Assembly (NCBI RefSeq): GCF_014279655.1
Contig: NZ_CP047946.1
Coordinates: 1,736,001 to 1,800,000, forward strand
Length of the DNA stretch: 64,000 nucleotides
Reading direction: 5' to 3'
Origin: Synechococcus sp. ROS8604
GTDB taxonomy: Bacteria; Cyanobacteriota; Cyanobacteriia; PCC-6307; Cyanobiaceae
Made by a program: the position numbers and the translations under genes
In this document: in pieces, positions 1 to 64,000 of the stretch
Layout: each line of letters opens with the position of its first letter
How positions within the stretch are numbered: position 1 is the stretch's first letter
Notes under the pieces: model-generated
The model's input: only the letters and a program-made list of their open reading frames with translations
The model's database searches: none
What the model was told of the DNA's origin: nothing

Positions 1-230
1 TTGATTACCTCCTGCACCTGGCCATGCACCCGTGCATACGCCGTTAGTACATCAGTATCACTGCAATCTGTACCGTCAACACCCAATGACCTACGAATAC
101 TGGCCCGATTTCCTAGGAATTCACGCAATCGCGCAGGGATTTTCCGCTCATACGTAAGCCTGCCCAGCCGATCAAGCTTCAGGTACTTAAGTAGCGCGTT
201 CTTCTTGGGCAACGGCTGCTGATAGGGCAA
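1..230 (-). CDS. Partial site-specific integrase (tyrosine recombinase) N-terminus, truncated at left edge
   Basis: Reading the minus strand from 230 down to 1 gives an uninterrupted frame of about 76 codons that is still open at the window edge. Its middle part reads LTYERKIPARLREFLG, followed by SIRRSLG. This is the layout of the N-terminal segment of many phage-type tyrosine recombinases: a Tyr/Arg-rich strand, a P-x-x-L-R turn, then an I-R-R-S-L-G stretch. The catalytic Arg-His-Arg-Tyr residues would lie outside the window. There is no ATG. The frame follows a TAG at 231-233, so a TTG start at 230 or 212 is assumed. It lies just downstream of the M16 gene pair. It could be a decayed fragment. 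The family call rests on the N-terminal pattern alone. Confidence 0.45.
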   Translation of the reverse strand, partial: MPYQQPLPKKNALLKYLKLDRLGRLTYERKIPARLREFLGNRASIRRSLGVDGTDCSDTDVLTAYARVHGQVQEVI

Positions 231-284
231 CTAATGCGGCAATTTTAGGGGCAATCCCTAGTGATAGCAACAGATCCCAGTGAC

Positions 285-1547
285 TTAACGCTTGCCCATC
301 GCTTGTTGCCATCGATCAGCCAGTGATTCGATGGCCGCTTGTGGTCCACAGAGGCTGAGTAGGGGATCAGACAGGTGACGAGAAGCCGCCAAGCGCAGTG
401 CAGTGCCATCGAGCGTCTCCATAGCCTCCATACAGCGATGGTCATGGTTATCGGGCAAACCAAGGCCTCTGAGCTGGGCTCGCCGTTCGGCTCTCTGACC
501 TGTTGTTTGCGAGGCATGGGCCAACTGACCACGAAATTTGGCACGCGCCAGATTGAGGTCCGCGCTGACAAGCGTGTGTTCCATCAGTTCCTTCCAACTC
601 ATCATCAGCAAATCCAAGCTGGTTAAGGCCTTATCAACAGCAGTGGATGCATGCAGAACAAATGGTGAGGCCTTGGCCCTTGCTGGATGGTGAACTCCTA
701 CGTCGTAGGCCACGCCATGGTCTTCGCGAAGCCGGCGAAACAACAGACTCGACATGCCAGTACCCAGATGGGTTTGCAACAAGCGCAGGGCAAGGTCATC
801 TGGATGTCCGTGAGGAAGCGTTGGCTGACCCAGCATCAGCACAACCTGTTCGGTTGACTGATGGTGGAGGTGAACGGTTTGTTTCGCACGCAGGGGTGCT
901 TGATCAAGGGAATCTTGAGCGGCCAGATCCGATTCCATTGATTTGGATTGAGGGCAAATTCCATCCGCTTGAAGTTGATCCAACAATCCAGCTGGAATCG
1001 AACCCGACAAGGCCAAAATCGCTCCCTCGGCGCTGAGCGATGTAGCAATCGGCCTTAGCGACTCAGCATTCAGTTGCTCCAACTCCTCCGCAACGCCCAG
1101 GGGGTCATGTCCATAGGGGCCCTCGCCATAGGCCAGATGCCGCCAGCCATCAAAGGCCACATGGAAAGGGTCTTCTCTCTGACGCTGCAACGCCTGAAGG
1201 CTCAACTCCCGCTCCAGATTCACCTGATCGGCTTGCAGATGGGGTTCATGAACCATCGAGTCCAAGAGGGGAAGCAATTGGGAGCTATCGAGATCCCGGC
1301 ATTTCATGCTGATCAGCAAGCCATCTTCGTTGGTGTCGCAGCGCAGACCTGCGCCACAACCCTCCACGAGATCGGCCATTTGCATGGCATCGAGGGAGCC
1401 ACAGCCGCGAGTCAGGACGGATGCCAACAGCTGATGCGCCCCCCTCTGGCCGATTGGATCAGCAGCGCTTCCGCGTCCGATCCACAATTTGGCAGCCAAC
1501 ACACCTGGTGTCTGAACCGGATCCAAAACCAAATCGGTTGTGCTCAC
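285..1547 (-). CDS. M16 family peptidase-like protein, inactive subunit
   Basis: About 420 residues, the usual length of a single-chain M16 (pitrilysin/processing-peptidase) protein. The position that carries the zinc motif HxxEH in active members reads GAHQLLASVL, so the Glu and second His are missing and it should not be catalytic. The rest of the fold is recognisable, including a C-terminal half with RRLREDHGVAYDVG, the R-Y-like segment of M16 proteins. Its GTG start at 1547 overlaps the stop of the upstream M16 gene in a GTGA quartet, so the two are translationally coupled. By analogy with processing peptidases, this chain would be the partner of the active subunit. The substrate is unknown; in cyanobacteria such pairs are usually annotated as insulinase-like or processing-protease-like. 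Confidence 0.85.
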   Translation of the reverse strand: MSTTDLVLDPVQTPGVLAAKLWIGRGSAADPIGQRGAHQLLASVLTRGCGSLDAMQMADLVEGCGAGLRCDTNEDGLLISMKCRDLDSSQLLPLLDSMVHEPHLQADQVNLERELSLQALQRQREDPFHVAFDGWRHLAYGEGPYGHDPLGVAEELEQLNAESLRPIATSLSAEGAILALSGSIPAGLLDQLQADGICPQSKSMESDLAAQDSLDQAPLRAKQTVHLHHQSTEQVVLMLGQPTLPHGHPDDLALRLLQTHLGTGMSSLLFRRLREDHGVAYDVGVHHPARAKASPFVLHASTAVDKALTSLDLLMMSWKELMEHTLVSADLNLARAKFRGQLAHASQTTGQRAERRAQLRGLGLPDNHDHRCMEAMETLDGTALRLAASRHLSDPLLSLCGPQAAIESLADRWQQAMGKR

Positions 1548-2773
1548 TCCGAGTCCTCCGGTAAGGCCAACAGAGTGAAGGCTTGATCAGGTTGCAAAAG
1601 CGGTAGCAAGGACTGTTGCAAGCGTTCAACCGTCCAGGTCTGCATGTAGCTGAGCGGAGACAACAACGTTTGGGTTCGCCCCCAAAGGGATTGGGATCCA
1701 GCAATGGCAGCAACGGATCCAGGCGCTTCCAAGCTGAAGCGCAGGCCATTTCCCACCAATTGCTGTGCCCGATGCAGCTCCTCACTAGCGATGGCTTCCA
1801 GCGAAGCCCGTTTCAATTCCTCCTCGATCACGGCTTCAACCCGATCGATCTGGTCCTCGGGGCAACAGGCTTCCAACATCACCACACTTCCCTGTTCCAT
1901 CACCGTGACGTCCATATCAATGGATTCCACGATTTGGAGATCTTCCCTTAACCGTTGCACCAATCGACTCCGCCTTCCCTCGGTTAGAAGAGTCGTGGCA
2001 AGGTCTGCGCCCATTACGCTGTCTTGATCGTTGGCTGCCGCCATCGGCCATGCCATCAGCAACCGTGCTGCTTCCAGGCGAGGGAATCGGGTGCTTTGTC
2101 GTCCGCTTTGAAACGCAAGCGAACGAGAGGCGGATGCACGTTCGTCCCCCTGGTCAAGATCGTCTTGAAGCTCAGAGAGGCGACTCGAGTGGATCTGCTC
2201 CAACAAACTCGCTGTCACAGCGCCACTGATGGCCAAACAACAGTTGGGGCCGCGATACCTCCTGCTGTGAAATTGGCGCATTCCCTCTGGAGTGCTATCG
2301 ATCAAACTCTTCTCCCAACCAAGAATGGGACGGCCGTAGGGATGCTGTCCAAAGCCTTGAGACAACAAGGTTTGGAACACCTGCTCGTCGGGTTGATCTC
2401 GGTACTGAGCAATCTCTTCAAGCACCACATCCCTCTCCATGCCGTAAGCGTCCTCTCTCAGGGCAGGATTCAGCACAAGGTCAAGCAACAGGTCGAGGGC
2501 GTTCTGAGCGCAGCTGGAAGGCACCAAAACGTGGAAGTGCACATCATCAAAACCCGTAGCCGCATTGCTGCTGCCACCAAGGGCCTCAATCCGACGATCA
2601 AATTCGCCGGCCTGCAACGTTGCACTGCCCTTAAACACCATGTGTTCTAAAAAGTGGGCAAGGCCCTCTTCCCCTTGGTCTTCCCAGGTACTTCCGGCTC
2701 GACACCAAAAGTCGAGACAGGTGAGGTCTGCGTCTGGCATCAGGGCAGTCACGGTTCGACAACCGTTGTTCAA
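1544..2773 (-). CDS. M16 family zinc metallopeptidase, active subunit
   Basis: About 409 residues with an intact inverted zinc motif in [12 protein letters not shown] near residues 38-49. A downstream [18 protein letters not shown] segment supplies the third metal ligand, a Glu. This is the catalytic partner of the inactive M16 chain encoded directly downstream, with a 4-base overlap. The first start codon available is TTG at 2773. However, the frame stays open upstream to a TGA at 2825-2827 and would add about a dozen residues ([14 protein letters not shown]). That extension has no ATG or GTG; a CTG at 2815 is the only candidate. The 5' end is therefore uncertain. It is transcribed divergently from pcyA, with fewer than 100 bp between starts. 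Confidence 0.9.
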
Positions 2774-2860
2774 GAGCTGATGCTGCAGCCCAGGGCCGGA
2801 GGCGATCTCGTTCAGGGTCCCGTGTCAAAGTCCCATTCTGTTCTGTCCCTCGCTGGACTG

Positions 2861-3598
2861 ATGTCCGAATCCACCAACGGTCTTGAATTGCATCCGCTGG
2901 TGACCTCCCTAGCGGAGCAAATTCGCACGTGCCGGACAGCTCTCCCAGACCTCTCCCCTCTTGCTGTAGACCCAGCATTTGAGGAGATCAGCGGCATGCT
3001 GGATGGTGAAACGCTCTTCATTCGCAACGAGCTGCATCAATGCCTTGGTCTCCGCAAACTGCACCTTGAGATTGCTCGCCTAGGCATGGGATTGCAGATC
3101 CTCCACTGCGTCTTTTTTCCAGATCCGAGGTTCGACCTACCCGTATTTGGTGCCGATATTGTTGCCAGCAAAGCGGGTATTTCGGCGGCGATCGTTGATC
3201 TCTCCCCTGTCTGCAATGCCTTACCAGAGGCGGTGAGTCAACCGCTCAGTGCTCTTCAATTGCCGCCGTTTCAGCAGGTAAGAGACTTGCCCGCGTGGGG
3301 AACCATTTTTTCCCCCTATGTGAAATTCATTCGACCCGTTGATCAGCAAGAAGAGACCTGGTTCGTTGACCTTGTCGCTGACTATCTCAACATCCTGCGC
3401 CAGGCGATTCTGGCAACCGCTCCCGATGCTCTTGATTCACTCCCTACGATCGATCGTCATCAAGGCCAACTCTCCTATTGCCGGCAACAGAAACGCAACG
3501 ACAAGACCCGACGCGTCTTAGAGAAAGCCTTCGGAAGCGCTTGGGCCGATCGCTACATCGAGGACATGCTCTTCGACGATCCTCCACCTCTTCTATGA
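2861..3598 (+). CDS. pcyA: Phycocyanobilin:ferredoxin oxidoreductase
   Basis: 245 residues, the normal length of PcyA. It reduces biliverdin IXalpha to phycocyanobilin with four electrons from ferredoxin, making the chromophore of phycobilisomes and phytochromes. The diagnostic block [21 protein letters not shown] is present. It holds the catalytic His (in LHCVFFP) and Asp (in GADIV) of the ferredoxin-dependent bilin reductase family. The C-terminal [12 protein letters not shown] region is also typical. The ATG at 2861 is chosen because it begins at the expected distance from the conserved core; a longer open frame upstream overlaps the divergent M16 gene. The stop overlaps the next gene's start (ATGA), so it is coupled to a DevBCA-type exporter. 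Confidence 0.95.
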
Positions 3599-4500
3599 AG
3601 CAATTACCTCTATGGGTGATGGTTGGGGTGCTCGGAGCTGCCGTTGTCGGAGCCGGTGTCTGGATCACGCGCCGGCCGGCAACGAAAGTCCAACCCGCTG
3701 CCGCGGTTCAAAAAGTACGTGCTCCGGAAGCGGTTGCTGCCCTCGGCCAACTCAAGCCTGCAGGAGAAGTCCGTCGCTTGGCGGCACCGATGAGTGGCGC
3801 TGGTGGTACGCCGCGCATTGCCGCCTTGCTGGTGAAGGAAGGGGACCCGATTCGCAAGGGTCAACCCTTGGCAATCTTTGATAACCGACCCCAAATCGCG
3901 GCCGAAATCGCTGAGGTGGACGCCCAAATCCAATCGGCTGCGCTCGAAGTGAAACTGCAACAGCGAGAGGTGTCCCGCTATGCAGCAGCGGCCAAGGTGG
4001 GAGCAGCTGCCATGGTGCTCTATGAGGAAAAACAAGATGAGCTCAAACGCTTTCAACAGGAAGGCTTCGAGCTGAGCGCAAAGCGACGAAGCCTCGAGGC
4101 CGACCTTGCTGAAAGCGAACTGCTCTCTCCCATTGATGGCGTCGTGCTCAAAATTCATAGCCGCGTCGGCGAGCGTCCGGGCAGCGACGGTGTGATGGAG
4201 GTCGGAGCCAGCCAAACCATGGAGGCCCTGGTGGAGGTGTATGAGTCGGATATCAATCGCATTTCAATTGGCCAATCCGTCAGCTTGATTAGCGAAAACG
4301 GCGGATTCAAAGGATCACTCGAAGGACGCGTCGAACGCATCACCCCCCAGGTGCGACAGCGAAAAGTGCTTTCAACCGATCCCACCGGTGATGCCGATGC
4401 CAGGGTCATCGAAGTGGATGTGGTTCTTTCTCCAGAGTCGGAAAAAAGAGTGACGCAACTCTCGGGTCTAAAAGTCATTGCCCGCTTCAAGACCCCATGA
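3595..4500 (+). CDS. HlyD/DevB-type membrane fusion protein of an ABC exporter
   Basis: 301 residues. One N-terminal membrane segment at about residues 5-25 ([19 protein letters not shown]) anchors the protein, and the rest is periplasmic. A biotinyl-lipoyl-like half domain ([35 protein letters not shown]) is followed by an alpha-helical hairpin with [22 protein letters not shown] second half domain then reads [21 protein letters not shown]. This is the classical adaptor layout of membrane fusion proteins that bridge an inner-membrane ABC exporter to a TolC-like channel. It overlaps pcyA and the next permease gene by 4 bases each, so the set is one operon. DevB is the heterocyst glycolipid exporter homologue; in a unicellular strain the substrate is unknown. 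Confidence 0.88.
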
Positions 4501-5669
4501 TTCGAGCCTTATGGCGGCAGCGCAGAATTCCCTTGGCATTCTTGATGCTGATTCGTCAGCCCGTTCGTCTAGCGGTCGCTCTGGCAGGCATCAGCTTCGC
4601 CGGAATTCTGATGTTCATGCAGCTGGGCTTTCGCGACGGATTGTTTGACGCAAGTATCGTGATTCATCGCCTGTTTGATGCAGACATCGTCTTAATCAGC
4701 CCACGCTCCACCAGTTCCGTGAGCATGGCCGGCTTCCCCCGCAGGCGACTGATTCAGGCCATGGCCGCTCCTGAAGTGGAGGGAATTACGCCCGTCCACT
4801 GGAATCTGCTGCTTTGGAGAAATCCCGAAACCCTGGGGACACGATCCATTCTTGCGCTGGGGTTTGAACCCAACCATCCCCTCTTCACCGATCCAACATT
4901 GGCAGCAAAAGCCAAGCTGCTTACCCAGAAAGGCCGGGTCTTATTTGACGAAAAATCGCGAGCAGAATTTGGTCCCGTAGCCGAATGGTTTCGGGAGGGA
5001 CGCACCGTTGAAAGCGAAATTGCTGGCAAAAGAGTTCGCGTGGCGGGCCTGATTGGCCTTGGGGCGTCCTTTGGCGCTGATGGCAACTTATTAATGAGCA
5101 GCGAAACATTTTTGGATTTAATTCCAAACACTCCCTCGGGAAGCATCGAAGTGGGCTTGGTTCGCCTTAAGCCTGGAAGTGATGCAGAGCAGGTGGCTCA
5201 ACGCCTTCAATCCCAACTTCCCGACGATGTCACAGTGCTGACAAAGCAAGGATTCATCAATTTCGAGCAAAATTACTGGCGTACAAGCACATCCATTGGC
5301 TTCATTTTTACCCTCGGTGCCGCCATGGGTTTCGTGGTGGGCTGCGTGATTGTGTATCAGGTTCTGTATTCAGATGTCAGCGATCATTTGCCCGAATACG
5401 CCACCCTGATGGCGATGGGGTACAAGCTCAATAGTTTGCTGGGAGTTGTGGTCAGAGAAGGCCTGTTGCTTGCTCTTTTTGGTTACTTACCGGCTTACGC
5501 CGCCGGACAGGGCCTGTACCTCTTGGTGCGAAACGCCACCCAGTTGCCAGTGGCGATGAACACGGTGCGGGCCGTGAGCGTGTTCAGCATGATCTTGATC
5601 ATGTGCATGCTCTCAGCAGGTCTTGCCATGCGCCGACTCGTGGATGCCGATCCGGCGGAGATTTTTTAA
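4497..5669 (+). CDS. devC: DevC-type ABC exporter permease (FtsX/MacB-like)
   Basis: 390 residues. An N-terminal membrane segment (LAVALAGISFAGILMFMQLGFRDG) is followed by a large periplasmic domain at roughly residues 50-250. Three more membrane segments come at the C-terminal end (FIFTLGAAMGFVVGCVIVYQVLYSDV; LGVVVREGLLLALFGYLPAYAAG; SVFSMILIMCMLSAGLAMRRL). This four-helix arrangement is that of FtsX/MacB/DevC permeases. It overlaps the fusion-protein gene (ATGA) and precedes the matching ATPase by 4 bases. Together they form a complete DevBCA-type exporter. The C-terminal RRLVDADPAEIF is a common ending of the DevC family. The cargo cannot be told from sequence. Confidence 0.9.
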   Translation: MIRALWRQRRIPLAFLMLIRQPVRLAVALAGISFAGILMFMQLGFRDGLFDASIVIHRLFDADIVLISPRSTSSVSMAGFPRRRLIQAMAAPEVEGITPVHWNLLLWRNPETLGTRSILALGFEPNHPLFTDPTLAAKAKLLTQKGRVLFDEKSRAEFGPVAEWFREGRTVESEIAGKRVRVAGLIGLGASFGADGNLLMSSETFLDLIPNTPSGSIEVGLVRLKPGSDAEQVAQRLQSQLPDDVTVLTKQGFINFEQNYWRTSTSIGFIFTLGAAMGFVVGCVIVYQVLYSDVSDHLPEYATLMAMGYKLNSLLGVVVREGLLLALFGYLPAYAAGQGLYLLVRNATQLPVAMNTVRAVSVFSMILIMCMLSAGLAMRRLVDADPAEIF

Positions 5670-5673
5670 GGCG

Positions 5674-6366
5674 ATGGCAACGAGCTCACTCACCGTTGAT
5701 ATTCATGCGCTAAGCCATTGGTACGGCAAAGGCTCCACCCGCAGGCAGGTGCTGCAAGGGGTGGACTTGCAAATTGCTGCCGGTGAAGTGGTGCTGCTCA
5801 CTGGTCCTTCCGGCTGCGGCAAAACAACCTTGCTCACCTTGATCGGAGCCTTGCGAAAGGTGCAGGAGGGTGACGTTGAGGTGTTTGGACAGCAGTTACG
5901 CGGAGCAGCTCGCGGCCAGCGTCAGCGATTGCGCCGTCGCATTGGCATGATTTTCCAGGGCCACAATCTCTTGCGCTGCCTCACCGCTGAACAAAATGTG
6001 CAGATGGGCGCTGATCTGTTGCCCAATCTTGTGTACAGGGCTCGCCGCGATCAGGCACGGGAATGGTTGCGCTCTGTGGGACTTGAAGACGAGTTAGGGA
6101 AGCTCCCCCATGACCTTTCCGGGGGCCAAAAGCAACGCGTAGCGATCGCCAGAGCCCTGGCAGCCAAACCCCAGCTCCTCCTTGCCGATGAACCAACAGC
6201 GGCCCTTGATAGCGGCACTGGCCGCGAAGTGGTGGAGCTACTCAAGCGCTTGGCGCGCGAACAGTCTTGTTCTGTGCTGATGGTGACGCATGATCCGCGC
6301 ATTCTTGATGTGGCAGATCGTCTTGTTCGAATGGAAGATGGGCGTCTGTACCAGACGATTCGTTAA
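5674..6366 (+). CDS. devA: DevA-type ABC exporter ATPase
   Basis: 230 residues, a single MacB/LolD-type nucleotide-binding domain. Visible motifs in order are Walker A GPSGCGKTTLL, the Q-loop IFQGHNLL, the signature LSGGQKQR, Walker B LLLADEPTAALD, and the H-loop MVTHDPR. It powers the exporter formed with the two preceding genes. The ATG at 5674 is preferred over the upstream frame inside devC because it gives the standard N-terminus and leaves a 4-base gap after the devC stop. The whole pcyA-devBCA run has no internal promoter space, so bilin synthesis and export genes are likely co-transcribed. Confidence 0.92.
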   Translation: MATSSLTVDIHALSHWYGKGSTRRQVLQGVDLQIAAGEVVLLTGPSGCGKTTLLTLIGALRKVQEGDVEVFGQQLRGAARGQRQRLRRRIGMIFQGHNLLRCLTAEQNVQMGADLLPNLVYRARRDQAREWLRSVGLEDELGKLPHDLSGGQKQRVAIARALAAKPQLLLADEPTAALDSGTGREVVELLKRLAREQSCSVLMVTHDPRILDVADRLVRMEDGRLYQTIR

Positions 6367-6404
6367 GTTGGTGCGAGTAAAAGAGTTGGAATCTTCCAAA
6401 ACGC

Positions 6405-6560
6405 ATGGCTAAGCGCAGAAACCTCAAGAAGGAAAAGCAGGAGCGCAATCGCGCTTACGCCCGCAAATTCAAGAAGCGCAAGCTCCGCAATGACGGCCGT
6501 GGTGAAGGTGCTGGCAACGGCGTAACCGGAACTGCAAACAACGGTGGTGCTGCGGATTGA
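6405..6560 (+). CDS. Small, very basic conserved-type protein (51 aa)
   Basis: A 51-residue ORF. The first 28 residues are dense in Lys and Arg (MAKRRNLKKEKQERN, then YARKFKKRKLR). The tail is Gly/Asn/Ala-rich and ends in GGAAD. It lies 38 bases after devA on the same strand and is closed by a strong terminator about 50 bases later, so it is likely the last gene of that transcript. The composition suggests RNA or ribosome association, but no family function is known to me. I believe similar short proteins occur in other marine picocyanobacteria; that is from memory and not shown here. Confidence 0.7.
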   Translation: MAKRRNLKKEKQERNRAYARKFKKRKLRNDGRGEGAGNGVTGTANNGGAAD

Positions 6561-6611
6561 TCGCTTTGGCGTGACCCTGCACCGTTTGCATCAAAACCAT
6601 TTGCATCAAGA

Positions 6612-6635
6612 AAGAGGGGGAGACCCCTCTTTTTT
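6612..6635 (+). terminator. Rho-independent terminator after the pcyA-devBCA operon
   Basis: A perfect 8-bp stem AAGAGGGG/CCCCTCTT at 6612-6619 and 6624-6631 with a GAGA tetraloop, running into a T tract at 6630-6635. It is placed 50 bases after the small basic protein and before the glycosyltransferase gene at 6678. Confidence 0.88.
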
Positions 6636-6677
6636 GATGGCTTTAGGCTGAACCCCTCTTGCCCCTATTTCGCGCGG

Positions 6678-7610
6678 ATGTTCATCAGCGTCGTCATCCC
6701 CACCTACAACCGGCGCTCGATTCTTGAGAAGTGCCTGCTGGCACTGGAACGTCAAGATCCCAGCGGGGAAATCGAAAACTACGAAGTGGTTGTCGTCGAT
6801 GACGGTTCCAGCGACGGCACTCCCGACTGGTTGCGACAGGACGCCGCTCGCTTCCCCCATGTTCGCCTTGTGGAACAGCAGCATGGCGGACCTGCAGAAG
6901 GTCGTAATCGCGGCGTTGATCATGCCAAAGGAGATGTGATCGTCTTTATCGATAGTGATTTAGTGGTCACATCAAGCTTTCTCGCATCCCATGCGCGCGC
7001 CTTAAGTCGTCGTTGGAATCAGCAGGGAAATCGTCTCTGTTTCACCTATGGCGCTGTGATCAATACAGCCAATTTTGATCAACCAACAGCAGAACGACAC
7101 AAACTACGAGATCTCTCCTGGGCGTACTTCGCAACAGGAAACGTGGCGATCGACCGTGAGGTTTTGGAACGATCCGGGTTATTTGATCTTGGGTTCCGCC
7201 TCTATGGATGGGAAGACCTGGAGCTTGGAGAACGGCTGAGGCAAATGGGCGTTGAGCTGGTGAAATGTCCAGAAGCGGTTGGATATCACTGGCATCCAGC
7301 ATTTCGCCTAGACCAAATCCCAGACCTGATTCGCGTCGAGCGGGAACGGGCACGCATGGGCTTGGTGTTTTATCGCAAGCATCCCAGTCGTCGGGTCCGG
7401 TTCATCATTCAATTCACCTGGTTGCATCGCCTGCTTTGGTCCTTGCTCACCGTCGGAGGCCTCCTCAATGAACGCAGCCTTCGCCCGCTGATGGCCTGGC
7501 TGATTCAACGGGGCCAACCATCCCTGGCTCTGGAGTTGTTGCGCCTACCCCTCAACCGGATTGGTGTGGAAGCGCTGTATCGCGAAGCCCGGCAAGCAGG
7601 ATTGCACTGA
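6678..7610 (+). CDS. Family 2 glycosyltransferase
   Basis: 310 residues. The GT-A fold is clear: ISVVIPTYNRRS at the start, VVVVDDGSSDGT for nucleotide-sugar binding, GPAEGRNRG, and the metal-binding FIDSDLV (the DxD position) near residue 95. A GWEDLELGERLRQMG segment near residue 180 is typical of GT2 acceptor-site regions. There is no strong membrane anchor; the C-terminal half has a few hydrophobic stretches (FTWLHRLLWSLLTVGGLL). It is expected to transfer a sugar to a cell-surface glycan. The donor and acceptor are unknown. The gene is followed after 5 bases by rsmE. Confidence 0.88.
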   Translation: MFISVVIPTYNRRSILEKCLLALERQDPSGEIENYEVVVVDDGSSDGTPDWLRQDAARFPHVRLVEQQHGGPAEGRNRGVDHAKGDVIVFIDSDLVVTSSFLASHARALSRRWNQQGNRLCFTYGAVINTANFDQPTAERHKLRDLSWAYFATGNVAIDREVLERSGLFDLGFRLYGWEDLELGERLRQMGVELVKCPEAVGYHWHPAFRLDQIPDLIRVERERARMGLVFYRKHPSRRVRFIIQFTWLHRLLWSLLTVGGLLNERSLRPLMAWLIQRGQPSLALELLRLPLNRIGVEALYREARQAGLH

Positions 7611-7615
7611 ATCGA

Positions 7616-8374
7616 ATGGTGGCGGAGCTGCGTCGGCTACTGATCGAACCCTCCCGCATGGCCGACCGTGATGGCGATGGATGCCTTGTGCTTCGCGATG
7701 ACGAATGTCATTATCTTCGTCGGGTGTTACGGCTGCGTCCTGGAGCGCCTGTGGAGGTTGTCGATGGCCGCGGCCACCTTTGGGAGGGATTGCTTCAGGA
7801 GAAGGGGCAACTCCTGCTTCCCGGCATTTGTCACACCACAACCCCTGCCAGCACCCCTCGGTTGGGCCTCGCAATTGCTCTGGTTCGACGGGGCATGGAT
7901 GAGGTCATGCGCATGGCCTGTGAATTGGGCGTGGATTGCATCCAACCCTTGAAAGCAACGCGATCCACACCCCAAGCGGACTACAAACCAGAGCGCTGGC
8001 AGCTGATCCTCAAAGAAGCGGTCGAGCAATGCGAGCGGCTCTGGATGCCCCAGCTCCTCCCGCTGACATCCACGGGTAGCTGGTGGACGCGGCCGGACAC
8101 CAGCGACACGCTGGCCATTGCCACCACACGCTTAGAAGGGCTTCCTGCTTTAGAGCCTTGGTTGCAGCGCCAAACCCCTGGGAACAACTGCATCTGGCTT
8201 TCGATTGGCCCGGAGGGAGGCTGGGACCCTCAGGAGCAAGCGAAAGCCCTGAGGGAAGGATGGTCAGCGGTGAGTCTCAGTGAGGACATTTTGCGCTCTT
8301 CCACAGCAGCGATTGCCGGGGTGGCAACGCTGAGCAGTTGGCGGCGTACGACGCCAACTGGAGATCAGACCTGA
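7616..8374 (+). CDS. rsmE: 16S rRNA (uracil-1498-N3)-methyltransferase RsmE
   Basis: 252 residues, the usual RsmE length. It is a SPOUT-class SAM-dependent methyltransferase that methylates U1498 in helix 44 of 16S rRNA. The N-terminal PUA-like part has HYLRRVLRLRPGAPVEVVDG, and the C-terminal trefoil-knot region has LSIGPEGGWDPQE and SEDILRSSTAAIAGVATL, the SAM-binding signatures of the family. The ATG at 7616 lies 5 bases after the glycosyltransferase stop, so the two genes are probably co-transcribed. Confidence 0.93.
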   Translation: MVAELRRLLIEPSRMADRDGDGCLVLRDDECHYLRRVLRLRPGAPVEVVDGRGHLWEGLLQEKGQLLLPGICHTTTPASTPRLGLAIALVRRGMDEVMRMACELGVDCIQPLKATRSTPQADYKPERWQLILKEAVEQCERLWMPQLLPLTSTGSWWTRPDTSDTLAIATTRLEGLPALEPWLQRQTPGNNCIWLSIGPEGGWDPQEQAKALREGWSAVSLSEDILRSSTAAIAGVATLSSWRRTTPTGDQT

Positions 8375-8381
8375 AGCGGCG

Positions 8382-8861
8382 TCAGCTACTGAATAGCTCT
8401 GATGCCATGTCCTTGAACCCCTTCAAATTTCTTCCCGGACGGCGACGCTCAGGACGCAGCGCACGACCGGGCTGGACCATCTCCGGAGCGAACGTGCTGA
8501 GCCTGACGACAGGACGCTCGGATTCCGCCTTTGCCAGTTCCGCTGCAATCGCTTCAGCTGTGGTGAGGGAACCTGCTGCGGCCGCTGGTGTTGATGGCTT
8601 CAGTGCCGATGGCGCTGGTGCCGATGGCGCTGGCACTGAAGCCGTCGCTGCGGAAGCGACAGGGGCAGAAGCTGCAGGAGCCGAAGCCGCGGCTGGGGTG
8701 GTAAGCGCTGCAGCTGGTTTGGAAATAGCGGGAATGGGGGCAAGAGCCTCCTCTTGACCGTCCTCCTCAGGAAGGTCTCGAACAGGCGCGATCTGAATCG
8801 CCTGGTCGCTCGAAGCGCCTTCCTCGAGGTTGAGGAAAAAGCCTTTGCTCTTCAGCGCCAT
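8382..8861 (-). CDS. Ala/Pro-rich hypothetical protein
   Basis: 159 residues, no recognised family. The N-terminus (MALKSKGFFLNLEEGA) and C-terminus (RRRPGRNLKGFKDMASELFSS) look structured. They are joined by a long low-complexity linker of Ala, Pro, Ser, Thr and Val (roughly residues 40-105, with alternating APASAP-type steps). This is the pattern of a disordered tether or a linker between two short interaction motifs. The ATG at 8861 is preferred over an upstream codon because it gives a compact start. It is convergent with rsmE, 8 bases from its stop, and divergent from the chimeric leader at 8921. Confidence 0.65.
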   Translation of the reverse strand: MALKSKGFFLNLEEGASSDQAIQIAPVRDLPEEDGQEEALAPIPAISKPAAALTTPAAASAPAASAPVASAATASVPAPSAPAPSALKPSTPAAAAGSLTTAEAIAAELAKAESERPVVRLSTFAPEMVQPGRALRPERRRPGRNLKGFKDMASELFSS

Positions 8862-8920
8862 GCCAGGTTCCGGTGGACAACGTGGGCTGATTATCCAACC
8901 CAAACCGTCTGAATGGGCTG

Positions 8921-8958
8921 ATGCTTAGGGCAGTGCAACACAGCTCGATGGTTTTGCC
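8921..8958 (+). repeat. 38-bp direct repeat, copy 1 (left of the inserted glycosyltransferase)
   Basis: A perfect 38-base match to 9992-10029, starting with ATGCTTAGGGCAGTGC and ending in GGTTTTGCC. Similarity continues more weakly to about position 8982 (shared AAACATCA and TGGGG), so the full duplicated unit is about 60 bases. Copy 2 is the first codons of the DUF92 gene. The two copies bracket the glycosyltransferase gene with a period of 1071 bases. Confidence 0.95.
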
Positions 8959-8992
8959 CCCCGTAAACATCAAATCTTGGGGACTGTTGTGA
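8921..8992 (+). pseudogene. Truncated 5' copy of the DUF92 gene acting as a possible leader ORF
   Basis: A 23-codon ORF starting MLRAVQHSSMVLP and ending in TGA at 8990-8992. Its first 12 codons are identical in DNA to the start of the DUF92 gene at 9992. The protein resemblance continues past the perfect repeat (PxxNIxxWGxxL in both), so this is a piece of a related DUF92 allele. Its TGA overlaps the GTG start of the glycosyltransferase at 8989 in a GTGA quartet, the arrangement used for translational coupling elsewhere in this window. It may therefore be a remnant that now supplies the translation signal for the inserted gene. Confidence 0.6.
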
Positions 8993-9936
8993 GCGCCGAG
9001 GTGCCAAACCTTGAGGTGGTGTTGGCAACCTGGAATGGTGCTAGCCACCTGCATGAACTGCTGCTCTCGATCCGAGCTCAGAGCTTGAAGCCCACACGCC
9101 TCTTGGTACGCGATGACGGCTCGACTGACCACACCAGAGAGATCATCAAAGAATCAGCGAACCGTTGGCCGGGTTGGCTGATTGAACTGCCAGCGAAGTC
9201 TCGACTCGGCAGCAACGGAAATTTTGAAGCCTTGCTTAGCGAGAGCCGCGCTCCATTTGTCGCCCTTGCCGATCAAGACGATCGCTGGGATCCAAACAAA
9301 CTCAAAATTTTGATGGATACGATGCTGGCTGCAACTGCGCTTCACCCTGCGCACACCCCTCTTCTCGTCTACAGCGATCTGCGCCTGATCGATGCAGAGG
9401 GGCTGCCTTTAGGGCCATCGTTTCTGCACTACCAAAGGCTCAACCCAAGGCGCAACTCCCCCAATGCGCTTTCCCTACAAAACGTAGTGACAGGTTGTGC
9501 CAGCCTCATCAATCGGTCGCTGATCGAAATGGCATTGCCCCTCCCTGAGCAGGTTGTGCAACACGACCACTGGCTGGCCCTGATCGCAGCCTGCAAGGGC
9601 CAGGTTCTGTTCATCGACCAACCTCTCCTGTCGTATCGCCTCCATGAGGCCAATGCGGTGGGTGCGATCGGGACTGGAAGGGCTTATTTTCTAGAGCGGT
9701 TGCAGTCCTGGGGGAGAGAGCACGGGCCACGACAGCGACTAAGGAACTGTTTGCATCAAGCGCAAGCTCTCAATAAAAGATTTGGAGAGCAAGATTTAGC
9801 GATCACCCAGTTTCAAGCAGGCACTCCCCTCGAGCGCCTATTCGTGATCGCGACAGGGAAACTGCACAAATCAGGCTTCACCCGACAGCTTGCACTGCTG
9901 ATCCTCTTGCTGCGGTCCCTGATAAGCGGCCTGTGA
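8989..9936 (+). CDS. Family 2 glycosyltransferase (rhamnosyltransferase-like)
   Basis: About 315 residues. It has the GT2 motifs EVVLATWNGASHLHELL, LLVRDDGSTDHT and VALADQDDRWDP (metal-binding DQDD), then VVTGCASLINR and HDHWLALIAACKG, the pattern of rhamnosyl- and related O-antigen transferases. The start is taken as GTG 8989; a TTG 12 bases upstream is possible, but the GGGGA at 8979-8983 fits a ribosome site for GTG. The gene lies inside a 1071-bp segment bounded by direct repeats of the DUF92 5' end, which suggests it was gained at this locus. Its likely role is surface polysaccharide or LPS decoration. It is unrelated in detail to the other GT2 gene at 6678. Confidence 0.85.
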   Translation: MSAEVPNLEVVLATWNGASHLHELLLSIRAQSLKPTRLLVRDDGSTDHTREIIKESANRWPGWLIELPAKSRLGSNGNFEALLSESRAPFVALADQDDRWDPNKLKILMDTMLAATALHPAHTPLLVYSDLRLIDAEGLPLGPSFLHYQRLNPRRNSPNALSLQNVVTGCASLINRSLIEMALPLPEQVVQHDHWLALIAACKGQVLFIDQPLLSYRLHEANAVGAIGTGRAYFLERLQSWGREHGPRQRLRNCLHQAQALNKRFGEQDLAITQFQAGTPLERLFVIATGKLHKSGFTRQLALLILLLRSLISGL

Positions 9937-9991
9937 AAAAAGCTTTATCTAAGAAGCACGCATCTCACTGAAAACGCCCACGCTGGGGTTA

Positions 9992-10029
9992 ATGCTTAGG
10001 GCAGTGCAACACAGCTCGATGGTTTTGCC
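9992..10029 (+). repeat. 38-bp direct repeat, copy 2 (5' end of the DUF92 gene)
   Basis: Identical over 38 bases to 8921-8958. This copy forms the intact first codons of the DUF92 gene, so it is probably the native position, while copy 1 is the duplicated end left at the other side of the glycosyltransferase. Confidence 0.95.
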
Positions 10030-10771
10030 AGACCAAAACATCACGATGTGGGGGATAGCCCTGCTTCTCAATGGCGCGCTGATTGCCCTTGCGCAGCGCC
10101 TCCCCCTACTCACGCGCAAGGGTTGGGTGCATGCCGGAATTCTGGGAACGATCCTCTGGGGCTGCCTTGGCTGGAGAGGCTGGGTTGCCGTTGTGATCTA
10201 CCTCGTGTTGGGATCACTCGTCACGCGCCTCGGCTTTGCGCAAAAACAAAAGCAGGGGCTTGCGGAGGCGCGTGGAGGAAGGCGAGGACCCGCCAACGTG
10301 TGGGGGTCTGCCTTCACTGGAACCGTGATCGCTCTCTTGATTGGCGCAGGCATTGGCTCGGCAACGCTCTTGCTGATCGGATTCGCCGCCAGCTTCGCTG
10401 CCAAACTTGGCGACACCTTTGGCAGCGAAATCGGCAAACGTTGGGGACGAACCACCGTTTTGATCACCACCCTGCACAGAGTGCCAGCTGGAACGGAAGG
10501 GGCCGTGAGCTTGGAAGGCACCCTGGCCAGTGCCGCCGGCAGCCTTGTGATGATGCTGGTGATGGCGGGGTTGTCGTTCGTGACCACGCCCACGGCGATG
10601 GCCGTGGTTGCGATTGTGGGTCTCATCGCAACCCTGCTGGAAAGCCTGCTGGGAGCTCTGGCTCAGGAGCGGGTGCACTGGTTAACCAATGAAATCGTCA
10701 ACGGATTGCAGACGGCCTGGGCTGCCGTTTTAGCCATGCTGGTCGCGATTCCTCTGGGTCTTGCTGGCTGA
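9992..10771 (+). CDS. DUF92 / VTE6-like integral membrane protein (putative phytyl-phosphate kinase)
   Basis: 259 residues with about six hydrophobic segments (for example WGIALLLNGALIALAQRLPLL; IALLIGAGIGSATLLLIGF; SLVMMLVMAGLSFVTT). The family signatures RRGPANVWGSAF, AKLGDTFGSEIGKRWG and VPAGTEGAVSLEGTLASAAGS are clear. In plants and Synechocystis, DUF92 proteins (VTE6) phosphorylate phytyl phosphate to phytyl diphosphate for tocopherol and chlorophyll salvage; that role is inferred by family. The ATG at 9992 falls in the 38-bp repeat; an internal ATG at 10019 or 10046 is also possible. The 3' end overlaps the convergent sigma-factor gene by 74 bases. Confidence 0.85.
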   Translation: MLRAVQHSSMVLPDQNITMWGIALLLNGALIALAQRLPLLTRKGWVHAGILGTILWGCLGWRGWVAVVIYLVLGSLVTRLGFAQKQKQGLAEARGGRRGPANVWGSAFTGTVIALLIGAGIGSATLLLIGFAASFAAKLGDTFGSEIGKRWGRTTVLITTLHRVPAGTEGAVSLEGTLASAAGSLVMMLVMAGLSFVTTPTAMAVVAIVGLIATLLESLLGALAQERVHWLTNEIVNGLQTAWAAVLAMLVAIPLGLAG

Positions 10772-11546
10772 ACGGAGTCCGTGCTGCCTGTCGCAGCAAG
10801 CTCAGCGCCTCTCGAATGGCTTTGCGTAACAACCCTGGTGCAACCTTCTCTTTCAGAGCAAGATCTCTGATGGGAATGTTGTCGACGTAGCGAGCCAGAA
10901 GCCAGCAGCGCTGGCGTGGCTCGAGAGCCTTCAGTGCCCCCTGCAACCAGCGAAGCCTGGGTTCCTCCTCATCCGCTTCAAAGGTCGATGCAGACATGAC
11001 TGGGAGAGCCTCGATCTGATCGAGCAGGGAGCTTCTCAACTCTCCGTCCACCGCCTGAATGGCAGGGGCAACATCAAGCGAATCCACATGGCCCAAGGCG
11101 TGAGCCATCAGGGCCTCCCGCCAGCGCTCAACAGTCACGTCGAGTGATGCAGCAAGGCCTGTCTCGTCCAGCGGTTCCAGCCTCTCTTGCAACCGTTGAG
11201 CCCGAAGACGCATCCCCCGGCTGTGCAAGTCCTTCAAGCGCCAAGGAATCCTGAGCACGTGTTGGCGATCGCGACGGAAATGCAGGATTTGACCGTGAAC
11301 CCTTGCCAGCACATAGGTGCTGATGCGACATCCACGTTGAGGGTCGAAATTGGCCAAGCCATGGATCAACCCCAAGCAACCCTCTTGCACTAACTCGTCC
11401 TGCTCCCCTGGATAGCGGGCCGCCTGACGGATGGCGGCATGGTGCGCTAGGCCAAGGTGTTCGAGCACAGCGTCGTTGCGCTCAAGAATTGGCTTGGGCA
11501 ACGATCGGCGCTGCTCGCGGCGTCGAAGGCTTTGAGAAGAAAGCAT
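10698..11546 (-). CDS. RNA polymerase sigma-70 factor, group 3 (SigF-like)
   Basis: 282 residues. Region 2 is clear (DELVQEGCLGLIHGLANFDPQ, then ISTYVLARVHGQI and LRIPWRLKDLHSRG); the RIPWRL stretch is typical of the SigB/SigF/WhiG-like group rather than primary sigma factors. A degenerate region 3 follows, then region 4 with LEPRQRCWLLARYVDNIPIRDLALKEKV and a helix-turn-helix. There is no region 1.1. The N-terminus is rich in Arg. It should direct a specialised regulon; cyanobacterial SigF relatives control pili or stress genes, but the targets here cannot be told. Its 3' end overlaps the DUF92 gene by 74 bases tail to tail, so antisense interference is possible. Confidence 0.85.
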   Translation of the reverse strand: MLSSQSLRRREQRRSLPKPILERNDAVLEHLGLAHHAAIRQAARYPGEQDELVQEGCLGLIHGLANFDPQRGCRISTYVLARVHGQILHFRRDRQHVLRIPWRLKDLHSRGMRLRAQRLQERLEPLDETGLAASLDVTVERWREALMAHALGHVDSLDVAPAIQAVDGELRSSLLDQIEALPVMSASTFEADEEEPRLRWLQGALKALEPRQRCWLLARYVDNIPIRDLALKEKVAPGLLRKAIREALSLLRQAARTPFSQQDPEESRPAWLKRQPRPSAIR

Positions 11547-11667
11547 GAAGCGTGGGTGTTGACGACCCTTTCAACGTCGCTTTCATCGCGCATTCTCCCC
11601 TCCTTCTTTCCGATGAAATGGTCCACTCGAAAGGATGAAAGCCGGTTCATCTTTTCGAGGGGAGACG

Positions 11668-12351
11668 TCAAGACATCAGCAAAGGCGTGCATTGAGCGTG
11701 GGGCTCCAGACCAGCCCAATTGAGAAGGGGCTTCCAGTGCTGAAGACGCTGATAAATCCAGTGATGGCCAGTGCTGTTGAGATGAATCCCATCAGGTTCC
11801 AACCAGGTGAGCCAATCAGGCTCTGCTGCCATCGCTTGGTGCAGGCTTAAAAACGGAACATCTAACTCAAGGCATGTTTCTTCCAATTGCGCTTCATGGA
11901 TGGCCACGGCCTCATTGCTGTACCAAAGGCAGTCAGCGAAGGGCATGACCGCTTCATCCACCACGCTGAGCCCCATCACCATGACGTTGGTGGCAGGGGT
12001 CATCACCGATAGCAATTGCTCCAGCCCGAAGCGAAACGCTTCAGCCGTTAGTTGCTGCCGTCCATCGCACCTGCCAACACGAGCGCTGTCATTGAGGCCC
12101 ACAGAGAGGAGCAAGCCATCGGGCTGCTGACGACGGAGCTCTCCGCGGCAACTCCATTCTTGTTGCCAACGCTGAGCAATGCGCTCCAGTCCATCTCCAC
12201 GAACACCAAGCCCGTACACCACGGGGGCAGAGGGCAATGTCATACATTGACGCCTCAAGCGTTCACACCATCCCCCACCCTCTGGATCCCCCCATCCGTA
12301 CACACCGCTATCACCGATCACGACAAGCTTGCGGGGCGCTGTTGTTATCAC
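11668..12351 (-). CDS. SGNH/GDSL-type esterase or lipase
   Basis: 227 residues with all four SGNH blocks: VIGDSGVYGWGD near residue 11 (nucleophile Ser15), the oxyanion Gly in GVRGDG near residue 49, GLND near residue 85 and the catalytic pair in PDGIHLN near the C-terminus. There is no signal peptide, so it is likely cytoplasmic. It starts 22 bases after the phosphonate permease stop on the same strand and probably belongs to that operon. Its substrate is unknown. A link to organophosphorus ester use is only suggested by the neighbourhood. Confidence 0.85.
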   Translation of the reverse strand: MITTAPRKLVVIGDSGVYGWGDPEGGGWCERLRRQCMTLPSAPVVYGLGVRGDGLERIAQRWQQEWSCRGELRRQQPDGLLLSVGLNDSARVGRCDGRQQLTAEAFRFGLEQLLSVMTPATNVMVMGLSVVDEAVMPFADCLWYSNEAVAIHEAQLEETCLELDVPFLSLHQAMAAEPDWLTWLEPDGIHLNSTGHHWIYQRLQHWKPLLNWAGLEPHAQCTPLLMS

Positions 12352-12373
12352 TGGCGGTCACGCAATCCAGATG

Positions 12374-13903
12374 TCAGCTTTGCAGCCAGAGTGCGCGGCA
12401 GCGGTCACTGAGTGATTCCCCACTGATCGTGAGGACGCAGTAACAACAAAGCACCAAGACCACAGCAGCCCAATGAAAAGAGCTGAGTGATTCCAGCAGC
12501 TGCCAGCCCAAACCACTTCCACCAATCACCCCCACCACCACGGTTTCTCGGAGAATCACATCGCTGCGATAAGCCCCATAAGCCAAATAACTGGGACTTT
12601 GAGGACTGAGCAGGCCATACAACCAACTCATCCGCTCTGAACTCCCCATCGCCCTGAGCGCTTCTTGACGCTGACCGCTTTGTTGCTGCAGTCCTTCAAG
12701 CAGCAAACGCCCCATCACTCCACTGTTGTGCAGACCGATCGCCAAGGCTCCAATCGCCAGGCTTGGCCGATTGCTGAGCAGCAGAAGGAGCACCATCAAC
12801 GGCGGTGGGATCCAACGCATGCAAGCCCAGAAGATCGAGCAACACTGATGCCACCTTGGCGACGGCCATAGGAGCAAGGCCAGGGGGGGCAGTCCGATGG
12901 CAATCCCCGCAGCCAACCCGGTGAGAGCCAGCGTTTCCAAGATCATGCGCAACCAGGGCAGTTCCATGGCGGCGGCATTCAGCTGGGTCCAAGAAGGAAC
13001 CTCCAACCCAAGCCAACTGAGGCCAAAAAACAAATCAGGAACGAGGTGTCTGAGCCAAACCGTGCCGATCACTCCCAAAACGATCGCCAAGCTGATGAAC
13101 AACAGCATTCGACGCTGACCATGAACGCCGACATCGGAACGTTCTCGCCAAACCCTCAACAGCTGCTCAAGCATCAGCATCACGGCCGCTAACACCCATA
13201 AACCTGTCCAGAGCTCGCGGAACTGCAACGACTGCAAGGTGAGCTGCAGTTCGGTGCCAAGCCCCCCCAAACCAAAAACCCCGAGCAAGGTGGCGCTGCG
13301 CAAGGCACATTCGAGTCGGTACCCCCCATAGCTCAGGAACACAGGGCCCATCCCTGGGTTTAGAGCCGTCATCAAAGCGGACAGCGGATGCACCCCAGCG
13401 CTGATCAAGGCATCGAGAGGACGGTGGTCAGCGCTATCGAGATGGTCGCGCCAAATCCTGGCGACGAGAGCGCTGTAAGGAATCGCGATAGCAGCGACAG
13501 CAACGTAGGGATGGAGCCCAAACACTTGCAGCAGCAACAGGCCCCAAACCAACTCATGCACCGCTCTCGGGATGGCGAGGGCGCCTCGAAGTCCTTTGGC
13601 TGGCCAGGAGGGAAGTGTCCAGCTTCTCCACACCACATCCGCGCAAGCGCTTCCTAGCAACACGCCCAACAGCAAGCTGAGACTCCAGCTCAATAGAGCT
13701 GTGGCCATGGTGACGCCCAGACCATGCCAAACCGCATGCAAAACATCGGGATCCATGGATGGATGCAGGGCGCCCCAAAGGCATTGCTGCCAAATCGACA
13801 GACCACCGCCATGCAGCCCTGTCCAAGTGACGATCAAAACGGGCACCAGCGCCATGGAAGGCAACAGGGTGAGAAGCGGTGCCGCTGGTTTCAGGCGGTT
13901 CAT
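12374..13903 (-). CDS. phnE: PhnE-like ABC transporter permease with two fused permease domains
   Basis: 509 residues, about twice the usual PhnE length, with two similar halves each holding about six membrane segments. The first half contains RAVHELVWGLLLLQVFG, the ABC-contact IPYSALVARIWRDHLD and LSYGGYRLECALRSATLLGVFGLGGLG. The second contains RWIPPPLMVLLLL, ALAIGLHNSGVMGRLLLEGL and YGAYRSDVILRETVVVGVIGGSGLG. The R-x-x-x-x-GxxGxGGLG endings are typical of phosphonate permeases. One chain would therefore supply both channel halves. It overlaps phnC by 4 bases (ATGA). Confidence 0.88.
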   Translation of the reverse strand: MNRLKPAAPLLTLLPSMALVPVLIVTWTGLHGGGLSIWQQCLWGALHPSMDPDVLHAVWHGLGVTMATALLSWSLSLLLGVLLGSACADVVWRSWTLPSWPAKGLRGALAIPRAVHELVWGLLLLQVFGLHPYVAVAAIAIPYSALVARIWRDHLDSADHRPLDALISAGVHPLSALMTALNPGMGPVFLSYGGYRLECALRSATLLGVFGLGGLGTELQLTLQSLQFRELWTGLWVLAAVMLMLEQLLRVWRERSDVGVHGQRRMLLFISLAIVLGVIGTVWLRHLVPDLFFGLSWLGLEVPSWTQLNAAAMELPWLRMILETLALTGLAAGIAIGLPPLALLLWPSPRWHQCCSIFWACMRWIPPPLMVLLLLLSNRPSLAIGALAIGLHNSGVMGRLLLEGLQQQSGQRQEALRAMGSSERMSWLYGLLSPQSPSYLAYGAYRSDVILRETVVVGVIGGSGLGWQLLESLSSFHWAAVVLVLCCYCVLTISGESLSDRCRALWLQS

Positions 13904-14661
13904 CCGGCCTCGTACAACCGCGAAAGATCAGCAGCAGTGAGTTGGTCTGAAGGTTGATCCATCACCAGTTCCCCATCCTGCAAACCGATCACACGATCAA
14001 AGCGATGCACCAGTTCGGGTTGATGCAAGCTGATCACAATCGCCTTGGCGCCACAATTCAGCGGCCCCTCTGGCGAACGATTCAGCAAGTGATCCAATAA
14101 GTCAGAGGCGATTGCAGGATCCAAATTGGCGATCGGCTCATCGGCCAGGATCAGTTGCGGTTGCTGACGCAGCAAACGGGCAAGCGCAACGCGTTGTCTC
14201 TGTCCTCCTGATAGCTGACGAATCGGAGCGTCGATCAATCCACGCTCGATCAGATCAGCATCCAGCCCAGCTTGCTGAAGGCAATGCTTGCAGGCGGATT
14301 GATCCACGTTGAATAACAGATTGGCCAATCCCCAGATCAGGTTGTGACGGCCCAAAGCACCGCTGTTGACGTTTTGTCCAACGCTGAGCTCCTCGACAAG
14401 CAACAAGTCTTGCCAAAGCATTCCGATCTCCCTTCTTTTGCGGCGAGGCATGCTGCGAATCGACGCACCACACCAACGCACCTCTCCCTGTTCAGAACGA
14501 AGACTGCCATTTGCAATGGCCAGCAAGGTGCTCTTGCCGGCCCCACTTTGTCCCAACAGGGCGATCCTCTCCCCCTCAAACACCGAGAGGGAAATCGAAC
14601 GCAGTCGATCTCCCCTCGGGCCACTCAGGCTGACATTGACCAACTCCAGGAGAGCGGTCAA
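13900..14661 (-). CDS. phnC: Phosphonate-type ABC transporter ATPase
   Basis: 253 residues, an importer ATPase. Motifs: Walker A LLGQSGAGKSTLL, Q-loop MLWQDLLLVEELSV, signature LSGGQRQRVALARLL, Walker B LILADEPIANLDP, and the H-loop ISLHQPE. The IANLDP wording and VQN/GQN-type stretch fit PhnC. It starts with TTG at 14661, overlapping the phnD stop (TTGA), and its own stop overlaps phnE, so phnDCE is tightly coupled. It would energise uptake of phosphonate or phosphite. Confidence 0.9.
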   Translation of the reverse strand: MTALLELVNVSLSGPRGDRLRSISLSVFEGERIALLGQSGAGKSTLLAIANGSLRSEQGEVRWCGASIRSMPRRKRREIGMLWQDLLLVEELSVGQNVNSGALGRHNLIWGLANLLFNVDQSACKHCLQQAGLDADLIERGLIDAPIRQLSGGQRQRVALARLLRQQPQLILADEPIANLDPAIASDLLDHLLNRSPEGPLNCGAKAIVISLHQPELVHRFDRVIGLQDGELVMDQPSDQLTAADLSRLYEAG

Positions 14662-15572
14662 CGAACCTTGCCAAGTTGACGGGCTACATCTTCAATCGGT
14701 TTGTATTCAGACTCTTGAGCCGGAATGAAAACCTTGGCAGAAAAAAGCTTAAGGATGGATGCCTGACGAGAATTGGTAGGTCTCAACCCAAGGATGACCT
14801 TCTGTACTTTCGATGTGAATCCTTTCCCGAAACGTTGGTCGAGATTGGGGCGTGCCAGCCAGTGGTAATCCACATAAGGGGGTGTTTTCCAAATCATTTT
14901 CACCTTGCTTGGATCCACTTTCCCGTTCTTAACGGCCACATCCCAGACCAACTCATTAAGAGCTCCAGCCTGGTAAGAGCCGCTTTGCACCAAAGCGATC
15001 GTGGCATCGTGGCTTCCACTGAAGCCTGCTTGTCCGCCGGCAAATTGCTTTGGAGTCACGCCCGCTTTAGCCAGAAAATGCTGAGGCATTAGTCGTCCCG
15101 ATGTGGAACTTTCTGATCCAAAGGTGAAGCGCTTTCCTTTTAATCCTTTCAGACCATCGATATTGCTAAAGGGTTTTAAGCCCGCTGAAGTGTTGGCAAT
15201 AAAAACACTTTGAAACTTTTCATCAATAGCTCGTTGTGCCAAAACCTGGGCCCCTGGCGTTTGAAGACGAGCCTGAACACCTGTGAGCCCTCCAAACCAA
15301 ACAAGGTCCAGACTTCCGGTCCTAAAAGCACTCACGGCTGCTGGGTAATTGCTAACTGGCACATACCGCACTGGAACCTTGAGTGTGTCGCTTAATTCCT
15401 CGGCAAGTTGGCCGTAACGACGATTTAAACGTTCTGGGTTTTGATCGGGGATGGCTCCGATCCGGAGTGTTGCTTGCGCGTTAGAAGGAAGGACCGTTGC
15501 GCCCTGACTGCAAAGAAGAGCCAAAAGAACAACGGCCCCTTTTTTTCGGACACGTGTCAAAGGATTGGTCAT
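14658..15572 (-). CDS. phnD: Phosphonate/phosphite ABC transporter substrate-binding protein
   Basis: 304 residues with a signal peptide (basic MTNPLTRVRKKG, then VVLLALLCSQGATVLPSNAQA). The mature part starts with LRIGAIPDQNPERL and contains VPVRYVPVSNYPAAVSAFRTGSLDLVWFGG, YQAGALNELVWD and WKTPPYVDYHWLARP, the phosphonate-binding-protein signatures. In Prochlorococcus, related PhnD proteins have been shown to bind phosphite or methylphosphonate. The true ligand here cannot be told. It lies 17 bases after the aspC stop on the same strand and leads the phnDCE set. Confidence 0.9.
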   Translation of the reverse strand: MTNPLTRVRKKGAVVLLALLCSQGATVLPSNAQATLRIGAIPDQNPERLNRRYGQLAEELSDTLKVPVRYVPVSNYPAAVSAFRTGSLDLVWFGGLTGVQARLQTPGAQVLAQRAIDEKFQSVFIANTSAGLKPFSNIDGLKGLKGKRFTFGSESSTSGRLMPQHFLAKAGVTPKQFAGGQAGFSGSHDATIALVQSGSYQAGALNELVWDVAVKNGKVDPSKVKMIWKTPPYVDYHWLARPNLDQRFGKGFTSKVQKVILGLRPTNSRQASILKLFSAKVFIPAQESEYKPIEDVARQLGKVR

Positions 15573-15589
15573 GTTTAAGAAGAATTGAT

Positions 15590-16768
15590 TTAGGGACGAG
15601 TCAACAATCTCTGAAACCGACTCAGTCCTTCTGAAATCGTCTCACGCGAGACGGCACAAGACAGCCTGACGCAACGATCATCGCCAAAGGCACCACCAGG
15701 AACAATCGCCAATCCTTCCTCTTCGAGGGCACGTTCGCAAAAGGCCAACGAATCGGTAATCGCATCAGGCAGGCGAGGAAACGCATAAAAGGCGCCCCTT
15801 GGGGGCACAAGCGTGATGCCTTCCATCTGTTGAAGCCCATGACAGAGATCAGCACGCCGCGTGTTGTAGCTAGCGGCCATCTCACGGACGCAGTCCCGTG
15901 ATCCCTGAAGCGCCGCCAATGCTCCACGTTGAGCGAAGCTGCACACATTGCTGGTGCTTTGGCTCTGTAGGGCAGCTGCGGCCTTAATCACCGTGCTGTC
16001 ACCACTGAGATACCCAAGTCGCCAACCGGTCATGGCCCAGCCTTTGGCAAATCCGTTCACCACAAAACAACGCTGTCTGAGATCTGGTGCTACTGCAGCA
16101 AAACTGTGGTGAGATTCTCCGTCTTCCAACAGATATTCATAGATCTCGTCGCTCATCACCATCAGGTTTGGATGCCTTCGCACCAGCTCTGCCAAGGCCT
16201 GGAGTTCACGGAGATCCAACACCCGACCGGTGGGATTCCCCGGTGAATTGAGCACCAAAAGCTTGGTGGCCGGTGTGATGGATTGCTCGATCAAATTCAG
16301 ATCCAGTCCAAACCCATCGCTTGCTGACGACGGCACCGTGACCGGCTTCCCCCCGGCCAAGCGAACAATTTCTGGATAACTCAACCAATACGGGGCAGGG
16401 ATGATGACTTCATCGCCTGGGTTCAACAGAACTTGGAACAGGTTGTAAATCGCCTGTTTGCCGCCATTGGTCACCAAGACCTGATCGGTTTGGGTGGGGA
16501 TGTTGTTTTCAAGACTCAATTTCTGAGCAATGGCCGCGCGCAGCTCTGGATCGCCTGCAGCAGGGCCATACCGGGTGATGCCATCCCTGAGGGCCTGGAT
16601 CGTTGCCTCAACAATGAACTCTGGCGTCCCGAAATCTGGCTCCCCTGCACTGAGACTACAAACATCAACACCCTGTTGCTGCAGGGCTTTTGCTCGGGCG
16701 CTGATGGCAAGTGTGAGCGATGGCTGCAATGCCAAAGCTCGGTGCGAGAGAGATGGGGGGCCTGGCAT
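15590..16768 (-). CDS. aspC: Class I aminotransferase, aspartate aminotransferase type (Ibeta)
   Basis: 392 residues. It carries SLSAGEPDFGTP, YGPAAGDPELRAAIA, LNSPGNPTGR, SDEIYEYLL, and the PLP-lysine segment FAKGWAMTGWRLGY. This is the Ibeta subgroup that includes aspartate and aspartate/prephenate aminotransferases. The enzyme moves amino groups between aspartate or similar donors and 2-oxo acids. The ATG at 16768 gives the conserved start (MPGPPSLSHRALALQPS); a longer open frame upstream has no homologous look. It is the first gene of the minus-strand run aspC-phnDCE-esterase and is divergent from the VOC gene. Why it sits with a phosphonate importer is unclear; 2-aminoethylphosphonate transamination is a tempting idea without proof. 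Confidence 0.88.
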   Translation of the reverse strand: MPGPPSLSHRALALQPSLTLAISARAKALQQQGVDVCSLSAGEPDFGTPEFIVEATIQALRDGITRYGPAAGDPELRAAIAQKLSLENNIPTQTDQVLVTNGGKQAIYNLFQVLLNPGDEVIIPAPYWLSYPEIVRLAGGKPVTVPSSASDGFGLDLNLIEQSITPATKLLVLNSPGNPTGRVLDLRELQALAELVRRHPNLMVMSDEIYEYLLEDGESHHSFAAVAPDLRQRCFVVNGFAKGWAMTGWRLGYLSGDSTVIKAAAALQSQSTSNVCSFAQRGALAALQGSRDCVREMAASYNTRRADLCHGLQQMEGITLVPPRGAFYAFPRLPDAITDSLAFCERALEEEGLAIVPGGAFGDDRCVRLSCAVSRETISEGLSRFQRLLTRP

Positions 16769-16880
16769 CAGCACGGCACCCCCTCGATGGATGCTCGGAT
16801 ATGTGAAACAACATCCTGCCTGATGTGGCGTCAGTGACAACACCGATGTGCTGATGACAGCCTGGATCGAAATGTTGACC

Positions 16881-17294
16881 ATGCCGAACATGTCAGCTGG
16901 AACGGCCTCGTTGAGTTGGGTGTTGGCAGCCAAGAATCCCCAAGCGCTCGCCGAGTTTTATGCGCAAGCTCTTGGATGTACCTGCCGATCAGGACTGTCT
17001 GACCAGCACTGGATGGTGGCTCTCCCAACAGGAGGAACACTTCAGATTTATCGCCCTTCGCGTCTACGGCCTTGGCCCATTCGCGGTGCGGCCCTCGCCC
17101 CTTGTTTTCAAAGGGTCGGATCCGACCATCCAGAGACTGAGCTCGGCCATTGGATCGAGCAACTGGAAGCGTTGGGGGCGCGGAGGCGCGAAGCAGCGCG
17201 TCTCGAATCGTTTGGAGCGGAATGCTGGATGGAGGATCCAGAGGAGCAGCCTTTTCTCACCTTGGTGCTGCCGCAAAGGTCGCTTGGCTCATAG
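16881..17294 (+). CDS. VOC (glyoxalase/bleomycin-resistance fold) family protein
   Basis: About 137 residues. The opening LSWVLAAKNPQALAEFYAQALG is the beta-alpha-beta start of a vicinal-oxygen-chelate domain, followed by HWMVALPTGGTLQIYRPS and FQRVGSDHPETELGHWIEQLEALGA. Only one or two of the usual metal ligands are obvious (His in DQHWM, Glu near the end), so enzymatic activity is uncertain. Several in-frame starts exist between 16848 (GTG) and 16890 (ATG) and none has a good ribosome site; 16881 is a compromise. It runs together with the glycosylase gene 20 bases downstream. Confidence 0.7.
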   Translation: MPNMSAGTASLSWVLAAKNPQALAEFYAQALGCTCRSGLSDQHWMVALPTGGTLQIYRPSRLRPWPIRGAALAPCFQRVGSDHPETELGHWIEQLEALGARRREAARLESFGAECWMEDPEEQPFLTLVLPQRSLGS

Positions 17295-17314
17295 GGTTTT
17301 GAGCTGAGCAATCC

Positions 17315-17920
17315 ATGCGCGTGTCGTTAGAAGACTTCGAGGAATCCTGTCTCCAGTGCCAGCGCTGTGACCTAGCAAAAGAACGCCAGCATGTGGTGGT
17401 CAGTCGCGGGCATCCTTCAGCGAGGCTGATGGTGATTGGCGAAGCGCCAGGGGCTGATGAGGATGCTCGGGGGCGTCCATTTGTGGGGCGTTCCGGCAGG
17501 CTCCTGGACGAATGCCTGGCGGACGTCGGCCTGGATCAAGAAGAGGACGCGTATATCTGCAACTTGATCAAATGTCGGCCGCCTGGCAATCGACGCCCAT
17601 CCCCGGCTGAGCTCAAAGCCTGCAGACCCTGGCTGGATCGTCAAATTCGTGAGGTCAATCCGGAGATCCTGTTCATTCTTGGAGCGACTGCCACCGCAAC
17701 CCTTCTCGAATGCCGCACACCGATTAGTCGCTTAAGAGGTGCTTGGACCGAATGGAACGGGCGTTATGTGATGCCGAGTTTTCATCCCTCCTACCTGTTG
17801 CGCAATCCATCGCGGGAGCCAGGCAAGCCACGCGCGTTGTTCATGGCCGATCTGACCAGTGTCAAGCACGCTTTGAACGGGGTTGTGTCAGGGTTAGCTT
17901 CAGATTCGAGCGATCCTTGA
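17315..17920 (+). CDS. Uracil-DNA glycosylase, family 4/5 type with iron-sulfur cluster
   Basis: 201 residues. It removes uracil from DNA in base excision repair. The motif [20 protein letters not shown] (motif 1) and the HPSYLLRNP motif near the C-terminus are intact. Four cysteines fit the 4Fe-4S cluster of this family: the CxxC in CQRC near residue 15 and two more in [18 protein letters not shown], 15 residues apart. The C-terminal tail after LTSVKHAL is probably disordered. The stop overlaps the ispG start (TGATG), so the two genes are translationally linked. Confidence 0.9.
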
Positions 17921-19113
17921 TGACCGCCTCGCAGCGCTACGACACAAAGATTCATCGCCGGGTCACCCGCACGGTGATGGTTGGTGATGTGCCGATTGGA
18001 AGTGAGCATCCGATTGCGGTGCAATCGATGATCAATGAGGACACGCTGGATATCAACGGATCGGTCGCAGGAATCCGTCGCTTGGCCGATGCCGGATGCG
18101 AAATCGTGCGGGTCACGACTCCTTCGATTGGCCATGCCATCGCGATGGGGAAAATTCGTGCAGCCTTGCGCGCTCAGGGATGCAACATCCCACTCGTGGC
18201 TGATGTCCATCACAACGGCACGCGCATCGCCTTAGAAGTTGCCAAGCACGTCGACAAAGTGCGCATCAACCCTGGGTTGTTCGTTTTCGACAAACCGGAT
18301 CCCGAACGCCAGGAGTTCAGCCAAGACGAGTTTGATGCGATTGGAGATCGAATCAAGGAAACGTTTGCTCCTCTCGTGCTTGTGCTGAAAGAGCAGAACA
18401 AAGCTTTGCGGATTGGAGTGAATCACGGCTCCTTGGCTGAACGCATGCTGTTCACCTATGGAGATACCCCCCAAGGCATGGTCGAATCGGCCATGGAATT
18501 CGTGCGGATCTGCGATTCACTCGATTTTCACAACATCGTGATTTCGATGAAGGCATCGCGTGCGCCCGTGATGCTGGCGGCCTACCGACTCATGGCCGAC
18601 ACCATGGATCGGGAAGGGTTCAACTACCCCCTGCACTTGGGCGTCACCGAAGCAGGTGATGGTGACTACGGACGAATCAAGAGCACGGCCGGAATCGCAA
18701 CACTGCTGGCGGAAGGACTCGGAGACACCATCCGCGTCTCCTTAACAGAAGCACCAGAGAAGGAAATCCCTGTGTGCTTTTCGATCCTGCAGGCGCTTGG
18801 AATCCGAAAGACGATGGTCGAATACGTGGCCTGTCCGAGCTGCGGTCGCACTTTGTTTAATCTTGAGGAGGTCCTTCATCAGGTCCGAAACGCCACCTCT
18901 CATCTCACCGGTCTAGACATTGCTGTGATGGGTTGCATTGTCAATGGTCCTGGCGAGATGGCCGATGCTGACTACGGTTATGTGGGCAAAGGGCCTGGGG
19001 TAATCGCTCTCTATCGCAACCGCGATGAGATCCGAAAAGTCCCCGAGTCGGAGGGTGTAGCCGCCTTGGTTCAGTTGATCAAAGACGACGGTCGCTGGGT
19101 TGAACCCGACTGA
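17920..19113 (+). CDS. ispG: 4-hydroxy-3-methylbut-2-enyl diphosphate synthase
   Basis: 397 residues. It converts MEcPP to HMBPP in the MEP isoprenoid pathway, using a 4Fe-4S cluster and ferredoxin. The sequence has [22 protein letters not shown]-type barrel segments, the [16 protein letters not shown] loop, and the three cluster cysteines in [14 protein letters not shown] and [20 protein letters not shown]. The ATG at 17920 overlaps the preceding stop and gives the expected [17 protein letters not shown] start. No TIM-barrel insertion of the plant type is seen. Confidence 0.96.
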
Positions 19114-19140
19114 TGTCGTTAAGGTGCTGAAAAGGTCCTA

Positions 19141-20502
19141 GTGGACGGCATGCGCGCTAAAAAATTCGGCATCAACGTCACGCAACGTCGCGGCTGGTTT
19201 GTGGCTCTGGGCGCAGGGGCTGTCACAGCTGCCGTGGTTATGGCCAATCCTGGGTTGGGTTTGCCGAGCACGACTTCGTCGTCGATCACCAACAGCCCGA
19301 AAGAGGTGATTGATCAGGTCTGGCAAATCGTCTATCGAGATTTCCTGGATTCATCGGGAGGTTATGACCTCGATCAGTGGTTCATTCTTCGAAAGGATTT
19401 GCTCTCCAAGTCTTATGCCGGAACCGCGGAATCGTATGAAGCGATTCGCGGCATGTTGGCGAGTCTTGACGACCCCTACACCCGATTCCTAGACCCGAAA
19501 GAGTTCAAGGAAATGCAAATCGACACGTCAGGTGAATTAACCGGTGTCGGCATTCAAATTTCACTGGACAAAGACACCAAAGAGATCGTGGTGGTGTCGC
19601 CTATCGAAGGCACACCGGCCTCAAAAGCCGGGGTCCAACCCAAAGATGTGATTGTTTCGATTGATGGTCAACTCACCAAGGGGATGACCACGGAAGATGC
19701 GGTGAAGCTCATTCGCGGAACGGAAGGAAGCAACGTCGTCCTGGGCTTGCGCAGGAATGGGTCCATCATCGACGTGCCCCTCGTGCGGGCGCGGATCGAA
19801 ATTCAGGCCGTTGACAGTCAGCTCAACACCAGTGCCAATGGCACCAAGGTGGGTTACATCCGCCTGAAGCAGTTCAATGCCAATGCATCGAAAGAGATGC
19901 GTGCCGCGATTCGCGAGCTAGAGAAGCAAGGATCACAGGGTTACGTCCTTGATTTGCGTAGCAATCCCGGAGGGTTGCTTGAAGCCAGCGTCGACATTGC
20001 GCGTCAGTGGCTGGATGAAGGCACGATTGTCAGCACAAAAACCCGTGAGGGCATTCAGGACGTGCGCCGCGCCACAGGGAATGCCTTAACCGACCGTCCC
20101 GTCGTGGTGTTGGTGAACGAAGGCTCAGCGAGTGCCAGTGAAATCCTTTCAGGTGCTCTCCAAGACAACGAGCGCGGGCTTCTGGTGGGCCAGAAAACGT
20201 TTGGGAAAGGACTCGTGCAATCCGTGCGCGGGCTCTCTGACGGATCTGGAATGACCGTCACGATTGCCAAATACCTCACACCCAAGGGCACCGACATCCA
20301 CAAAAACGGCATTCGCCCGGATGTTGCGGTGGAGATGAGTGAGAAAGAAATTAAAACCCTCACTGTTGAACAGTTAGGGACCAACAAAGATGGGCAGTAC
20401 CGCGTCGCGGAAACCACCCTGCTCAAAGCCTTGCAAGCTCCGAAAACAGGAAAAACTTATCAACCAGGAGCGGCCAACCTTCAGTCGGCACTTCAGCGAT
20501 AA
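19141..20502 (+). CDS. Carboxyl-terminal processing protease (S41 family)
   Basis: About 453 residues. There is an N-terminal membrane or signal segment (WFVALGAGAVTAAVVMANPGLGLP). A PDZ domain at about residues 110-190 has GVGIQISLDKDTKEIVVVSPIEG and VIVSIDGQLTKGMTTEDAVKLIRG. The protease core follows with VLDLRSNPGGLL, the Ser nucleophile in GSASASEILSGAL, and the Lys in GQKTFGKGLVQSV. Cyanobacteria have three such enzymes (CtpA, which matures D1, plus CtpB and CtpC); which one this is cannot be settled here. The start may be GTG 19141 or ATG 19150. It sits 27 bases after ispG, and its last 10 bases overlap a convergent gene. Confidence 0.92.
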   Translation: MDGMRAKKFGINVTQRRGWFVALGAGAVTAAVVMANPGLGLPSTTSSSITNSPKEVIDQVWQIVYRDFLDSSGGYDLDQWFILRKDLLSKSYAGTAESYEAIRGMLASLDDPYTRFLDPKEFKEMQIDTSGELTGVGIQISLDKDTKEIVVVSPIEGTPASKAGVQPKDVIVSIDGQLTKGMTTEDAVKLIRGTEGSNVVLGLRRNGSIIDVPLVRARIEIQAVDSQLNTSANGTKVGYIRLKQFNANASKEMRAAIRELEKQGSQGYVLDLRSNPGGLLEASVDIARQWLDEGTIVSTKTREGIQDVRRATGNALTDRPVVVLVNEGSASASEILSGALQDNERGLLVGQKTFGKGLVQSVRGLSDGSGMTVTIAKYLTPKGTDIHKNGIRPDVAVEMSEKEIKTLTVEQLGTNKDGQYRVAETTLLKALQAPKTGKTYQPGAANLQSALQR

Positions 20503-20990
20503 GGGGCTAATCCAAACCCTTCACGTTCGCTTCGATTGCCTTGCGATTGGTTGCCTCCATAACGCGAGTCTCCATAGCGAGTGCCTCGGTGGGTTGCTGG
20601 AATCGTGGCTGTCCGACCTGGGGCCGCCTGGCGTGCCCTCTGCACAAGCGCGTTGCACCCCCCCGCCGATTCGATCGCCTCATCCACGCTGCTCACCGGA
20701 ATGCGTTGGCCCCAAGTACGAGGCCAACCCCAGGTTTGTCCTTGACGTTCCAACAGCGCGACCGCCTCTCCACGGCCGATCGAACCTGATCGCATCAAAC
20801 AGGTGGTCGTTGCCAAGGTGGCAACCTGAAGGTTGGGCGCTTGAGACGAACGCGTGGGATAGACAGGGCGGCTCTGACGACCCACGGGAAAGGGCATCGA
20901 TGGAATGTTGAGCGGCCTTTGCGCGAGTCCGCCACCTCCAGACATTTGCCCGAGGGCTGCCATCGCTAATTGGAGAAGAAGATTATTCAT
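20493..20990 (-). CDS. Conserved-type hypothetical protein
   Basis: 165 residues, no recognised family. The N-terminus MNNLLLQLAMAALGQMSGGGGL resembles a weak signal or membrane-bound segment. The middle (GRGEAVALLERQGQTWGWPRTWGQ, then SSVDEAIESAGGCNALVQRARQ) looks like a small helical domain, and the last 30 residues are Arg/Gly/Asn-rich. Two cysteines are present. The stop lies inside the last 10 bases of the convergent protease gene. It is called a gene because it fills a gap, has a balanced composition and keeps the strand of its neighbour at 21026. Confidence 0.55.
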   Translation of the reverse strand: MNNLLLQLAMAALGQMSGGGGLAQRPLNIPSMPFPVGRQSRPVYPTRSSQAPNLQVATLATTTCLMRSGSIGRGEAVALLERQGQTWGWPRTWGQRIPVSSVDEAIESAGGCNALVQRARQAAPGRTATIPATHRGTRYGDSRYGGNQSQGNRSEREGFGLAPYR

Positions 20991-21025
20991 CAGTCGGTTG
21001 GTCTTGGTAAGTGAGGAAGATGGTC

Positions 21026-21535
21026 TTAGACGCGAACGATTGAGCCGCAGTAGCGATCGAAGAGCTTCAGGACATCAGTGGCGGGAAGCTTGGCCGTATA
21101 GCGAGCCTCAAGTTCTGCCAGATGCTGACTACGGGGATACGCCCTAATCGATTTCCATTCCTGCGGTGTTTCTCGTCTTAAAACGCGAGACATCATCCGA
21201 TGTTGGCTGGGGAGGGTGATCGATCCACCGGCGCAGCTCTGCATTCTGTGAGTCGCTTCGTGAGCCAGGGTGTTCCAAACTTGTGCTGCATTTCGGTGGG
21301 TGCGACACACAATCAAGATGTCATTTTTGGGGTGGTAAGCCCCCTGCAACCCCCGGGTCGAGCAATCGCGTTGAATCACCCTGACGCCATGAGAGGTGAG
21401 CTTGCTGCGCAAGGCATCAACCGCTTCCCACGATTGAGCGCGCACAGGTGCTGTTCCCAGCAGCGCAGGTGTGAAGCAAGCAATCAAGGTCCATCGTCGA
21501 ACCTGGCGTTGAAACTGGTTCAGCGGCTTTGGCAT
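21026..21535 (-). CDS. Secreted protein with an HExxH metalloprotease-like motif
   Basis: 170 residues. A signal peptide is likely (RRWTLIACFTPALLGTAPVRAQS). The mature part contains NTLAHEATHRMQSCAGG, an HExxH zinc-binding motif like that of small metallopeptidases, and four cysteines (DCSTRG, IVCRTH, QSCAGG, RYCGSI) that may form disulfides. A longer frame up to 21595 would run through the terminator at 21586-21605, so the ATG at 21535 is the probable start. The role is unknown; a periplasmic protease or peptidase-like protein is the best guess. Confidence 0.7.
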   Translation of the reverse strand: MPKPLNQFQRQVRRWTLIACFTPALLGTAPVRAQSWEAVDALRSKLTSHGVRVIQRDCSTRGLQGAYHPKNDILIVCRTHRNAAQVWNTLAHEATHRMQSCAGGSITLPSQHRMMSRVLRRETPQEWKSIRAYPRSQHLAELEARYTAKLPATDVLKLFDRYCGSIVRV

Positions 21536-21585
21536 GGTCCGCTCTCGGGGCACCTCACCAGAGTCAGGCATCAACGCATAAAAAA

Positions 21586-21605
21586 AATCACCCAAATGGG
21601 TGATT
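21586..21605 (-). terminator. Rho-independent terminator (minus strand) of the 54-aa protein gene
   Basis: A perfect 8-bp stem AATCACCC/GGGTGATT around AAAT (21586-21605). On the minus strand it is followed by a run of eight T (A at 21580-21587). It lies 29 bases past the stop of the small gene at 21635, which supports that gene as a separate transcript. Confidence 0.85.
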
Positions 21606-21634
21606 CCTGTGACTAGATGTGAGCGAGGGGTCGC

Positions 21635-21799
21635 TCAGGCGACAGGCTGCATCAAGCCACCGCCTGGAGACGAGTCGTCGTCATCGTTTTCCGTATCGTT
21701 CTGCCACAGAGCAAAAATTCCGAGGGCGGCTGCACCAACTAAACTACCTAGAAGACCGAGGGAACTTCCCGTTGCAATCGGATCGATGAATTCGGCCAC
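21635..21799 (-). CDS. Small single-span membrane protein with an acidic tail (54 aa)
   Basis: A GTG-start ORF of 54 residues: a short AEFIDPIATG lead, one membrane segment (SLGLLGSLVGAAALGIFALW), then an acidic stretch (NDTENDDDDSS) and a Gly-rich ending. The frame upstream of GTG is closed by a TGA two codons earlier. A strong terminator follows. The layout, a short lumenal or periplasmic start, one helix and a charged cytoplasmic tail, is seen in small photosystem-associated or stress proteins of cyanobacteria, but no family is recognised. Confidence 0.6.
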   Translation of the reverse strand: MAEFIDPIATGSSLGLLGSLVGAAALGIFALWQNDTENDDDDSSPGGGLMQPVA

Positions 21800-21883
21800 G
21801 GGGTATCACGTTGTATGCCTACATGGTAACGAAGGATTGCGAAATGTGTTGGGCTTTCTCATTTTTCCAGCGCAAGCGCGAGC

Positions 21884-24800
21884 TCAAACCCTCAAAACAG
21901 CCTCGTTCCTTTCTTTTTGCTGTTGGTCGCGCTGCTCAGGCGTCAATCCATCCGTATCCGGAATCTGTGATGCCATCTGCTCTAGCCAACCTTTGAGCTC
22001 ATCCAGTTGCCGATCCATGGGCAGGACGCCGAGGCCTCGTGCCAGGACCTTGGCAACGCTTCCACTTCCTGCCTGGTAGACGAGTCGGCCATGGAGATGT
22101 TGGGGTAACCCCTGACGAAGCAATCGGAAAGCTGGCTCCTCCATTGGCGTCTCAAGGGCAATATTTGGTTTTTCAGGACGAATGCGAGCAAACCCACAGC
22201 GTTTTGCGAGCAGCTTCAGTTCCATCAACTGCAACAGGGATTGAACCGGTCCAGGCAAGGCCCCATAGCGATCGGCCCAACCTGCAGCCAATTCCACCAG
22301 GGCTTCTGAACTCAGACACTCAGAAGCAGCTCGATAGGCAGACATCTTCTCGTCGGCATCGACAATCCAGTCCGCCGGAATAAAGGCCGTGACCTGCAGA
22401 TCCACCTGGGTGTCGTCCACCGCAGGGATGTCTTGTCCCTGAATTTCAGCCAACGATTCTTGCAACATCTCCATGTAGAGATCGAAACCAATCGCTTCCA
22501 TCTGGCCGCTTTGCTCCACACCGAGCAAGTTGCCCACTCCGCGGATCTCCATATCGCGCATCGCCAATTGGTACCCACTGCCGAGCTGAGCGAATTCCTG
22601 GATGGCGCGTAAGCGCTGACGCGCCGCTTCACTGAGCGAGGCATCTCCGGGGTAAAACAACCAGGCATGGGCTTGGACGCCGCTGCGGCCGACGCGGCCC
22701 CTGAGCTGGTAAAGCTGAGCAAGTCCAAACCGGTGGGCATCCTCAATCAGGATCGTGTTGACACGCGGAATGTCGAGACCACTCTCCACGATCGTGGTGC
22801 AGAGCATGACGTCGGCTTCCCCACCGTTGAACGCCACCATCGCGCTCTCGAGCTCGCCTTCAGCCATTTGTCCATGGGCGACGAGGAGCTTGAGACCGGG
22901 AAGCATCTCACGAAGCTTGCCTGCGACGTCCTCGATCCCTTCCACACGGGGCACCACATAAAACACTTGACCACCACGATCCAGTTCTTGGCGAATGGCG
23001 CTTCGCACGGCCTCGTCATCCAGAGCCGCTAGGTGGGTTTTGATCGGACGGCGCAAGGGTGGTGCAGTGGTGATCAAACTCATCTCACGCACGCCAGACA
23101 AGCTCATGTAGAGGGTTCGAGGGATGGGTGTCGCCGAGAGCGTCAAAACATCCACGTCCTTGCGCAAGGCCTTGATTTTTTCCTTTTGGTTCACACCAAA
23201 CCGTTGTTCCTCATCCACCACCAACAAACCAAGCTTGTCGAAGGCAGTGTTCTTGCTGAGCAGCTGGTGCGTGCCCACCACGGCATCGATGGTGCCCGTT
23301 TTCAACTCCTCAAGAATCGTCTTGCGCTCACCTGCTGTACGGAAACGATTGAGAAGGGCCACCTTGATTGGATAGGGGGCAAAGCGTTCCGAAAGCGTGC
23401 GCCAATGCTGTTGCGCTAACACCGTTGTGGGAGCCAACATCGCCACTTGTTTCCCAGCGGTGATCGCTTTAAAAATCGCTCGGATGGCCACCTCCGTTTT
23501 CCCGAAGCCCACATCACCACAGACCAACCGATCCATCGGCTCTGGTTTCTCCATGTCGCGCTTGACATCCACCGTGGCCTTGAGCTGGTCAGAGGTTGGC
23601 TCGTAGGGGAAGGAATCCTCAAGTTCAACCTGCCAAGGCCCGTCGATCGGGAAGGCAAACCCTGCCGCTTGGTGGCGTTCGGCGTACAGCTTCACCAAAT
23701 CAAGCGCAACTTTGCGAACCGCCTTGGAGGCCCTCTCCTTCGCCTTCACCCAGGCGGAGCCACCCATCTTGCTGAGCTGCGGCGGTGTATCGCTATTGGC
23801 GCGAAACCGTCCCAGGCTTCCGAGCTGATCGGCAGCCACTCGCAAGATGCCATCGGAATACTGAACAACGAGGTAATCGCGAACCTCACCACTAATCGCT
23901 AATTTTTCGAGCTTTTTAAATCGACCAATTCCATGGTTGCGATGCACCACGAAATCCCCCTGCTGCATTTTGTTGGGATCAACAGTGCGACTGGCCGCTT
24001 TGCGGCGCCGACGCACATAACCGCTGCTAGTGAGCGACTGCTGTCCGAAAAATTCGCGGTCGGTGAGCAGAACCACCCTCCAGGCGGGAAGCTGCAGCCC
24101 TTCGAGCTCGGCGGTTCCTCGCGTTTTCAAGGCCACAGGTGTGCCCTGCTCCATCAAGCGATCGATCGCTTGTGTGTCCGCTGCATTGGGTACGAAGCGG
24201 GTGATGCAGTCGTGTTCCTCCAGCAAAGCCACAGCACGGCTGGGCTGCGCTGACAACAACCAAACAGCCTGACGCTCCCGTTGGTGCTGTTTGATCATTT
24301 GGCCGAGTTTTCCAAATTGATTGGGGTAAGACGGAACCGGTCGACTGGCGAGATCAAACGCATTGGGGTGGCTGTCCTGTTCCTGAAGTTCTGCCAGGTC
24401 GAAGCCAGCAAACGCCTCGGCAAGCTCCATCGCCTCCTTGATCGGGCGATGCAAAACAGGAATGGGCACGGGAAGCTCAGCGTGCTGCTCTTCGGCGTGA
24501 TCAAGCCGCTGCTGACCATGGGCGCTGCCATGCCGACGCTCATCGATGGCGATGCAGCACTTGGCAGGCAAATAATCGAGGAGAGAAGCAGGGGTCTGCC
24601 ATGCCAATCCCATCAATCGACGCATCCCCTCGGGGGTTCCGCCCTCCAGCAACTCCGTGATCTGCGCCTCACTCAGCAACTGGTCAAGATCGTCAGGAAC
24701 CTGCTCGCGCAGACGTTCAGCGATGAGGGGACTGAAGCCGGTGGGGGTGAGCTTGAGCGTGTCGACGGTGTCGAGGGAGCGCTGGCTAACTGGGTCAAAT

Positions 24801-25426
24801 TCACGAAGTTTGTCGAGTTCATTGCCGAAGAACTCCAAGCGCACAGGGAGCTCACTACTCACGGGATAGACGTCCACGATGTCGCCACGACGGCTCCATG
24901 TGCCTTCCTGATCAATGGTCGAAACGCGCTCGTAGCCAAGCTGGCTTAGGTAGGTCGATAGCTCTTCGAGATCCACAACATCGCCTTTCTTCAAAGCCCG
25001 GCAATGCTCTGCCAAGGCCTGCGGAGGCGGCAAGTGGGGCTGCAAGCAACGTTCTGTGGCCACGATCGCGACGTCGCTTTTGCGGCTGTCTGTTTGAAGT
25101 TCGCTTAAAACCTGGAGCTGGCCCCAAGTGATTTCGGTGGTGGCATCGAAGGGTTCGTAAGGCGACCCTTCACTGGTGGGATAAAGCTGGGCGCTAGACC
25201 AGCCCATCAGCTCCAACAAAGATGCCCAACGTCCGGCCTCTTCCAAGGTGGGAACAACCACCAACAGGGGCTGATCCATGCGACGAGCCAGCGCACTAGC
25301 CACCAAGGCCCGAGCAGCTCTGCCAGCTCCGCGCATCAACAATCGCTGGTCCCGTTTGGCTCGTTCGAACAACTCACCGCTCAGCGCTGAGGTCTGCAGC
25401 AGACGCACCAAAGAGCTGAGGGGCAT
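21884..25426 (-). CDS. mfd: Transcription-repair coupling factor
   Basis: 1180 residues. It removes RNA polymerase stalled at DNA lesions and recruits UvrA. Domains in order: the N-terminal UvrB-like region (PTSEGSPYEPFDATTEITWGQL), the RNA-polymerase-binding CdnL/TRCF domain near residues 500-580 (GDFVVHRNHGIGRFKKLEKL), the RecG-like translocase with Walker A GDVGFGKTEVA, DEEQRFG, LSATPIPRTL and RGRVGRSGVQAHAW, then the TRCF C-terminal domain (PEKPNIALETP region). The ATG at 25426 gives the usual MPLSSLVRLLQTS start; a longer frame upstream lacks homologous features. Confidence 0.96.
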   Translation of the reverse strand: MPLSSLVRLLQTSALSGELFERAKRDQRLLMRGAGRAARALVASALARRMDQPLLVVVPTLEEAGRWASLLELMGWSSAQLYPTSEGSPYEPFDATTEITWGQLQVLSELQTDSRKSDVAIVATERCLQPHLPPPQALAEHCRALKKGDVVDLEELSTYLSQLGYERVSTIDQEGTWSRRGDIVDVYPVSSELPVRLEFFGNELDKLREFDPVSQRSLDTVDTLKLTPTGFSPLIAERLREQVPDDLDQLLSEAQITELLEGGTPEGMRRLMGLAWQTPASLLDYLPAKCCIAIDERRHGSAHGQQRLDHAEEQHAELPVPIPVLHRPIKEAMELAEAFAGFDLAELQEQDSHPNAFDLASRPVPSYPNQFGKLGQMIKQHQRERQAVWLLSAQPSRAVALLEEHDCITRFVPNAADTQAIDRLMEQGTPVALKTRGTAELEGLQLPAWRVVLLTDREFFGQQSLTSSGYVRRRRKAASRTVDPNKMQQGDFVVHRNHGIGRFKKLEKLAISGEVRDYLVVQYSDGILRVAADQLGSLGRFRANSDTPPQLSKMGGSAWVKAKERASKAVRKVALDLVKLYAERHQAAGFAFPIDGPWQVELEDSFPYEPTSDQLKATVDVKRDMEKPEPMDRLVCGDVGFGKTEVAIRAIFKAITAGKQVAMLAPTTVLAQQHWRTLSERFAPYPIKVALLNRFRTAGERKTILEELKTGTIDAVVGTHQLLSKNTAFDKLGLLVVDEEQRFGVNQKEKIKALRKDVDVLTLSATPIPRTLYMSLSGVREMSLITTAPPLRRPIKTHLAALDDEAVRSAIRQELDRGGQVFYVVPRVEGIEDVAGKLREMLPGLKLLVAHGQMAEGELESAMVAFNGGEADVMLCTTIVESGLDIPRVNTILIEDAHRFGLAQLYQLRGRVGRSGVQAHAWLFYPGDASLSEAARQRLRAIQEFAQLGSGYQLAMRDMEIRGVGNLLGVEQSGQMEAIGFDLYMEMLQESLAEIQGQDIPAVDDTQVDLQVTAFIPADWIVDADEKMSAYRAASECLSSEALVELAAGWADRYGALPGPVQSLLQLMELKLLAKRCGFARIRPEKPNIALETPMEEPAFRLLRQGLPQHLHGRLVYQAGSGSVAKVLARGLGVLPMDRQLDELKGWLEQMASQIPDTDGLTPEQRDQQQKERNEAVLRV

Positions 25427-26144
25427 GGCAGAACAACTTTCGGCAACGCATGATTCTGTCAAGAACGAGGCCCCAGATGCAGGATTTCCTCCCTTTACCT
25501 TTGCCTTTGCCTCCTAAATGAATCGATGCATTCATACAAAAGAGTATTTAGTGATTTTTACGAACAAATAAAATGTTCAACATCAACTTAACTCTCTATT
25601 CGACATCAACCAAATAAAGCACCTGCATCAACTCGAAGACCTGACACGACTTGCAAGCAGAGCCCTTAAAAAGCGTGACACAAAAGAGCACCAAGATGCG
25701 GAAACAAGATGATGTGCAACAGAAGAATCAAGGTCTAAGCTCTATGAATTTTCGCCTGGCCTTTCAGCAGAAACAAGAGCCAAGAACACGAGAAAGTCAG
25801 CACCATTCAAGGACGGCGTCCTCAATCAACCGCTTGCTATCTATCGGGATCTACTCAGACTCCGGCCACAAATTACTTTCGTAACGTTGCTCCAGGGCTC
25901 GCAACTATTTTGCACTCATTCATGCCAGCAAGCATAAAAAAATGCCTTGGCTATCTATAAGAATCAACGCGAGTCCTGAACAAGATGCAATCAAGCGATC
26001 CAGAGCGTAAAATTAGGATATGAACGACCAACAGCCATCAACAAACGCTTGGATGCAAAAGACTTTGACCACCCAACGTTGCACCCAACGTTGATCGTCA
26101 CGATTAAGTTTTCCATGATACGGAATCATCTTTAAAACACAGCC
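25427..26144. other. Gene-poor, AT-rich stretch of about 720 bp between mfd and a zinc-ribbon gene
   Basis: No convincing protein gene here; the longest plus-strand frame (25651-25884) has an unlikely composition rich in Gln, Ser and Arg. The base composition is visibly richer in A and T than its neighbours. It contains an imperfect run of AT-rich blocks at 25550-25600, a poly-A stretch near 25937, and the tandem 12-bp palindrome pair at 26070-26093. It probably carries the promoters of mfd (minus) and of the gene at 26145. An unrecognised small RNA is possible. Confidence 0.6.
26070..26093. repeat. Two adjacent 12-bp repeats, each holding the palindrome CAACGTTG
   Basis: CACCCAACGTTG occurs twice end to end (26070-26081 and 26082-26093). 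Each copy ends in the self-complementary octamer CAACGTTG, so two dyads are spaced about one helical turn apart. The pair is 52 bases upstream of the zinc-ribbon gene at 26145, a position suited to an operator; a chance duplication is also possible. Confidence 0.6.
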
Positions 26145-26387
26145 ATGCCCCGTTTTCGCTGCCCCGAGTGCTGTTGTGGACCAGCAGTTGTCCTACATCC
26201 ACCCCCTGGAGCAATCCCAATCTGTATTCGCTGCGGAACGCTTTTAGAGAAGCAGCCCCTGGTCAAACCCTTGCCACTCCTCGTGTTGCTGGCCGTTGGT
26301 AGCGCATTAATCACGTTGTCCATACCGGCACTTTTTACGCCGCGCCCCTTACCGCCTCAAACCAATCCTCCAGCCACGACTGTTTAA
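26145..26387 (+). CDS. Small zinc-ribbon membrane protein (80 aa)
   Basis: 80 residues. The N-terminal part has CPECCCGP and CIRCG, a pair of CxxC knuckles that would bind one zinc. A membrane segment follows (PLLVLLAVGSALITLSIPALF), then a Pro-rich tail. It is a common arrangement for small uncharacterised cyanobacterial membrane proteins. It is followed after 19 bases by a YqhA-like gene on the same strand. No function is known. Confidence 0.65.
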   Translation: MPRFRCPECCCGPAVVLHPPPGAIPICIRCGTLLEKQPLVKPLPLLVLLAVGSALITLSIPALFTPRPLPPQTNPPATTV

Positions 26388-26406
26388 TTGCACCACGCAT
26401 AAGTAC

Positions 26407-26952
26407 ATGATGGAACTTGAGATCAAAAAAACTCGCAGGGCAAGATTTGAATCGCGTTTTGAACAGTTACTTTGGAGATTCCGATTAGTAACCATCCTGC
26501 CTGTTGTCATGAGCCTTCTGGGCAGTGTTAGCTGTTTCATCCTTGGAACCCAGGACGAAATCCAAGCACTCAACAAACTTATCAACGGTCACCTGAATTC
26601 AGAAAACAGTATTTTATTACTCGGCAAAGTTGTAGGCGGCATTGATTACTACGTGATTGGCATTGCCCTTCTTATCTTCGGCTATGGCGTGTATGAGCTG
26701 ATTATTTCTGATATCGACCCAAGGCTTCAAGACCTATCCCAAGAAAGGCGAAACATCCTTAGCATTACATCACTAGAAGGCCTCAAACAAAAACTAACCA
26801 ACGTCATTATCGTTGCTCTAATCGTAACAGCATTTAAGCTCATGATTAGCTTTCAAGTGCAATCAATTTCAGAATTACTTCAATTCTGCGGCTGTGTTCT
26901 AATGCTTGCATTTAGTGCCTTGCTTGTTGGTAAAAATCATAAGGAAGCGTAA
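26407..26952 (+). CDS. YqhA/UPF0114 family membrane protein
   Basis: 181 residues with three or four membrane segments (LVTILPVVMSLLGSVSCFIL; YYVIGIALLIFGYGVYELIIS; VIIVALIVTAFKLMISF; ISELLQFCGCVLMLAFSALLVG). The loop YELIISDIDPRLQ followed by SITSLEGLKQKL matches the UPF0114 (YqhA) family. Members are widespread and uncharacterised; a channel or scaffold role is only speculation. A second Met at position 2 is also a possible start. Confidence 0.75.
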   Translation: MMELEIKKTRRARFESRFEQLLWRFRLVTILPVVMSLLGSVSCFILGTQDEIQALNKLINGHLNSENSILLLGKVVGGIDYYVIGIALLIFGYGVYELIISDIDPRLQDLSQERRNILSITSLEGLKQKLTNVIIVALIVTAFKLMISFQVQSISELLQFCGCVLMLAFSALLVGKNHKEA

Positions 26953-27078
26953 ACCCCTTCACACAACCCTTAGAGCCAAAATCCATTCCTAGATAGCCTC
27001 AACTCAAAAGCTTTGGCCCCTCATGATTTCATCTTATTTTTAGCACCCTAAACTTATTCAAGACATCAACGGAAAGCG

Positions 27079-27291
27079 ATGAAGCTGTATCCAAAAGGCA
27101 CGGGAGCTGGAATTTCACTGTTCATCTTGATAGCCCTCGGCATTTACGCCGTCTCTCAAATCGAGGCCATGAAGCGCGCAGCCTTCCGCGAAGGCTTTAG
27201 CTGTGCCATCGATGCAGCTACTGAAAGCATTCACTCGTCTTACCAGTGCAGGGATTATAGAAAAACCATCAAAGAAAAATCTAACCGTTGA
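27079..27291 (+). CDS. Short membrane-anchored hypothetical protein (70 aa)
   Basis: 70 residues with one N-terminal hydrophobic segment (GAGISLFILIALGIYAVSQI) and a hydrophilic C-terminal part with two cysteines (FSCAID, YQCRDYRK). It would be a signal-anchored or secreted protein. No family is recognised. The region is AT-rich and the gene could be lineage-specific; the start at 27079 is the only good ATG. Confidence 0.5.
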   Translation: MKLYPKGTGAGISLFILIALGIYAVSQIEAMKRAAFREGFSCAIDAATESIHSSYQCRDYRKTIKEKSNR

Positions 27292-27601
27292 ATGAGATAA
27301 TTGGACAATCATACGGGCATATATGCCTCAAAAAACCCAAGCAATCGCCACATAAATACCGCTTTAATCAACAAGGAGTCATCTGCAATCTCCTCGCAAA
27401 CAAAAGATCACCTTTCATCACTAGCCACCGAATCAACTGAAACCAACTTCGATCTTTGCATTCTTATCAGATCATTCTGGGCAAGGCTCCTCTTTGTTTT
27501 TTTTCCAAAAGGAAACCTCTGCCCTTAGGCAGAGGTTGAGAAGAATCCACAATAAAAATCTGTAGCAACAACAATGCGCTCATTTGCTGCTAACCAGGAA
27601 A
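27292..27601. other. Gene-poor stretch downstream of rpe
   Basis: About 310 bases without a credible gene; the frame at 27301-27528 is Ser/Asn-rich and low in hydrophobic structure. It ends in a strong hairpin (27514-27537) that closes the rpe transcript. Nothing else is recognised. Confidence 0.6.
27514..27537 (-). terminator. Terminator of rpe
   Basis: A perfect 10-bp stem AACCTCTGCC/GGCAGAGGTT around CTTA, 65 bases past the rpe stop on the minus strand. It is followed on that strand by TTTCCTTTT. The T tract is interrupted but the hairpin is very stable. Confidence 0.75.
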
Positions 27602-28270
27602 CTATGGGCGCTTGCTATTACGAATTCCCTGAATAGCCGCAGCATAGTCAGGCTGATTGAACACCCCAGAGCCACTCACGATTGCGTTAGCACCAGCTTC
27701 AATCACTTTCCATGCATTGCCACCCTTCACGCCACCATCCACTTCAATCCAGGGGTCCAGGCCTTTTTCATCACACATACGACGTAGATCACTGATTTTC
27801 TTGACTTGATTATCAATAAAACTTTGTCCGCCAAAACCGGGGTTCACACTCATGATCAAAACAAGATCACACAGCTCTAAGCAGTACTCGAGCGTATCAA
27901 GTGGGGTGCTGGGATTGAGGACAGCCCCAGCCATTTTGCCAAGGTCTTTAATTTGAGCCAAGTTGCGATGTAAATGAGGACAAGCCTCCACTTGTACAGA
28001 AATAATATCTGCCCCAGCTTTCGCAAAATCTTCGACGTAATTCTCAGGCTGCACAATCATCAGATGCACGTCCAAGGGTTTTTTCGTCACCGGACGCAAG
28101 GCCTCAACAATCAGAGGGCCAATCGTGATGTTGGGAACAAATCGACCATCCATGACGTCGACATGAATCCAATCAGCACCTGCCTCATCAACAGCTTTGA
28201 CGTCCTCACCTAGGCGAGAAAAGTCAGCAGACAGGATCGATGGAGAGATCACCAGGGGTTTGGTGCTCAT
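27602..28270 (-). CDS. rpe: Ribulose-phosphate 3-epimerase
   Basis: 222 residues, the usual length. It interconverts ribulose 5-phosphate and xylulose 5-phosphate in the Calvin and oxidative pentose phosphate pathways. TIM-barrel motifs: [51 protein letters not shown] and EVDGGV. The metal- and acid/base-residues (His, Asp, His, Asp) are all in place. The ATG at 28270 is standard; the frame upstream has no counterpart. It is divergent from glpX, 138 bases apart, so the two Calvin-cycle genes share a promoter region. Confidence 0.96.
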
Positions 28271-28408
28271 GGCGGAGTCGGCTAAGGGATCGGACGATTG
28301 TAAAGAGCGCTGATACCACTGATACAGTGAGCCGCGCATATGAGACAGAAATCCCTGCTGTTGCAGGCTTTCTCCTCAAAGCCTCTCTTTAACCCCCGCA
28401 GCACTTAC

Positions 28409-29413
28409 GTGGATCGCACTCTCATCCAGGAAATTCTCGAGATCGTCGAGCAGGCCGCCATCGCTTCCGCCACGCTCTCCGGCAAAGGTCTGAAGGATGA
28501 AGCGGACGCTTTGGCTGTTGATGCCATGCGCAAGCGCATGAATCAAATCCAAATGCAAGGCCGCATTGTGATCGGGGAGGGCGAACGCGACGAAGCTCCC
28601 ATGCTTTACATCGGTGAAGAAGTCGGAACCGGCACTGGTCCTGGCGTGGATTTCGCTGTTGACCCTTGCGAAGGCACAAACCTTTGTGCCTACAGCCAGC
28701 GCGGCTCCATGGCCGTTCTCGCAGCCTCCGACCGTGGTGGCTTGTTCAACGCTCCCGACTTCTACATGAAGAAATTGGCTGCTCCACCAGCAGCAAAGGG
28801 CAAGGTTGACATTCGCAAATCTGCGACTGAAAACATCAAAATCCTCAGTGAGTGCTTGGGTCTTGCTCCTGATGAGCTCACCATTGTTGTGATGGATCGT
28901 GCGCGTCACAAAGATCTGATCACCGAAATCCGCGCCACGGGTGCTCGCATTCAGCCCATCTCCGATGGTGACGTACAAGCAGCGATTGCTTGTGGTTTTG
29001 CTGGAACCGGAACCCATTGCTTGATGGGCATTGGTGCCGCTCCTGAGGGTGTGATCTCCGCTGCCGCCATGCGCGCACTTGGCGGCCACTTCCAGGGACA
29101 ACTGGTGTATGACCCTGCCATTGCTCAGACGTCTGAGTGGGCAGACATGACGAAGGAAGGCAATCTCGCCCGTCTGGCAGAAATGGGCATTACCGACCCA
29201 GATAAGGTGTATGAGGCCAGTGAGCTCGCCTGCGGAGAGCACGTTGTGTTCGCCGGTAGCGGCATCACAGATGGTCTTCTTTTCAACGGAGTGAAGTTCG
29301 AAGCTGATTGCACCCGCACGAGCAGCTTGATCATCAGCAACCTGAACAACACCTGCAGTTTTACGAACACCATCCACATGAAGGATGGAGCTCAAAGCAT
29401 CGCTTTGAACTGA
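28409..29413 (+). CDS. glpX: Class II fructose-1,6-/sedoheptulose-1,7-bisphosphatase
   Basis: 334 residues, the length of cyanobacterial F/SBPase. It hydrolyses FBP and SBP in the Calvin cycle. Motifs include [28 protein letters not shown], a substrate loop with [16 protein letters not shown] and TGLLFN-like [13 protein letters not shown]. The start is the GTG at 28409 giving the canonical [15 protein letters not shown]; an ATG frame starting at 28340 would add a 23-residue extension with no family counterpart. It is followed 33 bases later by hemA. Confidence 0.92.
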
Positions 29414-29445
29414 TTCACGACTCGCAGCAACAGAGGGATTTCTCC

Positions 29446-30759
29446 ATGCATATCGCCGTCGTCGGCCTCAGTCATCGAACGGCTCCGGTCGAAGTGCGCG
29501 AAAAGCTCAGTATTCCTGAGCAAACCATGGAGGAATCCCTAGGAAACCTGCGAAATCATGAGCAGGTGCTCGAGGCCTCCATCCTCAGCACCTGCAACCG
29601 ACTTGAGATTTACACCCTGGTGCGCAACCCGGATTTAGGGATTGCTGCCGTCCGCGATTTTTTGAGTGGCCACTCCGGTTTGGAAAGCCGTGATCTTTCT
29701 CCGCACCTTTTCACTTATCACCACGACGAAGCCATTGCGCATCTGATGCGCGTAACGGCAGGGCTCGACAGCCTCGTTCTTGGTGAAGGGCAAATTTTGT
29801 CCCAGGTCAAGAAGATGATGCGCCTGGGCCAAGAGCACAAATCGATCGGACCCATCCTGAACCGTTTGCTGACACAAGCTGTCAGCACAGGAAAGCGTGT
29901 CCGCTCGGAAACCAACCTCAGCACCGGAGCTGTGTCCGTGAGCTCCGCAGCCGTGGAATTAGCTCAACTCAAGCTTGGGCAATCGCGCGGCCAGGATGCC
30001 CTGGTCACTCTTGAAACCGAGCAGATCGCCGTTGTTGGTGCTGGACGGATGAGCCGTTTGTTACTCCAACACCTCCAAGCGAAGGGAGCCTCTGGAGTGG
30101 TGTTGCTGAATCGCACCATCGAGCGGGCCTCAGCCCTTGCAACTGATTTTCCAAACCTGCCCATTCAGTGCCGGGGACTCGACGCCCTTGATCAGTGCTT
30201 GAGCACCTGTTCGTTGGTGTTTACGAGCACGGCAGCCGATGACCCGATCATTGATGCCAGCCGATTGAACGGTCTCAATCGCCGCAGTTCATTGCGACTG
30301 ATTGATATCGGTGTGCCCCGCAACATCGCCTCCGATGTGCGCGATGTGTCTGGGGTGGAATCCCACGATGTTGACGATCTTCAAGAGGTGGTAGAGCGCA
30401 ACCAAGAGGCTCGGCAGCAGGTTGCACGGGAGGCTGAAGGATTGCTCTTAGAGGAGGGACGCCTCTTCCTCGAGTGGTGGGATAGCCTGGAGGCCGTGCC
30501 CACCATCAACCGGTTAAGAGCCTCGCTCGAGGAGATTCGGGTCGAGGAACTCACCAAAGCGCTGAGCCGTATGGGGCCTGATTTCTCAGCGCGAGAACGC
30601 AAGGTGGTGGAAGCCTTAACCAAGGGAATGATCAACAAGATCCTCCACACCCCTGTGACCCAGCTCCGCTGTCCCCAGCAACGCAGCGAACGTCAACAGG
30701 CTCTTCAGGTGGTGGAAAAAATCTTTGATTTGGACTCTGGAGCAGCCGGTCAAGATTGA
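29446..30759 (+). CDS. hemA: Glutamyl-tRNA reductase
   Basis: 437 residues. It makes glutamate-1-semialdehyde from Glu-tRNA, the first committed step of haem, chlorophyll and bilin synthesis, upstream of pcyA chemistry. The start MHIAVVGLSHRTAPVEVRE, the catalytic Cys in ILSTCNRLEIYT, SLVLGEGQILSQVK, the NADPH-binding AVVGAGRMSRLLL and the C-terminal dimerisation helices are all present. Feedback control by haem is expected in the family. It lies in a plus-strand run glpX-hemA-glgC-gnd-pgl. Confidence 0.96.
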   Translation: MHIAVVGLSHRTAPVEVREKLSIPEQTMEESLGNLRNHEQVLEASILSTCNRLEIYTLVRNPDLGIAAVRDFLSGHSGLESRDLSPHLFTYHHDEAIAHLMRVTAGLDSLVLGEGQILSQVKKMMRLGQEHKSIGPILNRLLTQAVSTGKRVRSETNLSTGAVSVSSAAVELAQLKLGQSRGQDALVTLETEQIAVVGAGRMSRLLLQHLQAKGASGVVLLNRTIERASALATDFPNLPIQCRGLDALDQCLSTCSLVFTSTAADDPIIDASRLNGLNRRSSLRLIDIGVPRNIASDVRDVSGVESHDVDDLQEVVERNQEARQQVAREAEGLLLEEGRLFLEWWDSLEAVPTINRLRASLEEIRVEELTKALSRMGPDFSARERKVVEALTKGMINKILHTPVTQLRCPQQRSERQQALQVVEKIFDLDSGAAGQD

Positions 30760-30853
30760 TTCCCTTTCAATCTCCACGATCTGGCCCAAGGGTTGGTTTT
30801 GAGAGCGAAAAGTCCAGTAAGTTTGCAACGCATAGCCGAAAGGCGGGAGCGGC

Positions 30854-32149
30854 ATGAAGCGAGTACTGGCAATCATTCTCGGGGGAGGGGCTGGAACCCG
30901 CCTCCAACCACTCACAAAGATGAGAGCCAAGCCAGCTGTGCCCTTGGCGGGCAAGTATCGCCTTATTGATATTCCAATCAGTAATTGCATCAACTCCAGC
31001 ATCAACAAGATGTATGTGTTGACGCAATTCAATAGCGCTTCACTCAATCGCCATCTCAGCCAGACGTACAACCTCAATGCCGGATTTGGGCAAGGATTTG
31101 TAGAAGTCTTAGCGGCCCAACAAACCCTCGATAGCCCCTCCTGGTTTGAAGGAACGGCTGATGCAGTGCGGCAGTACCAAACCCTGTTTAGCGAATGGGA
31201 TGTGGATGAATATCTGATCCTCTCCGGTGATCAGCTCTACCGCATGGACTACAGCCGTTTTGTGGAGCATCACCGCAGTACTGGCGCCGACCTCACCGTT
31301 GCAGCACTGCCCGTAGACGCTGCCCAGGCCGAAGCGTTCGGTTTAATGCGCACCGATAACGATGGGAATATCAAGGAATTCCGCGAGAAGCCCAAAGGCG
31401 ATTCCTTAAAGGAAATGGCCGTTGACACGTCCCGTTTTGGCCTCAGCGCTGAGTCTTCTAAGGAGCGCCCCTACCTCGCCTCCATGGGCATTTACGTCTT
31501 CAGTCGTAAAACGCTTTTCGATCTGCTCGACGCCAATCCCGGCCATAAGGATTTCGGCAAAGAGGTGATCCCAGAAGCGCTATCACGGGGTGACGTCCTC
31601 AAGAGCTATGTCTTTGATGATTACTGGGAAGACATCGGTACCATCGGTGCCTTCTATGAAGCCAATCTGGCCCTAACGCAGCAGCCAACCCCTCCATTCA
31701 GCTTCTACGACGAAGCATTCCCGATCTACACCCGCCCGCGGTATCTGCCCCCTAGCAAGTTTGTGGACAGTCAGATCACAGATTCGATCATTAGTGAGGG
31801 ATCGATTATCAAGGCCTGCAGCATTCACCACTCCGTCCTTGGTGTTCGTAGTCGCGTGGAAAACAATGTGGTCCTCCAGGATTCTTTGTTGATGGGAGCT
31901 GACTTCTTTGAATCGCAAAGCGAACGCGAAACCCTGAGAGCGCGAGGCGGTATTCCTGTCGGCGTTGGCGAGGGCACCACTGTGAAGCGCGCCATTCTTG
32001 ATAAGAATGCCCGTATTGGTAAAAACGTCACCATCGTGAATAAGGATCACGTGGAAGAAGCTGATCGTCCTGAACACGGCTTCTACATACGTAATGGCAT
32101 CGTCGTAGTCGTTAAAAATGCATCGATTGCCGACGACACAGTGATTTGA
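30854..32149 (+). CDS. glgC: Glucose-1-phosphate adenylyltransferase (ADP-glucose pyrophosphorylase)
   Basis: 431 residues. It makes ADP-glucose for glycogen. Catalytic domain: [35 protein letters not shown], then [11 protein letters not shown]. Beta-helix C-terminal domain with [21 protein letters not shown]. The Lys and Arg positions that bind the 3-PGA activator near both ends appear conserved. It is followed by a hairpin at 32169-32208. Confidence 0.96.
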
Positions 32150-32168
32150 GGACAACGTGAACGAAGGA

Positions 32169-32208
32169 TTGGCGCTTCCATCTCTTATTCCTGACAGAGA
32201 TGGGCCAA
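32169..32208 (+). terminator. Probable terminator of glgC
   Basis: An 8-bp perfect stem CCATCTCT/AGAGATGG (32178-32185, 32196-32203), extended by an outer TTGGC/GCCAA pair across a small bulge. The T tract is weak (TTTGCAGCCGATTTTT), so termination may be partial and allow reading into gnd. Confidence 0.6.
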
Positions 32209-32264
32209 TTTGCAGCCGATTTTTGATCCTGTGGTCACACTGACTTCAGTGAACGAAGTTTTGG

Positions 32265-33683
32265 ATGTCCAAGTCTCACTTTGGTCTTATCGGTCTAGGC
32301 GTGATGGGCGAAAACCTTGTTCTCAACGCTGAGAGCAACGGTTTTTCGAGTGTTGTTTACAACCGCACTTATTCAAAGACTGAAGACTTTCTGAAAGGTC
32401 GTGGCGCTGGTAAAAACATTCAAGGTGCCACCGACCTTCAAGATTTTGTCAACAAATTAGAAAGACCTCGCCGCATCTTGATGATGGTGAAAGCGGGGGG
32501 TCCTGTTGATGCCGTCATCGAACAGATTTCTCCCTTTTTAGATGAAGGAGATCTCTTGATTGATGGGGGCAACTCGGAATATCGCGACACAGAGCGTCGT
32601 GTGGCCGAGTTGGAAAGCAAAAGCTTCGGCTTCATCGGCATGGGCGTGTCTGGCGGTGCCAAAGGCGCTTTAGAAGGTCCGAGCATGATGCCCGGCGGCA
32701 CCAAGGCCTCTTACGACGCCATCGAAAGCCTGGTCACCAAAATGGCGGCCCAAGTCGAAGACGGTCCTTGTGTGACCTACATCGGCCCAGGCGGATCAGG
32801 ACACTTCGTCAAAACAGTCCACAACGGCATCGAGTACGGCATCGAGCAAATCCTTGCCGAGGGCTATGACCTCATGAAGAGAGTTGGGGGCATGAATGGC
32901 ACCCAGATGGCCGACGTCTTTGCCCATTGGAACAGCACGGAGGAACTCGCCTCTTACCTCGTTGAGATCACAGAGGTCTGCTTGCGCACCAAGGATCCCG
33001 ATGATGGGAGCGATCTGATCGAAAAGATTCAGGACAAAGCTGGGCAAAAAGGCACGGGTTTATGGACTGTGGTGAGTGCCTTGCAGATGGGTGCTTCCGT
33101 ACCAACCATCTATGCAGCCCTCAATGGCCGCGTGATGAGTTCGATGAAAGATCAGCGCGTCAAAGCGGAAACCATCCTCAAAGGTCCCGCGGTCAAACCC
33201 TTTGATCTCGGCACCCCTGCCGATGGAATGGCACCCCTGATGGATGCGATGGTGCTCGCTTGCATGGCCAGCTACGCCCAAGGCATGGAGCTTCTACGGA
33301 TCGCTTCCGCAGAGCATGATTACAACTTGAACATGCCTGCGATCGCTCAGATCTGGAAGGGTGGCTGCATCATTCGCGCCCGACTTCTGAAGCGTATTCA
33401 GGATGCCTTCACAACCGATCCGCAGCTGACCAATCTGCTCATTGATCCTTGGTTTGCCAATCAGGTCAACACCCGACTTCCTGGTTTAGCCAAAGTTGTT
33501 GCAGGTGCAGCTGAAGCAGGCATTCCTGTGCCCTGCCTCAGCAACACCCTCGACTACATCAACAGCTACCGCACCGCTCGTCTGCCTCAAAATGCGGTTC
33601 AAGCCATGCGTGACTGCTTTGGCTCCCACACCTATGAACGGGTGGATAAGGAAGGTAGTTTCCATACCGAGTGGTTGGATTGA
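32265..33683 (+). CDS. gnd: 6-phosphogluconate dehydrogenase (decarboxylating)
   Basis: 472 residues, the long-chain form. It makes ribulose 5-phosphate and NADPH in the oxidative pentose phosphate pathway used in the dark. It has GLGVMGENLVLN, MVKAGGPVDAVI, GVSGGAKGALEGPSMMPGG, and the catalytic GPGGSGHFVKTVHNGIEYG. The C-terminal RDCFGSHTYERVDKEGSFHTEW ends as usual. It is followed after 8 bases by pgl, giving a compact oxidative-pathway unit. Confidence 0.97.
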   Translation: MSKSHFGLIGLGVMGENLVLNAESNGFSSVVYNRTYSKTEDFLKGRGAGKNIQGATDLQDFVNKLERPRRILMMVKAGGPVDAVIEQISPFLDEGDLLIDGGNSEYRDTERRVAELESKSFGFIGMGVSGGAKGALEGPSMMPGGTKASYDAIESLVTKMAAQVEDGPCVTYIGPGGSGHFVKTVHNGIEYGIEQILAEGYDLMKRVGGMNGTQMADVFAHWNSTEELASYLVEITEVCLRTKDPDDGSDLIEKIQDKAGQKGTGLWTVVSALQMGASVPTIYAALNGRVMSSMKDQRVKAETILKGPAVKPFDLGTPADGMAPLMDAMVLACMASYAQGMELLRIASAEHDYNLNMPAIAQIWKGGCIIRARLLKRIQDAFTTDPQLTNLLIDPWFANQVNTRLPGLAKVVAGAAEAGIPVPCLSNTLDYINSYRTARLPQNAVQAMRDCFGSHTYERVDKEGSFHTEWLD

Positions 33684-33691
33684 ACGAACCG

Positions 33692-34408
33692 ATGGCTTCC
33701 TATCGCATTGAACGGGCCCGAGATCCCCAGGATCTAGCCCTGAGGGCCTCTGAATACATCGCCACAGCCATCCAGCTAGCGCTCGATCAACGGGATCGCG
33801 CTCAGATTGCTCTATCTGGAGGAACCACTCCCTCCCCGGCGTATCAGCGGTTGGGCCAGCAACACTTGCCCTGGAATCGTGTGGATGTGTTTTTAGGGGA
33901 CGAGCGCTGGGTGTCTGCTGATGACGCGTCCAGCAACGCCCGCATGCTCCGCTCCACCTTGCTCCAACCCGGTGAGCCCGGTGCAGCGGCCTGTTTTCAT
34001 CCTGTTCCAACGGTGGAGCTTCCCTCAGCAGAAGCCAGCGCCGAGGCTTTCGCAGAGCTGATTGCCAAACATTGCAGTGGCGAACCACCGATCTTCGACA
34101 TGATGGTCTTGGGTCTTGGGGATGACGGTCATACCGCCTCACTCTTCCCAGGCACTGAGGCTCCTGACGTCCGTGATCGTTGGACCACGATCGGACGGGG
34201 CAAGGGATTGGAGCGCATCACCCTGACCGCTCCGGTGCTCAGCGCTTCTCGAACCGTGATGTTCCTCGTGAGTGGTGCCAACAAACAGGAAGCCCTGCGT
34301 CGCTTGCTCGATCCAGCTGAGTCCGCACAACGAACGCCTGCGAAGTTGGTCCAACCCGAGGCAGAAATCATTGTTCTTACCGACGAAGCTGCCAGCTTAG
34401 GTCTTTAA
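33692..34408 (+). CDS. pgl: 6-phosphogluconolactonase
   Basis: 238 residues. It hydrolyses 6-phosphogluconolactone, the step just before gnd. It has ALSGGTTPSPAYQRL, VFLGDERWV and the signature LGLGDDGHTASLFPGT with the catalytic His. The ATG at 33692 gives the usual start; a frame from 33671 would overlap gnd. Confidence 0.95.
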   Translation: MASYRIERARDPQDLALRASEYIATAIQLALDQRDRAQIALSGGTTPSPAYQRLGQQHLPWNRVDVFLGDERWVSADDASSNARMLRSTLLQPGEPGAAACFHPVPTVELPSAEASAEAFAELIAKHCSGEPPIFDMMVLGLGDDGHTASLFPGTEAPDVRDRWTTIGRGKGLERITLTAPVLSASRTVMFLVSGANKQEALRRLLDPAESAQRTPAKLVQPEAEIIVLTDEAASLGL

Positions 34409-34434
34409 ATAAGCATTCCTTGTGCAGGGTTGAG

Positions 34435-34971
34435 ATGACCATCCCCCGTGTCTCATTCGATTCGTGGGCCACGCTCAACGACACGATCATGGGGGGGAGA
34501 AGCCAAGCCGGCTGCCGCCTCACGCCTGAAGGCCTATTGCTCGAAGGTGAGGTGATCGCTGATGGAGGGGGGTTTGTGAGTTGTCGCTCCCCGCTATTGC
34601 GCCCACCTCTCGATCTTTCGGCGTTCAGTGGGTTGCGCTTAACGATTGCAGGGGAGGGGCGAACCCTGAAATTTGCAGTGGCCTGCGCTGATGGATTGAT
34701 GGGACTCACAGAGATGATTCCAGGGGGACTGCGCTGGGTGATGCCCGTGCCAACGGAAGCGGAAGGAACCACTGTGGCGGAGATTGCATTCAAAGATCTT
34801 CAGCCCGTGGTCCGTGCCAAACCGGTTGGACTGCCTTTGCGCTTTGATTCATCTGCGATCACTCGCTTACAAGTGCTCCATTCCCGGTTTGATGAAGCGG
34901 GATCGGCCAATCCAGGCTTCCGTGCGGGTGCAATCCGGATTCTGATTCATTCCATCGAAGCCTACAAATGA
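34435..34971 (+). CDS. CIA30-domain protein
   Basis: 178 residues. A CIA30-type beta-sandwich (complex I intermediate-associated protein 30) is suggested by VSFDSWATLNDTIMGGRSQAG, FVSCRSPLLRPPLDLSAFSGLRL and ITRLQVLHSRF. The ATG at 34435 is preferred over the upstream TTG because GGGTTGAG precedes it. It ends in an ATGA overlap with the next gene. In cyanobacteria these proteins are thought to act in assembly of NDH or photosynthetic complexes; that is inference from the family name. It is the next gene after pgl. Confidence 0.75.
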   Translation: MTIPRVSFDSWATLNDTIMGGRSQAGCRLTPEGLLLEGEVIADGGGFVSCRSPLLRPPLDLSAFSGLRLTIAGEGRTLKFAVACADGLMGLTEMIPGGLRWVMPVPTEAEGTTVAEIAFKDLQPVVRAKPVGLPLRFDSSAITRLQVLHSRFDEAGSANPGFRAGAIRILIHSIEAYK

Positions 34972-35357
34972 TTGATTTAGCTGTTGTGATTGCCCACACG
35001 GCTGATCTCTGCCGCAAGCCTTATCAACATGCTGTTGTTCCGATTCACGCGGACGAAGGAGCGTCAGCATCCAGCATTGACGATCTGTTCGTTCGCATCG
35101 AAACCCGTGATGCATCCGGCTCTCGCATGGAGGCCATGGATCTAGAACTCGAGATCTATCGGAGCGGCAATGATGTGAATCTCATGCTCAGTTGGTGTGA
35201 TCAAGCTGAGCGCCCCATGCTTTGGCAGGGACAACATCCCGTTTGGATGCATGGAGACAACGGCATGCGCTGCACGGCACCAGCCGATGGCCAACCATTG
35301 GAAGCGATGGCACGCAGGCTGAGGGCACAACTCGTCACTCAAACCCATGGGGATTGA
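34968..35357 (+). CDS. Conserved-type hypothetical protein
   Basis: 129 residues, no recognised domain. It opens MIDLAVVIAHTADLC and has a mixed, soluble composition (RSGNDVNLMLSWCDQAERPMLW). The 4-base overlap with the CIA30 gene argues that it is real and co-translated. It may be a partner of that protein. It is convergent with ilvD, 27 bases apart. Confidence 0.65.
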   Translation: MIDLAVVIAHTADLCRKPYQHAVVPIHADEGASASSIDDLFVRIETRDASGSRMEAMDLELEIYRSGNDVNLMLSWCDQAERPMLWQGQHPVWMHGDNGMRCTAPADGQPLEAMARRLRAQLVTQTHGD

Positions 35358-35384
35358 TGATGAATCCACCGTTCTAAAGGTGCC

Positions 35385-37058
35385 TTAATCAGGCTGATCG
35401 GTGACCGCACCTAGGCTCGAACTTGAAACAAGTCGAGCGTATTTGCCAAGAATTCCGGTCTTGTATTTAGGGGTGTGACCGGACCACATGCGACGGCGTT
35501 GGTCGAGTTCAGCGTCATCCACATTGAGTTGAAGAAGATTCTGATTGGCATCCACGGTGATGCTGTCCCCCTCCATCACAAGACCGATGGCTCCGCCAAC
35601 GGCCGCTTCTGGTGCCACGTGGCCAACAACCAAGCCATAGGTTCCACCGCTGAATCGGCCATCGGTGATCAAGGCCACTTTGTCCCCTAATCCCTGCCCA
35701 ACGATGGCAGCGGTTGGTGCCAACATTTCGCGCATTCCAGGTCCTCCCACTGGACCTTCCTGGCGAATCACAATCACATCACCTGGATGAATTTGTTTCC
35801 CAATAATCGAGGCCAAACAATCCTCTTCGCTTTCGAAAACGCGTGCAGGACCCGTTAAGACGGGAGTTTTAATCCCGCTAATTTTGGCGACGGCTCCTTC
35901 ACTTGCCAAATTTCCCTTCAGGATCGCCAGGTGACCTTTTGCATAAAGAGGATTGCTCAAGGGCCTAATCACTTCTTGCCCTTCAGGAGGTGTTGAGGGG
36001 ATATCTGCTAACAATTCCTCCAATGTTTTGCCTTCAATCGTGCGGCATTTCCCATGGAGAAGTCCCGCATCCAAGAGCAATTTCATCACCTGTGGAATAC
36101 CGCCAGCCTGATGAAGATCCACGGTGACAAAACGACCGCTCGGTTTGAGGTCGCAAATCACAGGCACACGCTCTCTGATCATTTCAAAATCATCAATGCT
36201 GAGATTCACGCCAGCGGTGCGTGCGATGGCGAGCAAATGCAACACAGAATTTGTGGAGCCGCCTACCGCCATGATCACACTGATCGCATTCTCAAAGGCT
36301 TCACGCGTGAGTAGATCAAGGGGGCGAATCTTGGCTTTGATCGCTTCAACCAGAACCTCTCCAGAGCGGGCCGCACTCTCTGCCTTTTCCTCATCTTCTG
36401 CAGCCATTGTTGAACTATGGGGAAGACTCAGCCCCATCGTTTCAATCGCGGCACTCATCGTATTGGCGGTGAACATGCCTCCACAGCTGCCAGCACCAGG
36501 GCAAGCATTTTTTTCAATCGCTGTCAGCTGCTCTTCATCAATTTTCCCGCTTGTAATCTGACCGACAGCCTCAAAAGCACTCACAACAGTGAGGTCACAG
36601 CCTCCAAGTTTCCCAGGCTTAATCGTTCCCCCATACACAAAGATCGAGGGAATATTCATGCGTGCCATCGCCAACATGGCGCCAGGCATATTTTTATCGC
36701 AGCCACCAACGGCAAGAACGCCATCCATACTCTGGCCATTGCAGGCCGTTTCGATCGCATCGGCGATGACCTCACGACTCACCAAGGAATATTTCATTCC
36801 TTCGGTGCCCATAGAAATGCCATCACTCACAGTGATCGTGCCGAACATCTGAGGCATGCCCCCAGCCTTTCGAGCAGCGTCTTCAGCGCGGCGGGACAGC
36901 CCATCCAATCCCACGTTGCACGGTGTGATGGTGCTGTAGCCGTTGGCGATTCCGATGATTGGCTTGCCGAAATCGTCGTCACCAAAGCCCACCGCTCTCA
37001 GCATGGCTCGATTGGGTGAGCGCTGAATGCCTTGAGTGACGGCGTCTGAGCGAAGCAT
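35385..37058 (-). CDS. ilvD: Dihydroxy-acid dehydratase
   Basis: 557 residues. It dehydrates dihydroxy acids in valine and isoleucine synthesis and uses an iron-sulfur cluster. Motifs: [44 protein letters not shown] and [18 protein letters not shown]. The start at ATG 37058 gives the canonical [21 protein letters not shown] 12-residue longer frame exists but lacks family support. It is followed upstream by a small coiled-coil gene on the same strand. Confidence 0.96.
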
Positions 37059-37111
37059 GGCAACGACTGGATCGCAGATTGGGAGAGGTCCCAACTTACC
37101 GGCCGTGGGGA

Positions 37112-37402
37112 TTACGACTTTGAACCGAGGTCTTCAAGCTGACGACGAACATCAGAGATGGCGGAATTGAGCTGCTCAACACGATGTTCCAGCTGATCAT
37201 CGCGATTGACGTATTGATTGGCCTCAAACGCCTCACTGCCGTCTTGCATCCTTGGCGCGTAGAGCATGGAACGCTGACGCTTGAGCCGCTGACGACGTTC
37301 TGCTTCGGTGAGCAGCCACCACCCCACACCTGCTGCCCCGATGAGGGCTCCGCTCAGGAGCGTGAAAAGTGTTCCTGAGGTGGATTCCTGCTGCCTGCTC
37401 AT
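37112..37402 (-). CDS. Small membrane protein with C-terminal coiled coil (YtxH-like)
   Basis: 96 residues. One hydrophobic segment ([21 protein letters not shown]) is followed by a charged region with heptad spacing ([25 protein letters not shown]), typical of a short coiled coil. A basic stretch ([11 protein letters not shown]) sits just after the membrane. No family function; similar small proteins are common in cyanobacteria. Minus strand, before ilvD. Confidence 0.65.
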
Positions 37403-37426
37403 CGCCGCCGATGGATTTTTTTCAGC

Positions 37427-38044
37427 CTAGGTCGAGGGAGCTGTTCTGATTTGCAGCCGTTGAGATGTGTTGCCAATCCCAGGAGAAATTTGACCATTTG
37501 CATTGAGTACTTCATCAATGCAGGCGGTATGAATGGTGAGTTCGGGAAACGTTTCCCCCAGTCGTTTGAGCCCCGGGCTGGCTGTTAGGGCTGCAATCAC
37601 ACGAAGCCTTCGGCTCTCAACACCTTTTGCCACAAGCTCTTCCATCAAGCCGAGAAGATCCTCTGCATCGCTGATTTGATCCAGCAGCAGCACGAGACCG
37701 GCGTTGGCCTCAATGGTTTCAGGTAGGCCACCCAGACAGAGCTCGGCGTGAGGCAACACTTGCCTAGCCCCTTCCCAAAGCATCAGTCCACCAGGGAGGA
37801 GAGGCACGGCAAGCAAGGGAACACCCGTTTCGATCACGGTGCCTTCCGTGAGCTCAAGGGCGGTTTGCACCTGTTCACGACGATGGGGAAGCCAATCCCT
37901 CAGCGCTTCATAGGTGAGCCAACGTCCCAACTCCTCGAGCGCTGTGCGATACAGCGACGGTGGTGTGCCGGCGTGGCGCAACATCGTGAGCCAATGAGCA
38001 ATGAGTGGATGGGGGGGAACAACCACCCTCAAGGTTTTGGCCAT
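37427..38044 (-). CDS. Uracil phosphoribosyltransferase-like protein with degenerate PRPP site
   Basis: 205 residues. The N-terminal half matches UPRT: VVPPHPLIAHWLTMLRHAGT and YEALRDWLPHRREQVQTALE. Later segments (LTASPGLKRLGETFPELTIHTACIDEVLNANG) also align. But the PRPP loop of active enzymes (DPMLATGGS) is replaced by LDQISDAEDLLGL, and LRAGLGM by LAVPLLPGG. So PRPP and uracil binding look lost. It may be a structural or regulatory paralogue. The ATG at 38044 is preferred to a long upstream frame. It is divergent from the pentapeptide gene. Confidence 0.75.
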   Translation of the reverse strand: MAKTLRVVVPPHPLIAHWLTMLRHAGTPPSLYRTALEELGRWLTYEALRDWLPHRREQVQTALELTEGTVIETGVPLLAVPLLPGGLMLWEGARQVLPHAELCLGGLPETIEANAGLVLLLDQISDAEDLLGLMEELVAKGVESRRLRVIAALTASPGLKRLGETFPELTIHTACIDEVLNANGQISPGIGNTSQRLQIRTAPST

Positions 38045-38129
38045 GGCACGTGGAGGGGCAGCTGTCTGCCATAACGTGACCGTACAAGTTACGGCAGCTG
38101 CAACCTGAAGCCGGCTGCATCCATATCTG

Positions 38130-38648
38130 ATGCCCCTTCCCGATTTGTTCCGCAAGCAATTGTTATCCGTTCTGTTCGGGTTGCTTCTTACGTCGAGCTT
38201 GATCTCTTTTCCCTTCGCTGCTCAAGCCATCACGGCGCCTGAATTGCGTGGTCAATTTGCGGTGCAAGACATCAGCAACGACATGCATGGCCGAGATTTA
38301 AAAGAAAAAGAATTTTTGAAAGCTGACCTCCGTGGTGTGGACCTGAGTGACACCGACCTACGAGGAGCTGTGATCAACACCTCTCAATTGCAGGGCGCTG
38401 ATCTCCATGGAGCGAACCTTGAGGATGTGGTGGCGTTTTCCAGTCGATTTGATGAAACCGACCTCAGCGACGCCAACTTCACGAACGCGATGCTGATGCA
38501 AAGCCGGTTTGTGGATGCGCGCATTGAGGGAACGGATTTCACCAACGCCGTCATCGACCTCACGCAAATGAAAGCCCTCTGTGGTCGTGCCAGTGGCGTG
38601 AATAGTGTCAGCGGCGTGAGCACCCGCGAAAGCCTGGGGTGCCGCTGA
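38130..38648 (+). CDS. Pentapeptide-repeat protein, exported
   Basis: 172 residues with a signal peptide (LLSVLFGLLLTSSLISFPFAAQA). The repeats follow the A(D/N)LxX pattern: FLKADLRGVDLSDTDLRGA, GADLHGANLEDV, ETDLSDANFTNAML, GTDFTNAVIDL. They form a right-handed beta-helix. Two cysteines near the end (LCGRA, LGCR) may form a disulfide. Cyanobacteria and plant chloroplasts have lumenal members of this type, so a thylakoid lumen location is plausible. The stop overlaps the next gene (TGATG). Confidence 0.85.
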   Translation: MPLPDLFRKQLLSVLFGLLLTSSLISFPFAAQAITAPELRGQFAVQDISNDMHGRDLKEKEFLKADLRGVDLSDTDLRGAVINTSQLQGADLHGANLEDVVAFSSRFDETDLSDANFTNAMLMQSRFVDARIEGTDFTNAVIDLTQMKALCGRASGVNSVSGVSTRESLGCR

Positions 38649-39709
38649 TGTCTGAACGCCTTCCAGTCACCGTGATTACCGGCTTTCTCGGAGCCGGGAA
38701 AACAACGTTGTTGCGCCATTTATTGATCAACAGCGGCCAACGCCTTGCGGTGATGGTCAACGAATTTGGAACCGTGGGCCTGGATGGCGATCTCATCCGA
38801 AGTTGCGGCTTCTGCCCAGAAGATGAAATCGATGGGCGTCTTGTCGAGCTGAACAACGGCTGTCTGTGCTGCACGGTGCAGGACGATTTTCTACCGACGA
38901 TGGAAACGCTGCTCGCTCGCGCTGATCAGCTCGATGGCATCGTTGTTGAGACCAGTGGTTTGGCACTTCCCAGGCCCTTGTTGCAGGCCCTCGAATGGCC
39001 CGCGATCCGGGCTCGTGTTCACGTGAATGGCGTGGTGACTGTTGTGGATGGGGAAGCCCTGAACAACGGAAGCCCCGTGGGAGATCCTGAGGCCTTGGAG
39101 CGGCAACGACAGGAAGACCCAAGCCTGGACCACCTCACCGCCATTGATGAGTTGTTCGCTGATCAACTTCAATCCGCTGACCTGGTGTTGGTCAGTCGTT
39201 CTGATCGCTTAGAGCCCAACGAACTGGACCAGATTCAGCAATCGCTTGCCCCCAAGCTGCGATCCGGTACATCGGTGATCCCGATGACTCGCGGGCAAGT
39301 GGAGTCGAGTTTGCTTCTGGGGGTCGAGCGTGAGATATCTTCCGAACATGAACATGAACACCACGATCACGATCACACACACGATCATCACGATCACACG
39401 CACTTGGATGTGGTGGGCGGAAATGTTCGTTTCGAGGGCGTCATTCAACGTGCGGACTTTGAACGCATCCTTCCTCCCTTTGTGACTGAGCATCAGGTCG
39501 TGCGCCTGAAGGGACGGGTCTGGTTGCCTGGCAAATCCCTTCCTTTGCAAGTCCAAATGGTTGGTCCCCGTTTAGAAACTTGGTTTGAAGCCGCTCCGGA
39601 TCAAGCCTGGACTCCCCAAAATAAATCTGGCGTGGATCTGGTTGTGATCGGATTTGATCCAAAGGCCTCTGAAAAACTCACAACTCTCCTGCTTCAGGCG
39701 AGTCAATAA
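38648..39709 (+). CDS. cobW: CobW-type G3E GTPase with a His-rich metal-binding loop
   Basis: 353 residues. Walker A GFLGAGKTTLL at residue 12, the CxCC motif in NNGCLCCTVQDDF for metal transfer, and the NxxD-like SRSDRLE region. A His/Asp-rich loop at about residues 235-254 (EHEHEHHDHDHTHDHHDH) separates it from the CobW C-terminal domain (VRFEGVIQRADFERILPPF). G3E proteins deliver zinc, cobalt or nickel; the loop suggests metal storage. Start ATG 38648 overlaps the pentapeptide stop. The cofactor target (cobalamin, zinc or other) is not settled. Confidence 0.88.
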   Translation: MSERLPVTVITGFLGAGKTTLLRHLLINSGQRLAVMVNEFGTVGLDGDLIRSCGFCPEDEIDGRLVELNNGCLCCTVQDDFLPTMETLLARADQLDGIVVETSGLALPRPLLQALEWPAIRARVHVNGVVTVVDGEALNNGSPVGDPEALERQRQEDPSLDHLTAIDELFADQLQSADLVLVSRSDRLEPNELDQIQQSLAPKLRSGTSVIPMTRGQVESSLLLGVEREISSEHEHEHHDHDHTHDHHDHTHLDVVGGNVRFEGVIQRADFERILPPFVTEHQVVRLKGRVWLPGKSLPLQVQMVGPRLETWFEAAPDQAWTPQNKSGVDLVVIGFDPKASEKLTTLLLQASQ

Positions 39710-39783
39710 GTTCTGGCAAAAGCTCTTAAGCATCCCCCTAAAACGAACGAATCCACAGAGCCATCAGACCCTAATATGACTTC

Positions 39784-39838
39784 AATCTCTAAGAGATTTT
39801 CAAAGAAACTTATATGCAGCTTGCTTAAAAACAAGCTC
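39784..39838. terminator. Two hairpins between the CobW and transpeptidase genes
   Basis: AATCTC TAA GAGATT (39784-39798) followed by TTTC, and AGCTTG/CAAGCT (39818-39823, 39832-39837) with an A-rich loop and CTGAATCTTTTTC after. The genes on both sides converge here, so the pair may terminate both strands. The stems are short. Confidence 0.5.
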
Positions 39839-39855
39839 TGAATCTTTTTCATTGG

Positions 39856-40488
39856 TCAGTCTTCAACAACCAATAAACGCACATCACGGCCTTTGATTAG
39901 CTGAGACAGTTCCAACATGTCGTGTTTACGAATCAGCCCAATACATCCCAAGGTTCCGCTGTTTCCATTGAGCCCTGCGCTGGGGTCTTGATGAATCCCG
40001 AGCACCCTTCGGCCCGTGGTGAAGGTTGGTTCAATGCCAATCCAAACGGGGCCTAATTCTGGATAAGCACCATCGGCCAAGGGTTCCACTGGTCCGAGGG
40101 TGTAGCTCCCCGTTGGCAGGGGAGCCTTACTGCCCATCTGATCACGGTCCGCGTTCTGGCGATGGGCACGTCCGCTCACTGCGTCGAAATGACGCGCCGG
40201 TTCCCCCGGAATCTCAAGCCTTAAATCCCAAATGGGATCTCCTGTAGAGCGAATCTGTCTCTTGGTGCGGCCAAGGACGAGCTGAGGCTCAGGATCCGGT
40301 ATGGCGACCGGAGGCTCCAAAATCGCCAGCAACCTTGAACTCACCTCAACAGGTGCGGAGCTGTTCAGCACAAAGTCGTTGGCCCAACTCGGAGCACTGA
40401 TCCCGAGACCTACGCAGACAGCACTGAAGAGCATCAGGGAAGGAGTGGCCCTGCTCGCCAGCCGCTGAAAGGGCATAGACCGAGGCAT
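39856..40488 (-). CDS. L,D-transpeptidase (YkuD) family protein
   Basis: 210 residues with a signal peptide (SLMLFSAVCVGLGISAPSWAN). The catalytic region reads GIHQDPSAGLNGNSGTLGCIGL, the His-(x)n-SxTxGCI pattern of YkuD enzymes with a nucleophilic Cys. It would cross-link peptidoglycan through 3-3 bonds or modify the wall. The N-terminal third (VELSRRLLAILEPPVAIPDPEPQL area) has no known domain. It ends at the hairpin region near 39838. Confidence 0.8.
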   Translation of the reverse strand: MPRSMPFQRLASRATPSLMLFSAVCVGLGISAPSWANDFVLNSSAPVEVSSRLLAILEPPVAIPDPEPQLVLGRTKRQIRSTGDPIWDLRLEIPGEPARHFDAVSGRAHRQNADRDQMGSKAPLPTGSYTLGPVEPLADGAYPELGPVWIGIEPTFTTGRRVLGIHQDPSAGLNGNSGTLGCIGLIRKHDMLELSQLIKGRDVRLLVVED

Positions 40489-40568
40489 TCGAAATGATCG
40501 AAAAGCGCCCCTTTCTTAAGAGGATTTTTGCGTTCTTTTGAAAAAAAGAAACGGTTGCTCAGCTGGCC

Positions 40569-41147
40569 CTAGCCCTTGCGCCAATCCAAGCCAGGAATGC
40601 GAGGCAGAATTGCTGGGGTATTGGAGCGATAGATCAAGTAGTCGGGATGGACGGCACAAAGCCGCTTTTCTTCTCGGCGGGCCTTGCCGTTGAGCAGCGC
40701 AACCAACAGCAAAAACAGCGCCAGGTGAAGCAGGCTTCCCTTCGCAAGCACGACACCAACAGAGCAGATCACAACAGCGCGATAGAGAGGGTGCCGGCAA
40801 CGGCCGTACACCCCAGACGTGATTAAAGCTGCATTGGGCTTGGGATCCGGCAATGGAGAAAGGCTGGGGCCTAACGCCAAGAAACCCTGCAGAGCCAGGC
40901 CAAGCCCAACAACAAACAGCATCAACCCGCTGACATGAAGCCATGCAGGCCAACTCCAGGCATCGAGAAGCTCAGGGGACCAGCTCGGAAGAATGTGCGC
41001 ACAGATCAAGACCACTTGAGCCAGCAACCACCACTCCCCCTTTTGATTGTTGAGCAATCCAATCCAGCTCAACCCCCAACCCTGAAAGCTCTCACGCCAA
41101 TCAACCTGTTGCTCTGGCTCCTTGAGCGGAAGACCCTTCTTTTCCAT
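40569..41147 (-). CDS. ICMT/NnrU-like membrane methyltransferase
   Basis: 192 residues with about four membrane segments (WWLLAQVVLICAHILPSW; WLHVSGLMLFVVGLGLALQGFLAL; AVVICSVGVVLAKGSLLHLALFLLLVALL). The YGRCRHPLYRAVV segment and the downstream EEKRLCAVHPDYLIY pattern match isoprenylcysteine O-methyltransferase-like proteins, which bind SAM. The substrate is unknown. Start at ATG 41147 gives MEKKGLP; a longer frame upstream overlaps the next gene. Confidence 0.75.
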   Translation of the reverse strand: MEKKGLPLKEPEQQVDWRESFQGWGLSWIGLLNNQKGEWWLLAQVVLICAHILPSWSPELLDAWSWPAWLHVSGLMLFVVGLGLALQGFLALGPSLSPLPDPKPNAALITSGVYGRCRHPLYRAVVICSVGVVLAKGSLLHLALFLLLVALLNGKARREEKRLCAVHPDYLIYRSNTPAILPRIPGLDWRKG

Positions 41148-41161
41148 CGTGATCAGCAGGA

Positions 41162-41512
41162 TTAATCCATCGGCAGGTCGCCGCGAGCGCAGACCTGACC
41201 CCAGCAAAGCGCACCCTCCTCACTCCAACTGGCCTGCACGCTGTTCCAAGAAGAGCGCTCATTGATCCGCATCCGCATCAAGCCAGTGCCGTCATGCTCG
41301 AACTGAATCCTGTGGTCATTAAACGCCAAATTCCAACGGCTACCCACGGGATCGGCCTCAAAACGGCATGGTTCCCAGGCCTCATGACTCCAGCGACACT
41401 CCACGTCGACGGCCACCGGCTCAGCCAGTGCAGGTCGAACGATGCCTGGTGCGATCAGCAGCAATGGTGTGATCAGAGTGAGTGTGAATCCGATGGATGG
41501 GATCACAGACAA
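41162..41512 (-). CDS. Secreted hypothetical protein (116 aa)
   Basis: 116 residues with a signal peptide (IGFTLTLITPLLLIAPGIVRPALAE). The mature part has four cysteines (VECRWSH, EPCRFEA, ALCWGQVCARG), which could form two disulfides, and many Trp and Arg residues. It sits 14 bases before the methyltransferase gene on the same strand. No family is recognised. Confidence 0.55.
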   Translation of the reverse strand: MSVIPSIGFTLTLITPLLLIAPGIVRPALAEPVAVDVECRWSHEAWEPCRFEADPVGSRWNLAFNDHRIQFEHDGTGLMRMRINERSSWNSVQASWSEEGALCWGQVCARGDLPMD

Positions 41513-41607
41513 AGGACATGGAGTCGTGGTCTGTTTTCAACCTGAAGAGAAAGTGACTGGAACGGGACTACGGCCTGCCAAGATTTAACAATTCATGCTC
41601 CGAGCCA

Positions 41608-41862
41608 GTGCCGCGTTATCAAGCTCGTGTCCTGGTGCATTTGCGCCCTTCTGTCCTAGATCCAGCCGGTGAGGCCACCCGTTCAGCCGCCAGCCGACTA
41701 GGGGTGGAAGGCGTCGAGCGGCTCCGCATCGGCAAGGCTGTCGAGCTGGAGCTAGAGGCATCGGATGAAGCGGATGCACGCCAACAGGTTGAACTCTTGA
41801 GCGATCGACTCCTCGCCAATCCTGTGATTGAGAACTGGACCATGGAGCTCAAGTTGTCATGA
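41608..41862 (+). CDS. purS: Phosphoribosylformylglycinamidine synthase subunit PurS
   Basis: 84 residues. It is the small subunit that couples PurL and PurQ. The sequence [31 protein letters not shown], with [10 protein letters not shown] and [11 protein letters not shown], fits PurS. The start is GTG at 41608. It overlaps purQ (ATGA), as usual for the complex. Confidence 0.92.
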
Positions 41863-42518
41863 GCATTGGTGTTGTTGTCTTTCCTGGTTCCAATTGCGAC
41901 CGGGATGTTCGTTGGGCGACGCAGGGATGCCTGGGTATGCAAACCCAATACCTCTGGCATGAAGAGACAGATCTCAGCGGCCTAGACGCTGTGGTGCTGC
42001 CGGGAGGTTTCAGTTATGGCGACTATCTGCGTTGCGGCGCAATCGCCAGATTTGCCCCCGTACTGGGTGCGTTGATCGAATTCGCCAACAAGGGCGGGCG
42101 GGTGCTGGGCATCTGCAACGGATTTCAGGTGCTCACTGAGCTCGGCTTATTGCCAGGAGCACTCACCCGCAATAGCGGCCTCCATTTCATCTGCGAAGAC
42201 GCTCCACTCGAGGTGGTGAGTGCGCGCACTCCCTGGCTAGCTCACGGACAAGCCGGACAAGAAATCCAACTGCCCATTGCCCATGGAGAGGGCCGTTATC
42301 AATGCAGCGAAGACACTCTTAAATCCCTTCAAGACAGTGACGGCATCGCGCTGCGCTACACCAACAATCCCAATGGCTCCGTTGCCGATATTGCCGGAAT
42401 CACCAATCCAGCTGGCAATGTTCTTGGACTCATGCCTCACCCTGAGCGGGCCTGTGATCCTGCGACAGGGGGCGTCGACGGACGCCGATTAATCGAGGCG
42501 CTGATTGATCCCTCCTGA
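41859..42518 (+). CDS. purQ: Phosphoribosylformylglycinamidine synthase glutaminase subunit PurQ
   Basis: 219 residues, class I glutamine amidotransferase that feeds ammonia to PurL. It has [28 protein letters not shown], the nucleophile in [17 protein letters not shown], and the His-Glu pair in MPHPERACD. Follows purS with a 4-base overlap; purL is not in this window. Confidence 0.96.
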
Positions 42519-42583
42519 CCAGAATGAGAATGATCAACTCTAAGAAGACAAGGATTCAAAAAGATTGTTTATCCATGCGGGCT

Positions 42584-42589
42584 TATAAT
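42584..42589 (+). promoter_or_regulatory. Candidate -10 box (TATAAT) upstream of the S66 peptidase
   Basis: A consensus TATAAT in the 217-base gap between purQ and the S66 gene. The -35-like TTGTTT is only 13 bases away, which is short. It is 147 bases upstream of the ATG. The gap is AT-rich. Low confidence. Confidence 0.3.
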
Positions 42590-42735
42590 TAATTCAACAA
42601 ACGCCTTGATTCTTCGCTTGCATCAGTAAATAAAAAGTATCATCTTTTGCTCGTCAAAGATAAGATCTTCTTAAGATCGAATTTAACCCTAAATAGCATG
42701 GTCATACTTGAGTGCAATGGTAAATCAGGCCTTTG

Positions 42736-43716
42736 ATGCGTCGTCGATCATTTTTTACGTTGGGAATCCCGGCGGCCTTGGCGATGGCCGTTCCATTCTC
42801 TGCGAATGCATTGGCAGCATCGAGCCCAAAAAAATCCTTCCTACGTCCCCTAAAAAGGGGCTCAAGGCTTCGGGCGGTCAATGCCGGAACTTGGATCGAT
42901 CCTGATACTGATTTTGGCCTCCTCGTGCAGCGTTGTGAGGCTGAAGGATGGGCGCTTGAGATCCCAGAATCAGTGAGGCGTCAATGGCAATGGTTTTCAG
43001 GCACCGATCAACAGCGAGCCGATGATCTTGAGCGTGCCTGGAACAATCCTTCTCTTGATGGTCTGATTTATGTCGGTGCTGGCTGGGGAGGCGCCAGGGT
43101 TTTAGAAGTTGGCTTCCGCTTTCCCAAGCGACCTCTCTGGACCTTGGGATTTTCTGACACAAGCTCGATGCTGCTGGCGCAATGGTCGGCGGGTTTGCGT
43201 GGCGCTATCCACGGATCCACAACTGGACCGGACCAACAGTGGGAACGAACGGTCCATCTCCTGAAGGGGGAACCGGTCGCGCCACTGCAAGGCCGTGCCG
43301 TACGACCCGGGGTGGCCAGTGGTCCACTCGTGGTGACCAATCTCACGGTCGCAACCCATTTGATTGGCACCCCCTGTTTGCCTGATCTGCGTGGATCCAT
43401 CCTGGTGCTGGAGGATGTGGGAGAAGCTCCCTACAGAGTGGATCGCATGCTCACGCAGTGGCGCAGCTCTGGGCTGCTTCGTGGCCTTGCCGGCGTGGCT
43501 ACAGGACGGTTCAGCTGGAAAGGGGAGGTGGAGCCAGGTGATTTCTCCATGGATGGGATCCTTGAGGAGCGGCTCTCTGATCTAGGCATCCCCTTGGTCA
43601 TGAATTTGCCCCTTGGGCATGGACTTCCCAACATGGCTCTCCCCCTTGGTGCAGCAGCCACGCTCGACGCGAACCAAGGAACGCTGCAACTGAATCCTGA
43701 GCGCACCCATCGATAG
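42736..43716 (+). CDS. LD-carboxypeptidase (peptidase S66), Tat-exported
   Basis: 326 residues. It begins with a twin-arginine signal (MRRRSFFTLGIPAALAMAVP). The Ser nucleophile sits in TLGFSDTSSM; the acid and His are in VLEDVGEAPYRVDRML and LPLGHGLPNMALPLG. This matches muramoyltetrapeptide carboxypeptidase (LdcA-type), which trims peptidoglycan peptides; here it would act in the periplasm. Three 15-base repeat units span its stop codon. Confidence 0.88.
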   Translation: MRRRSFFTLGIPAALAMAVPFSANALAASSPKKSFLRPLKRGSRLRAVNAGTWIDPDTDFGLLVQRCEAEGWALEIPESVRRQWQWFSGTDQQRADDLERAWNNPSLDGLIYVGAGWGGARVLEVGFRFPKRPLWTLGFSDTSSMLLAQWSAGLRGAIHGSTTGPDQQWERTVHLLKGEPVAPLQGRAVRPGVASGPLVVTNLTVATHLIGTPCLPDLRGSILVLEDVGEAPYRVDRMLTQWRSSGLLRGLAGVATGRFSWKGEVEPGDFSMDGILEERLSDLGIPLVMNLPLGHGLPNMALPLGAAATLDANQGTLQLNPERTHR

Positions 43717-43746
43717 GACAGGCATCGATAGGACACCCATCGATCA
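43708..43746. repeat. 15-bp tandem repeat across the S66 stop codon
   Basis: CATCGATAGGACAGG (43708-43722) and CATCGATAGGACACC (43723-43737), followed by a partial CATCGATCA. The unit keeps frame, so the TAG stop recurs in the second copy. It probably arose by slippage. Confidence 0.9.
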
Positions 43747-43758
43747 ACCCATCAAAAA

Positions 43759-43776
43759 GGGGGGCTGACGCCCCCC
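43759..43776 (-). terminator. Terminator of fba
   Basis: Stem GGGGGGC/GCCCCCC (43759-43765, 43770-43776) with a TGAC loop; on the minus strand it is followed by TTTTT. It lies 25 bases beyond the fba stop. On the plus strand it lacks a long T tract, so it mainly serves fba. Confidence 0.85.
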
Positions 43777-43801
43777 CGATTGATTGACTTTGACCGAACA
43801 A

Positions 43802-44875
43802 TCAGGCAGCAACTGCTGTCTTGGGGTCAAGGGTGCCTTTTGCATAAAGGCCGGAGTAGAAGTTGATGTCGCGCTGCTTGATCTTGCTGGCATTACCGGC
43901 AGCCCAGAACTGCTGGTAGCGATCCAAACAAACCTGCTTCATGTACTTACGAGCCGGCTTGTTGAAGTGACGGGGATCGAAGTTGGCAGGATCAGCCATC
44001 GCAGCTTCACGCACGGCAGCGGTGAAGGCCAAACGGTTGTCGGTATCGATGTTCACTTTGCGAACACCGTTACGGATCCCTTCCTGAATTTCTTCCACGG
44101 GAACGCCGTAGGTCTCAGGAATTGCACCGCCGTACTTGTTGATCATTTCCAACCATTCCTGGGGAACGGAGGAGGAGCCGTGCATCACCAGGTGAGTGTT
44201 GGGGATGGCCTTGTGGATTTCAGCAATACGGCTGATCGCGAGCACTTCACCCGTGGGCTTGCGGGTGAACTTGTAAGCACCGTGGCTTGTACCGATGGCG
44301 ATCGCCAAGGCATCCACCTTGGTTTTGGCCACAAAGTCGGCAGCCTCAGCTGGATCGGTTAGGAGCTGATCCTTGGAAAGCTCACCTTCAAAACCGTGTC
44401 CGTCCTCGGCTTCGCCTTTGCCAGTTTCAAGGGAGCCAAGGCAACCCAATTCACCTTCAACACTCACGCCGATGGCATGGGCAACGTCCACGACTTCCTT
44501 CGTGACGTTGACGTTGTAGTCGTAACTCGCAGGCGTCTTGGCATCGGCCTCGAGGGATCCGTCCATCATCACGGAGGTGAAGCCATTGGCGGCTGCTCCG
44601 AAGCAAGTTGCAGGGCTATTGCCATGGTCCTGATGCATCACGACGGGAATGTCGGGATAGGTCTCAACAGCAGCCAGGATCAGGTGACGCAGGAAATTCT
44701 CACCTGCATAGGTGCGAGCCCCACGGGAAGCCTGGAGGATCACAGGAGAGTCAGTCTCGTGAGCCGCCTCCATGATCGACTGCACCTGCTCAAGATTGTT
44801 GACGTTGAAAGCAGGGATGCCGTAACCGTTTTCCGCGGCATGGTCGAGCAGAAGTCGAAGCGGAACGAGCGCCAT
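43802..44875 (-). CDS. fba: Class II fructose-bisphosphate aldolase
   Basis: 357 residues. It makes FBP from DHAP and GAP (also SBP) for the Calvin cycle and gluconeogenesis. Metal and substrate motifs: [76 protein letters not shown] and [16 protein letters not shown]. It is the Calvin cycle type (Cbb-like). A hairpin lies in its leader. Confidence 0.96.
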
Positions 44876-45631
44876 AGTGAAGTCCTAACGAAGGCCGATC
44901 AACGGACATAGGTCCGTAACCGCGCGACTTTACCTTTGAGTCGTGTGAATGTCACGACACTCCGTTGCAGAAATCACGCTGGAGTGCCAACAACTGATCG
45001 CTCAGGCAGTGGGGACCGCCCCGAAAAGCTGCTCATCCGCTGATGGTTTGGGGGCTAAGCGGCACGCTTTTGAGGCCTCTGAATTGGCCTAAGCACGCAC
45101 CAACAGACGGCTTGGCCCGTGTTTCGCTCCCATCGAAACCAGCAAAAGGCCCAAGAGAGTCCCTTGCGCTATTCGTTTCCTCTTTTTTCGTGTTGCTGAG
45201 GTGTAGAGACGCCCTTGCAACCCGCCTGATCAAAGAAAAAGTCCAAGTGCATTCGTAACAACACAACGCCCGAACTCTTGATGCGCATGCTTGCAACCAT
45301 TTGAGAATCGGATTGCTGAGCACAATCGGCTCATGCGTTGGAGCAGTCTTTGCCCCATGAATGGCGCCTAATCATCTATAGATCGCCCAAAAACGTTGGC
45401 AAGGGCCGTGCACTCTTTGGAGGATGCGCAGAAAGACCTCCGGATAACCAAGAGCTTGGGACAACAAAGAACTAGGGATGACGCACGAACAATGAAGAAT
45501 GAAGCAGGCCAAAACCTACCCACAAAATCTCGGCAGAAACCCAATATTGATACCCAGATTTGTACCCAGATCCGTGATCAAGATCCGCAAAGAATGATCA
45601 TTGTTTCAAGAATCAGTGCGATCCAATTGGA
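44876..45631. other. Gene-poor region of about 755 bp upstream of fba
   Basis: No convincing gene. Two overlapping frames on opposite strands around 45033-45323 look like mutual shadows with unlikely composition. The stretch holds the fba leader with a hairpin (44903-44918), an inverted pair GTGT...ACAC around 44942-44962, and two TACCCAGAT motifs 14 bases apart near 45551. An unrecognised small RNA or decayed gene is possible. Confidence 0.6.
44903..44918 (-). promoter_or_regulatory. Hairpin in the fba leader
   Basis: Perfect 6-bp dyad ACGGAC/GTCCGT around ATAG, 28 bases upstream of the fba ATG. It could be an operator or 5'-UTR stem. Confidence 0.3.
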
Positions 45632-46711
45632 TCATGCAATCGATTGATCGCATGCTTGCTGACTAAGCAGACCCTCTGAAAGGCCTGGAACCATAGGGGT
45701 TCCGGTTCGAATACTTTGAGCCCACCAGCTCTGGATGCGGGCCACCGGCGCCACACGACCATCACTCCAGGTGGTGGGGAACATGAACTCAGCGTCAGCC
45801 TCGATATTGCGCGTGGCTTCTCCCATCGGCGTGTGCCACAGCCCAAAGCCATGGACATAATCCTTTTGGTTTGAACTTCCAAGGGTGAGGCTGCCCTCAG
45901 ACCCGTAGATCTCGAGCCAGCAACCTCGACCGTTGCGGGCAACAGATGCCAGGTTGACCTGGGCTGGAACCCTCTGATCCGTTCGGCCCTGCCAATCGAG
46001 CTGCATCTGAATCAGGGAAACATCTTCAGCGTCCACTGGCGCCATGCCTCCGCTGGGATGAGGACGCTCCTTGATCGACACGCTATTGAGACCTTGGACG
46101 GATCGAATCGGTCCGACTAACCAAGCCAGCATGTCGAAGGCGTGGGTACCAAGGGCACCCAGCACACCACCACCGGCTTCCCGTTGTGAATACCAGCTCC
46201 AAGGTCGGGACGCATCCGCACGGCTACTCATCAACCAGTCGAGTTTCACCAGCCAGGGAGTGCCGACATCACCTGCCTCCAACATCCTGGCGGCCTGCAT
46301 GAACAAAGGCACGGCCCGATACTCATAATCCACCGCAACACTGAGCCGGTTCTGGATTGCGACGCGTTGGAGCTCTGCCACCAATTCAGCCTTGAGAGCA
46401 ACAGGCTTTTCAAGCAACAAGTGTTTGCCCGCTTTCAGCGCTTGAAGGGCCAAGGCAAAGCGTGGCTCCGGAGGGGTGGCAATGATCACAGCTTCCACGC
46501 CAGGGTCGCTGAGCAAAGCCTCCCAATCGTCATAACCAGGGAGGTTGTGCTCAAGGCAGGCCTGATCCAGGCGTTCACGGCGGGGGTGCCAGAGCGCTAC
46601 CGCTTCCAGATCAGATTGAGTGGCAAGGGCTTGCAGATGAACCGATTCACCAAAACCAAGACCCGCAACCGCCACGCCAATGGGGGAAGGGCTTGAAGTT
46701 GGGAGCGCCAT
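45632..46711 (-). CDS. Gfo/Idh/MocA family oxidoreductase
   Basis: 359 residues. Rossmann start GVAVAGLGFGESVHLQAL, the EKPVAL motif with the catalytic Lys at about residue 98, and a C-terminal beta-sheet domain (GCWLEIYGSEGSLTLG). It is an NAD(P)-dependent dehydrogenase of sugars or related compounds; the substrate is not clear. The start at 46711 avoids an upstream extension without homologous look. Confidence 0.85.
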   Translation of the reverse strand: MALPTSSPSPIGVAVAGLGFGESVHLQALATQSDLEAVALWHPRRERLDQACLEHNLPGYDDWEALLSDPGVEAVIIATPPEPRFALALQALKAGKHLLLEKPVALKAELVAELQRVAIQNRLSVAVDYEYRAVPLFMQAARMLEAGDVGTPWLVKLDWLMSSRADASRPWSWYSQREAGGGVLGALGTHAFDMLAWLVGPIRSVQGLNSVSIKERPHPSGGMAPVDAEDVSLIQMQLDWQGRTDQRVPAQVNLASVARNGRGCWLEIYGSEGSLTLGSSNQKDYVHGFGLWHTPMGEATRNIEADAEFMFPTTWSDGRVAPVARIQSWWAQSIRTGTPMVPGLSEGLLSQQACDQSIA

Positions 46712-46730
46712 AAGAAAAGCGGAGTAGGGA

Positions 46731-47129
46731 TCAGGAAAGCGAGGAAAGCTCGTCCGATGAGCACACACCGGAAAGAACACCGTCGATCAAAGGATCAGAA
46801 CCAGAAGGTTGCCATTCGGCTCTGAATTGAGGCAGACCATTTTTTTGCTTATCTCTGTAGAGCTGTTGGCTGCAGTCAATCTCCATCACAACAAGCGTTC
46901 CCAACGCGGGTCGGTCATCCTCCTGGCGCAAGCTGTAGCGGCTCAGAACTGACACGGTGCCATCCTTCTTGAGCCGCAAACTTCCGGCATCCCACCATTG
47001 CTGTCCCTCTCCACTGGAAGGCACTTCTCGCCATTCAACCTGACCTGCGTAAACAGGAGCAGCACAAAGAATCAGGGCTAAAGCAACAGCGGCAACTGCC
47101 CTCAAACGTGAGGTAAATAAGTGAATCAT
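46731..47129 (-). CDS. Secreted hypothetical protein (132 aa)
   Basis: 132 residues with a signal peptide ([21 protein letters not shown]). The mature part ([22 protein letters not shown], then [15 protein letters not shown]) has two cysteines and looks like a small beta-rich surface protein. Its ATG overlaps the accD stop by 4 bases (ATGA), so it is co-translated with accD. No family known. Confidence 0.65.
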
Positions 47130-48004
47130 GAGCTAGCGACCCGAGATTCACAGCCATGCAATCTGAGCAAACTCGCCAAAGTGGATCGCAATTGTGTTCG
47201 TGGAACAATCGAATCCACGAATCCATGGTCTTGCAAATACTCGGCAGTCTGAAAATTATCCGGTAATTTTTCCCTAAGGGTTTGTTCAATGACGCGCCTC
47301 CCTGCAAAGCCAATCAGAGCCTTTGGTTCGGCCAAAATAAGATCACCCAGCATCGCAAAACTTGCTGTAACGCCTCCCGTAGTGGGGTGAGTGAGCAATG
47401 GCATGTACAACACACCCGCCTCGCGGTGGCGTTCCAAAGCACCAGAAATCTTGGCCATCTGCATCAGGCTGAGCATGCCCTCCTGCATCCTTGCTCCACC
47501 TGACGCACACACAATCAGGAGTGGCAGTTTTTTGGCGGTTGCCTCCTCCACCAAGCGGGTGATCTTTTCACCAACCACCGAACCCATCGAACCGCCCATA
47601 AAACGGAAATCCATCACGGCAAGAGCCATTGGGATGCCCTCGACCTCACAAAGCCCAGTGATCACACCATCGCGCAGCCCTGTACTGGCCTGCGTTTCGC
47701 GCAGGCGATCCGCATAGGCCCTGCGGTCTTTAAAACCCAATGGATCCGTGGGTTGCAGCTCTTGATCCATCGCCACGAAGCTGTTGGGATCCACCAACAC
47801 CGCAATGCGCTCAGTGCTATCGATGCGGTGGTGATAGCCACAGTTGCTGCAAACACTGGCGTTGCTCAGCAGATCCTTGCGATACACCACCTGCCCACAC
47901 TCTGGGCACTTGCTCCAGAGGCCGTCGCCTTCATCGGGCTCTTGATTCACCTTGCCGACGTACTGACCCTTACGGCGGTCAGCGAACCAGTCGAACAAAC
48001 TCAA
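47126..48004 (-). CDS. accD: Acetyl-CoA carboxylase carboxyltransferase beta subunit
   Basis: 292 residues. It carries the zinc finger [20 protein letters not shown] then SNCGYHHR, and the crotonase-like core with [19 protein letters not shown] and [12 protein letters not shown]. It forms the carboxyltransferase with AccA (not in this window) for fatty acid synthesis. Confidence 0.96.
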
Positions 48005-48134
48005 GGTTGATTACTCCTTAACAGCAACAGCAGATCTCAGTTGGCATTGGGGCTTTCGGTTTGTACGAGCGCCACATTGGGGAGATCCGAGGGTACGAAT
48101 CACTCAAGGCTAGGACAGGGATGTTGCAATTCTT

Positions 48135-48968
48135 TCAAAGGCCCCCAAACAAGCCGAACCATTGCTGACCCCACCACTCAGCACCTCCGATCCAGGTCAG
48201 CCAGATTCCAAGGGCAATAAAAGGACCAAAGGGGAATGGCTGTCTCGGCCCTAACCGTCCAGATAGACGTCCAATCGTGCCAAACAAGGCACCGCTAAAA
48301 ACGGCGATTGCCAAAGAAACCAAGACACCGCCCAAGCCGAGCCAGGCACCTGCGACAGCTGCCAATTTGGCATCACCAAGTCCGAGCGCAGGTTGTCCCA
48401 GCATTCGCTCAGCAGTACCACTTAATCCTTCCAGCGCCAGCAATCCTGCGGAAGCCGCCAACAGATGATTGAGGAGCACGGAACTCGCTTCCGGCCCTGG
48501 AATGACCAGATACAGAGCACCCGTGAAGGCAAGGCCGAGCAACACCCCGATTCTGCAAAGAGGTTCGGGCAGCCAGAGATTATCAATATCAATCAACACC
48601 AGGGGCAAAAGCACGCTGATCAGAACAATCCCCGCCAACACATTGAGCAAGGCCAGGCCTAATTGATCAGATGCGGCAAGCAATCCATGGCCCCACAACG
48701 CGCTCAACCAAAGAAGGGCACTGATCAGTTCCACCAATGGATAACGGCCCGAGATGCCCTGATGGCAATCGCGACAACGGCCCCGAAGCCACACCCAGCC
48801 CAGCACCGGCACATTGTCGTGCCAGCGCACCGCCTGGCCACACTTCGGACAGTGACTACCAGGCCAAACCACTGATTCTTGGCGCGGCAACCGCCAGGCC
48901 ACCACATTGGCGAAGCTCCCCACACAGGCACCGCCAACCACAAGCATCAGGCTGAGCAAACCGGTCAA
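48135..48968 (-). CDS. Prepilin peptidase (A24 family)
   Basis: 277 residues with about seven membrane helices. The cytoplasmic zinc loop has CPKCGQAVRWHDNVP and CRDCHQ. The aspartyl catalytic residues are in LVLIDIDNLWLP and LGLGDAKLAAVAG. It cuts and methylates type IV pilin or competence pseudopilin leaders. TTG start overlaps the previous stop (TTGA). Confidence 0.92.
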   Translation of the reverse strand: MTGLLSLMLVVGGACVGSFANVVAWRLPRQESVVWPGSHCPKCGQAVRWHDNVPVLGWVWLRGRCRDCHQGISGRYPLVELISALLWLSALWGHGLLAASDQLGLALLNVLAGIVLISVLLPLVLIDIDNLWLPEPLCRIGVLLGLAFTGALYLVIPGPEASSVLLNHLLAASAGLLALEGLSGTAERMLGQPALGLGDAKLAAVAGAWLGLGGVLVSLAIAVFSGALFGTIGRLSGRLGPRQPFPFGPFIALGIWLTWIGGAEWWGQQWFGLFGGL

Positions 48969-49204
48969 AGCCCTGACCCTCTTGGTCGATCTCGCCAGCC
49001 ACGCGGGCGACGCAGCCGACGGCCGATGAGATCGATGCTGATGAAATGCTCTTGTAGCAACAGAGTGGGACTTTCGAACACAACCCTGCCTTCATCTAAG
49101 CGCTCATTCACAACAACACCCATCGGTTCAAGTTGCTGCCCAGAGTCACTTAAAAAGCGGAAGTAGATCCGTCGTGCCAAGGCGATTAGACGACGACTAT
49201 CCAC
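48965..49204 (-). CDS. Small hypothetical protein coupled to the prepilin peptidase
   Basis: 79 residues from GTG 49204, with a GGGA site just upstream. The sequence is basic and mixed (LIALARRIYFRFLSDSG, then GVVVNERLDEGRVVFESPTLLLQEHF). A longer frame starting at 49294 would begin inside the prk terminator, so it is less likely. The TTGA overlap with the next gene supports it being real. No family. Confidence 0.55.
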   Translation of the reverse strand: MDSRRLIALARRIYFRFLSDSGQQLEPMGVVVNERLDEGRVVFESPTLLLQEHFISIDLIGRRLRRPRGWRDRPRGSGL

Positions 49205-49278
49205 TCTGTCCCAGCGTGGTGGTGGAGTTGTTGATCCACCGGCACCTGCAATTTCAAAGGAGGGAGAGGACAAAAAAA

Positions 49279-49306
49279 GGACCCACCTGATCATTCAGAT
49301 GAGTCC
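49279..49306 (-). terminator. Terminator of prk
   Basis: A 12-bp stem at 49279-49290 and 49295-49306 around TCAT. The two mismatches on the plus strand become G-U pairs in the minus-strand RNA, and seven A at 49272-49278 give a T tract there. So it works for prk only. Confidence 0.85.
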
Positions 49307-49345
49307 ACGATAGATGTGATTGCTCAAGATGTTCGGCAGAAGCAA

Positions 49346-50248
49346 TCAGGAGACCTTGCTTTGCTCTTCAATCATGCGGTGAATGATGGGAGTCAAGATG
49401 AGCTCCATCGCGAAGCCCATCTTTCCTCCATTCACAACAATGCTGGTGGGACTGCTCATGAAGGAGTCATGAATCATGCTCAGCAGATAGCTGAAGTCAA
49501 TTCCCCACTTCTCACGAGCTCCTTTGCGGAAGTGAATGATCACGAAGCTTTCATCTGGCGTCGGGATGTTGCGACAGATGAATGGGTTGGAGGTGTCCAC
49601 CGTGGGCACCCGCTGGAAGTTGATATCCGTGCGGCTGAACTGGGGACAGATGTGATTGATGTAATCAGGCATGCGGCGCAGGATCGTGTCCACGATCGCT
49701 TCGGCTGAATAACCGCGCTCAGCGTTATCACGGTGAATCTTTTGGATCCACTCAAGGTTGGTGATCGGAACAACACCCACCAGCAGATCGGCGAGGGAAG
49801 CCACGTCGTAACCGTCTCCGACAACGCCGCCGTGGAGGCCTTCGTAGAACAACACATCCGTCCCACCAGGGATGGATTCCCAGGGGGTGAACTGACCTGG
49901 ATCCAAGTTCACGCCGAGGCGAGCGTTGTGCTCAGCAGCCTCTTCTGGACTGTGGAGGTAATAACGCTTCTGACCTCCACCCGTTTCGCCATAGACGCGG
50001 AAGAGCTCTTCGAGCTTGTCGAAGAGGTTGGCTTCGGGTCCGAAGTGGGAGAAATTCTCACCCTTCGCAAGCGATTCAGACATGGCGGCCTTCATCGCCA
50101 TCCGCTCGAAGCGGTGGTAGCTGTCGCCCTCCACCACTGCAGGAGTGATGTTCTCCCGAGCGAAGATGTGCTCAAAAGCCCTCTTAACAGTGCTGGTGCC
50201 TGCACCTGAGGAACCCGTGACAGCCACGACGGGGTGACGCTTCGACAT
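49346..50248 (-). CDS. prk: Phosphoribulokinase, bacterial (proteobacterial-like) type
   Basis: 300 residues. It phosphorylates ribulose 5-phosphate to RuBP. The P-loop reads VTGSSGAGTSTVKRAF, followed by VEGDSYHRF, LFYEGLHGGVV, NLEWIQKIHRDNAERG and FSRTDINFQRVPTVDTSNPF. This is the pattern of the octameric bacterial enzyme, not the plant/beta-cyanobacterial one whose P-loop is GDSGCGKST. The regulatory Cys pair of the latter is absent: only two Cys occur, in HICPQF and FICRN. So thioredoxin control through the N-terminus is unlikely. Confidence 0.93.
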   Translation of the reverse strand: MSKRHPVVAVTGSSGAGTSTVKRAFEHIFARENITPAVVEGDSYHRFERMAMKAAMSESLAKGENFSHFGPEANLFDKLEELFRVYGETGGGQKRYYLHSPEEAAEHNARLGVNLDPGQFTPWESIPGGTDVLFYEGLHGGVVGDGYDVASLADLLVGVVPITNLEWIQKIHRDNAERGYSAEAIVDTILRRMPDYINHICPQFSRTDINFQRVPTVDTSNPFICRNIPTPDESFVIIHFRKGAREKWGIDFSYLLSMIHDSFMSSPTSIVVNGGKMGFAMELILTPIIHRMIEEQSKVS

Positions 50249-50322
50249 CGACGGAGGAAGATCTGGCCAAATGAGTTTGGCAGGTCAAAGGGCAAATTCC
50301 ACATTTTTCCTGCCAGGTCGCA

Positions 50323-51396
50323 TCAGAGTGTCTTGAGAAGTTCCTCCCCCATCGCCTGACAGCCCAGGGCAGTACAGCCTTCAGACATCAAATCTCCAGT
50401 GCGGAATCCGGCTGCCAAAACGCGATCAACAGCTTGTTCGAGATCGTCCGCTGCTGCGTTTTGTTTGAGACCGGTCCGCAACATCATGGCTGCGGAGAGC
50501 ACCATGGCCATCGGGTTGGCCTTGTCTTGACCAGCGAGATCAGGGGCTGAACCATGAACGGGTTCATACAAACCAGGCCCTTCACTTCCCAGAGAGGCGG
50601 AAGGGAGCATGCCGATCGAGCCGGTGAGCATGGCAGAAATATCGCTGAGAATGTCTCCAAAAAGATTGCCAGTGAGCACCACGTCGAACTGGCGAGGGTC
50701 TCTCACCAGTTGCATCGCCGCATTGTCCACATACAAGTGACTGACATCCACTGCGGGGTAATCGCCTTTCATGCCCTCCACGCGATCACGCCACAGTTGG
50801 CTGACATCGAGCACATTGGCCTTGTCCACCGAGCAGAGCTGCCCACGTCGTTCACAGGCCAGCTTGAACGCCACCCTGGAGATTCTGTCGATCTCAGAAT
50901 CCGAGTAGGTCATGGTGTTGAACGCACGCTCTTCACCATCGGCCTGCACACGACCTTTCGGTTGACCGAAATAAATGCCTCCGGTGAGTTCCCTCACCAC
51001 CATCAGATCCACCCCTTCCACAACTTCGGGTCGCAGGCTGCTGGCACCAATCAGGGCAGGGACAATTTTGACTGGACGGAGATTCGCAAACAGCTCCATG
51101 CCAGAGCGCAGGGCCAGCAATCCACTCTCGGGCCGTTGTGCCCGAGGCAAGGAATCAAATCGAGGGCTCCCGATCGCTGCCAGCAAAACGGCATCGGCAG
51201 CCTTACACGCTTCAAGGGTGCTCGCTGGTAGGGGTTCACCCGTGGCATCGATGGCAGAGCCACCGATCGGCGCTTCACTGAATTCGAGCGTGAAACCATG
51301 CTTGCGCGACACGGCTTCCAAGAGCTGCCTCGCCACAGCCGTGATCTCTGGTCCAATGCCATCACCCGGAAGCAAAACAACGCGATGCAGTGGCAT
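50323..51396 (-). CDS. leuB: 3-isopropylmalate dehydrogenase
   Basis: 357 residues. Leucine synthesis: oxidises 3-isopropylmalate with NAD. It has LLPGDGIGPEITAVA, LLALRSGMELFANLRPVK, VVRELTGGIYFGQPKG and NLFGDILSDISAML. All metal Asp residues are present. It lies between prk and lpxD on the minus strand. Confidence 0.96.
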   Translation of the reverse strand: MPLHRVVLLPGDGIGPEITAVARQLLEAVSRKHGFTLEFSEAPIGGSAIDATGEPLPASTLEACKAADAVLLAAIGSPRFDSLPRAQRPESGLLALRSGMELFANLRPVKIVPALIGASSLRPEVVEGVDLMVVRELTGGIYFGQPKGRVQADGEERAFNTMTYSDSEIDRISRVAFKLACERRGQLCSVDKANVLDVSQLWRDRVEGMKGDYPAVDVSHLYVDNAAMQLVRDPRQFDVVLTGNLFGDILSDISAMLTGSIGMLPSASLGSEGPGLYEPVHGSAPDLAGQDKANPMAMVLSAAMMLRTGLKQNAAADDLEQAVDRVLAAGFRTGDLMSEGCTALGCQAMGEELLKTL

Positions 51397-51426
51397 TGGA
51401 ACTCAGAGGGGGGAGAACAAGAGAGG

Positions 51427-52467
51427 TTACTGAGCGGCTTTCTTGAGTTCCCGGATCTGCTTCGCCATCTCAGGCAATTTGCTGAACGCGGCCGAACAAC
51501 GCAGCCAGAGCTTGTTGGGAATCGCCGGATAGCCACTCACCACCTCGCCGGGCTCCACCTCTCCATGGATCCCGCTCTTGGAACTGGCGATCGCACGATC
51601 GCCAATGATCGCTCGGTTGGCCACACCAACCTGTCCAGCCAAAATCACCCCATGGCCAAGGCGAGCGCCGCCCGCAATGCCCACCTGCGAGGCCAGAGCA
51701 CAGCCCCGTCCGGTGACAACGCCATGGCCGATTTGCACGAGATTATCGATCTTGGTTCCCGCCCCAATCCGGGTTTCACCCACGGAGGGACGATCAATCG
51801 TGCTGCCGCATCCCACCTCAACACCCTCCTCCAGAACAACGAGCCCCGTTTGAGGCATTTTTCGCCACCCCTTGGCGGTTGGAACAAAGCCAAACCCCTC
51901 GGAGCCCACCACCGCGTTGGAGTGGACCACACAATGGTTGGCTAATCGCACGCCTGGGTGCAGCACCGCATTGGCATGCAGTTCGCAGAATTGACCGACC
52001 CTCACATCCCCGTAAATCACCACACCGGCATGAAGGGTGCTGTTGGCACTGATGCGTGTGTCGTCACCAATGCAAACGTGAGGGCCAATTGAGACCCCAG
52101 CATCGATCTGAACCCTGTCACCGATCACCGCCGAAGGATGGATGGTGGCTTCTGGTCTGGGGCGAGGATGTAAGCGCTCGAGGGCTTCGGCAAAGGCCAA
52201 ACGGGGATCAGCCATCACAGCCCAAGCCAGCCCGCGCTGCTCAGCCATCGCCTTGAGGTCGTCCTGATTGGGAATCAAAACGGCACCAACATGGCTGGTT
52301 TCCAGGCTCTGAATCAGAGCGTTGCCCTTTTCAAGGAAGCTGAGTTGATCGGCTTCGGCTCTCTCCAAAGAGGCCGCTCCTCGGAGCTCAGGATTGCTGC
52401 CGAGCTGATGCTCCAGCAGACCTGCCTCTCCATCCTGAAGGACGGCGATTAACTGGCTGAAACGCAT
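51427..52467 (-). CDS. lpxD: UDP-3-O-acylglucosamine N-acyltransferase
   Basis: 346 residues. Adds the N-linked acyl chain in lipid A synthesis. It has an N-terminal uridine-binding region ([14 protein letters not shown]) and a left-handed beta-helix of hexapeptide repeats ([20 protein letters not shown]), with the catalytic His in [10 protein letters not shown]. Implies LPS in this strain. Start at 52467, a few bases after proB's stop. Confidence 0.94.
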
Positions 52468-52471
52468 CGAT

Positions 52472-53587
52472 TCAGGAGTCTGATGGGCGGATCGTAGGCG
52501 TGCTGAGGACAAGCACGTCTCGATGAACCACAACAGGCGAGCTGCCTTGCCGATCGGGTCGCGCTGGCTCTTTAACGAGACGTCGCAGGGACTCACTGCT
52601 GAGGGAGCTCAAGCCACGGGCTACTTCAAGGCCCTCATGATCGACGATCCTCACGGGTTGATTGGCCGTGAAGTCTCCGGTTAGGTCCGTAATTCCCACC
52701 AACAGCAAGGAGGCACCTCTATCGCACAACGCTTGGCAGGCACCGTGATCGATTTGCAGGCTTCCATGGGGTTGCAAGGCATGGGCCAGCCAGCTTTTTC
52801 GATGACCAAGGGGCTGGGGGTGGGGGTGAAACACCGTTCCTCCGCGCCCGCCAGCCAACATGGTTTCCAGCATTTGCTGATCGCGACCATCCGCCAAATG
52901 CACGGTGATTCCGCTCGCGGTGGCAATCCGAGCCGCCGCGAGTTTGGTGGTCATCCCACCCGTTCCCCAACGACCTCCGTCTCCTGCACCTTGTTCAAGG
53001 GCCTGCAGGTCTGCTGGGTGATGGACGTCCGAAATCGGGCGAGCCGAGGCGTCACTGCGCGGATCAGCGGAGTACAAGCGATCGATATCGGTCAACAGAA
53101 TCAGATCATCCGCATCAATCGCTGCTGCAACGAGGGCTGAGAGCGTGTCGTTATCGCCAAAACGCAGCTCTGCCGAAGACACCGTGTCGTTTTCGTTAAT
53201 GACCGGCAAAACCCGCCATTCGAGCAACTGATGCAGGGTTGCAGAAGCGTTTTGATAACTCCGACTGTCGGCCAAGTCAGATCGGGTGAGCAAAACCTGC
53301 GCGACTGGAATGCCATGAACGGCCATCGCTTCTTCGTAAAGAGCCATCAGATGGCCTTGACCGATCGCCGCAGCCGCTTGAAGACCGCTCAACGTTGAAG
53401 GCCTGGCCTTCAGGCCCAGGCGCTGACATCCGAGTCCAACAGCGCCACTTGTGACCAAGACGACACGGTCACCGCGCTGGAGACATTGGGCGAGATTTTG
53501 ACACAAGGCCGAGATGGCATCAGCCGTGCTGCGATGGTCCGTGCTGCGCAGCAAACTCGTTCCAACTTTCACCACCCGCAGGCTCAT
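52472..53587 (-). CDS. proB: Glutamate 5-kinase
   Basis: 371 residues. First step of proline synthesis. The kinase domain has [48 protein letters not shown] and [15 protein letters not shown]; a C-terminal PUA domain follows ([12 protein letters not shown], then PVRIVDHEG). The ATG at 53587 overlaps the HAD gene stop (ATGA). Confidence 0.95.
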
Positions 53588-54096
53588 GCGTGGCCTGCTC
53601 CAAGCCATCGGGCGAGTTGCCTCTCCAACACCTGAACGCGATCGTGACGACAAGGGGTTCCGTCTTCACGCAGAGGTCTGACCAAAACCGTATACAAACC
53701 AAGCCGGTTTCCAGCCAGAACATCGGTGAACACACGATCACCCACCATGGCGATCTGCTCCGGCTTGAGATCCAAGGCTTGGATGACGCGGCGGATCGCT
53801 CCGCGACGCGGTTTGGCGGCAGAGCTGGTGAATTCAATCCCAAGCTGCTCAGCCACAGCCCCGATTCTCTGACGGGAGGGATTGTTGCTGATCAAATGAA
53901 GGTGCGTATGGCGTTGAGCAGATTGAGCCCAGTGAAGAACGGAGGGAGGCAAGGCCACATCGCGCCCTGGTAGAAGCGTGCGATCAACATCAAGCAACAA
54001 AGCCTTGATGCCTCTGCCAAGTAAGGGCTCCAAGGGAAGATTGGCCAGGGTCACGCCCGGATCCCAATCAGGTCGCAGCCAATCACGACGCATCAC
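53584..54096 (-). CDS. YqeG-family HAD phosphatase
   Basis: 170 residues. The HAD motif I reads LLLDVDRTLLPGRD, and motif III/IV reads MVGDRVFTDVLAGNRLGL. It is the YqeG (HAD-IIIA) type, a phosphatase of unknown cellular substrate, conserved in cyanobacteria. Overlaps proB and the DUF3727 gene by 4 bases each. Confidence 0.85.
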   Translation of the reverse strand: MMRRDWLRPDWDPGVTLANLPLEPLLGRGIKALLLDVDRTLLPGRDVALPPSVLHWAQSAQRHTHLHLISNNPSRQRIGAVAEQLGIEFTSSAAKPRRGAIRRVIQALDLKPEQIAMVGDRVFTDVLAGNRLGLYTVLVRPLREDGTPCRHDRVQVLERQLARWLGAGHA

Positions 54097-54638
54097 TCAG
54101 ATAGCTCACGCTCATCAAGCTCAGCCTCGATTCGAGGTTGAATTTGGTCGAACTCATCCCCTTCCACCAACACCGCAGCGCCATCATCCATGCGGGCGAC
54201 AACAAAGAATGGATCTAAGGGGATGTAAAGCCCGTATTCCAATTCATCGGCCAAAAAGCTCACCAGCAATTCATAGGTCTCCGATTCATCGTCACCTGCC
54301 TCATCCTCATCGAGATCTTCAGGATCGGGCTCATCCAGCTCACCATTCACGGTGAGGGTGACCGCGGAGCGCACAAGGGTGAGGTCATGCTCTTGAAGCA
54401 CCACATCAGCCACCGAAAGAATCGGTTCATTGCTGGTGATGCTGTCGATCAGCTCAGGCTCATCACCGTCCTTCAACCGGAACAAGCAGACCGGAGTGTC
54501 GACAGGGGTGAGTAACGCGTAGTCCTGACCATCGAGGGGAATGAGCTGCTCAAGAAAACAAAGAAGATCACGCCCTTCACTGTCTTTTACTAGCAGAGTT
54601 GGTACGTCTCCGCTGTTGTTCGGGCCGCTAGAACTCAT
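54093..54638 (-). CDS. DUF3727-type protein
   Basis: 181 residues. The N-terminal part (LLVKDSEGRDLLCFLEQLIPLDG, LLTPVDTPVCLF) and the C-terminal SFLADELEYGLYIPLDPFFVVARM fit DUF3727, a cyanobacterial/plastid family. An acidic linker (DEPDPEDLDEDEAGDDESE) joins them. It is co-translated with YqeG. Function unknown. Confidence 0.8.
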   Translation of the reverse strand: MSSSGPNNSGDVPTLLVKDSEGRDLLCFLEQLIPLDGQDYALLTPVDTPVCLFRLKDGDEPELIDSITSNEPILSVADVVLQEHDLTLVRSAVTLTVNGELDEPDPEDLDEDEAGDDESETYELLVSFLADELEYGLYIPLDPFFVVARMDDGAAVLVEGDEFDQIQPRIEAELDERELSE

Positions 54639-54657
54639 TGCTCAAGAATCATTGCCT

Positions 54658-55134
54658 TCAGGATCCTTCATTGCCGTCCGTCTTGCTAGCAGACGGGGTC
54701 GCCATGTCGACCGGTTCGGGCTCTTGCCCATCCGAGAGCCATTGTTCAAGAAGCAGTGCAGCGGCTGCACTGTCGAGTCGGCCGCTGCGATCGCCTTGCA
54801 AGCCATGTCGGTCGGCCGCGGCCCAACTACTGCTGTGTTCATTCACGAGCGCCAGAGGCAGCTTTAAAGCCATGGCCAAGCGCTGTCCGTAGCGCTGGCA
54901 ATGGCCTGCTTGCTCTGTGAATTGTCCCTCTGCATCCAGGGGGAGACCGACAACCAGGCCCTGCACTCGACGGGTCAGACAGACCTGTCCCAAATGCTCC
55001 AGGTCATGCTTAAACGTCCTGCGGAACAACGCAGGGAGAGGACGCACCGTGATGCCAAGGGCATCACACCCTGCCAAGCCAATGCGCTTGCGGCCCACAT
55101 CCAGGCTCAACATCGATCGGGGTGATGGGCTCAA
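54658..55134 (-). CDS. ruvX: RuvX/YqgF family (putative pre-16S rRNA nuclease)
   Basis: 158 residues. The RNase H-like start LSLDVGRKRIGLAGCD, with VVGLPLDAEGQFTEQAG and VNEHSSSWAA, are family motifs. YqgF acts in 16S rRNA 5' maturation. The TTG at 55134 is taken; an ATG at 55113 (MLSLDVG) is also possible. A longer than usual C-terminal tail rich in Glu and Ser follows. Confidence 0.85.
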   Translation of the reverse strand: MSPSPRSMLSLDVGRKRIGLAGCDALGITVRPLPALFRRTFKHDLEHLGQVCLTRRVQGLVVGLPLDAEGQFTEQAGHCQRYGQRLAMALKLPLALVNEHSSSWAAADRHGLQGDRSGRLDSAAAALLLEQWLSDGQEPEPVDMATPSASKTDGNEGS

Positions 55135-55136
55135 GA

Positions 55137-56201
55137 TCAGCGCTCGCGACCCAGTGTTGGCGTCGGCAACGGCGGCTGCTGGGGCTGAAGACGTCCCAAC
55201 ATCGATTCCAGGGGACGGATGCCACTGAGCTCTCGGCTACCAAGCTTGCGCCAGAGGCTTCGACCCAGGACGAGCTGGGTTTGCTGCGACTGGAATCCAC
55301 AACGCTGAACGATGGCCTGGAGCCGTTCATCATCCTCATCCACCAGGAGTTCAGGAGCGGGTTGAAGCCGGGCCAAGCGCTCCAAAGCAGGAGGCAAGGC
55401 ATCCATGAGCCGGTCATCCCAGGCCACACCACGCAACAGTTCAAGCCTTGGCCTAGCAAAGCCAGAGGGTCTTGCCACAAGTCCTGCAAGCACCTGATTT
55501 TGATCAGAATCGATTCGTTCCAGAAGGCCGCAACCCTTCGAACGTTGATCCACAAGGTCTTGCCATTGGCGATCAAGAATTTGCCGATGATGCGTCGAAC
55601 AACAGGCTTGCTCGAGAGCAAACAGTTGTCTTGCGGTGCTGTTGTCGAGAGCGCTCCAACGACACTGACTCGGCAACTCAGAGGTGGGTGGCCCCGAAAC
55701 GGACGGTGGATCAACCCGCCAAACCCCAAATCGTCTCAGCGGTTGAAATCCCAGTTCACGGGCAAGGTCCAGCTGATCTTGATCGTTGCTATCGCATCGG
55801 ATCAACCAACTCTGTGAACGGGCGACCCCATCGCTGAGGGCTTCATGGAGCAACTGCCGGACCACAGAAATTCTGCTGGTACCCGATGGCTCTTGCCGTT
55901 CCTCGAGCTCCAGCTGCCAACAACTCTTGCGGCGGTTGAGCGACCGCAAAATCACAAGAGACAGCAAACGATCCGCTTTTATGGCGTCCTGCTCCAAGGC
56001 GACGAGCACCCTCAGCTTGCGGAGAAGCCAGGTCTGGAGCATCAGGGCCTGCGGTTGATCGGCCCACTGGTTCGATGTGCTGACCTGAGCAGACGTCAAC
56101 AGCAATCGCATGTGGGCTGCGTTGAGAGTTTCCACCCGTGGAGAGCTGCCGGATGCTTGATCCACATCGCGTCCGCTGTAGGTCATTAATGTATCGCTCA
56201 C
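55137..56201 (-). CDS. Conserved-type hypothetical protein, possible GNAT-like fold
   Basis: 354 residues. No clear family. It has LARELGFQPLRRFGVWRVDPP, and a central block with WSALDNSTARQLFALEQACC, which recall GNAT-like folds but without a clear CoA loop. The start is GTG 56201 or ATG 56186. It is tightly packed with ruvX and the CofE-like gene on the same strand. Confidence 0.65.
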   Translation of the reverse strand: MSDTLMTYSGRDVDQASGSSPRVETLNAAHMRLLLTSAQVSTSNQWADQPQALMLQTWLLRKLRVLVALEQDAIKADRLLSLVILRSLNRRKSCWQLELEERQEPSGTSRISVVRQLLHEALSDGVARSQSWLIRCDSNDQDQLDLARELGFQPLRRFGVWRVDPPSVSGPPTSELPSQCRWSALDNSTARQLFALEQACCSTHHRQILDRQWQDLVDQRSKGCGLLERIDSDQNQVLAGLVARPSGFARPRLELLRGVAWDDRLMDALPPALERLARLQPAPELLVDEDDERLQAIVQRCGFQSQQTQLVLGRSLWRKLGSRELSGIRPLESMLGRLQPQQPPLPTPTLGRER

Positions 56202-56218
56202 CTCGGGCCGCCGAGGAT

Positions 56219-57385
56219 TTAGGCCGGTCGAACCAAGACAAGAGGCGTCCGCTCGTTGGCATTGCCGGCAGGGTTTGGCTTCAGGGCTCGGTGGAGCAGC
56301 GCTTCATCGCAGCCACGGCTGGAGGCCAGCACTTTGACCCGACCGAGATCGTTGACATCAACAATCGCCACCGACACGCCAAGCGTCTCTGCGGCGAGAT
56401 TGCAAAGCTCTGCGGGTGAGTCCGGACCAAGAACAATGGTTTGGTCATAGGGAGGCGTAGTGCCAGTGATGTCGTCGATCAGTCGTGCTTGGTCACCTGC
56501 AAGGCGATAGAACCAACCCTTCAGGCCCACGAGTTTTAAAACGAACCCCACACTCCAAGCCATCAGAACCCGTGTTGGTCCCACCTGATCGATCAAGGTT
56601 TGAATGCCGCAGGCTGTTGCCAAGCTGCTCGTGGGGTGGAACACACGACAGAGCAAGCGGGCGATCCAACTCGGCTGAACCGTGGAGGGGTGCGCGTATC
56701 GACCCTGAATCACCGCAACGGGTGTTTCCCCAATCGTGAGCACATCTCCAGGCTGAATCAAACCACCTGCGTAGTGCTTGAGCACGTCAACCGTGTCATC
56801 CAAGGGACCGAGCAAGTGCGTTTTGATCGGCAAAACCGCGCATCCATCCCCCTGACGGAATGCAGCATCTGCCCCCTGAAGGGGTTCTGGTTGATGGGTT
56901 GGAACCACCATGCCTTGACGGCGATGCAAACGGCCAAAGGGCCCGTAATTCACCCAATGCACATCAACCCAAACGCTGTCGACCCGATCGTTGATGGCAA
57001 CCTCTTGATCCGCACTGAAGGTGAGTTGCACCTTCACCCGGGTGCTCTTACGACCTTTCACGATGTAAGCAGCCCAATACCCATCCGGGCGGGCGTCCTC
57101 ATCAGGGTGATGCGGAGTGATTTTGGTTTGAACGTTGACGGAACTCAGGTCGTTGTTCCCGAGCAATGTTGGTTCCACGCCCAGCTCTGGCACCATCACT
57201 TCCATGCGCTGATGGGGGTTGGTAATCGTCAACCAACCTTCAAGAACGAGGCTCTTGGACGTGTGCTGCACTTGCCAATCATGGGCCCGTACTTGAAGGG
57301 GTGACGACGGCCTGAGCCGATGCCGTGCCTCAATCCAAAGCACACCGATGCCGAGCAGGAGCAAGATCAGCAGCAGCGTGCACAT
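56219..57385 (-). CDS. CofE-like (F420-0:gamma-glutamyl ligase family) membrane protein
   Basis: 388 residues with an N-terminal membrane segment (CTLLLILLLLGIGVLWIEARH). The core has KTHLLGPLDDTVDVLKHYAGG, LIQPGDVLTIGETPVAVIQGRY and ITGTTPPYDQTIVLGPDSPAELC, like COG1478 proteins. Cyanobacteria do not make F420 by the classical route as far as I know, so the substrate may differ. Call is moderate. Confidence 0.6.
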   Translation of the reverse strand: MCTLLLILLLLGIGVLWIEARHRLRPSSPLQVRAHDWQVQHTSKSLVLEGWLTITNPHQRMEVMVPELGVEPTLLGNNDLSSVNVQTKITPHHPDEDARPDGYWAAYIVKGRKSTRVKVQLTFSADQEVAINDRVDSVWVDVHWVNYGPFGRLHRRQGMVVPTHQPEPLQGADAAFRQGDGCAVLPIKTHLLGPLDDTVDVLKHYAGGLIQPGDVLTIGETPVAVIQGRYAHPSTVQPSWIARLLCRVFHPTSSLATACGIQTLIDQVGPTRVLMAWSVGFVLKLVGLKGWFYRLAGDQARLIDDITGTTPPYDQTIVLGPDSPAELCNLAAETLGVSVAIVDVNDLGRVKVLASSRGCDEALLHRALKPNPAGNANERTPLVLVRPA

Positions 57386-57444
57386 AGGAAAACGGTCAGC
57401 CGACCGGAAACAATCAAGCAGCGTAAAGGGTTCCGGTGGATTGA

Positions 57445-58041
57445 TCAGCGCGACAGCACTTCTGTATTGAGCTCGTTGAAACTGATGGTGGTGCTGCCCT
57501 CGGCAGGGGCCTCAATTCCTGTGGCTGCACTGATGGCAGCGTTGATGGCTTCCAGAGGAACCTGTCCGTCCTCATCGAGGAGGACCTTGCCCTTACCATC
57601 GATCACCACAACCTGCGGGATCGTGCCATGCCAGTAGGTCGCAGGATCGGATCGGTCTTGGCTGGCATCCCCTTGAAAGGCATCGGTGGTGAAGGGAAGC
57701 AAGTCCACCTCACGCCCCCACAAACGCTGAAGTTCAGACACCACAGGCGCAAAAATCTTGCTGGTGCTGCTGTCATCCAAGTAAAAAACGATCACGCTGG
57801 TGCGTTCTTTCTCAAAGGCGTCCTTCAGGTTTGTCGCGGGTGGAACAAGTGATCCATTGCCTGCATACAGCGCAAAAATATTGCCGTCGTAACTGTCGGT
57901 GTCCCTCGCCGCCTCAGCTGGATTCGCCATCAGCAGCAAGCACAATCCTGCAGCGACGAGAGAACGCAGGACCGCGCGCAAGATGCTGAGCAGAGGCATG
58001 GTGCTGAGCAAAGGCATGGTGCTGAACACTGGATGCAGCAT
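57445..58041 (-). CDS. Thioredoxin-like thylakoid/periplasmic protein
   Basis: 198 residues. A signal peptide (LRSLVAAGLCLLLMANPAEA) precedes a thioredoxin-like domain: SVIVFYLDDSSTSKIFAPVVSELQR, then WHGTIPQVVVIDGKGKVLL with the cis-Pro. The CxxC is replaced by STSK, so it is not a disulfide oxidoreductase. Related cyanobacterial proteins are linked to photosystem I accumulation (from memory). Start choices are blurred by an 18-bp repeat. Confidence 0.7.
   Translation of the reverse strand: MLHPVFSTMPLLSTMPLLSILRAVLRSLVAAGLCLLLMANPAEAARDTDSYDGNIFALYAGNGSLVPPATNLKDAFEKERTSVIVFYLDDSSTSKIFAPVVSELQRLWGREVDLLPFTTDAFQGDASQDRSDPATYWHGTIPQVVVIDGKGKVLLDEDGQVPLEAINAAISAATGIEAPAEGSTTISFNELNTEVLSR
57985..58020. 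repeat. 18-bp tandem repeat in the signal-peptide region
   Basis: Two units (57985-58002, 58003-58020) differing at one base, in frame, giving STMPLL twice and supplying three alternative ATG starts (58041, 58017, 57999). Confidence 0.85.
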
Positions 58042-58055
58042 TCTGACCGCTGGGA

Positions 58056-59705
58056 TCAGCCTCGGTTGAAGCTGCGGCCCATCCCTTGAGCGATGCCTCG
58101 ACCAACCAATCCAATAGCTCGACCGATCACTTGGGTCAGGACCAGCGCCAGCAGATTCCCCACCTTGCGCACGAAAAGTTGAACCTGAGGAGCCAGGGCA
58201 TCTCGCGCTTCCAAAAGCAGCGCAACCTGTTGTTGCCACCAACCAAGACGACGCAACTCGTCGTCTCTGGGTTCCGTTAACAGGAGCGGTGCAATCGTTC
58301 CACCGTTGAGTTGGTACAGAAGCCGCTGGCTTTCGTAAAGGCGAATCGGACGTTGAATCCAGGTTTGCCAACGGGACTGGGTGTTGAGTTGGTTGCGTAG
58401 ACGTTCCAACTCACGGGTGGAGATCAAGCGTTGATCGAGCAGGTAGCGCCTCAACTCAGGCCAGTCTCCGCAGACGCCAAGAAGCTCAGAACCAATCAGT
58501 TCCGCCGTGCGTACCAACCAATTGCTCACCAACGTTTCGAGCTGCAGCAAGGCACGGGGATCATCGGCAGGCAACAGTTGCCCATCCACCAGAACGGGCT
58601 GGTTGTCGAGAAAAGGGGCCAACATTCGCTTCGGATTGGGCAGTTCCTCGTCGCTGTCTTCGAGCTCTGTGTTGAGAAGCAGGTGATCGGCCACACCGCT
58701 TAATTCCTCGCCCATGGGAAGGCGTACGTAATGCCCCGCCATCGTGCAAAGAGCCTGCTGGCGCAATTCAGGTTGAAGAGCCTGCCAGTGCTCCGAGAGC
58801 GCGCGATCCGATCGTTTTTCAACGGAGGCTTGCTGATCAGAGCGCAACCTATGCAGCACCTCATTGAGCTGTCGCAAAAGGGCCAGCAAGAGTTCGCGTC
58901 GTCGTTCCGGCTGGAGACCTTCAATCGCCAGCATCTGCCCCGTGGCGTTGCTTAAGCCTCCAATCACCGCTGCTTCTAGACGTTGATGAATCGCATCCCA
59001 GACGGCGGCGCCATTCCTCTCTTTCAACTGAATCGAGGTTCCTGAAGGTTCGTGAAAAGGAGACGATTGTTGGAGAGGAACAGCACCGTCAAGACCTAAT
59101 TGCAAGGGACCCCAAATCCAGAGCAACAGCTGACGGGCGCTGCGCAGTTCACGACAGCGCCCCTCCAGCATGAATCGCAACAGCGGATTCTCTGGAGGGG
59201 GATTCAACAGAACCTCGATCATGCGCAGGTCGTGATTGATTTGCTGCAGCCCAGTCCTCAACAACCAAGGACCCAGTCCTGGTGACGGGAACGGTGCAAA
59301 CGTCTCGGAGCTGCGTTCCCAGGAACTGTGCGTTGTCAGTTCAACCACCCTGCCACCAGACAGCAGGGTTTCAATACCCTGCTGCAATTGCGCGAGATCA
59401 GGATCTTGAAGCAATCCTGCGCAGTCCAGAGACAGAAGCTCCGTGGGATCGCACGGAAGCTTGGCGGGAAGCAACAGCAAAAGAGGAGCTGATCCCCAAC
59501 GGCTTTGAAGCTTCAAGACCTCAAGCTGAAGAAGGTCCGGTGAGGCAATCGATTCAATGGACCAGATCACCAGATCAGGTTGGCCATCCAGCTGATCCGT
59601 TGAAACAGAAATGACCAGCTCTTTATTGCCAGCCAGCCCGGACAAAAGAGATTCAGCAAGCAGATTCCTTGCGATAAGCAAAATCTTGTTTGGAATCCCG
59701 TTCAC
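58056..59705 (-). CDS. DUF3685 (Ycf55-like) protein
   Basis: 549 residues from GTG 59705. The N-terminal NKILLIARNLLAESLLSGL, then PDLVIWSIES, resembles a receiver-like fold lacking an obvious phosphorylatable Asp. A long helical middle follows, and a C-terminal hydrophobic stretch (LLALVLTQVIGRAIGLVG). DUF3685/Ycf55 proteins are found in cyanobacteria and red-algal plastids; no firm function. Confidence 0.75.
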   Translation of the reverse strand: MNGIPNKILLIARNLLAESLLSGLAGNKELVISVSTDQLDGQPDLVIWSIESIASPDLLQLEVLKLQSRWGSAPLLLLLPAKLPCDPTELLSLDCAGLLQDPDLAQLQQGIETLLSGGRVVELTTHSSWERSSETFAPFPSPGLGPWLLRTGLQQINHDLRMIEVLLNPPPENPLLRFMLEGRCRELRSARQLLLWIWGPLQLGLDGAVPLQQSSPFHEPSGTSIQLKERNGAAVWDAIHQRLEAAVIGGLSNATGQMLAIEGLQPERRRELLLALLRQLNEVLHRLRSDQQASVEKRSDRALSEHWQALQPELRQQALCTMAGHYVRLPMGEELSGVADHLLLNTELEDSDEELPNPKRMLAPFLDNQPVLVDGQLLPADDPRALLQLETLVSNWLVRTAELIGSELLGVCGDWPELRRYLLDQRLISTRELERLRNQLNTQSRWQTWIQRPIRLYESQRLLYQLNGGTIAPLLLTEPRDDELRRLGWWQQQVALLLEARDALAPQVQLFVRKVGNLLALVLTQVIGRAIGLVGRGIAQGMGRSFNRG

Positions 59706-59774
59706 CGCTGTAATCCGTCCCGCACAAATGATCGCAAGGAAATGGTGAAGGAGCAAATGCTCCTGCAGGCGGGA

Positions 59775-60239
59775 TCAATCGCCATCTAACGCTCTTGGAC
59801 GCCCGCTGAGTTGAAGCGTGTAAGTCTCAATTGTGTAGCCAGTGCGCTCCTCGATTTCCCGGACGAGTTCATCAGGCAATTGCACATCGAGGTCTTCGAT
59901 TCGTCCGCTCTCAAGGCAGGTGAGATGACTGTGTGGGTCGCTTCGATAGCCATAGAGGCGACCACTGGCCCGATCCAGACATTCGATCACGCCAGCTCTC
60001 TGAAGAGCTTCGAGATTTTGATACACCGATGTATGTCTAATCCTTCGTCCCTGATCATTCAATTTCTCAAAAATATCCTTCGCACTCAAGTGGCTGGCTT
60101 CAGTCCAAAGCAGATCGAGAACCATTCGCCTCTGCTGACTGAGGCGCATCCCAAGCTTTCGGCACAACTCAAAAGTGGCTTGCAGTCCACTGGAAGCAGC
60201 AGACATTTCCGAACTTTGATGCGTGCTATCGACCGCCAC
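59775..60239 (-). CDS. Fur-family transcriptional regulator without CxxC motifs
   Basis: 154 residues. Winged helix: MRLSQQRRMVLDLLWTEASHLSAKDIF, TSVYQNLEALQRAGVIE. Dimer/metal part: YRSDPHSHLTCLESGRIEDLDV. The first CxxC reads CLES and there is no second CxxC, so the structural zinc site of many Fur proteins is missing, while the His pair (DPHSH) is kept. Could be Fur, PerR or Zur. Start GTG 60239 or ATG 60206. Confidence 0.85.
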   Translation of the reverse strand: MAVDSTHQSSEMSAASSGLQATFELCRKLGMRLSQQRRMVLDLLWTEASHLSAKDIFEKLNDQGRRIRHTSVYQNLEALQRAGVIECLDRASGRLYGYRSDPHSHLTCLESGRIEDLDVQLPDELVREIEERTGYTIETYTLQLSGRPRALDGD

Positions 60240-60300
60240 TAATGCAATTTTATTGATCGCATCTTAAAACCCTATTCAAGACTTCGTCGCAAACTTCGAA

Positions 60301-61071
60301 TCAAGCAATTGTGCGGCTCTGCCCAAGAAGAGGGTCTTGAAGACGGCCAGCCGCCATGGCCTGGATGGCTTCATGCAAGTCGACGCGACCGTCATAAAGC
60401 GCTCGACCCACGATCACACCCTCCACGCCCAATGGTTCCAGGGCTAGGAGTGAAAGGAGATCTGCCATGCAGCCCACACCTCCAGAGGCAATCACTGGAA
60501 CCGCACTCGCTTGAGCCATGGCGCGCAATGCGTCGAGATTCGGCCCAGCCAACGTGCCATCTGTCGCGATATCGGTGCTGATGATGGCCGCGATACCAGC
60601 CGCACTAAAACGTCTGGCCAGAGCTGTCGCTTCGACGTTGCTCTCCTCCACCCATCCTCGCGTGGCCACAAAACCGTTGCGTGCATCAATGCCCACCACA
60701 ATTTTGTGAGGGTGACGGCTGGCAAGCTCCACCACCAACTCGGGCTTCTCAATCGCGACGGTGCCGAGAATGACCCGATCGAGTCCACAGCTGAGCAACT
60801 CTTCAGCCCTCTCCAACGAGCGCACTCCGCCACCCAGTTGCACGGGAATCGCTAATTCTTTGGCAATCAAGCGCACCGCTTGATCATTGATGGGCTCACC
60901 ACTTCGCGCACCATCGAGATCCACCAGGTGGAGGCGGGTTGCTCCCTGTTTCACCCATTGTTGAGCCTGGGCCAAAGGGTCATCACTAAAGCGAGTGACC
61001 TGGTCGTAGTCCCCCTGATGCAGACGAACACAGCTGCCCTGCAAGAGGTCAATGGCGGGGATGATCTCCAT
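60301..61071 (-). CDS. hisA: ProFAR isomerase
   Basis: 256 residues. Histidine synthesis, step four. TIM barrel with IIPAIDLLQGSCVRLHQGD, LHLVDLDGARSG, VQLGGGVRS, ISTDIATDGTLAGPN and VIASGGVG. Catalytic Asp residues present. Start at ATG 61071. Divergent from the epimerase gene. Confidence 0.96.
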   Translation of the reverse strand: MEIIPAIDLLQGSCVRLHQGDYDQVTRFSDDPLAQAQQWVKQGATRLHLVDLDGARSGEPINDQAVRLIAKELAIPVQLGGGVRSLERAEELLSCGLDRVILGTVAIEKPELVVELASRHPHKIVVGIDARNGFVATRGWVEESNVEATALARRFSAAGIAAIISTDIATDGTLAGPNLDALRAMAQASAVPVIASGGVGCMADLLSLLALEPLGVEGVIVGRALYDGRVDLHEAIQAMAAGRLQDPLLGQSRTIA

Positions 61072-61178
61072 GACGCCTGTGGCACGTTTCGCTCTCCCCA
61101 TCCTGCAGGCCAGAGGGGCATGGTTCATGACTGCTGTTGAAGGGCCGCGCTTCAATGGCTGGGTTGAGCGGCTTGCTG

Positions 61179-62102
61179 ATGAAAATTCTCGTAATGGGTG
61201 GCACCCGCTTTGTCGGGAAGCCATTGGTGGCAAGGCTTCAGGAGCAGGGGCATGCACTCACCCTGTTCACACGAGGTCGACTTCCCGCACCCGAAGGTGT
61301 GGAGTCCGTCCGGGGAGATCGCAGCGTTGATGCTGATCTCGACCAACTCAAGGGACGGACCTTTGAGGTGGTCATCGACAGCTCGGGGCGCAGTTTGGAC
61401 GACAGTCGACGCGTTTTGGCCGTGACGGGCGCCCCAGCACACCGCTTTCTGTACGTGAGTTCCGCCGGGGTCTACGCCGCGTCGACGCAGTGGCCATTGG
61501 ATGAAACAGCTGCCATCGATCCCGCCAGTCGCCATTCCGGCAAAGCTGACACCGAACAATGGCTGCAAGAGCAGGGGATTCCCTTCACCAGCTTCCGTCC
61601 CACTTACATCGTGGGGCCTGGAAATTACAACCCGGTGGAGCGTTGGTTCTTTGACCGCATCGTTAATGATCGACCGATTCCTCTTCCAGGATCAGGCGAA
61701 ACCATCACCCAGATCGGCCATGCCGAAGACCTGGCTGAGGCCATGGCTCGCTCGATTGAAGTGGATGCCGCTAGCAATCGGATCTACAACTGCAGCGCCA
61801 GCCGGGGCATCACCTTCCGGGGCTTGATCGAAGCGGCAGCCGTGGCCTGTGGCCGCGACCCCAAAGGACTGGATCTACGCCCCTTTGACCCCAGCGGACT
61901 CGACCCCAAAGCCCGCAAAGCGTTTCCTCTAAGGCTCAGTCACTTTTTAACCGACACCACCCGCGTCAGGCGTGAACTGGCCTGGGAACCACGCTTTGAT
62001 GCCTGTGCCTCGCTCGCTGACAGCTACCAACGGGAGTACAAGGATCAGCCCACGTCCGATCCCGACTTCAGCGCTGACCGGGCTCTGATCGGTGGGGCTT
62101 GA
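61179..62102 (+). CDS. NAD-dependent epimerase-like protein (CSP41-like)
   Basis: 307 residues. Start KILVMGGTRFVGKPLVARL, VSSAGVYAAS, RPTYIVGPGNYNPVERWFFDR, and IYNCSASRGITFRG. The usual YxxxK is not evident: the position after VYAAS shows only SGKADTE. This matches atypical SDRs like chloroplast CSP41, which bind RNA rather than act as enzymes. 3' end overlaps pgsA by 35 bases. Confidence 0.85.
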   Translation: MKILVMGGTRFVGKPLVARLQEQGHALTLFTRGRLPAPEGVESVRGDRSVDADLDQLKGRTFEVVIDSSGRSLDDSRRVLAVTGAPAHRFLYVSSAGVYAASTQWPLDETAAIDPASRHSGKADTEQWLQEQGIPFTSFRPTYIVGPGNYNPVERWFFDRIVNDRPIPLPGSGETITQIGHAEDLAEAMARSIEVDAASNRIYNCSASRGITFRGLIEAAAVACGRDPKGLDLRPFDPSGLDPKARKAFPLRLSHFLTDTTRVRRELAWEPRFDACASLADSYQREYKDQPTSDPDFSADRALIGGA

Positions 62103-62616
62103 GATACCCCCAGGCTGACCACAGAGCCAACAGCAACGAGGGCCAAAACAAACCCACACCAACCAGTTTTAAACCCTGAACCAGGGATGGATCCCCCCAA
62201 AGGGGGGGCCAAAGCATGAGCGCAAGGCTGAGGAATTGAAGGATTGTTTTGGCTTTCCCCGCCATGGATGCGGGGGCCCCATCACGGCTGTCACCGCGCC
62301 ACCCCGAGATCAGCAATTCACGGGCCAGCAAAAGCCAGACCGCCCAAACAGGAAGGATTCCCTCTGACGCCAACCAGATCAGAGGGGCACTGATCAACAA
62401 CTTGTCAGCAAGCGGGTCCAAGCGAGCTCCCCAGGTGCTGCCTCCATCGGCTCGTCTTGCCAACCAGCCATCCGCTGCATCACTCCAACCTCCAATCAGC
62501 AATAACCACCAGGCCAAAGCGTCGTAATCCGTCGCCAGCGCGAGAAGCAGCGGGAGTCCCAACAGGGCTCGAGCCAAGGTGAGTCGATCAGCCCAGAGGC
62601 GCCAGGGAGAGATCAA
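62068..62616 (-). CDS. pgsA: CDP-diacylglycerol-glycerol-3-phosphate 3-phosphatidyltransferase
   Basis: 182 residues. CDP-alcohol motif in DAADGWLARR then GARLDPLADK. It makes the precursor of phosphatidylglycerol, an essential thylakoid lipid. Several membrane helices (LLGLPLLLALATD, LIWLASEGILPVWAVWLLL). Convergent overlap with the epimerase gene; divergent from the CBS gene by 31 bases. Confidence 0.93.
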   Translation of the reverse strand: MISPWRLWADRLTLARALLGLPLLLALATDYDALAWWLLLIGGWSDAADGWLARRADGGSTWGARLDPLADKLLISAPLIWLASEGILPVWAVWLLLARELLISGWRGDSRDGAPASMAGKAKTILQFLSLALMLWPPLWGDPSLVQGLKLVGVGLFWPSLLLALWSAWGYLKPHRSEPGQR

Positions 62617-62647
62617 GGCTCAGAATGCATTGAGATGCGTGGATTCC

Positions 62648-63118
62648 ATGGTGCTTCAGCAGACGGTTAAGGAGGTGATGTCATCGCCCGTATTGACTGT
62701 GACACCAGAAACGGCATTAAAAGATGCCGTGAGTCTGCTGAGCGATCACCACATCAGTGGCCTGCCAGTGGTGGATCAGAGCGGAGTCTTAATTGGGGAG
62801 CTCACCGAGCAAGACCTGATGGTGCGCGAAAGCGGAGTTGATGCCGGCCCCTACGTGATGCTGTTGGACAGCGTGATCTATCTGAAGAATCCACTCAATT
62901 GGGACAAGCAGGTTCATCAAGTGCTGGGCACCACGGTGAGCGATCTGATGGGACGTGATCTTCACAGTTGCGCAGAGAGTCTTCCTCTGCGCAAAGCAGC
63001 ATCCCTGCTGCATGAACGCAGCACCCAGCGCCTGATTGTGGTGGACGACAACAAACGCCCCGTGGGTGTTTTGACACGGGGGGACATCGTCCGAGCCTTG
63101 GCCTCAGGGCAGCCTTAA
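62648..63118 (+). CDS. CBS-domain pair protein
   Basis: 156 residues, two CBS domains: VKEVMSSPVLTVTPETALKDAV with HISGLPVVDQSG, and VSDLMGRDLHSCAESLPLRKAA with RLIVVDDNKRPVGVLTRGDI. Binds adenosine nucleotides in general; the output is unknown. Its TAA overlaps the TAA of the convergent gene (TTAA). Confidence 0.9.
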   Translation: MVLQQTVKEVMSSPVLTVTPETALKDAVSLLSDHHISGLPVVDQSGVLIGELTEQDLMVRESGVDAGPYVMLLDSVIYLKNPLNWDKQVHQVLGTTVSDLMGRDLHSCAESLPLRKAASLLHERSTQRLIVVDDNKRPVGVLTRGDIVRALASGQP

Positions 63119-64000
63119 CGAGACGCGAGTGGCGTGATTCGAATCGCCACTGGCTTGATGAAACGGAACTCCACAAAATCGCCGAGCGCTAGCTCGTCAA
63201 AAGCCTTTCCAGGCATTCGCTTGCTGACGTCGAGATTGTGAACCTTCCCGAATGGCCCGCGGAGACTCAAGGTGCGATCGGACCGCGAAATCCTCACCAC
63301 TTCAGCGCTGCCTGTGGCCATCGCCACGCGCGTGCCCTTCGGAACGGGACCAAAGTCTCCAGCGATCTCCACATCCTGGCGCTCAAAACTCAGGGCTTTG
63401 ATGGTGGAAGGGCGTAGTTCCACCACTAAGCCATCGAGAAGATCCACGGATATGTTGCTTCCAGGACGCAACCTCAACGTGTTGAGATCCACGGCTGACG
63501 TCACAAGAATGTTGTGCCCTTCGGGGCCTTCAATTTCCAGCACCTGCTGGTCTGGAAGAAGGCGGGTCACAGTGGCGTGGAGGTGGGTGATTTCAAACGA
63601 CTCAAGAAGTTCCGCCTTCAGAGTGGTTCCAGACCGAAGCAAATCGGCGGCCAAGGGGGGCGTGAAAACAGAAGGGCCGCGCGCAGGAGTAGGGAGTTTG
63701 CGAACGTCTACGGCGACGGGCTGAACCAGGCGGAAATCAACGAACTCGCCAACCTTCAAATCCTCAAGCGGATCATTCTCTGGCGTCACTAAGACGTCGA
63801 GATTGTTGATGCCGCCAAACGGACCCATCAGGCTCAGACTTCCATCTTGACGATCAAGCTTGACCACCCTTCCCGTTCCTGAGGCAAGCGCGACACGCGT
63901 TCCTTTTTTCAACTTCCCCATATCAGTGGGAAGGATGATGTCTTCACGACTAAAGCTCAGCTCTTGATCTTGACTCGCCTCAAGGTCCACTAACAAACCA
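63115..64000 (-). CDS. Repeat-domain protein, 5' end beyond the window
   Basis: The frame is open to the right edge; a TTG at 63996 is not a real start because the repeat continues. At least two copies of a 100-residue module are seen: LPTDMGKLKKGTRVALASGTG with GPFGGINNLDVL and GEFVDFRLVQPVAVDVRKL, versus AGDFGPVPKGTRVAMATGSA with GPFGKVHNLDVS and GDFVEFRFIKPVAIRITPL. The modules look beta-rich, like small-barrel domains. No family known. Confidence 0.7.
   Translation of the reverse strand, partial: GLLVDLEASQDQELSFSREDIILPTDMGKLKKGTRVALASGTGRVVKLDRQDGSLSLMGPFGGINNLDVLVTPENDPLEDLKVGEFVDFRLVQPVAVDVRKLPTPARGPSVFTPPLAADLLRSGTTLKAELLESFEITHLHATVTRLLPDQQVLEIEGPEGHNILVTSAVDLNTLRLRPGSNISVDLLDGLVVELRPSTIKALSFERQDVEIAGDFGPVPKGTRVAMATGSAEVVRISRSDRTLSLRGPFGKVHNLDVSKRMPGKAFDELALGDFVEFRFIKPVAIRITPLASR

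Follow-up and report, generated by a model that had tools for sequence, protein, structure and literature searches.

In Campbell-type integration by a single crossover, the homologous segment is duplicated on both sides of the incoming DNA, and each copy is native on one side. Repeats around one gene have also been described for wzy, the O-antigen polymerase gene of Salmonella Typhimurium, for which an excerpt of the published account gives repeats of 113 bp and reports that reversible excision was observed (PMC12074656). In marine picocyanobacteria, gained genes and genomic islands have been reported, including one island with a beta-glycosyltransferase (excerpt of PMC7522525).

Here we describe a locus in a 64-kb stretch of DNA from a marine cyanobacterium (the window; all positions below are positions in it unless a contig is named) where one glycosyltransferase (GT) gene lies between two copies of a 38-bp direct repeat, with a gene for a conserved small protein (HYP) on one side and a DUF92 gene on the other (Table 1). 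Among the listed titles and abstract starts of papers on related insertions, none described this locus. We propose, with a probability of about two in three, that recombination at an identical HYP-DUF92 tract brought in the single GT gene.

Table 1. Positions, strands and supporting evidence of the features at the GT locus
Feature	Position	Strand	Evidence or remark
HYP, conserved small protein, 159 aa, Ala/Pro-rich middle, conserved C-terminus	8382-8861	-	tblastn
GATTATCC box (GGATAATC read towards HYP), likely HYP -10 box	8889-8896	-	relatives' loci; putative role
Repeat copy 1	8921-8958	+	joined to native upstream flank
Conserved element CTTAGGGCAGTGCAACACA in copy 1, probably upstream site of the HYP promoter	8924-8942	.	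57-locus columns
14-codon open frame MVLPPVNIKSWGLL followed by a stop, diverged DUF92 5'-end remnant	8948-8992	+	sequence, similarity test; translation predicted
Insert flanked by the two repeat copies, 1033 bp	8959-9991	+	not present in G006 or in any of the 28 further congeneric loci inspected
Glycosyltransferase family 2 gene, 315 aa	8989-9936	+	PF00535
Repeat copy 2	9992-10029	+	joined to native DUF92 gene; without GATTATCC box
Second copy of the conserved element	9995-10013	.	sequence match
DUF92 integral membrane protein	10019-10771	+	PF01940, TIGR00297; start predicted from relatives

A strain-specific insertion with native outer flanks

We scanned the window for direct repeats using an exact seed of 16. 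The 38-bp pair was the sole direct repeat of at least 28 nt within 6 kb, and this uniqueness places it far beyond chance. The two copies were identical at 38/38 positions, and the pair could be extended without gaps to 58 nt at 88% identity (8915-8972 versus 9986-10043). The repeat scan, PF00535 and PF01940 confirmed what a sequence-only reading of this DNA had described: two copies identical over 38 bases, a GT gene between them and a DUF92 gene downstream.

Counting the genome of the window itself, 31/31 genomes of the genus had the DUF92 protein (one genome per species). From the 30 relatives, 29 congeneric loci (L003-L031) were picked by DUF92. In 29/29 of these loci HYP adjoined DUF92 with no GT match between them, and each was an empty site with one repeat copy, including the locus of G006. 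The sequence-only reading had proposed looking for such a joined arrangement in relatives; what we observed was the opposite of a GT gene kept by all of them. For the 30th relative (G020), whose locus is known from coordinates alone, the coordinates placed one conserved element (described below) at the DUF92 match start. In 6/29 congeneric loci the C-terminal part of HYP alone aligned; the distance from the HYP match to the element was at most 386 nt, which is too short for another GT.

We also compared 28 loci from other genera, which were picked by an element match at ≤2 mismatches, a choice that favours conservation there. HYP and DUF92 were both matched in 54/57 relatives' loci (29 congeneric and 25/28 from other genera; L068, L071 and L078 had no HYP match). 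There was no gene-sized gap in any of these 54 loci (HYP match to element ≤386 nt, element to DUF92 match ≤293 nt), and two elements occurred in G000, the window's own genome, alone among 299. In the relatives examined, these data give no support to the suggestion of a hot spot at which surface genes are swapped.

The nearest genome by DUF92 identity was G006. Using blastn, 17 kb aligned with G006 in two blocks, at 95.7% identity for window 1153-8972 and 95.8% for 9986-18192, and the blocks overlapped by 58 nt in G006, at the repeat. The net insertion in this alignment was 1071 bp, and the tract was duplicated. Within ~1.5 kb of the insert, identity to G006 was 96-100% per 100 nt, except in two bins with many indels in the central part of HYP. 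GT is a strain-specific gain between HYP and DUF92.

In pairwise alignments, L004 and L006 had 465 and 259 extra columns near window ~11600, which may be an alignment effect.

We then assessed which sides of the repeat copies were native. The flank before copy 1 matched the flanks of the clade (100% identity to G006 over 8800-8899), and the flank after copy 2 was the native DUF92 gene. Just after copy 1, we observed 17/30 in-register matches to the best clade members, in a DUF92-like pattern. Mononucleotide shuffles scored as high in 0.11% of cases with 8 clade genomes as the reference and in 0.48% with the 57 loci, and the weak similarity that had been noticed past the 38 bp was real and modest by this measure. 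The left flank of copy 2 had no clear kinship to the native flank (14% of shuffles reached its score for the clade and 4.4% for the 57 loci). In copy 1, the native leader thus appears to run into a DUF92-like 5' end that has diverged, on a basis of ~27 nt, and its earlier description as a piece of a related, non-identical DUF92 allele fits on the same basis.

The downstream gene matched PF01940 (E 2.4e-56, frame from 9992) and, slightly under the cut-off of 205.85, TIGR00297 (E 8.8e-60, 202.4 bits). Of the congeneric loci, 3/29 had ATC in place of the ATG at 9992, and in 4/29 the ATG was not in frame with DUF92, which suggests that translation probably does not cover the first 27 bases of the repeat. 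The DUF92 start is likely at 10019. The sequence-only reading was right to name the downstream gene as DUF92 but inexact in taking copy 2 as its start.

These flanks bear on an origin in situ: a tandem duplication of the DUF92 5' region, with illegitimate recombination putting GT in place of the inside of the first copy, would need no DUF92-like ends from outside. Such an origin would account for the truncated DUF92-like start before GT and the full gene after it, and the left flank of copy 2, which had no clear native counterpart, is consistent with it. The remnant right after the 38 identical positions matched the best clade sequence at 17/30, in surroundings mostly 96-100% identical to G006. 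Because a recent local duplicate should match better than this, we consider an origin in situ unlikely.

The glycosyltransferase gene and searches for its source

GT matched PF00535 well above the cut-off (E 1.9e-16, 60.9 bits versus 23.3), which places it in the GT2 family. No NCBIfam equivalog was matched at its cut-off, and the family matches were glycosyltransferases. Matches to solved structures were weak (best E 7.3e-05). Apart from GT, no frame of 80 aa or more lay entirely within the insert. The insert had a GC content of 55.3%, compared to 55.7% for the window, and unremarkable tetranucleotide use. We rejected the insert as compositionally foreign, as neither measure marked it so; typical GC and tetranucleotide use are expected for DNA from a related background.

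The frame from 8948 ends in a TGA that overlaps the GTG start of GT at 8989 (GTGA), and GGGGA lies just upstream. This overlap and the GGGGA motif suggest that the translation of GT is coupled to that of the short frame. GT and DUF92 may be on one transcript, as a consensus scan of 8800-10200 found no promoter or terminator. The scan neither shows nor contradicts co-transcription of the two genes.

We searched for relatives of GT at several levels. At E 1e-60 or better, GT was matched in 12/399 sampled genomes of the order, its own included, and the other 11 matches were 39-46% identical; there was no close relative among the 399. Within the genus, matches at E 1e-3 occurred in 17/31 genomes (own included) and were mostly weak, the best homologue being that of G024 (42%). 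A search of GTDB genome contigs gave three loci at 29-36% identity and no close donor, and a search of viral contigs gave no confirmed match. Among phages (10 records) and plasmids (270 records), all matches were below 60% identity. A donor with matching flanks was not found either: the 299 genomes of the order searched for two elements comprised one genome per species, and the donor may be unsampled. The sequence-only reading had GT arriving from a related strain. The empty sites bear out the gain, but the related-strain source found no backing in these searches, with no donor and best relatives of 39-46%.

The one neighbourhood of a GT relative that we annotated, in G024, was a polysaccharide cluster, with rmlA-, rmlC- and rmlD-like domains, a bacterial sugar transferase, another GT2 and a Wzt-type ABC gene. 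The window's own genome also contains a fragmentary GT paralogue (C1:192946-193242; 47% identity in one alignment, 49% over 92 residues in another). The fragment (L105:6965-7240, within G000:C1:192946-193242) lies near GDP-mannose pathway domain genes and may be what is left of a decayed copy within a region of polysaccharide genes. The G024 neighbourhood and the position of the paralogue point to a likely role of GT in surface polysaccharide.

A second GT2 gene (window 6678-7610), upstream of rsmE, was kept in the 8 closest relatives, and its C-terminal part was 90-98% identical in the fetched loci. Not every GT in this region is therefore variable.

The conserved element upstream of HYP

HYP is divergent from the GT/DUF92 side, and its tblastn matches adjoined DUF92 in 29/29 congeneric loci. 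It had no NCBIfam family, and the longer frame at 8382-8903 had no Pfam family. HYP was widely kept, and its Ala/Pro-rich middle had indels even compared to the closest genome. Replacement of HYP was suspected because its protein was 72% identical to that of G006, compared to 97% for RsmE. We dropped this candidate, as the DNA was ~95-100% identical outside the indels.

Each repeat copy contains a conserved element. Its 18-nt core was conserved at 86-100% per column over 57 loci, 28 of which were pre-selected by element match, and the neighbouring columns were mostly at 30-80%. The distance between the GATTATCC box and the element was 36-37 bp in all 55 loci measured. In a looser search, the box or a near variant was present in 57/57 relatives' loci, including L022 and L025, which were outside the spacing count. 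The element lay 62-64 bp from the first residue of HYP where HYP aligned from that residue. Relative to the DUF92 match start, it lay anywhere from 4 nt inside to 293 nt upstream; after correction by hand for the match-start residue, this range was ~27 nt inside to 191 nt upstream. As the distance to HYP is fixed and the distance to DUF92 is variable, the element is probably part of the HYP promoter rather than DUF92 coding sequence.

We infer from this arrangement that the HYP promoter may have the box as its -10 and the element as an upstream site. Neither a sigma-70 promoter nor a terminator came up in the consensus scan of 8800-10200, which gave this reading of the box no support. An RNA leader of DUF92 was also considered for the element and judged less likely, as the variable DUF92 distance and the fixed HYP distance speak against it. 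Rfam gave three matches on 8300-10300, all under their gathering scores. Copy 1 has both the box and the element; the box is missing from copy 2, which has the element only.

At ≤2 mismatches, the element was present in 73/299 sampled genomes of the order (19 of the 73, all outside the genus, were not fetched), with two copies in the window's own genome alone. Two of the 73 (L073 and L074) matched the pattern but not DUF92; we left them out, as these matches probably arose by chance. The box and the element (window 8889-8942) were conserved in several genera of the family, and together they resemble a promoter preceded by a site for a regulator. Open papers matching two 13-nt strings from the element concerned liver biology alone, as judged by title and abstract.

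The element could instead be an attachment site for site-specific integration, with GT as the cargo of a tiny element whose recombinase is encoded elsewhere. The direct repeats at both ends fit this reading, as does the widely conserved target sequence, and excision would restore the ancestral site exactly. The insert had no recombinase gene among frames of at least 80 aa and no inverted repeats of at least 20 nt at its ends, and so showed no mark of a mobile element with an integrase or transposase. There was no other gene-sized insert in the 54/57 relatives' loci with both neighbours matched, and the 19-nt element had 0 exact matches in the viral contig collection. The fixed distance of the element from HYP and from the HYP box points to a promoter role. 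Overall, these data make site-specific integration improbable.

Proposed recombination at the shared tract

If GT were ancestral and lost in relatives, a perfect empty site would be the outcome of recombination between the two 38-bp copies. GT would then have to have been lost independently again and again, on branches within the genus and in other genera too, and we found no GT match in 29 congeneric loci and no second element in the other genomes of the 299; the probability of an ancestral GT is very low. Transposition with target-site duplication would explain a direct repeat flanking the insert. However, the insert had no transposase, its ends had no inverted repeats of at least 20 nt (the length range covered by the test), and similarity continued past the repeat. 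Usual target duplications in transposition are shorter than 38 bp, and we regard this explanation as no less improbable. An assembly artefact is scarcely credible: direct repeats can cause misassembly, but the genome is one contig at 99.97% completeness, the insert occurs at one place in it and holds an intact gene, and both junctions join native DNA.

Under recombination at the tract, the incoming DNA would have had GT next to a DUF92-type 5' end and would have recombined through the short identical tract, leaving the tract on both sides of GT. The simplest route would be a double crossover with a donor already arranged as leader-GT-leader-DUF92, in which the DUF92-like start would read MVLPPVNIKSWG. 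The product would be no different after a single crossover with a circular or tandem molecule. Copy 1 would keep the promoter region of HYP and would supply, through the 14-codon DUF92 remnant, a ready-made start for GT. At copy 2, DUF92 would stay intact, likely as the second gene of a GT-DUF92 unit.

The diverged DUF92-like end after copy 1 argues for recombination, as it is hard to explain by mutation since the split from G006. The empty sites, the two-block G006 alignment with its 58-nt overlap and the lack of inverted repeats of at least 20 nt also favour this account. An excerpt of the wzy account quotes a minimum of 23-27 bp for RecA/RecBC recombination in E. coli, which the 38-bp tract exceeds, and one of 44-90 bp for the RecA/RecF route (PMC12074656). 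The tract is shorter than the latter minimum, and this counts against the account. So do the absence of the donor arrangement among 299 genomes and the left flank of copy 2, which had no clear native likeness.

We predict that the same repeats could allow precise loss of GT. A more far-reaching idea is that GT is a reversible single-gene cassette and the conserved element a natural recombination site, where gain and loss would each restore the HYP promoter and the DUF92 leader and would act as a surface-sugar switch under phage pressure. We consider this idea speculative and improbable.

Our analysis gives a clean snapshot of one gene entering a conserved neighbourhood that kept its regulatory sequences at both ends, with no visible mobile element. 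It also revealed, as a side result, a conserved promoter-like element at a fixed spacing upstream of the uncharacterised HYP in several genera of the family.

Similar to Campbell-type integration, the GT locus has a duplicated homologous segment of which each copy is native on one side; unlike in that process, our searches turned up neither a circular donor molecule nor a vehicle. The locus resembles Salmonella wzy, as excerpted, in having a gene between perfect direct repeats and an empty site with one repeat copy (PMC12074656). The repeats differ in length (38 bp compared to 113 bp), and excision was observed for wzy, whereas the GT repeats are known from sequence comparison between strains. 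Similar to the gains in marine picocyanobacteria described in the excerpt of PMC7522525, the gene is present in one strain only. Unlike those gains, this is a single gene between conserved neighbours, and the sequence of the junction reveals the joining. The GT insertion is thus an ordinary gene gain in kind, with an instructive and tidy junction.
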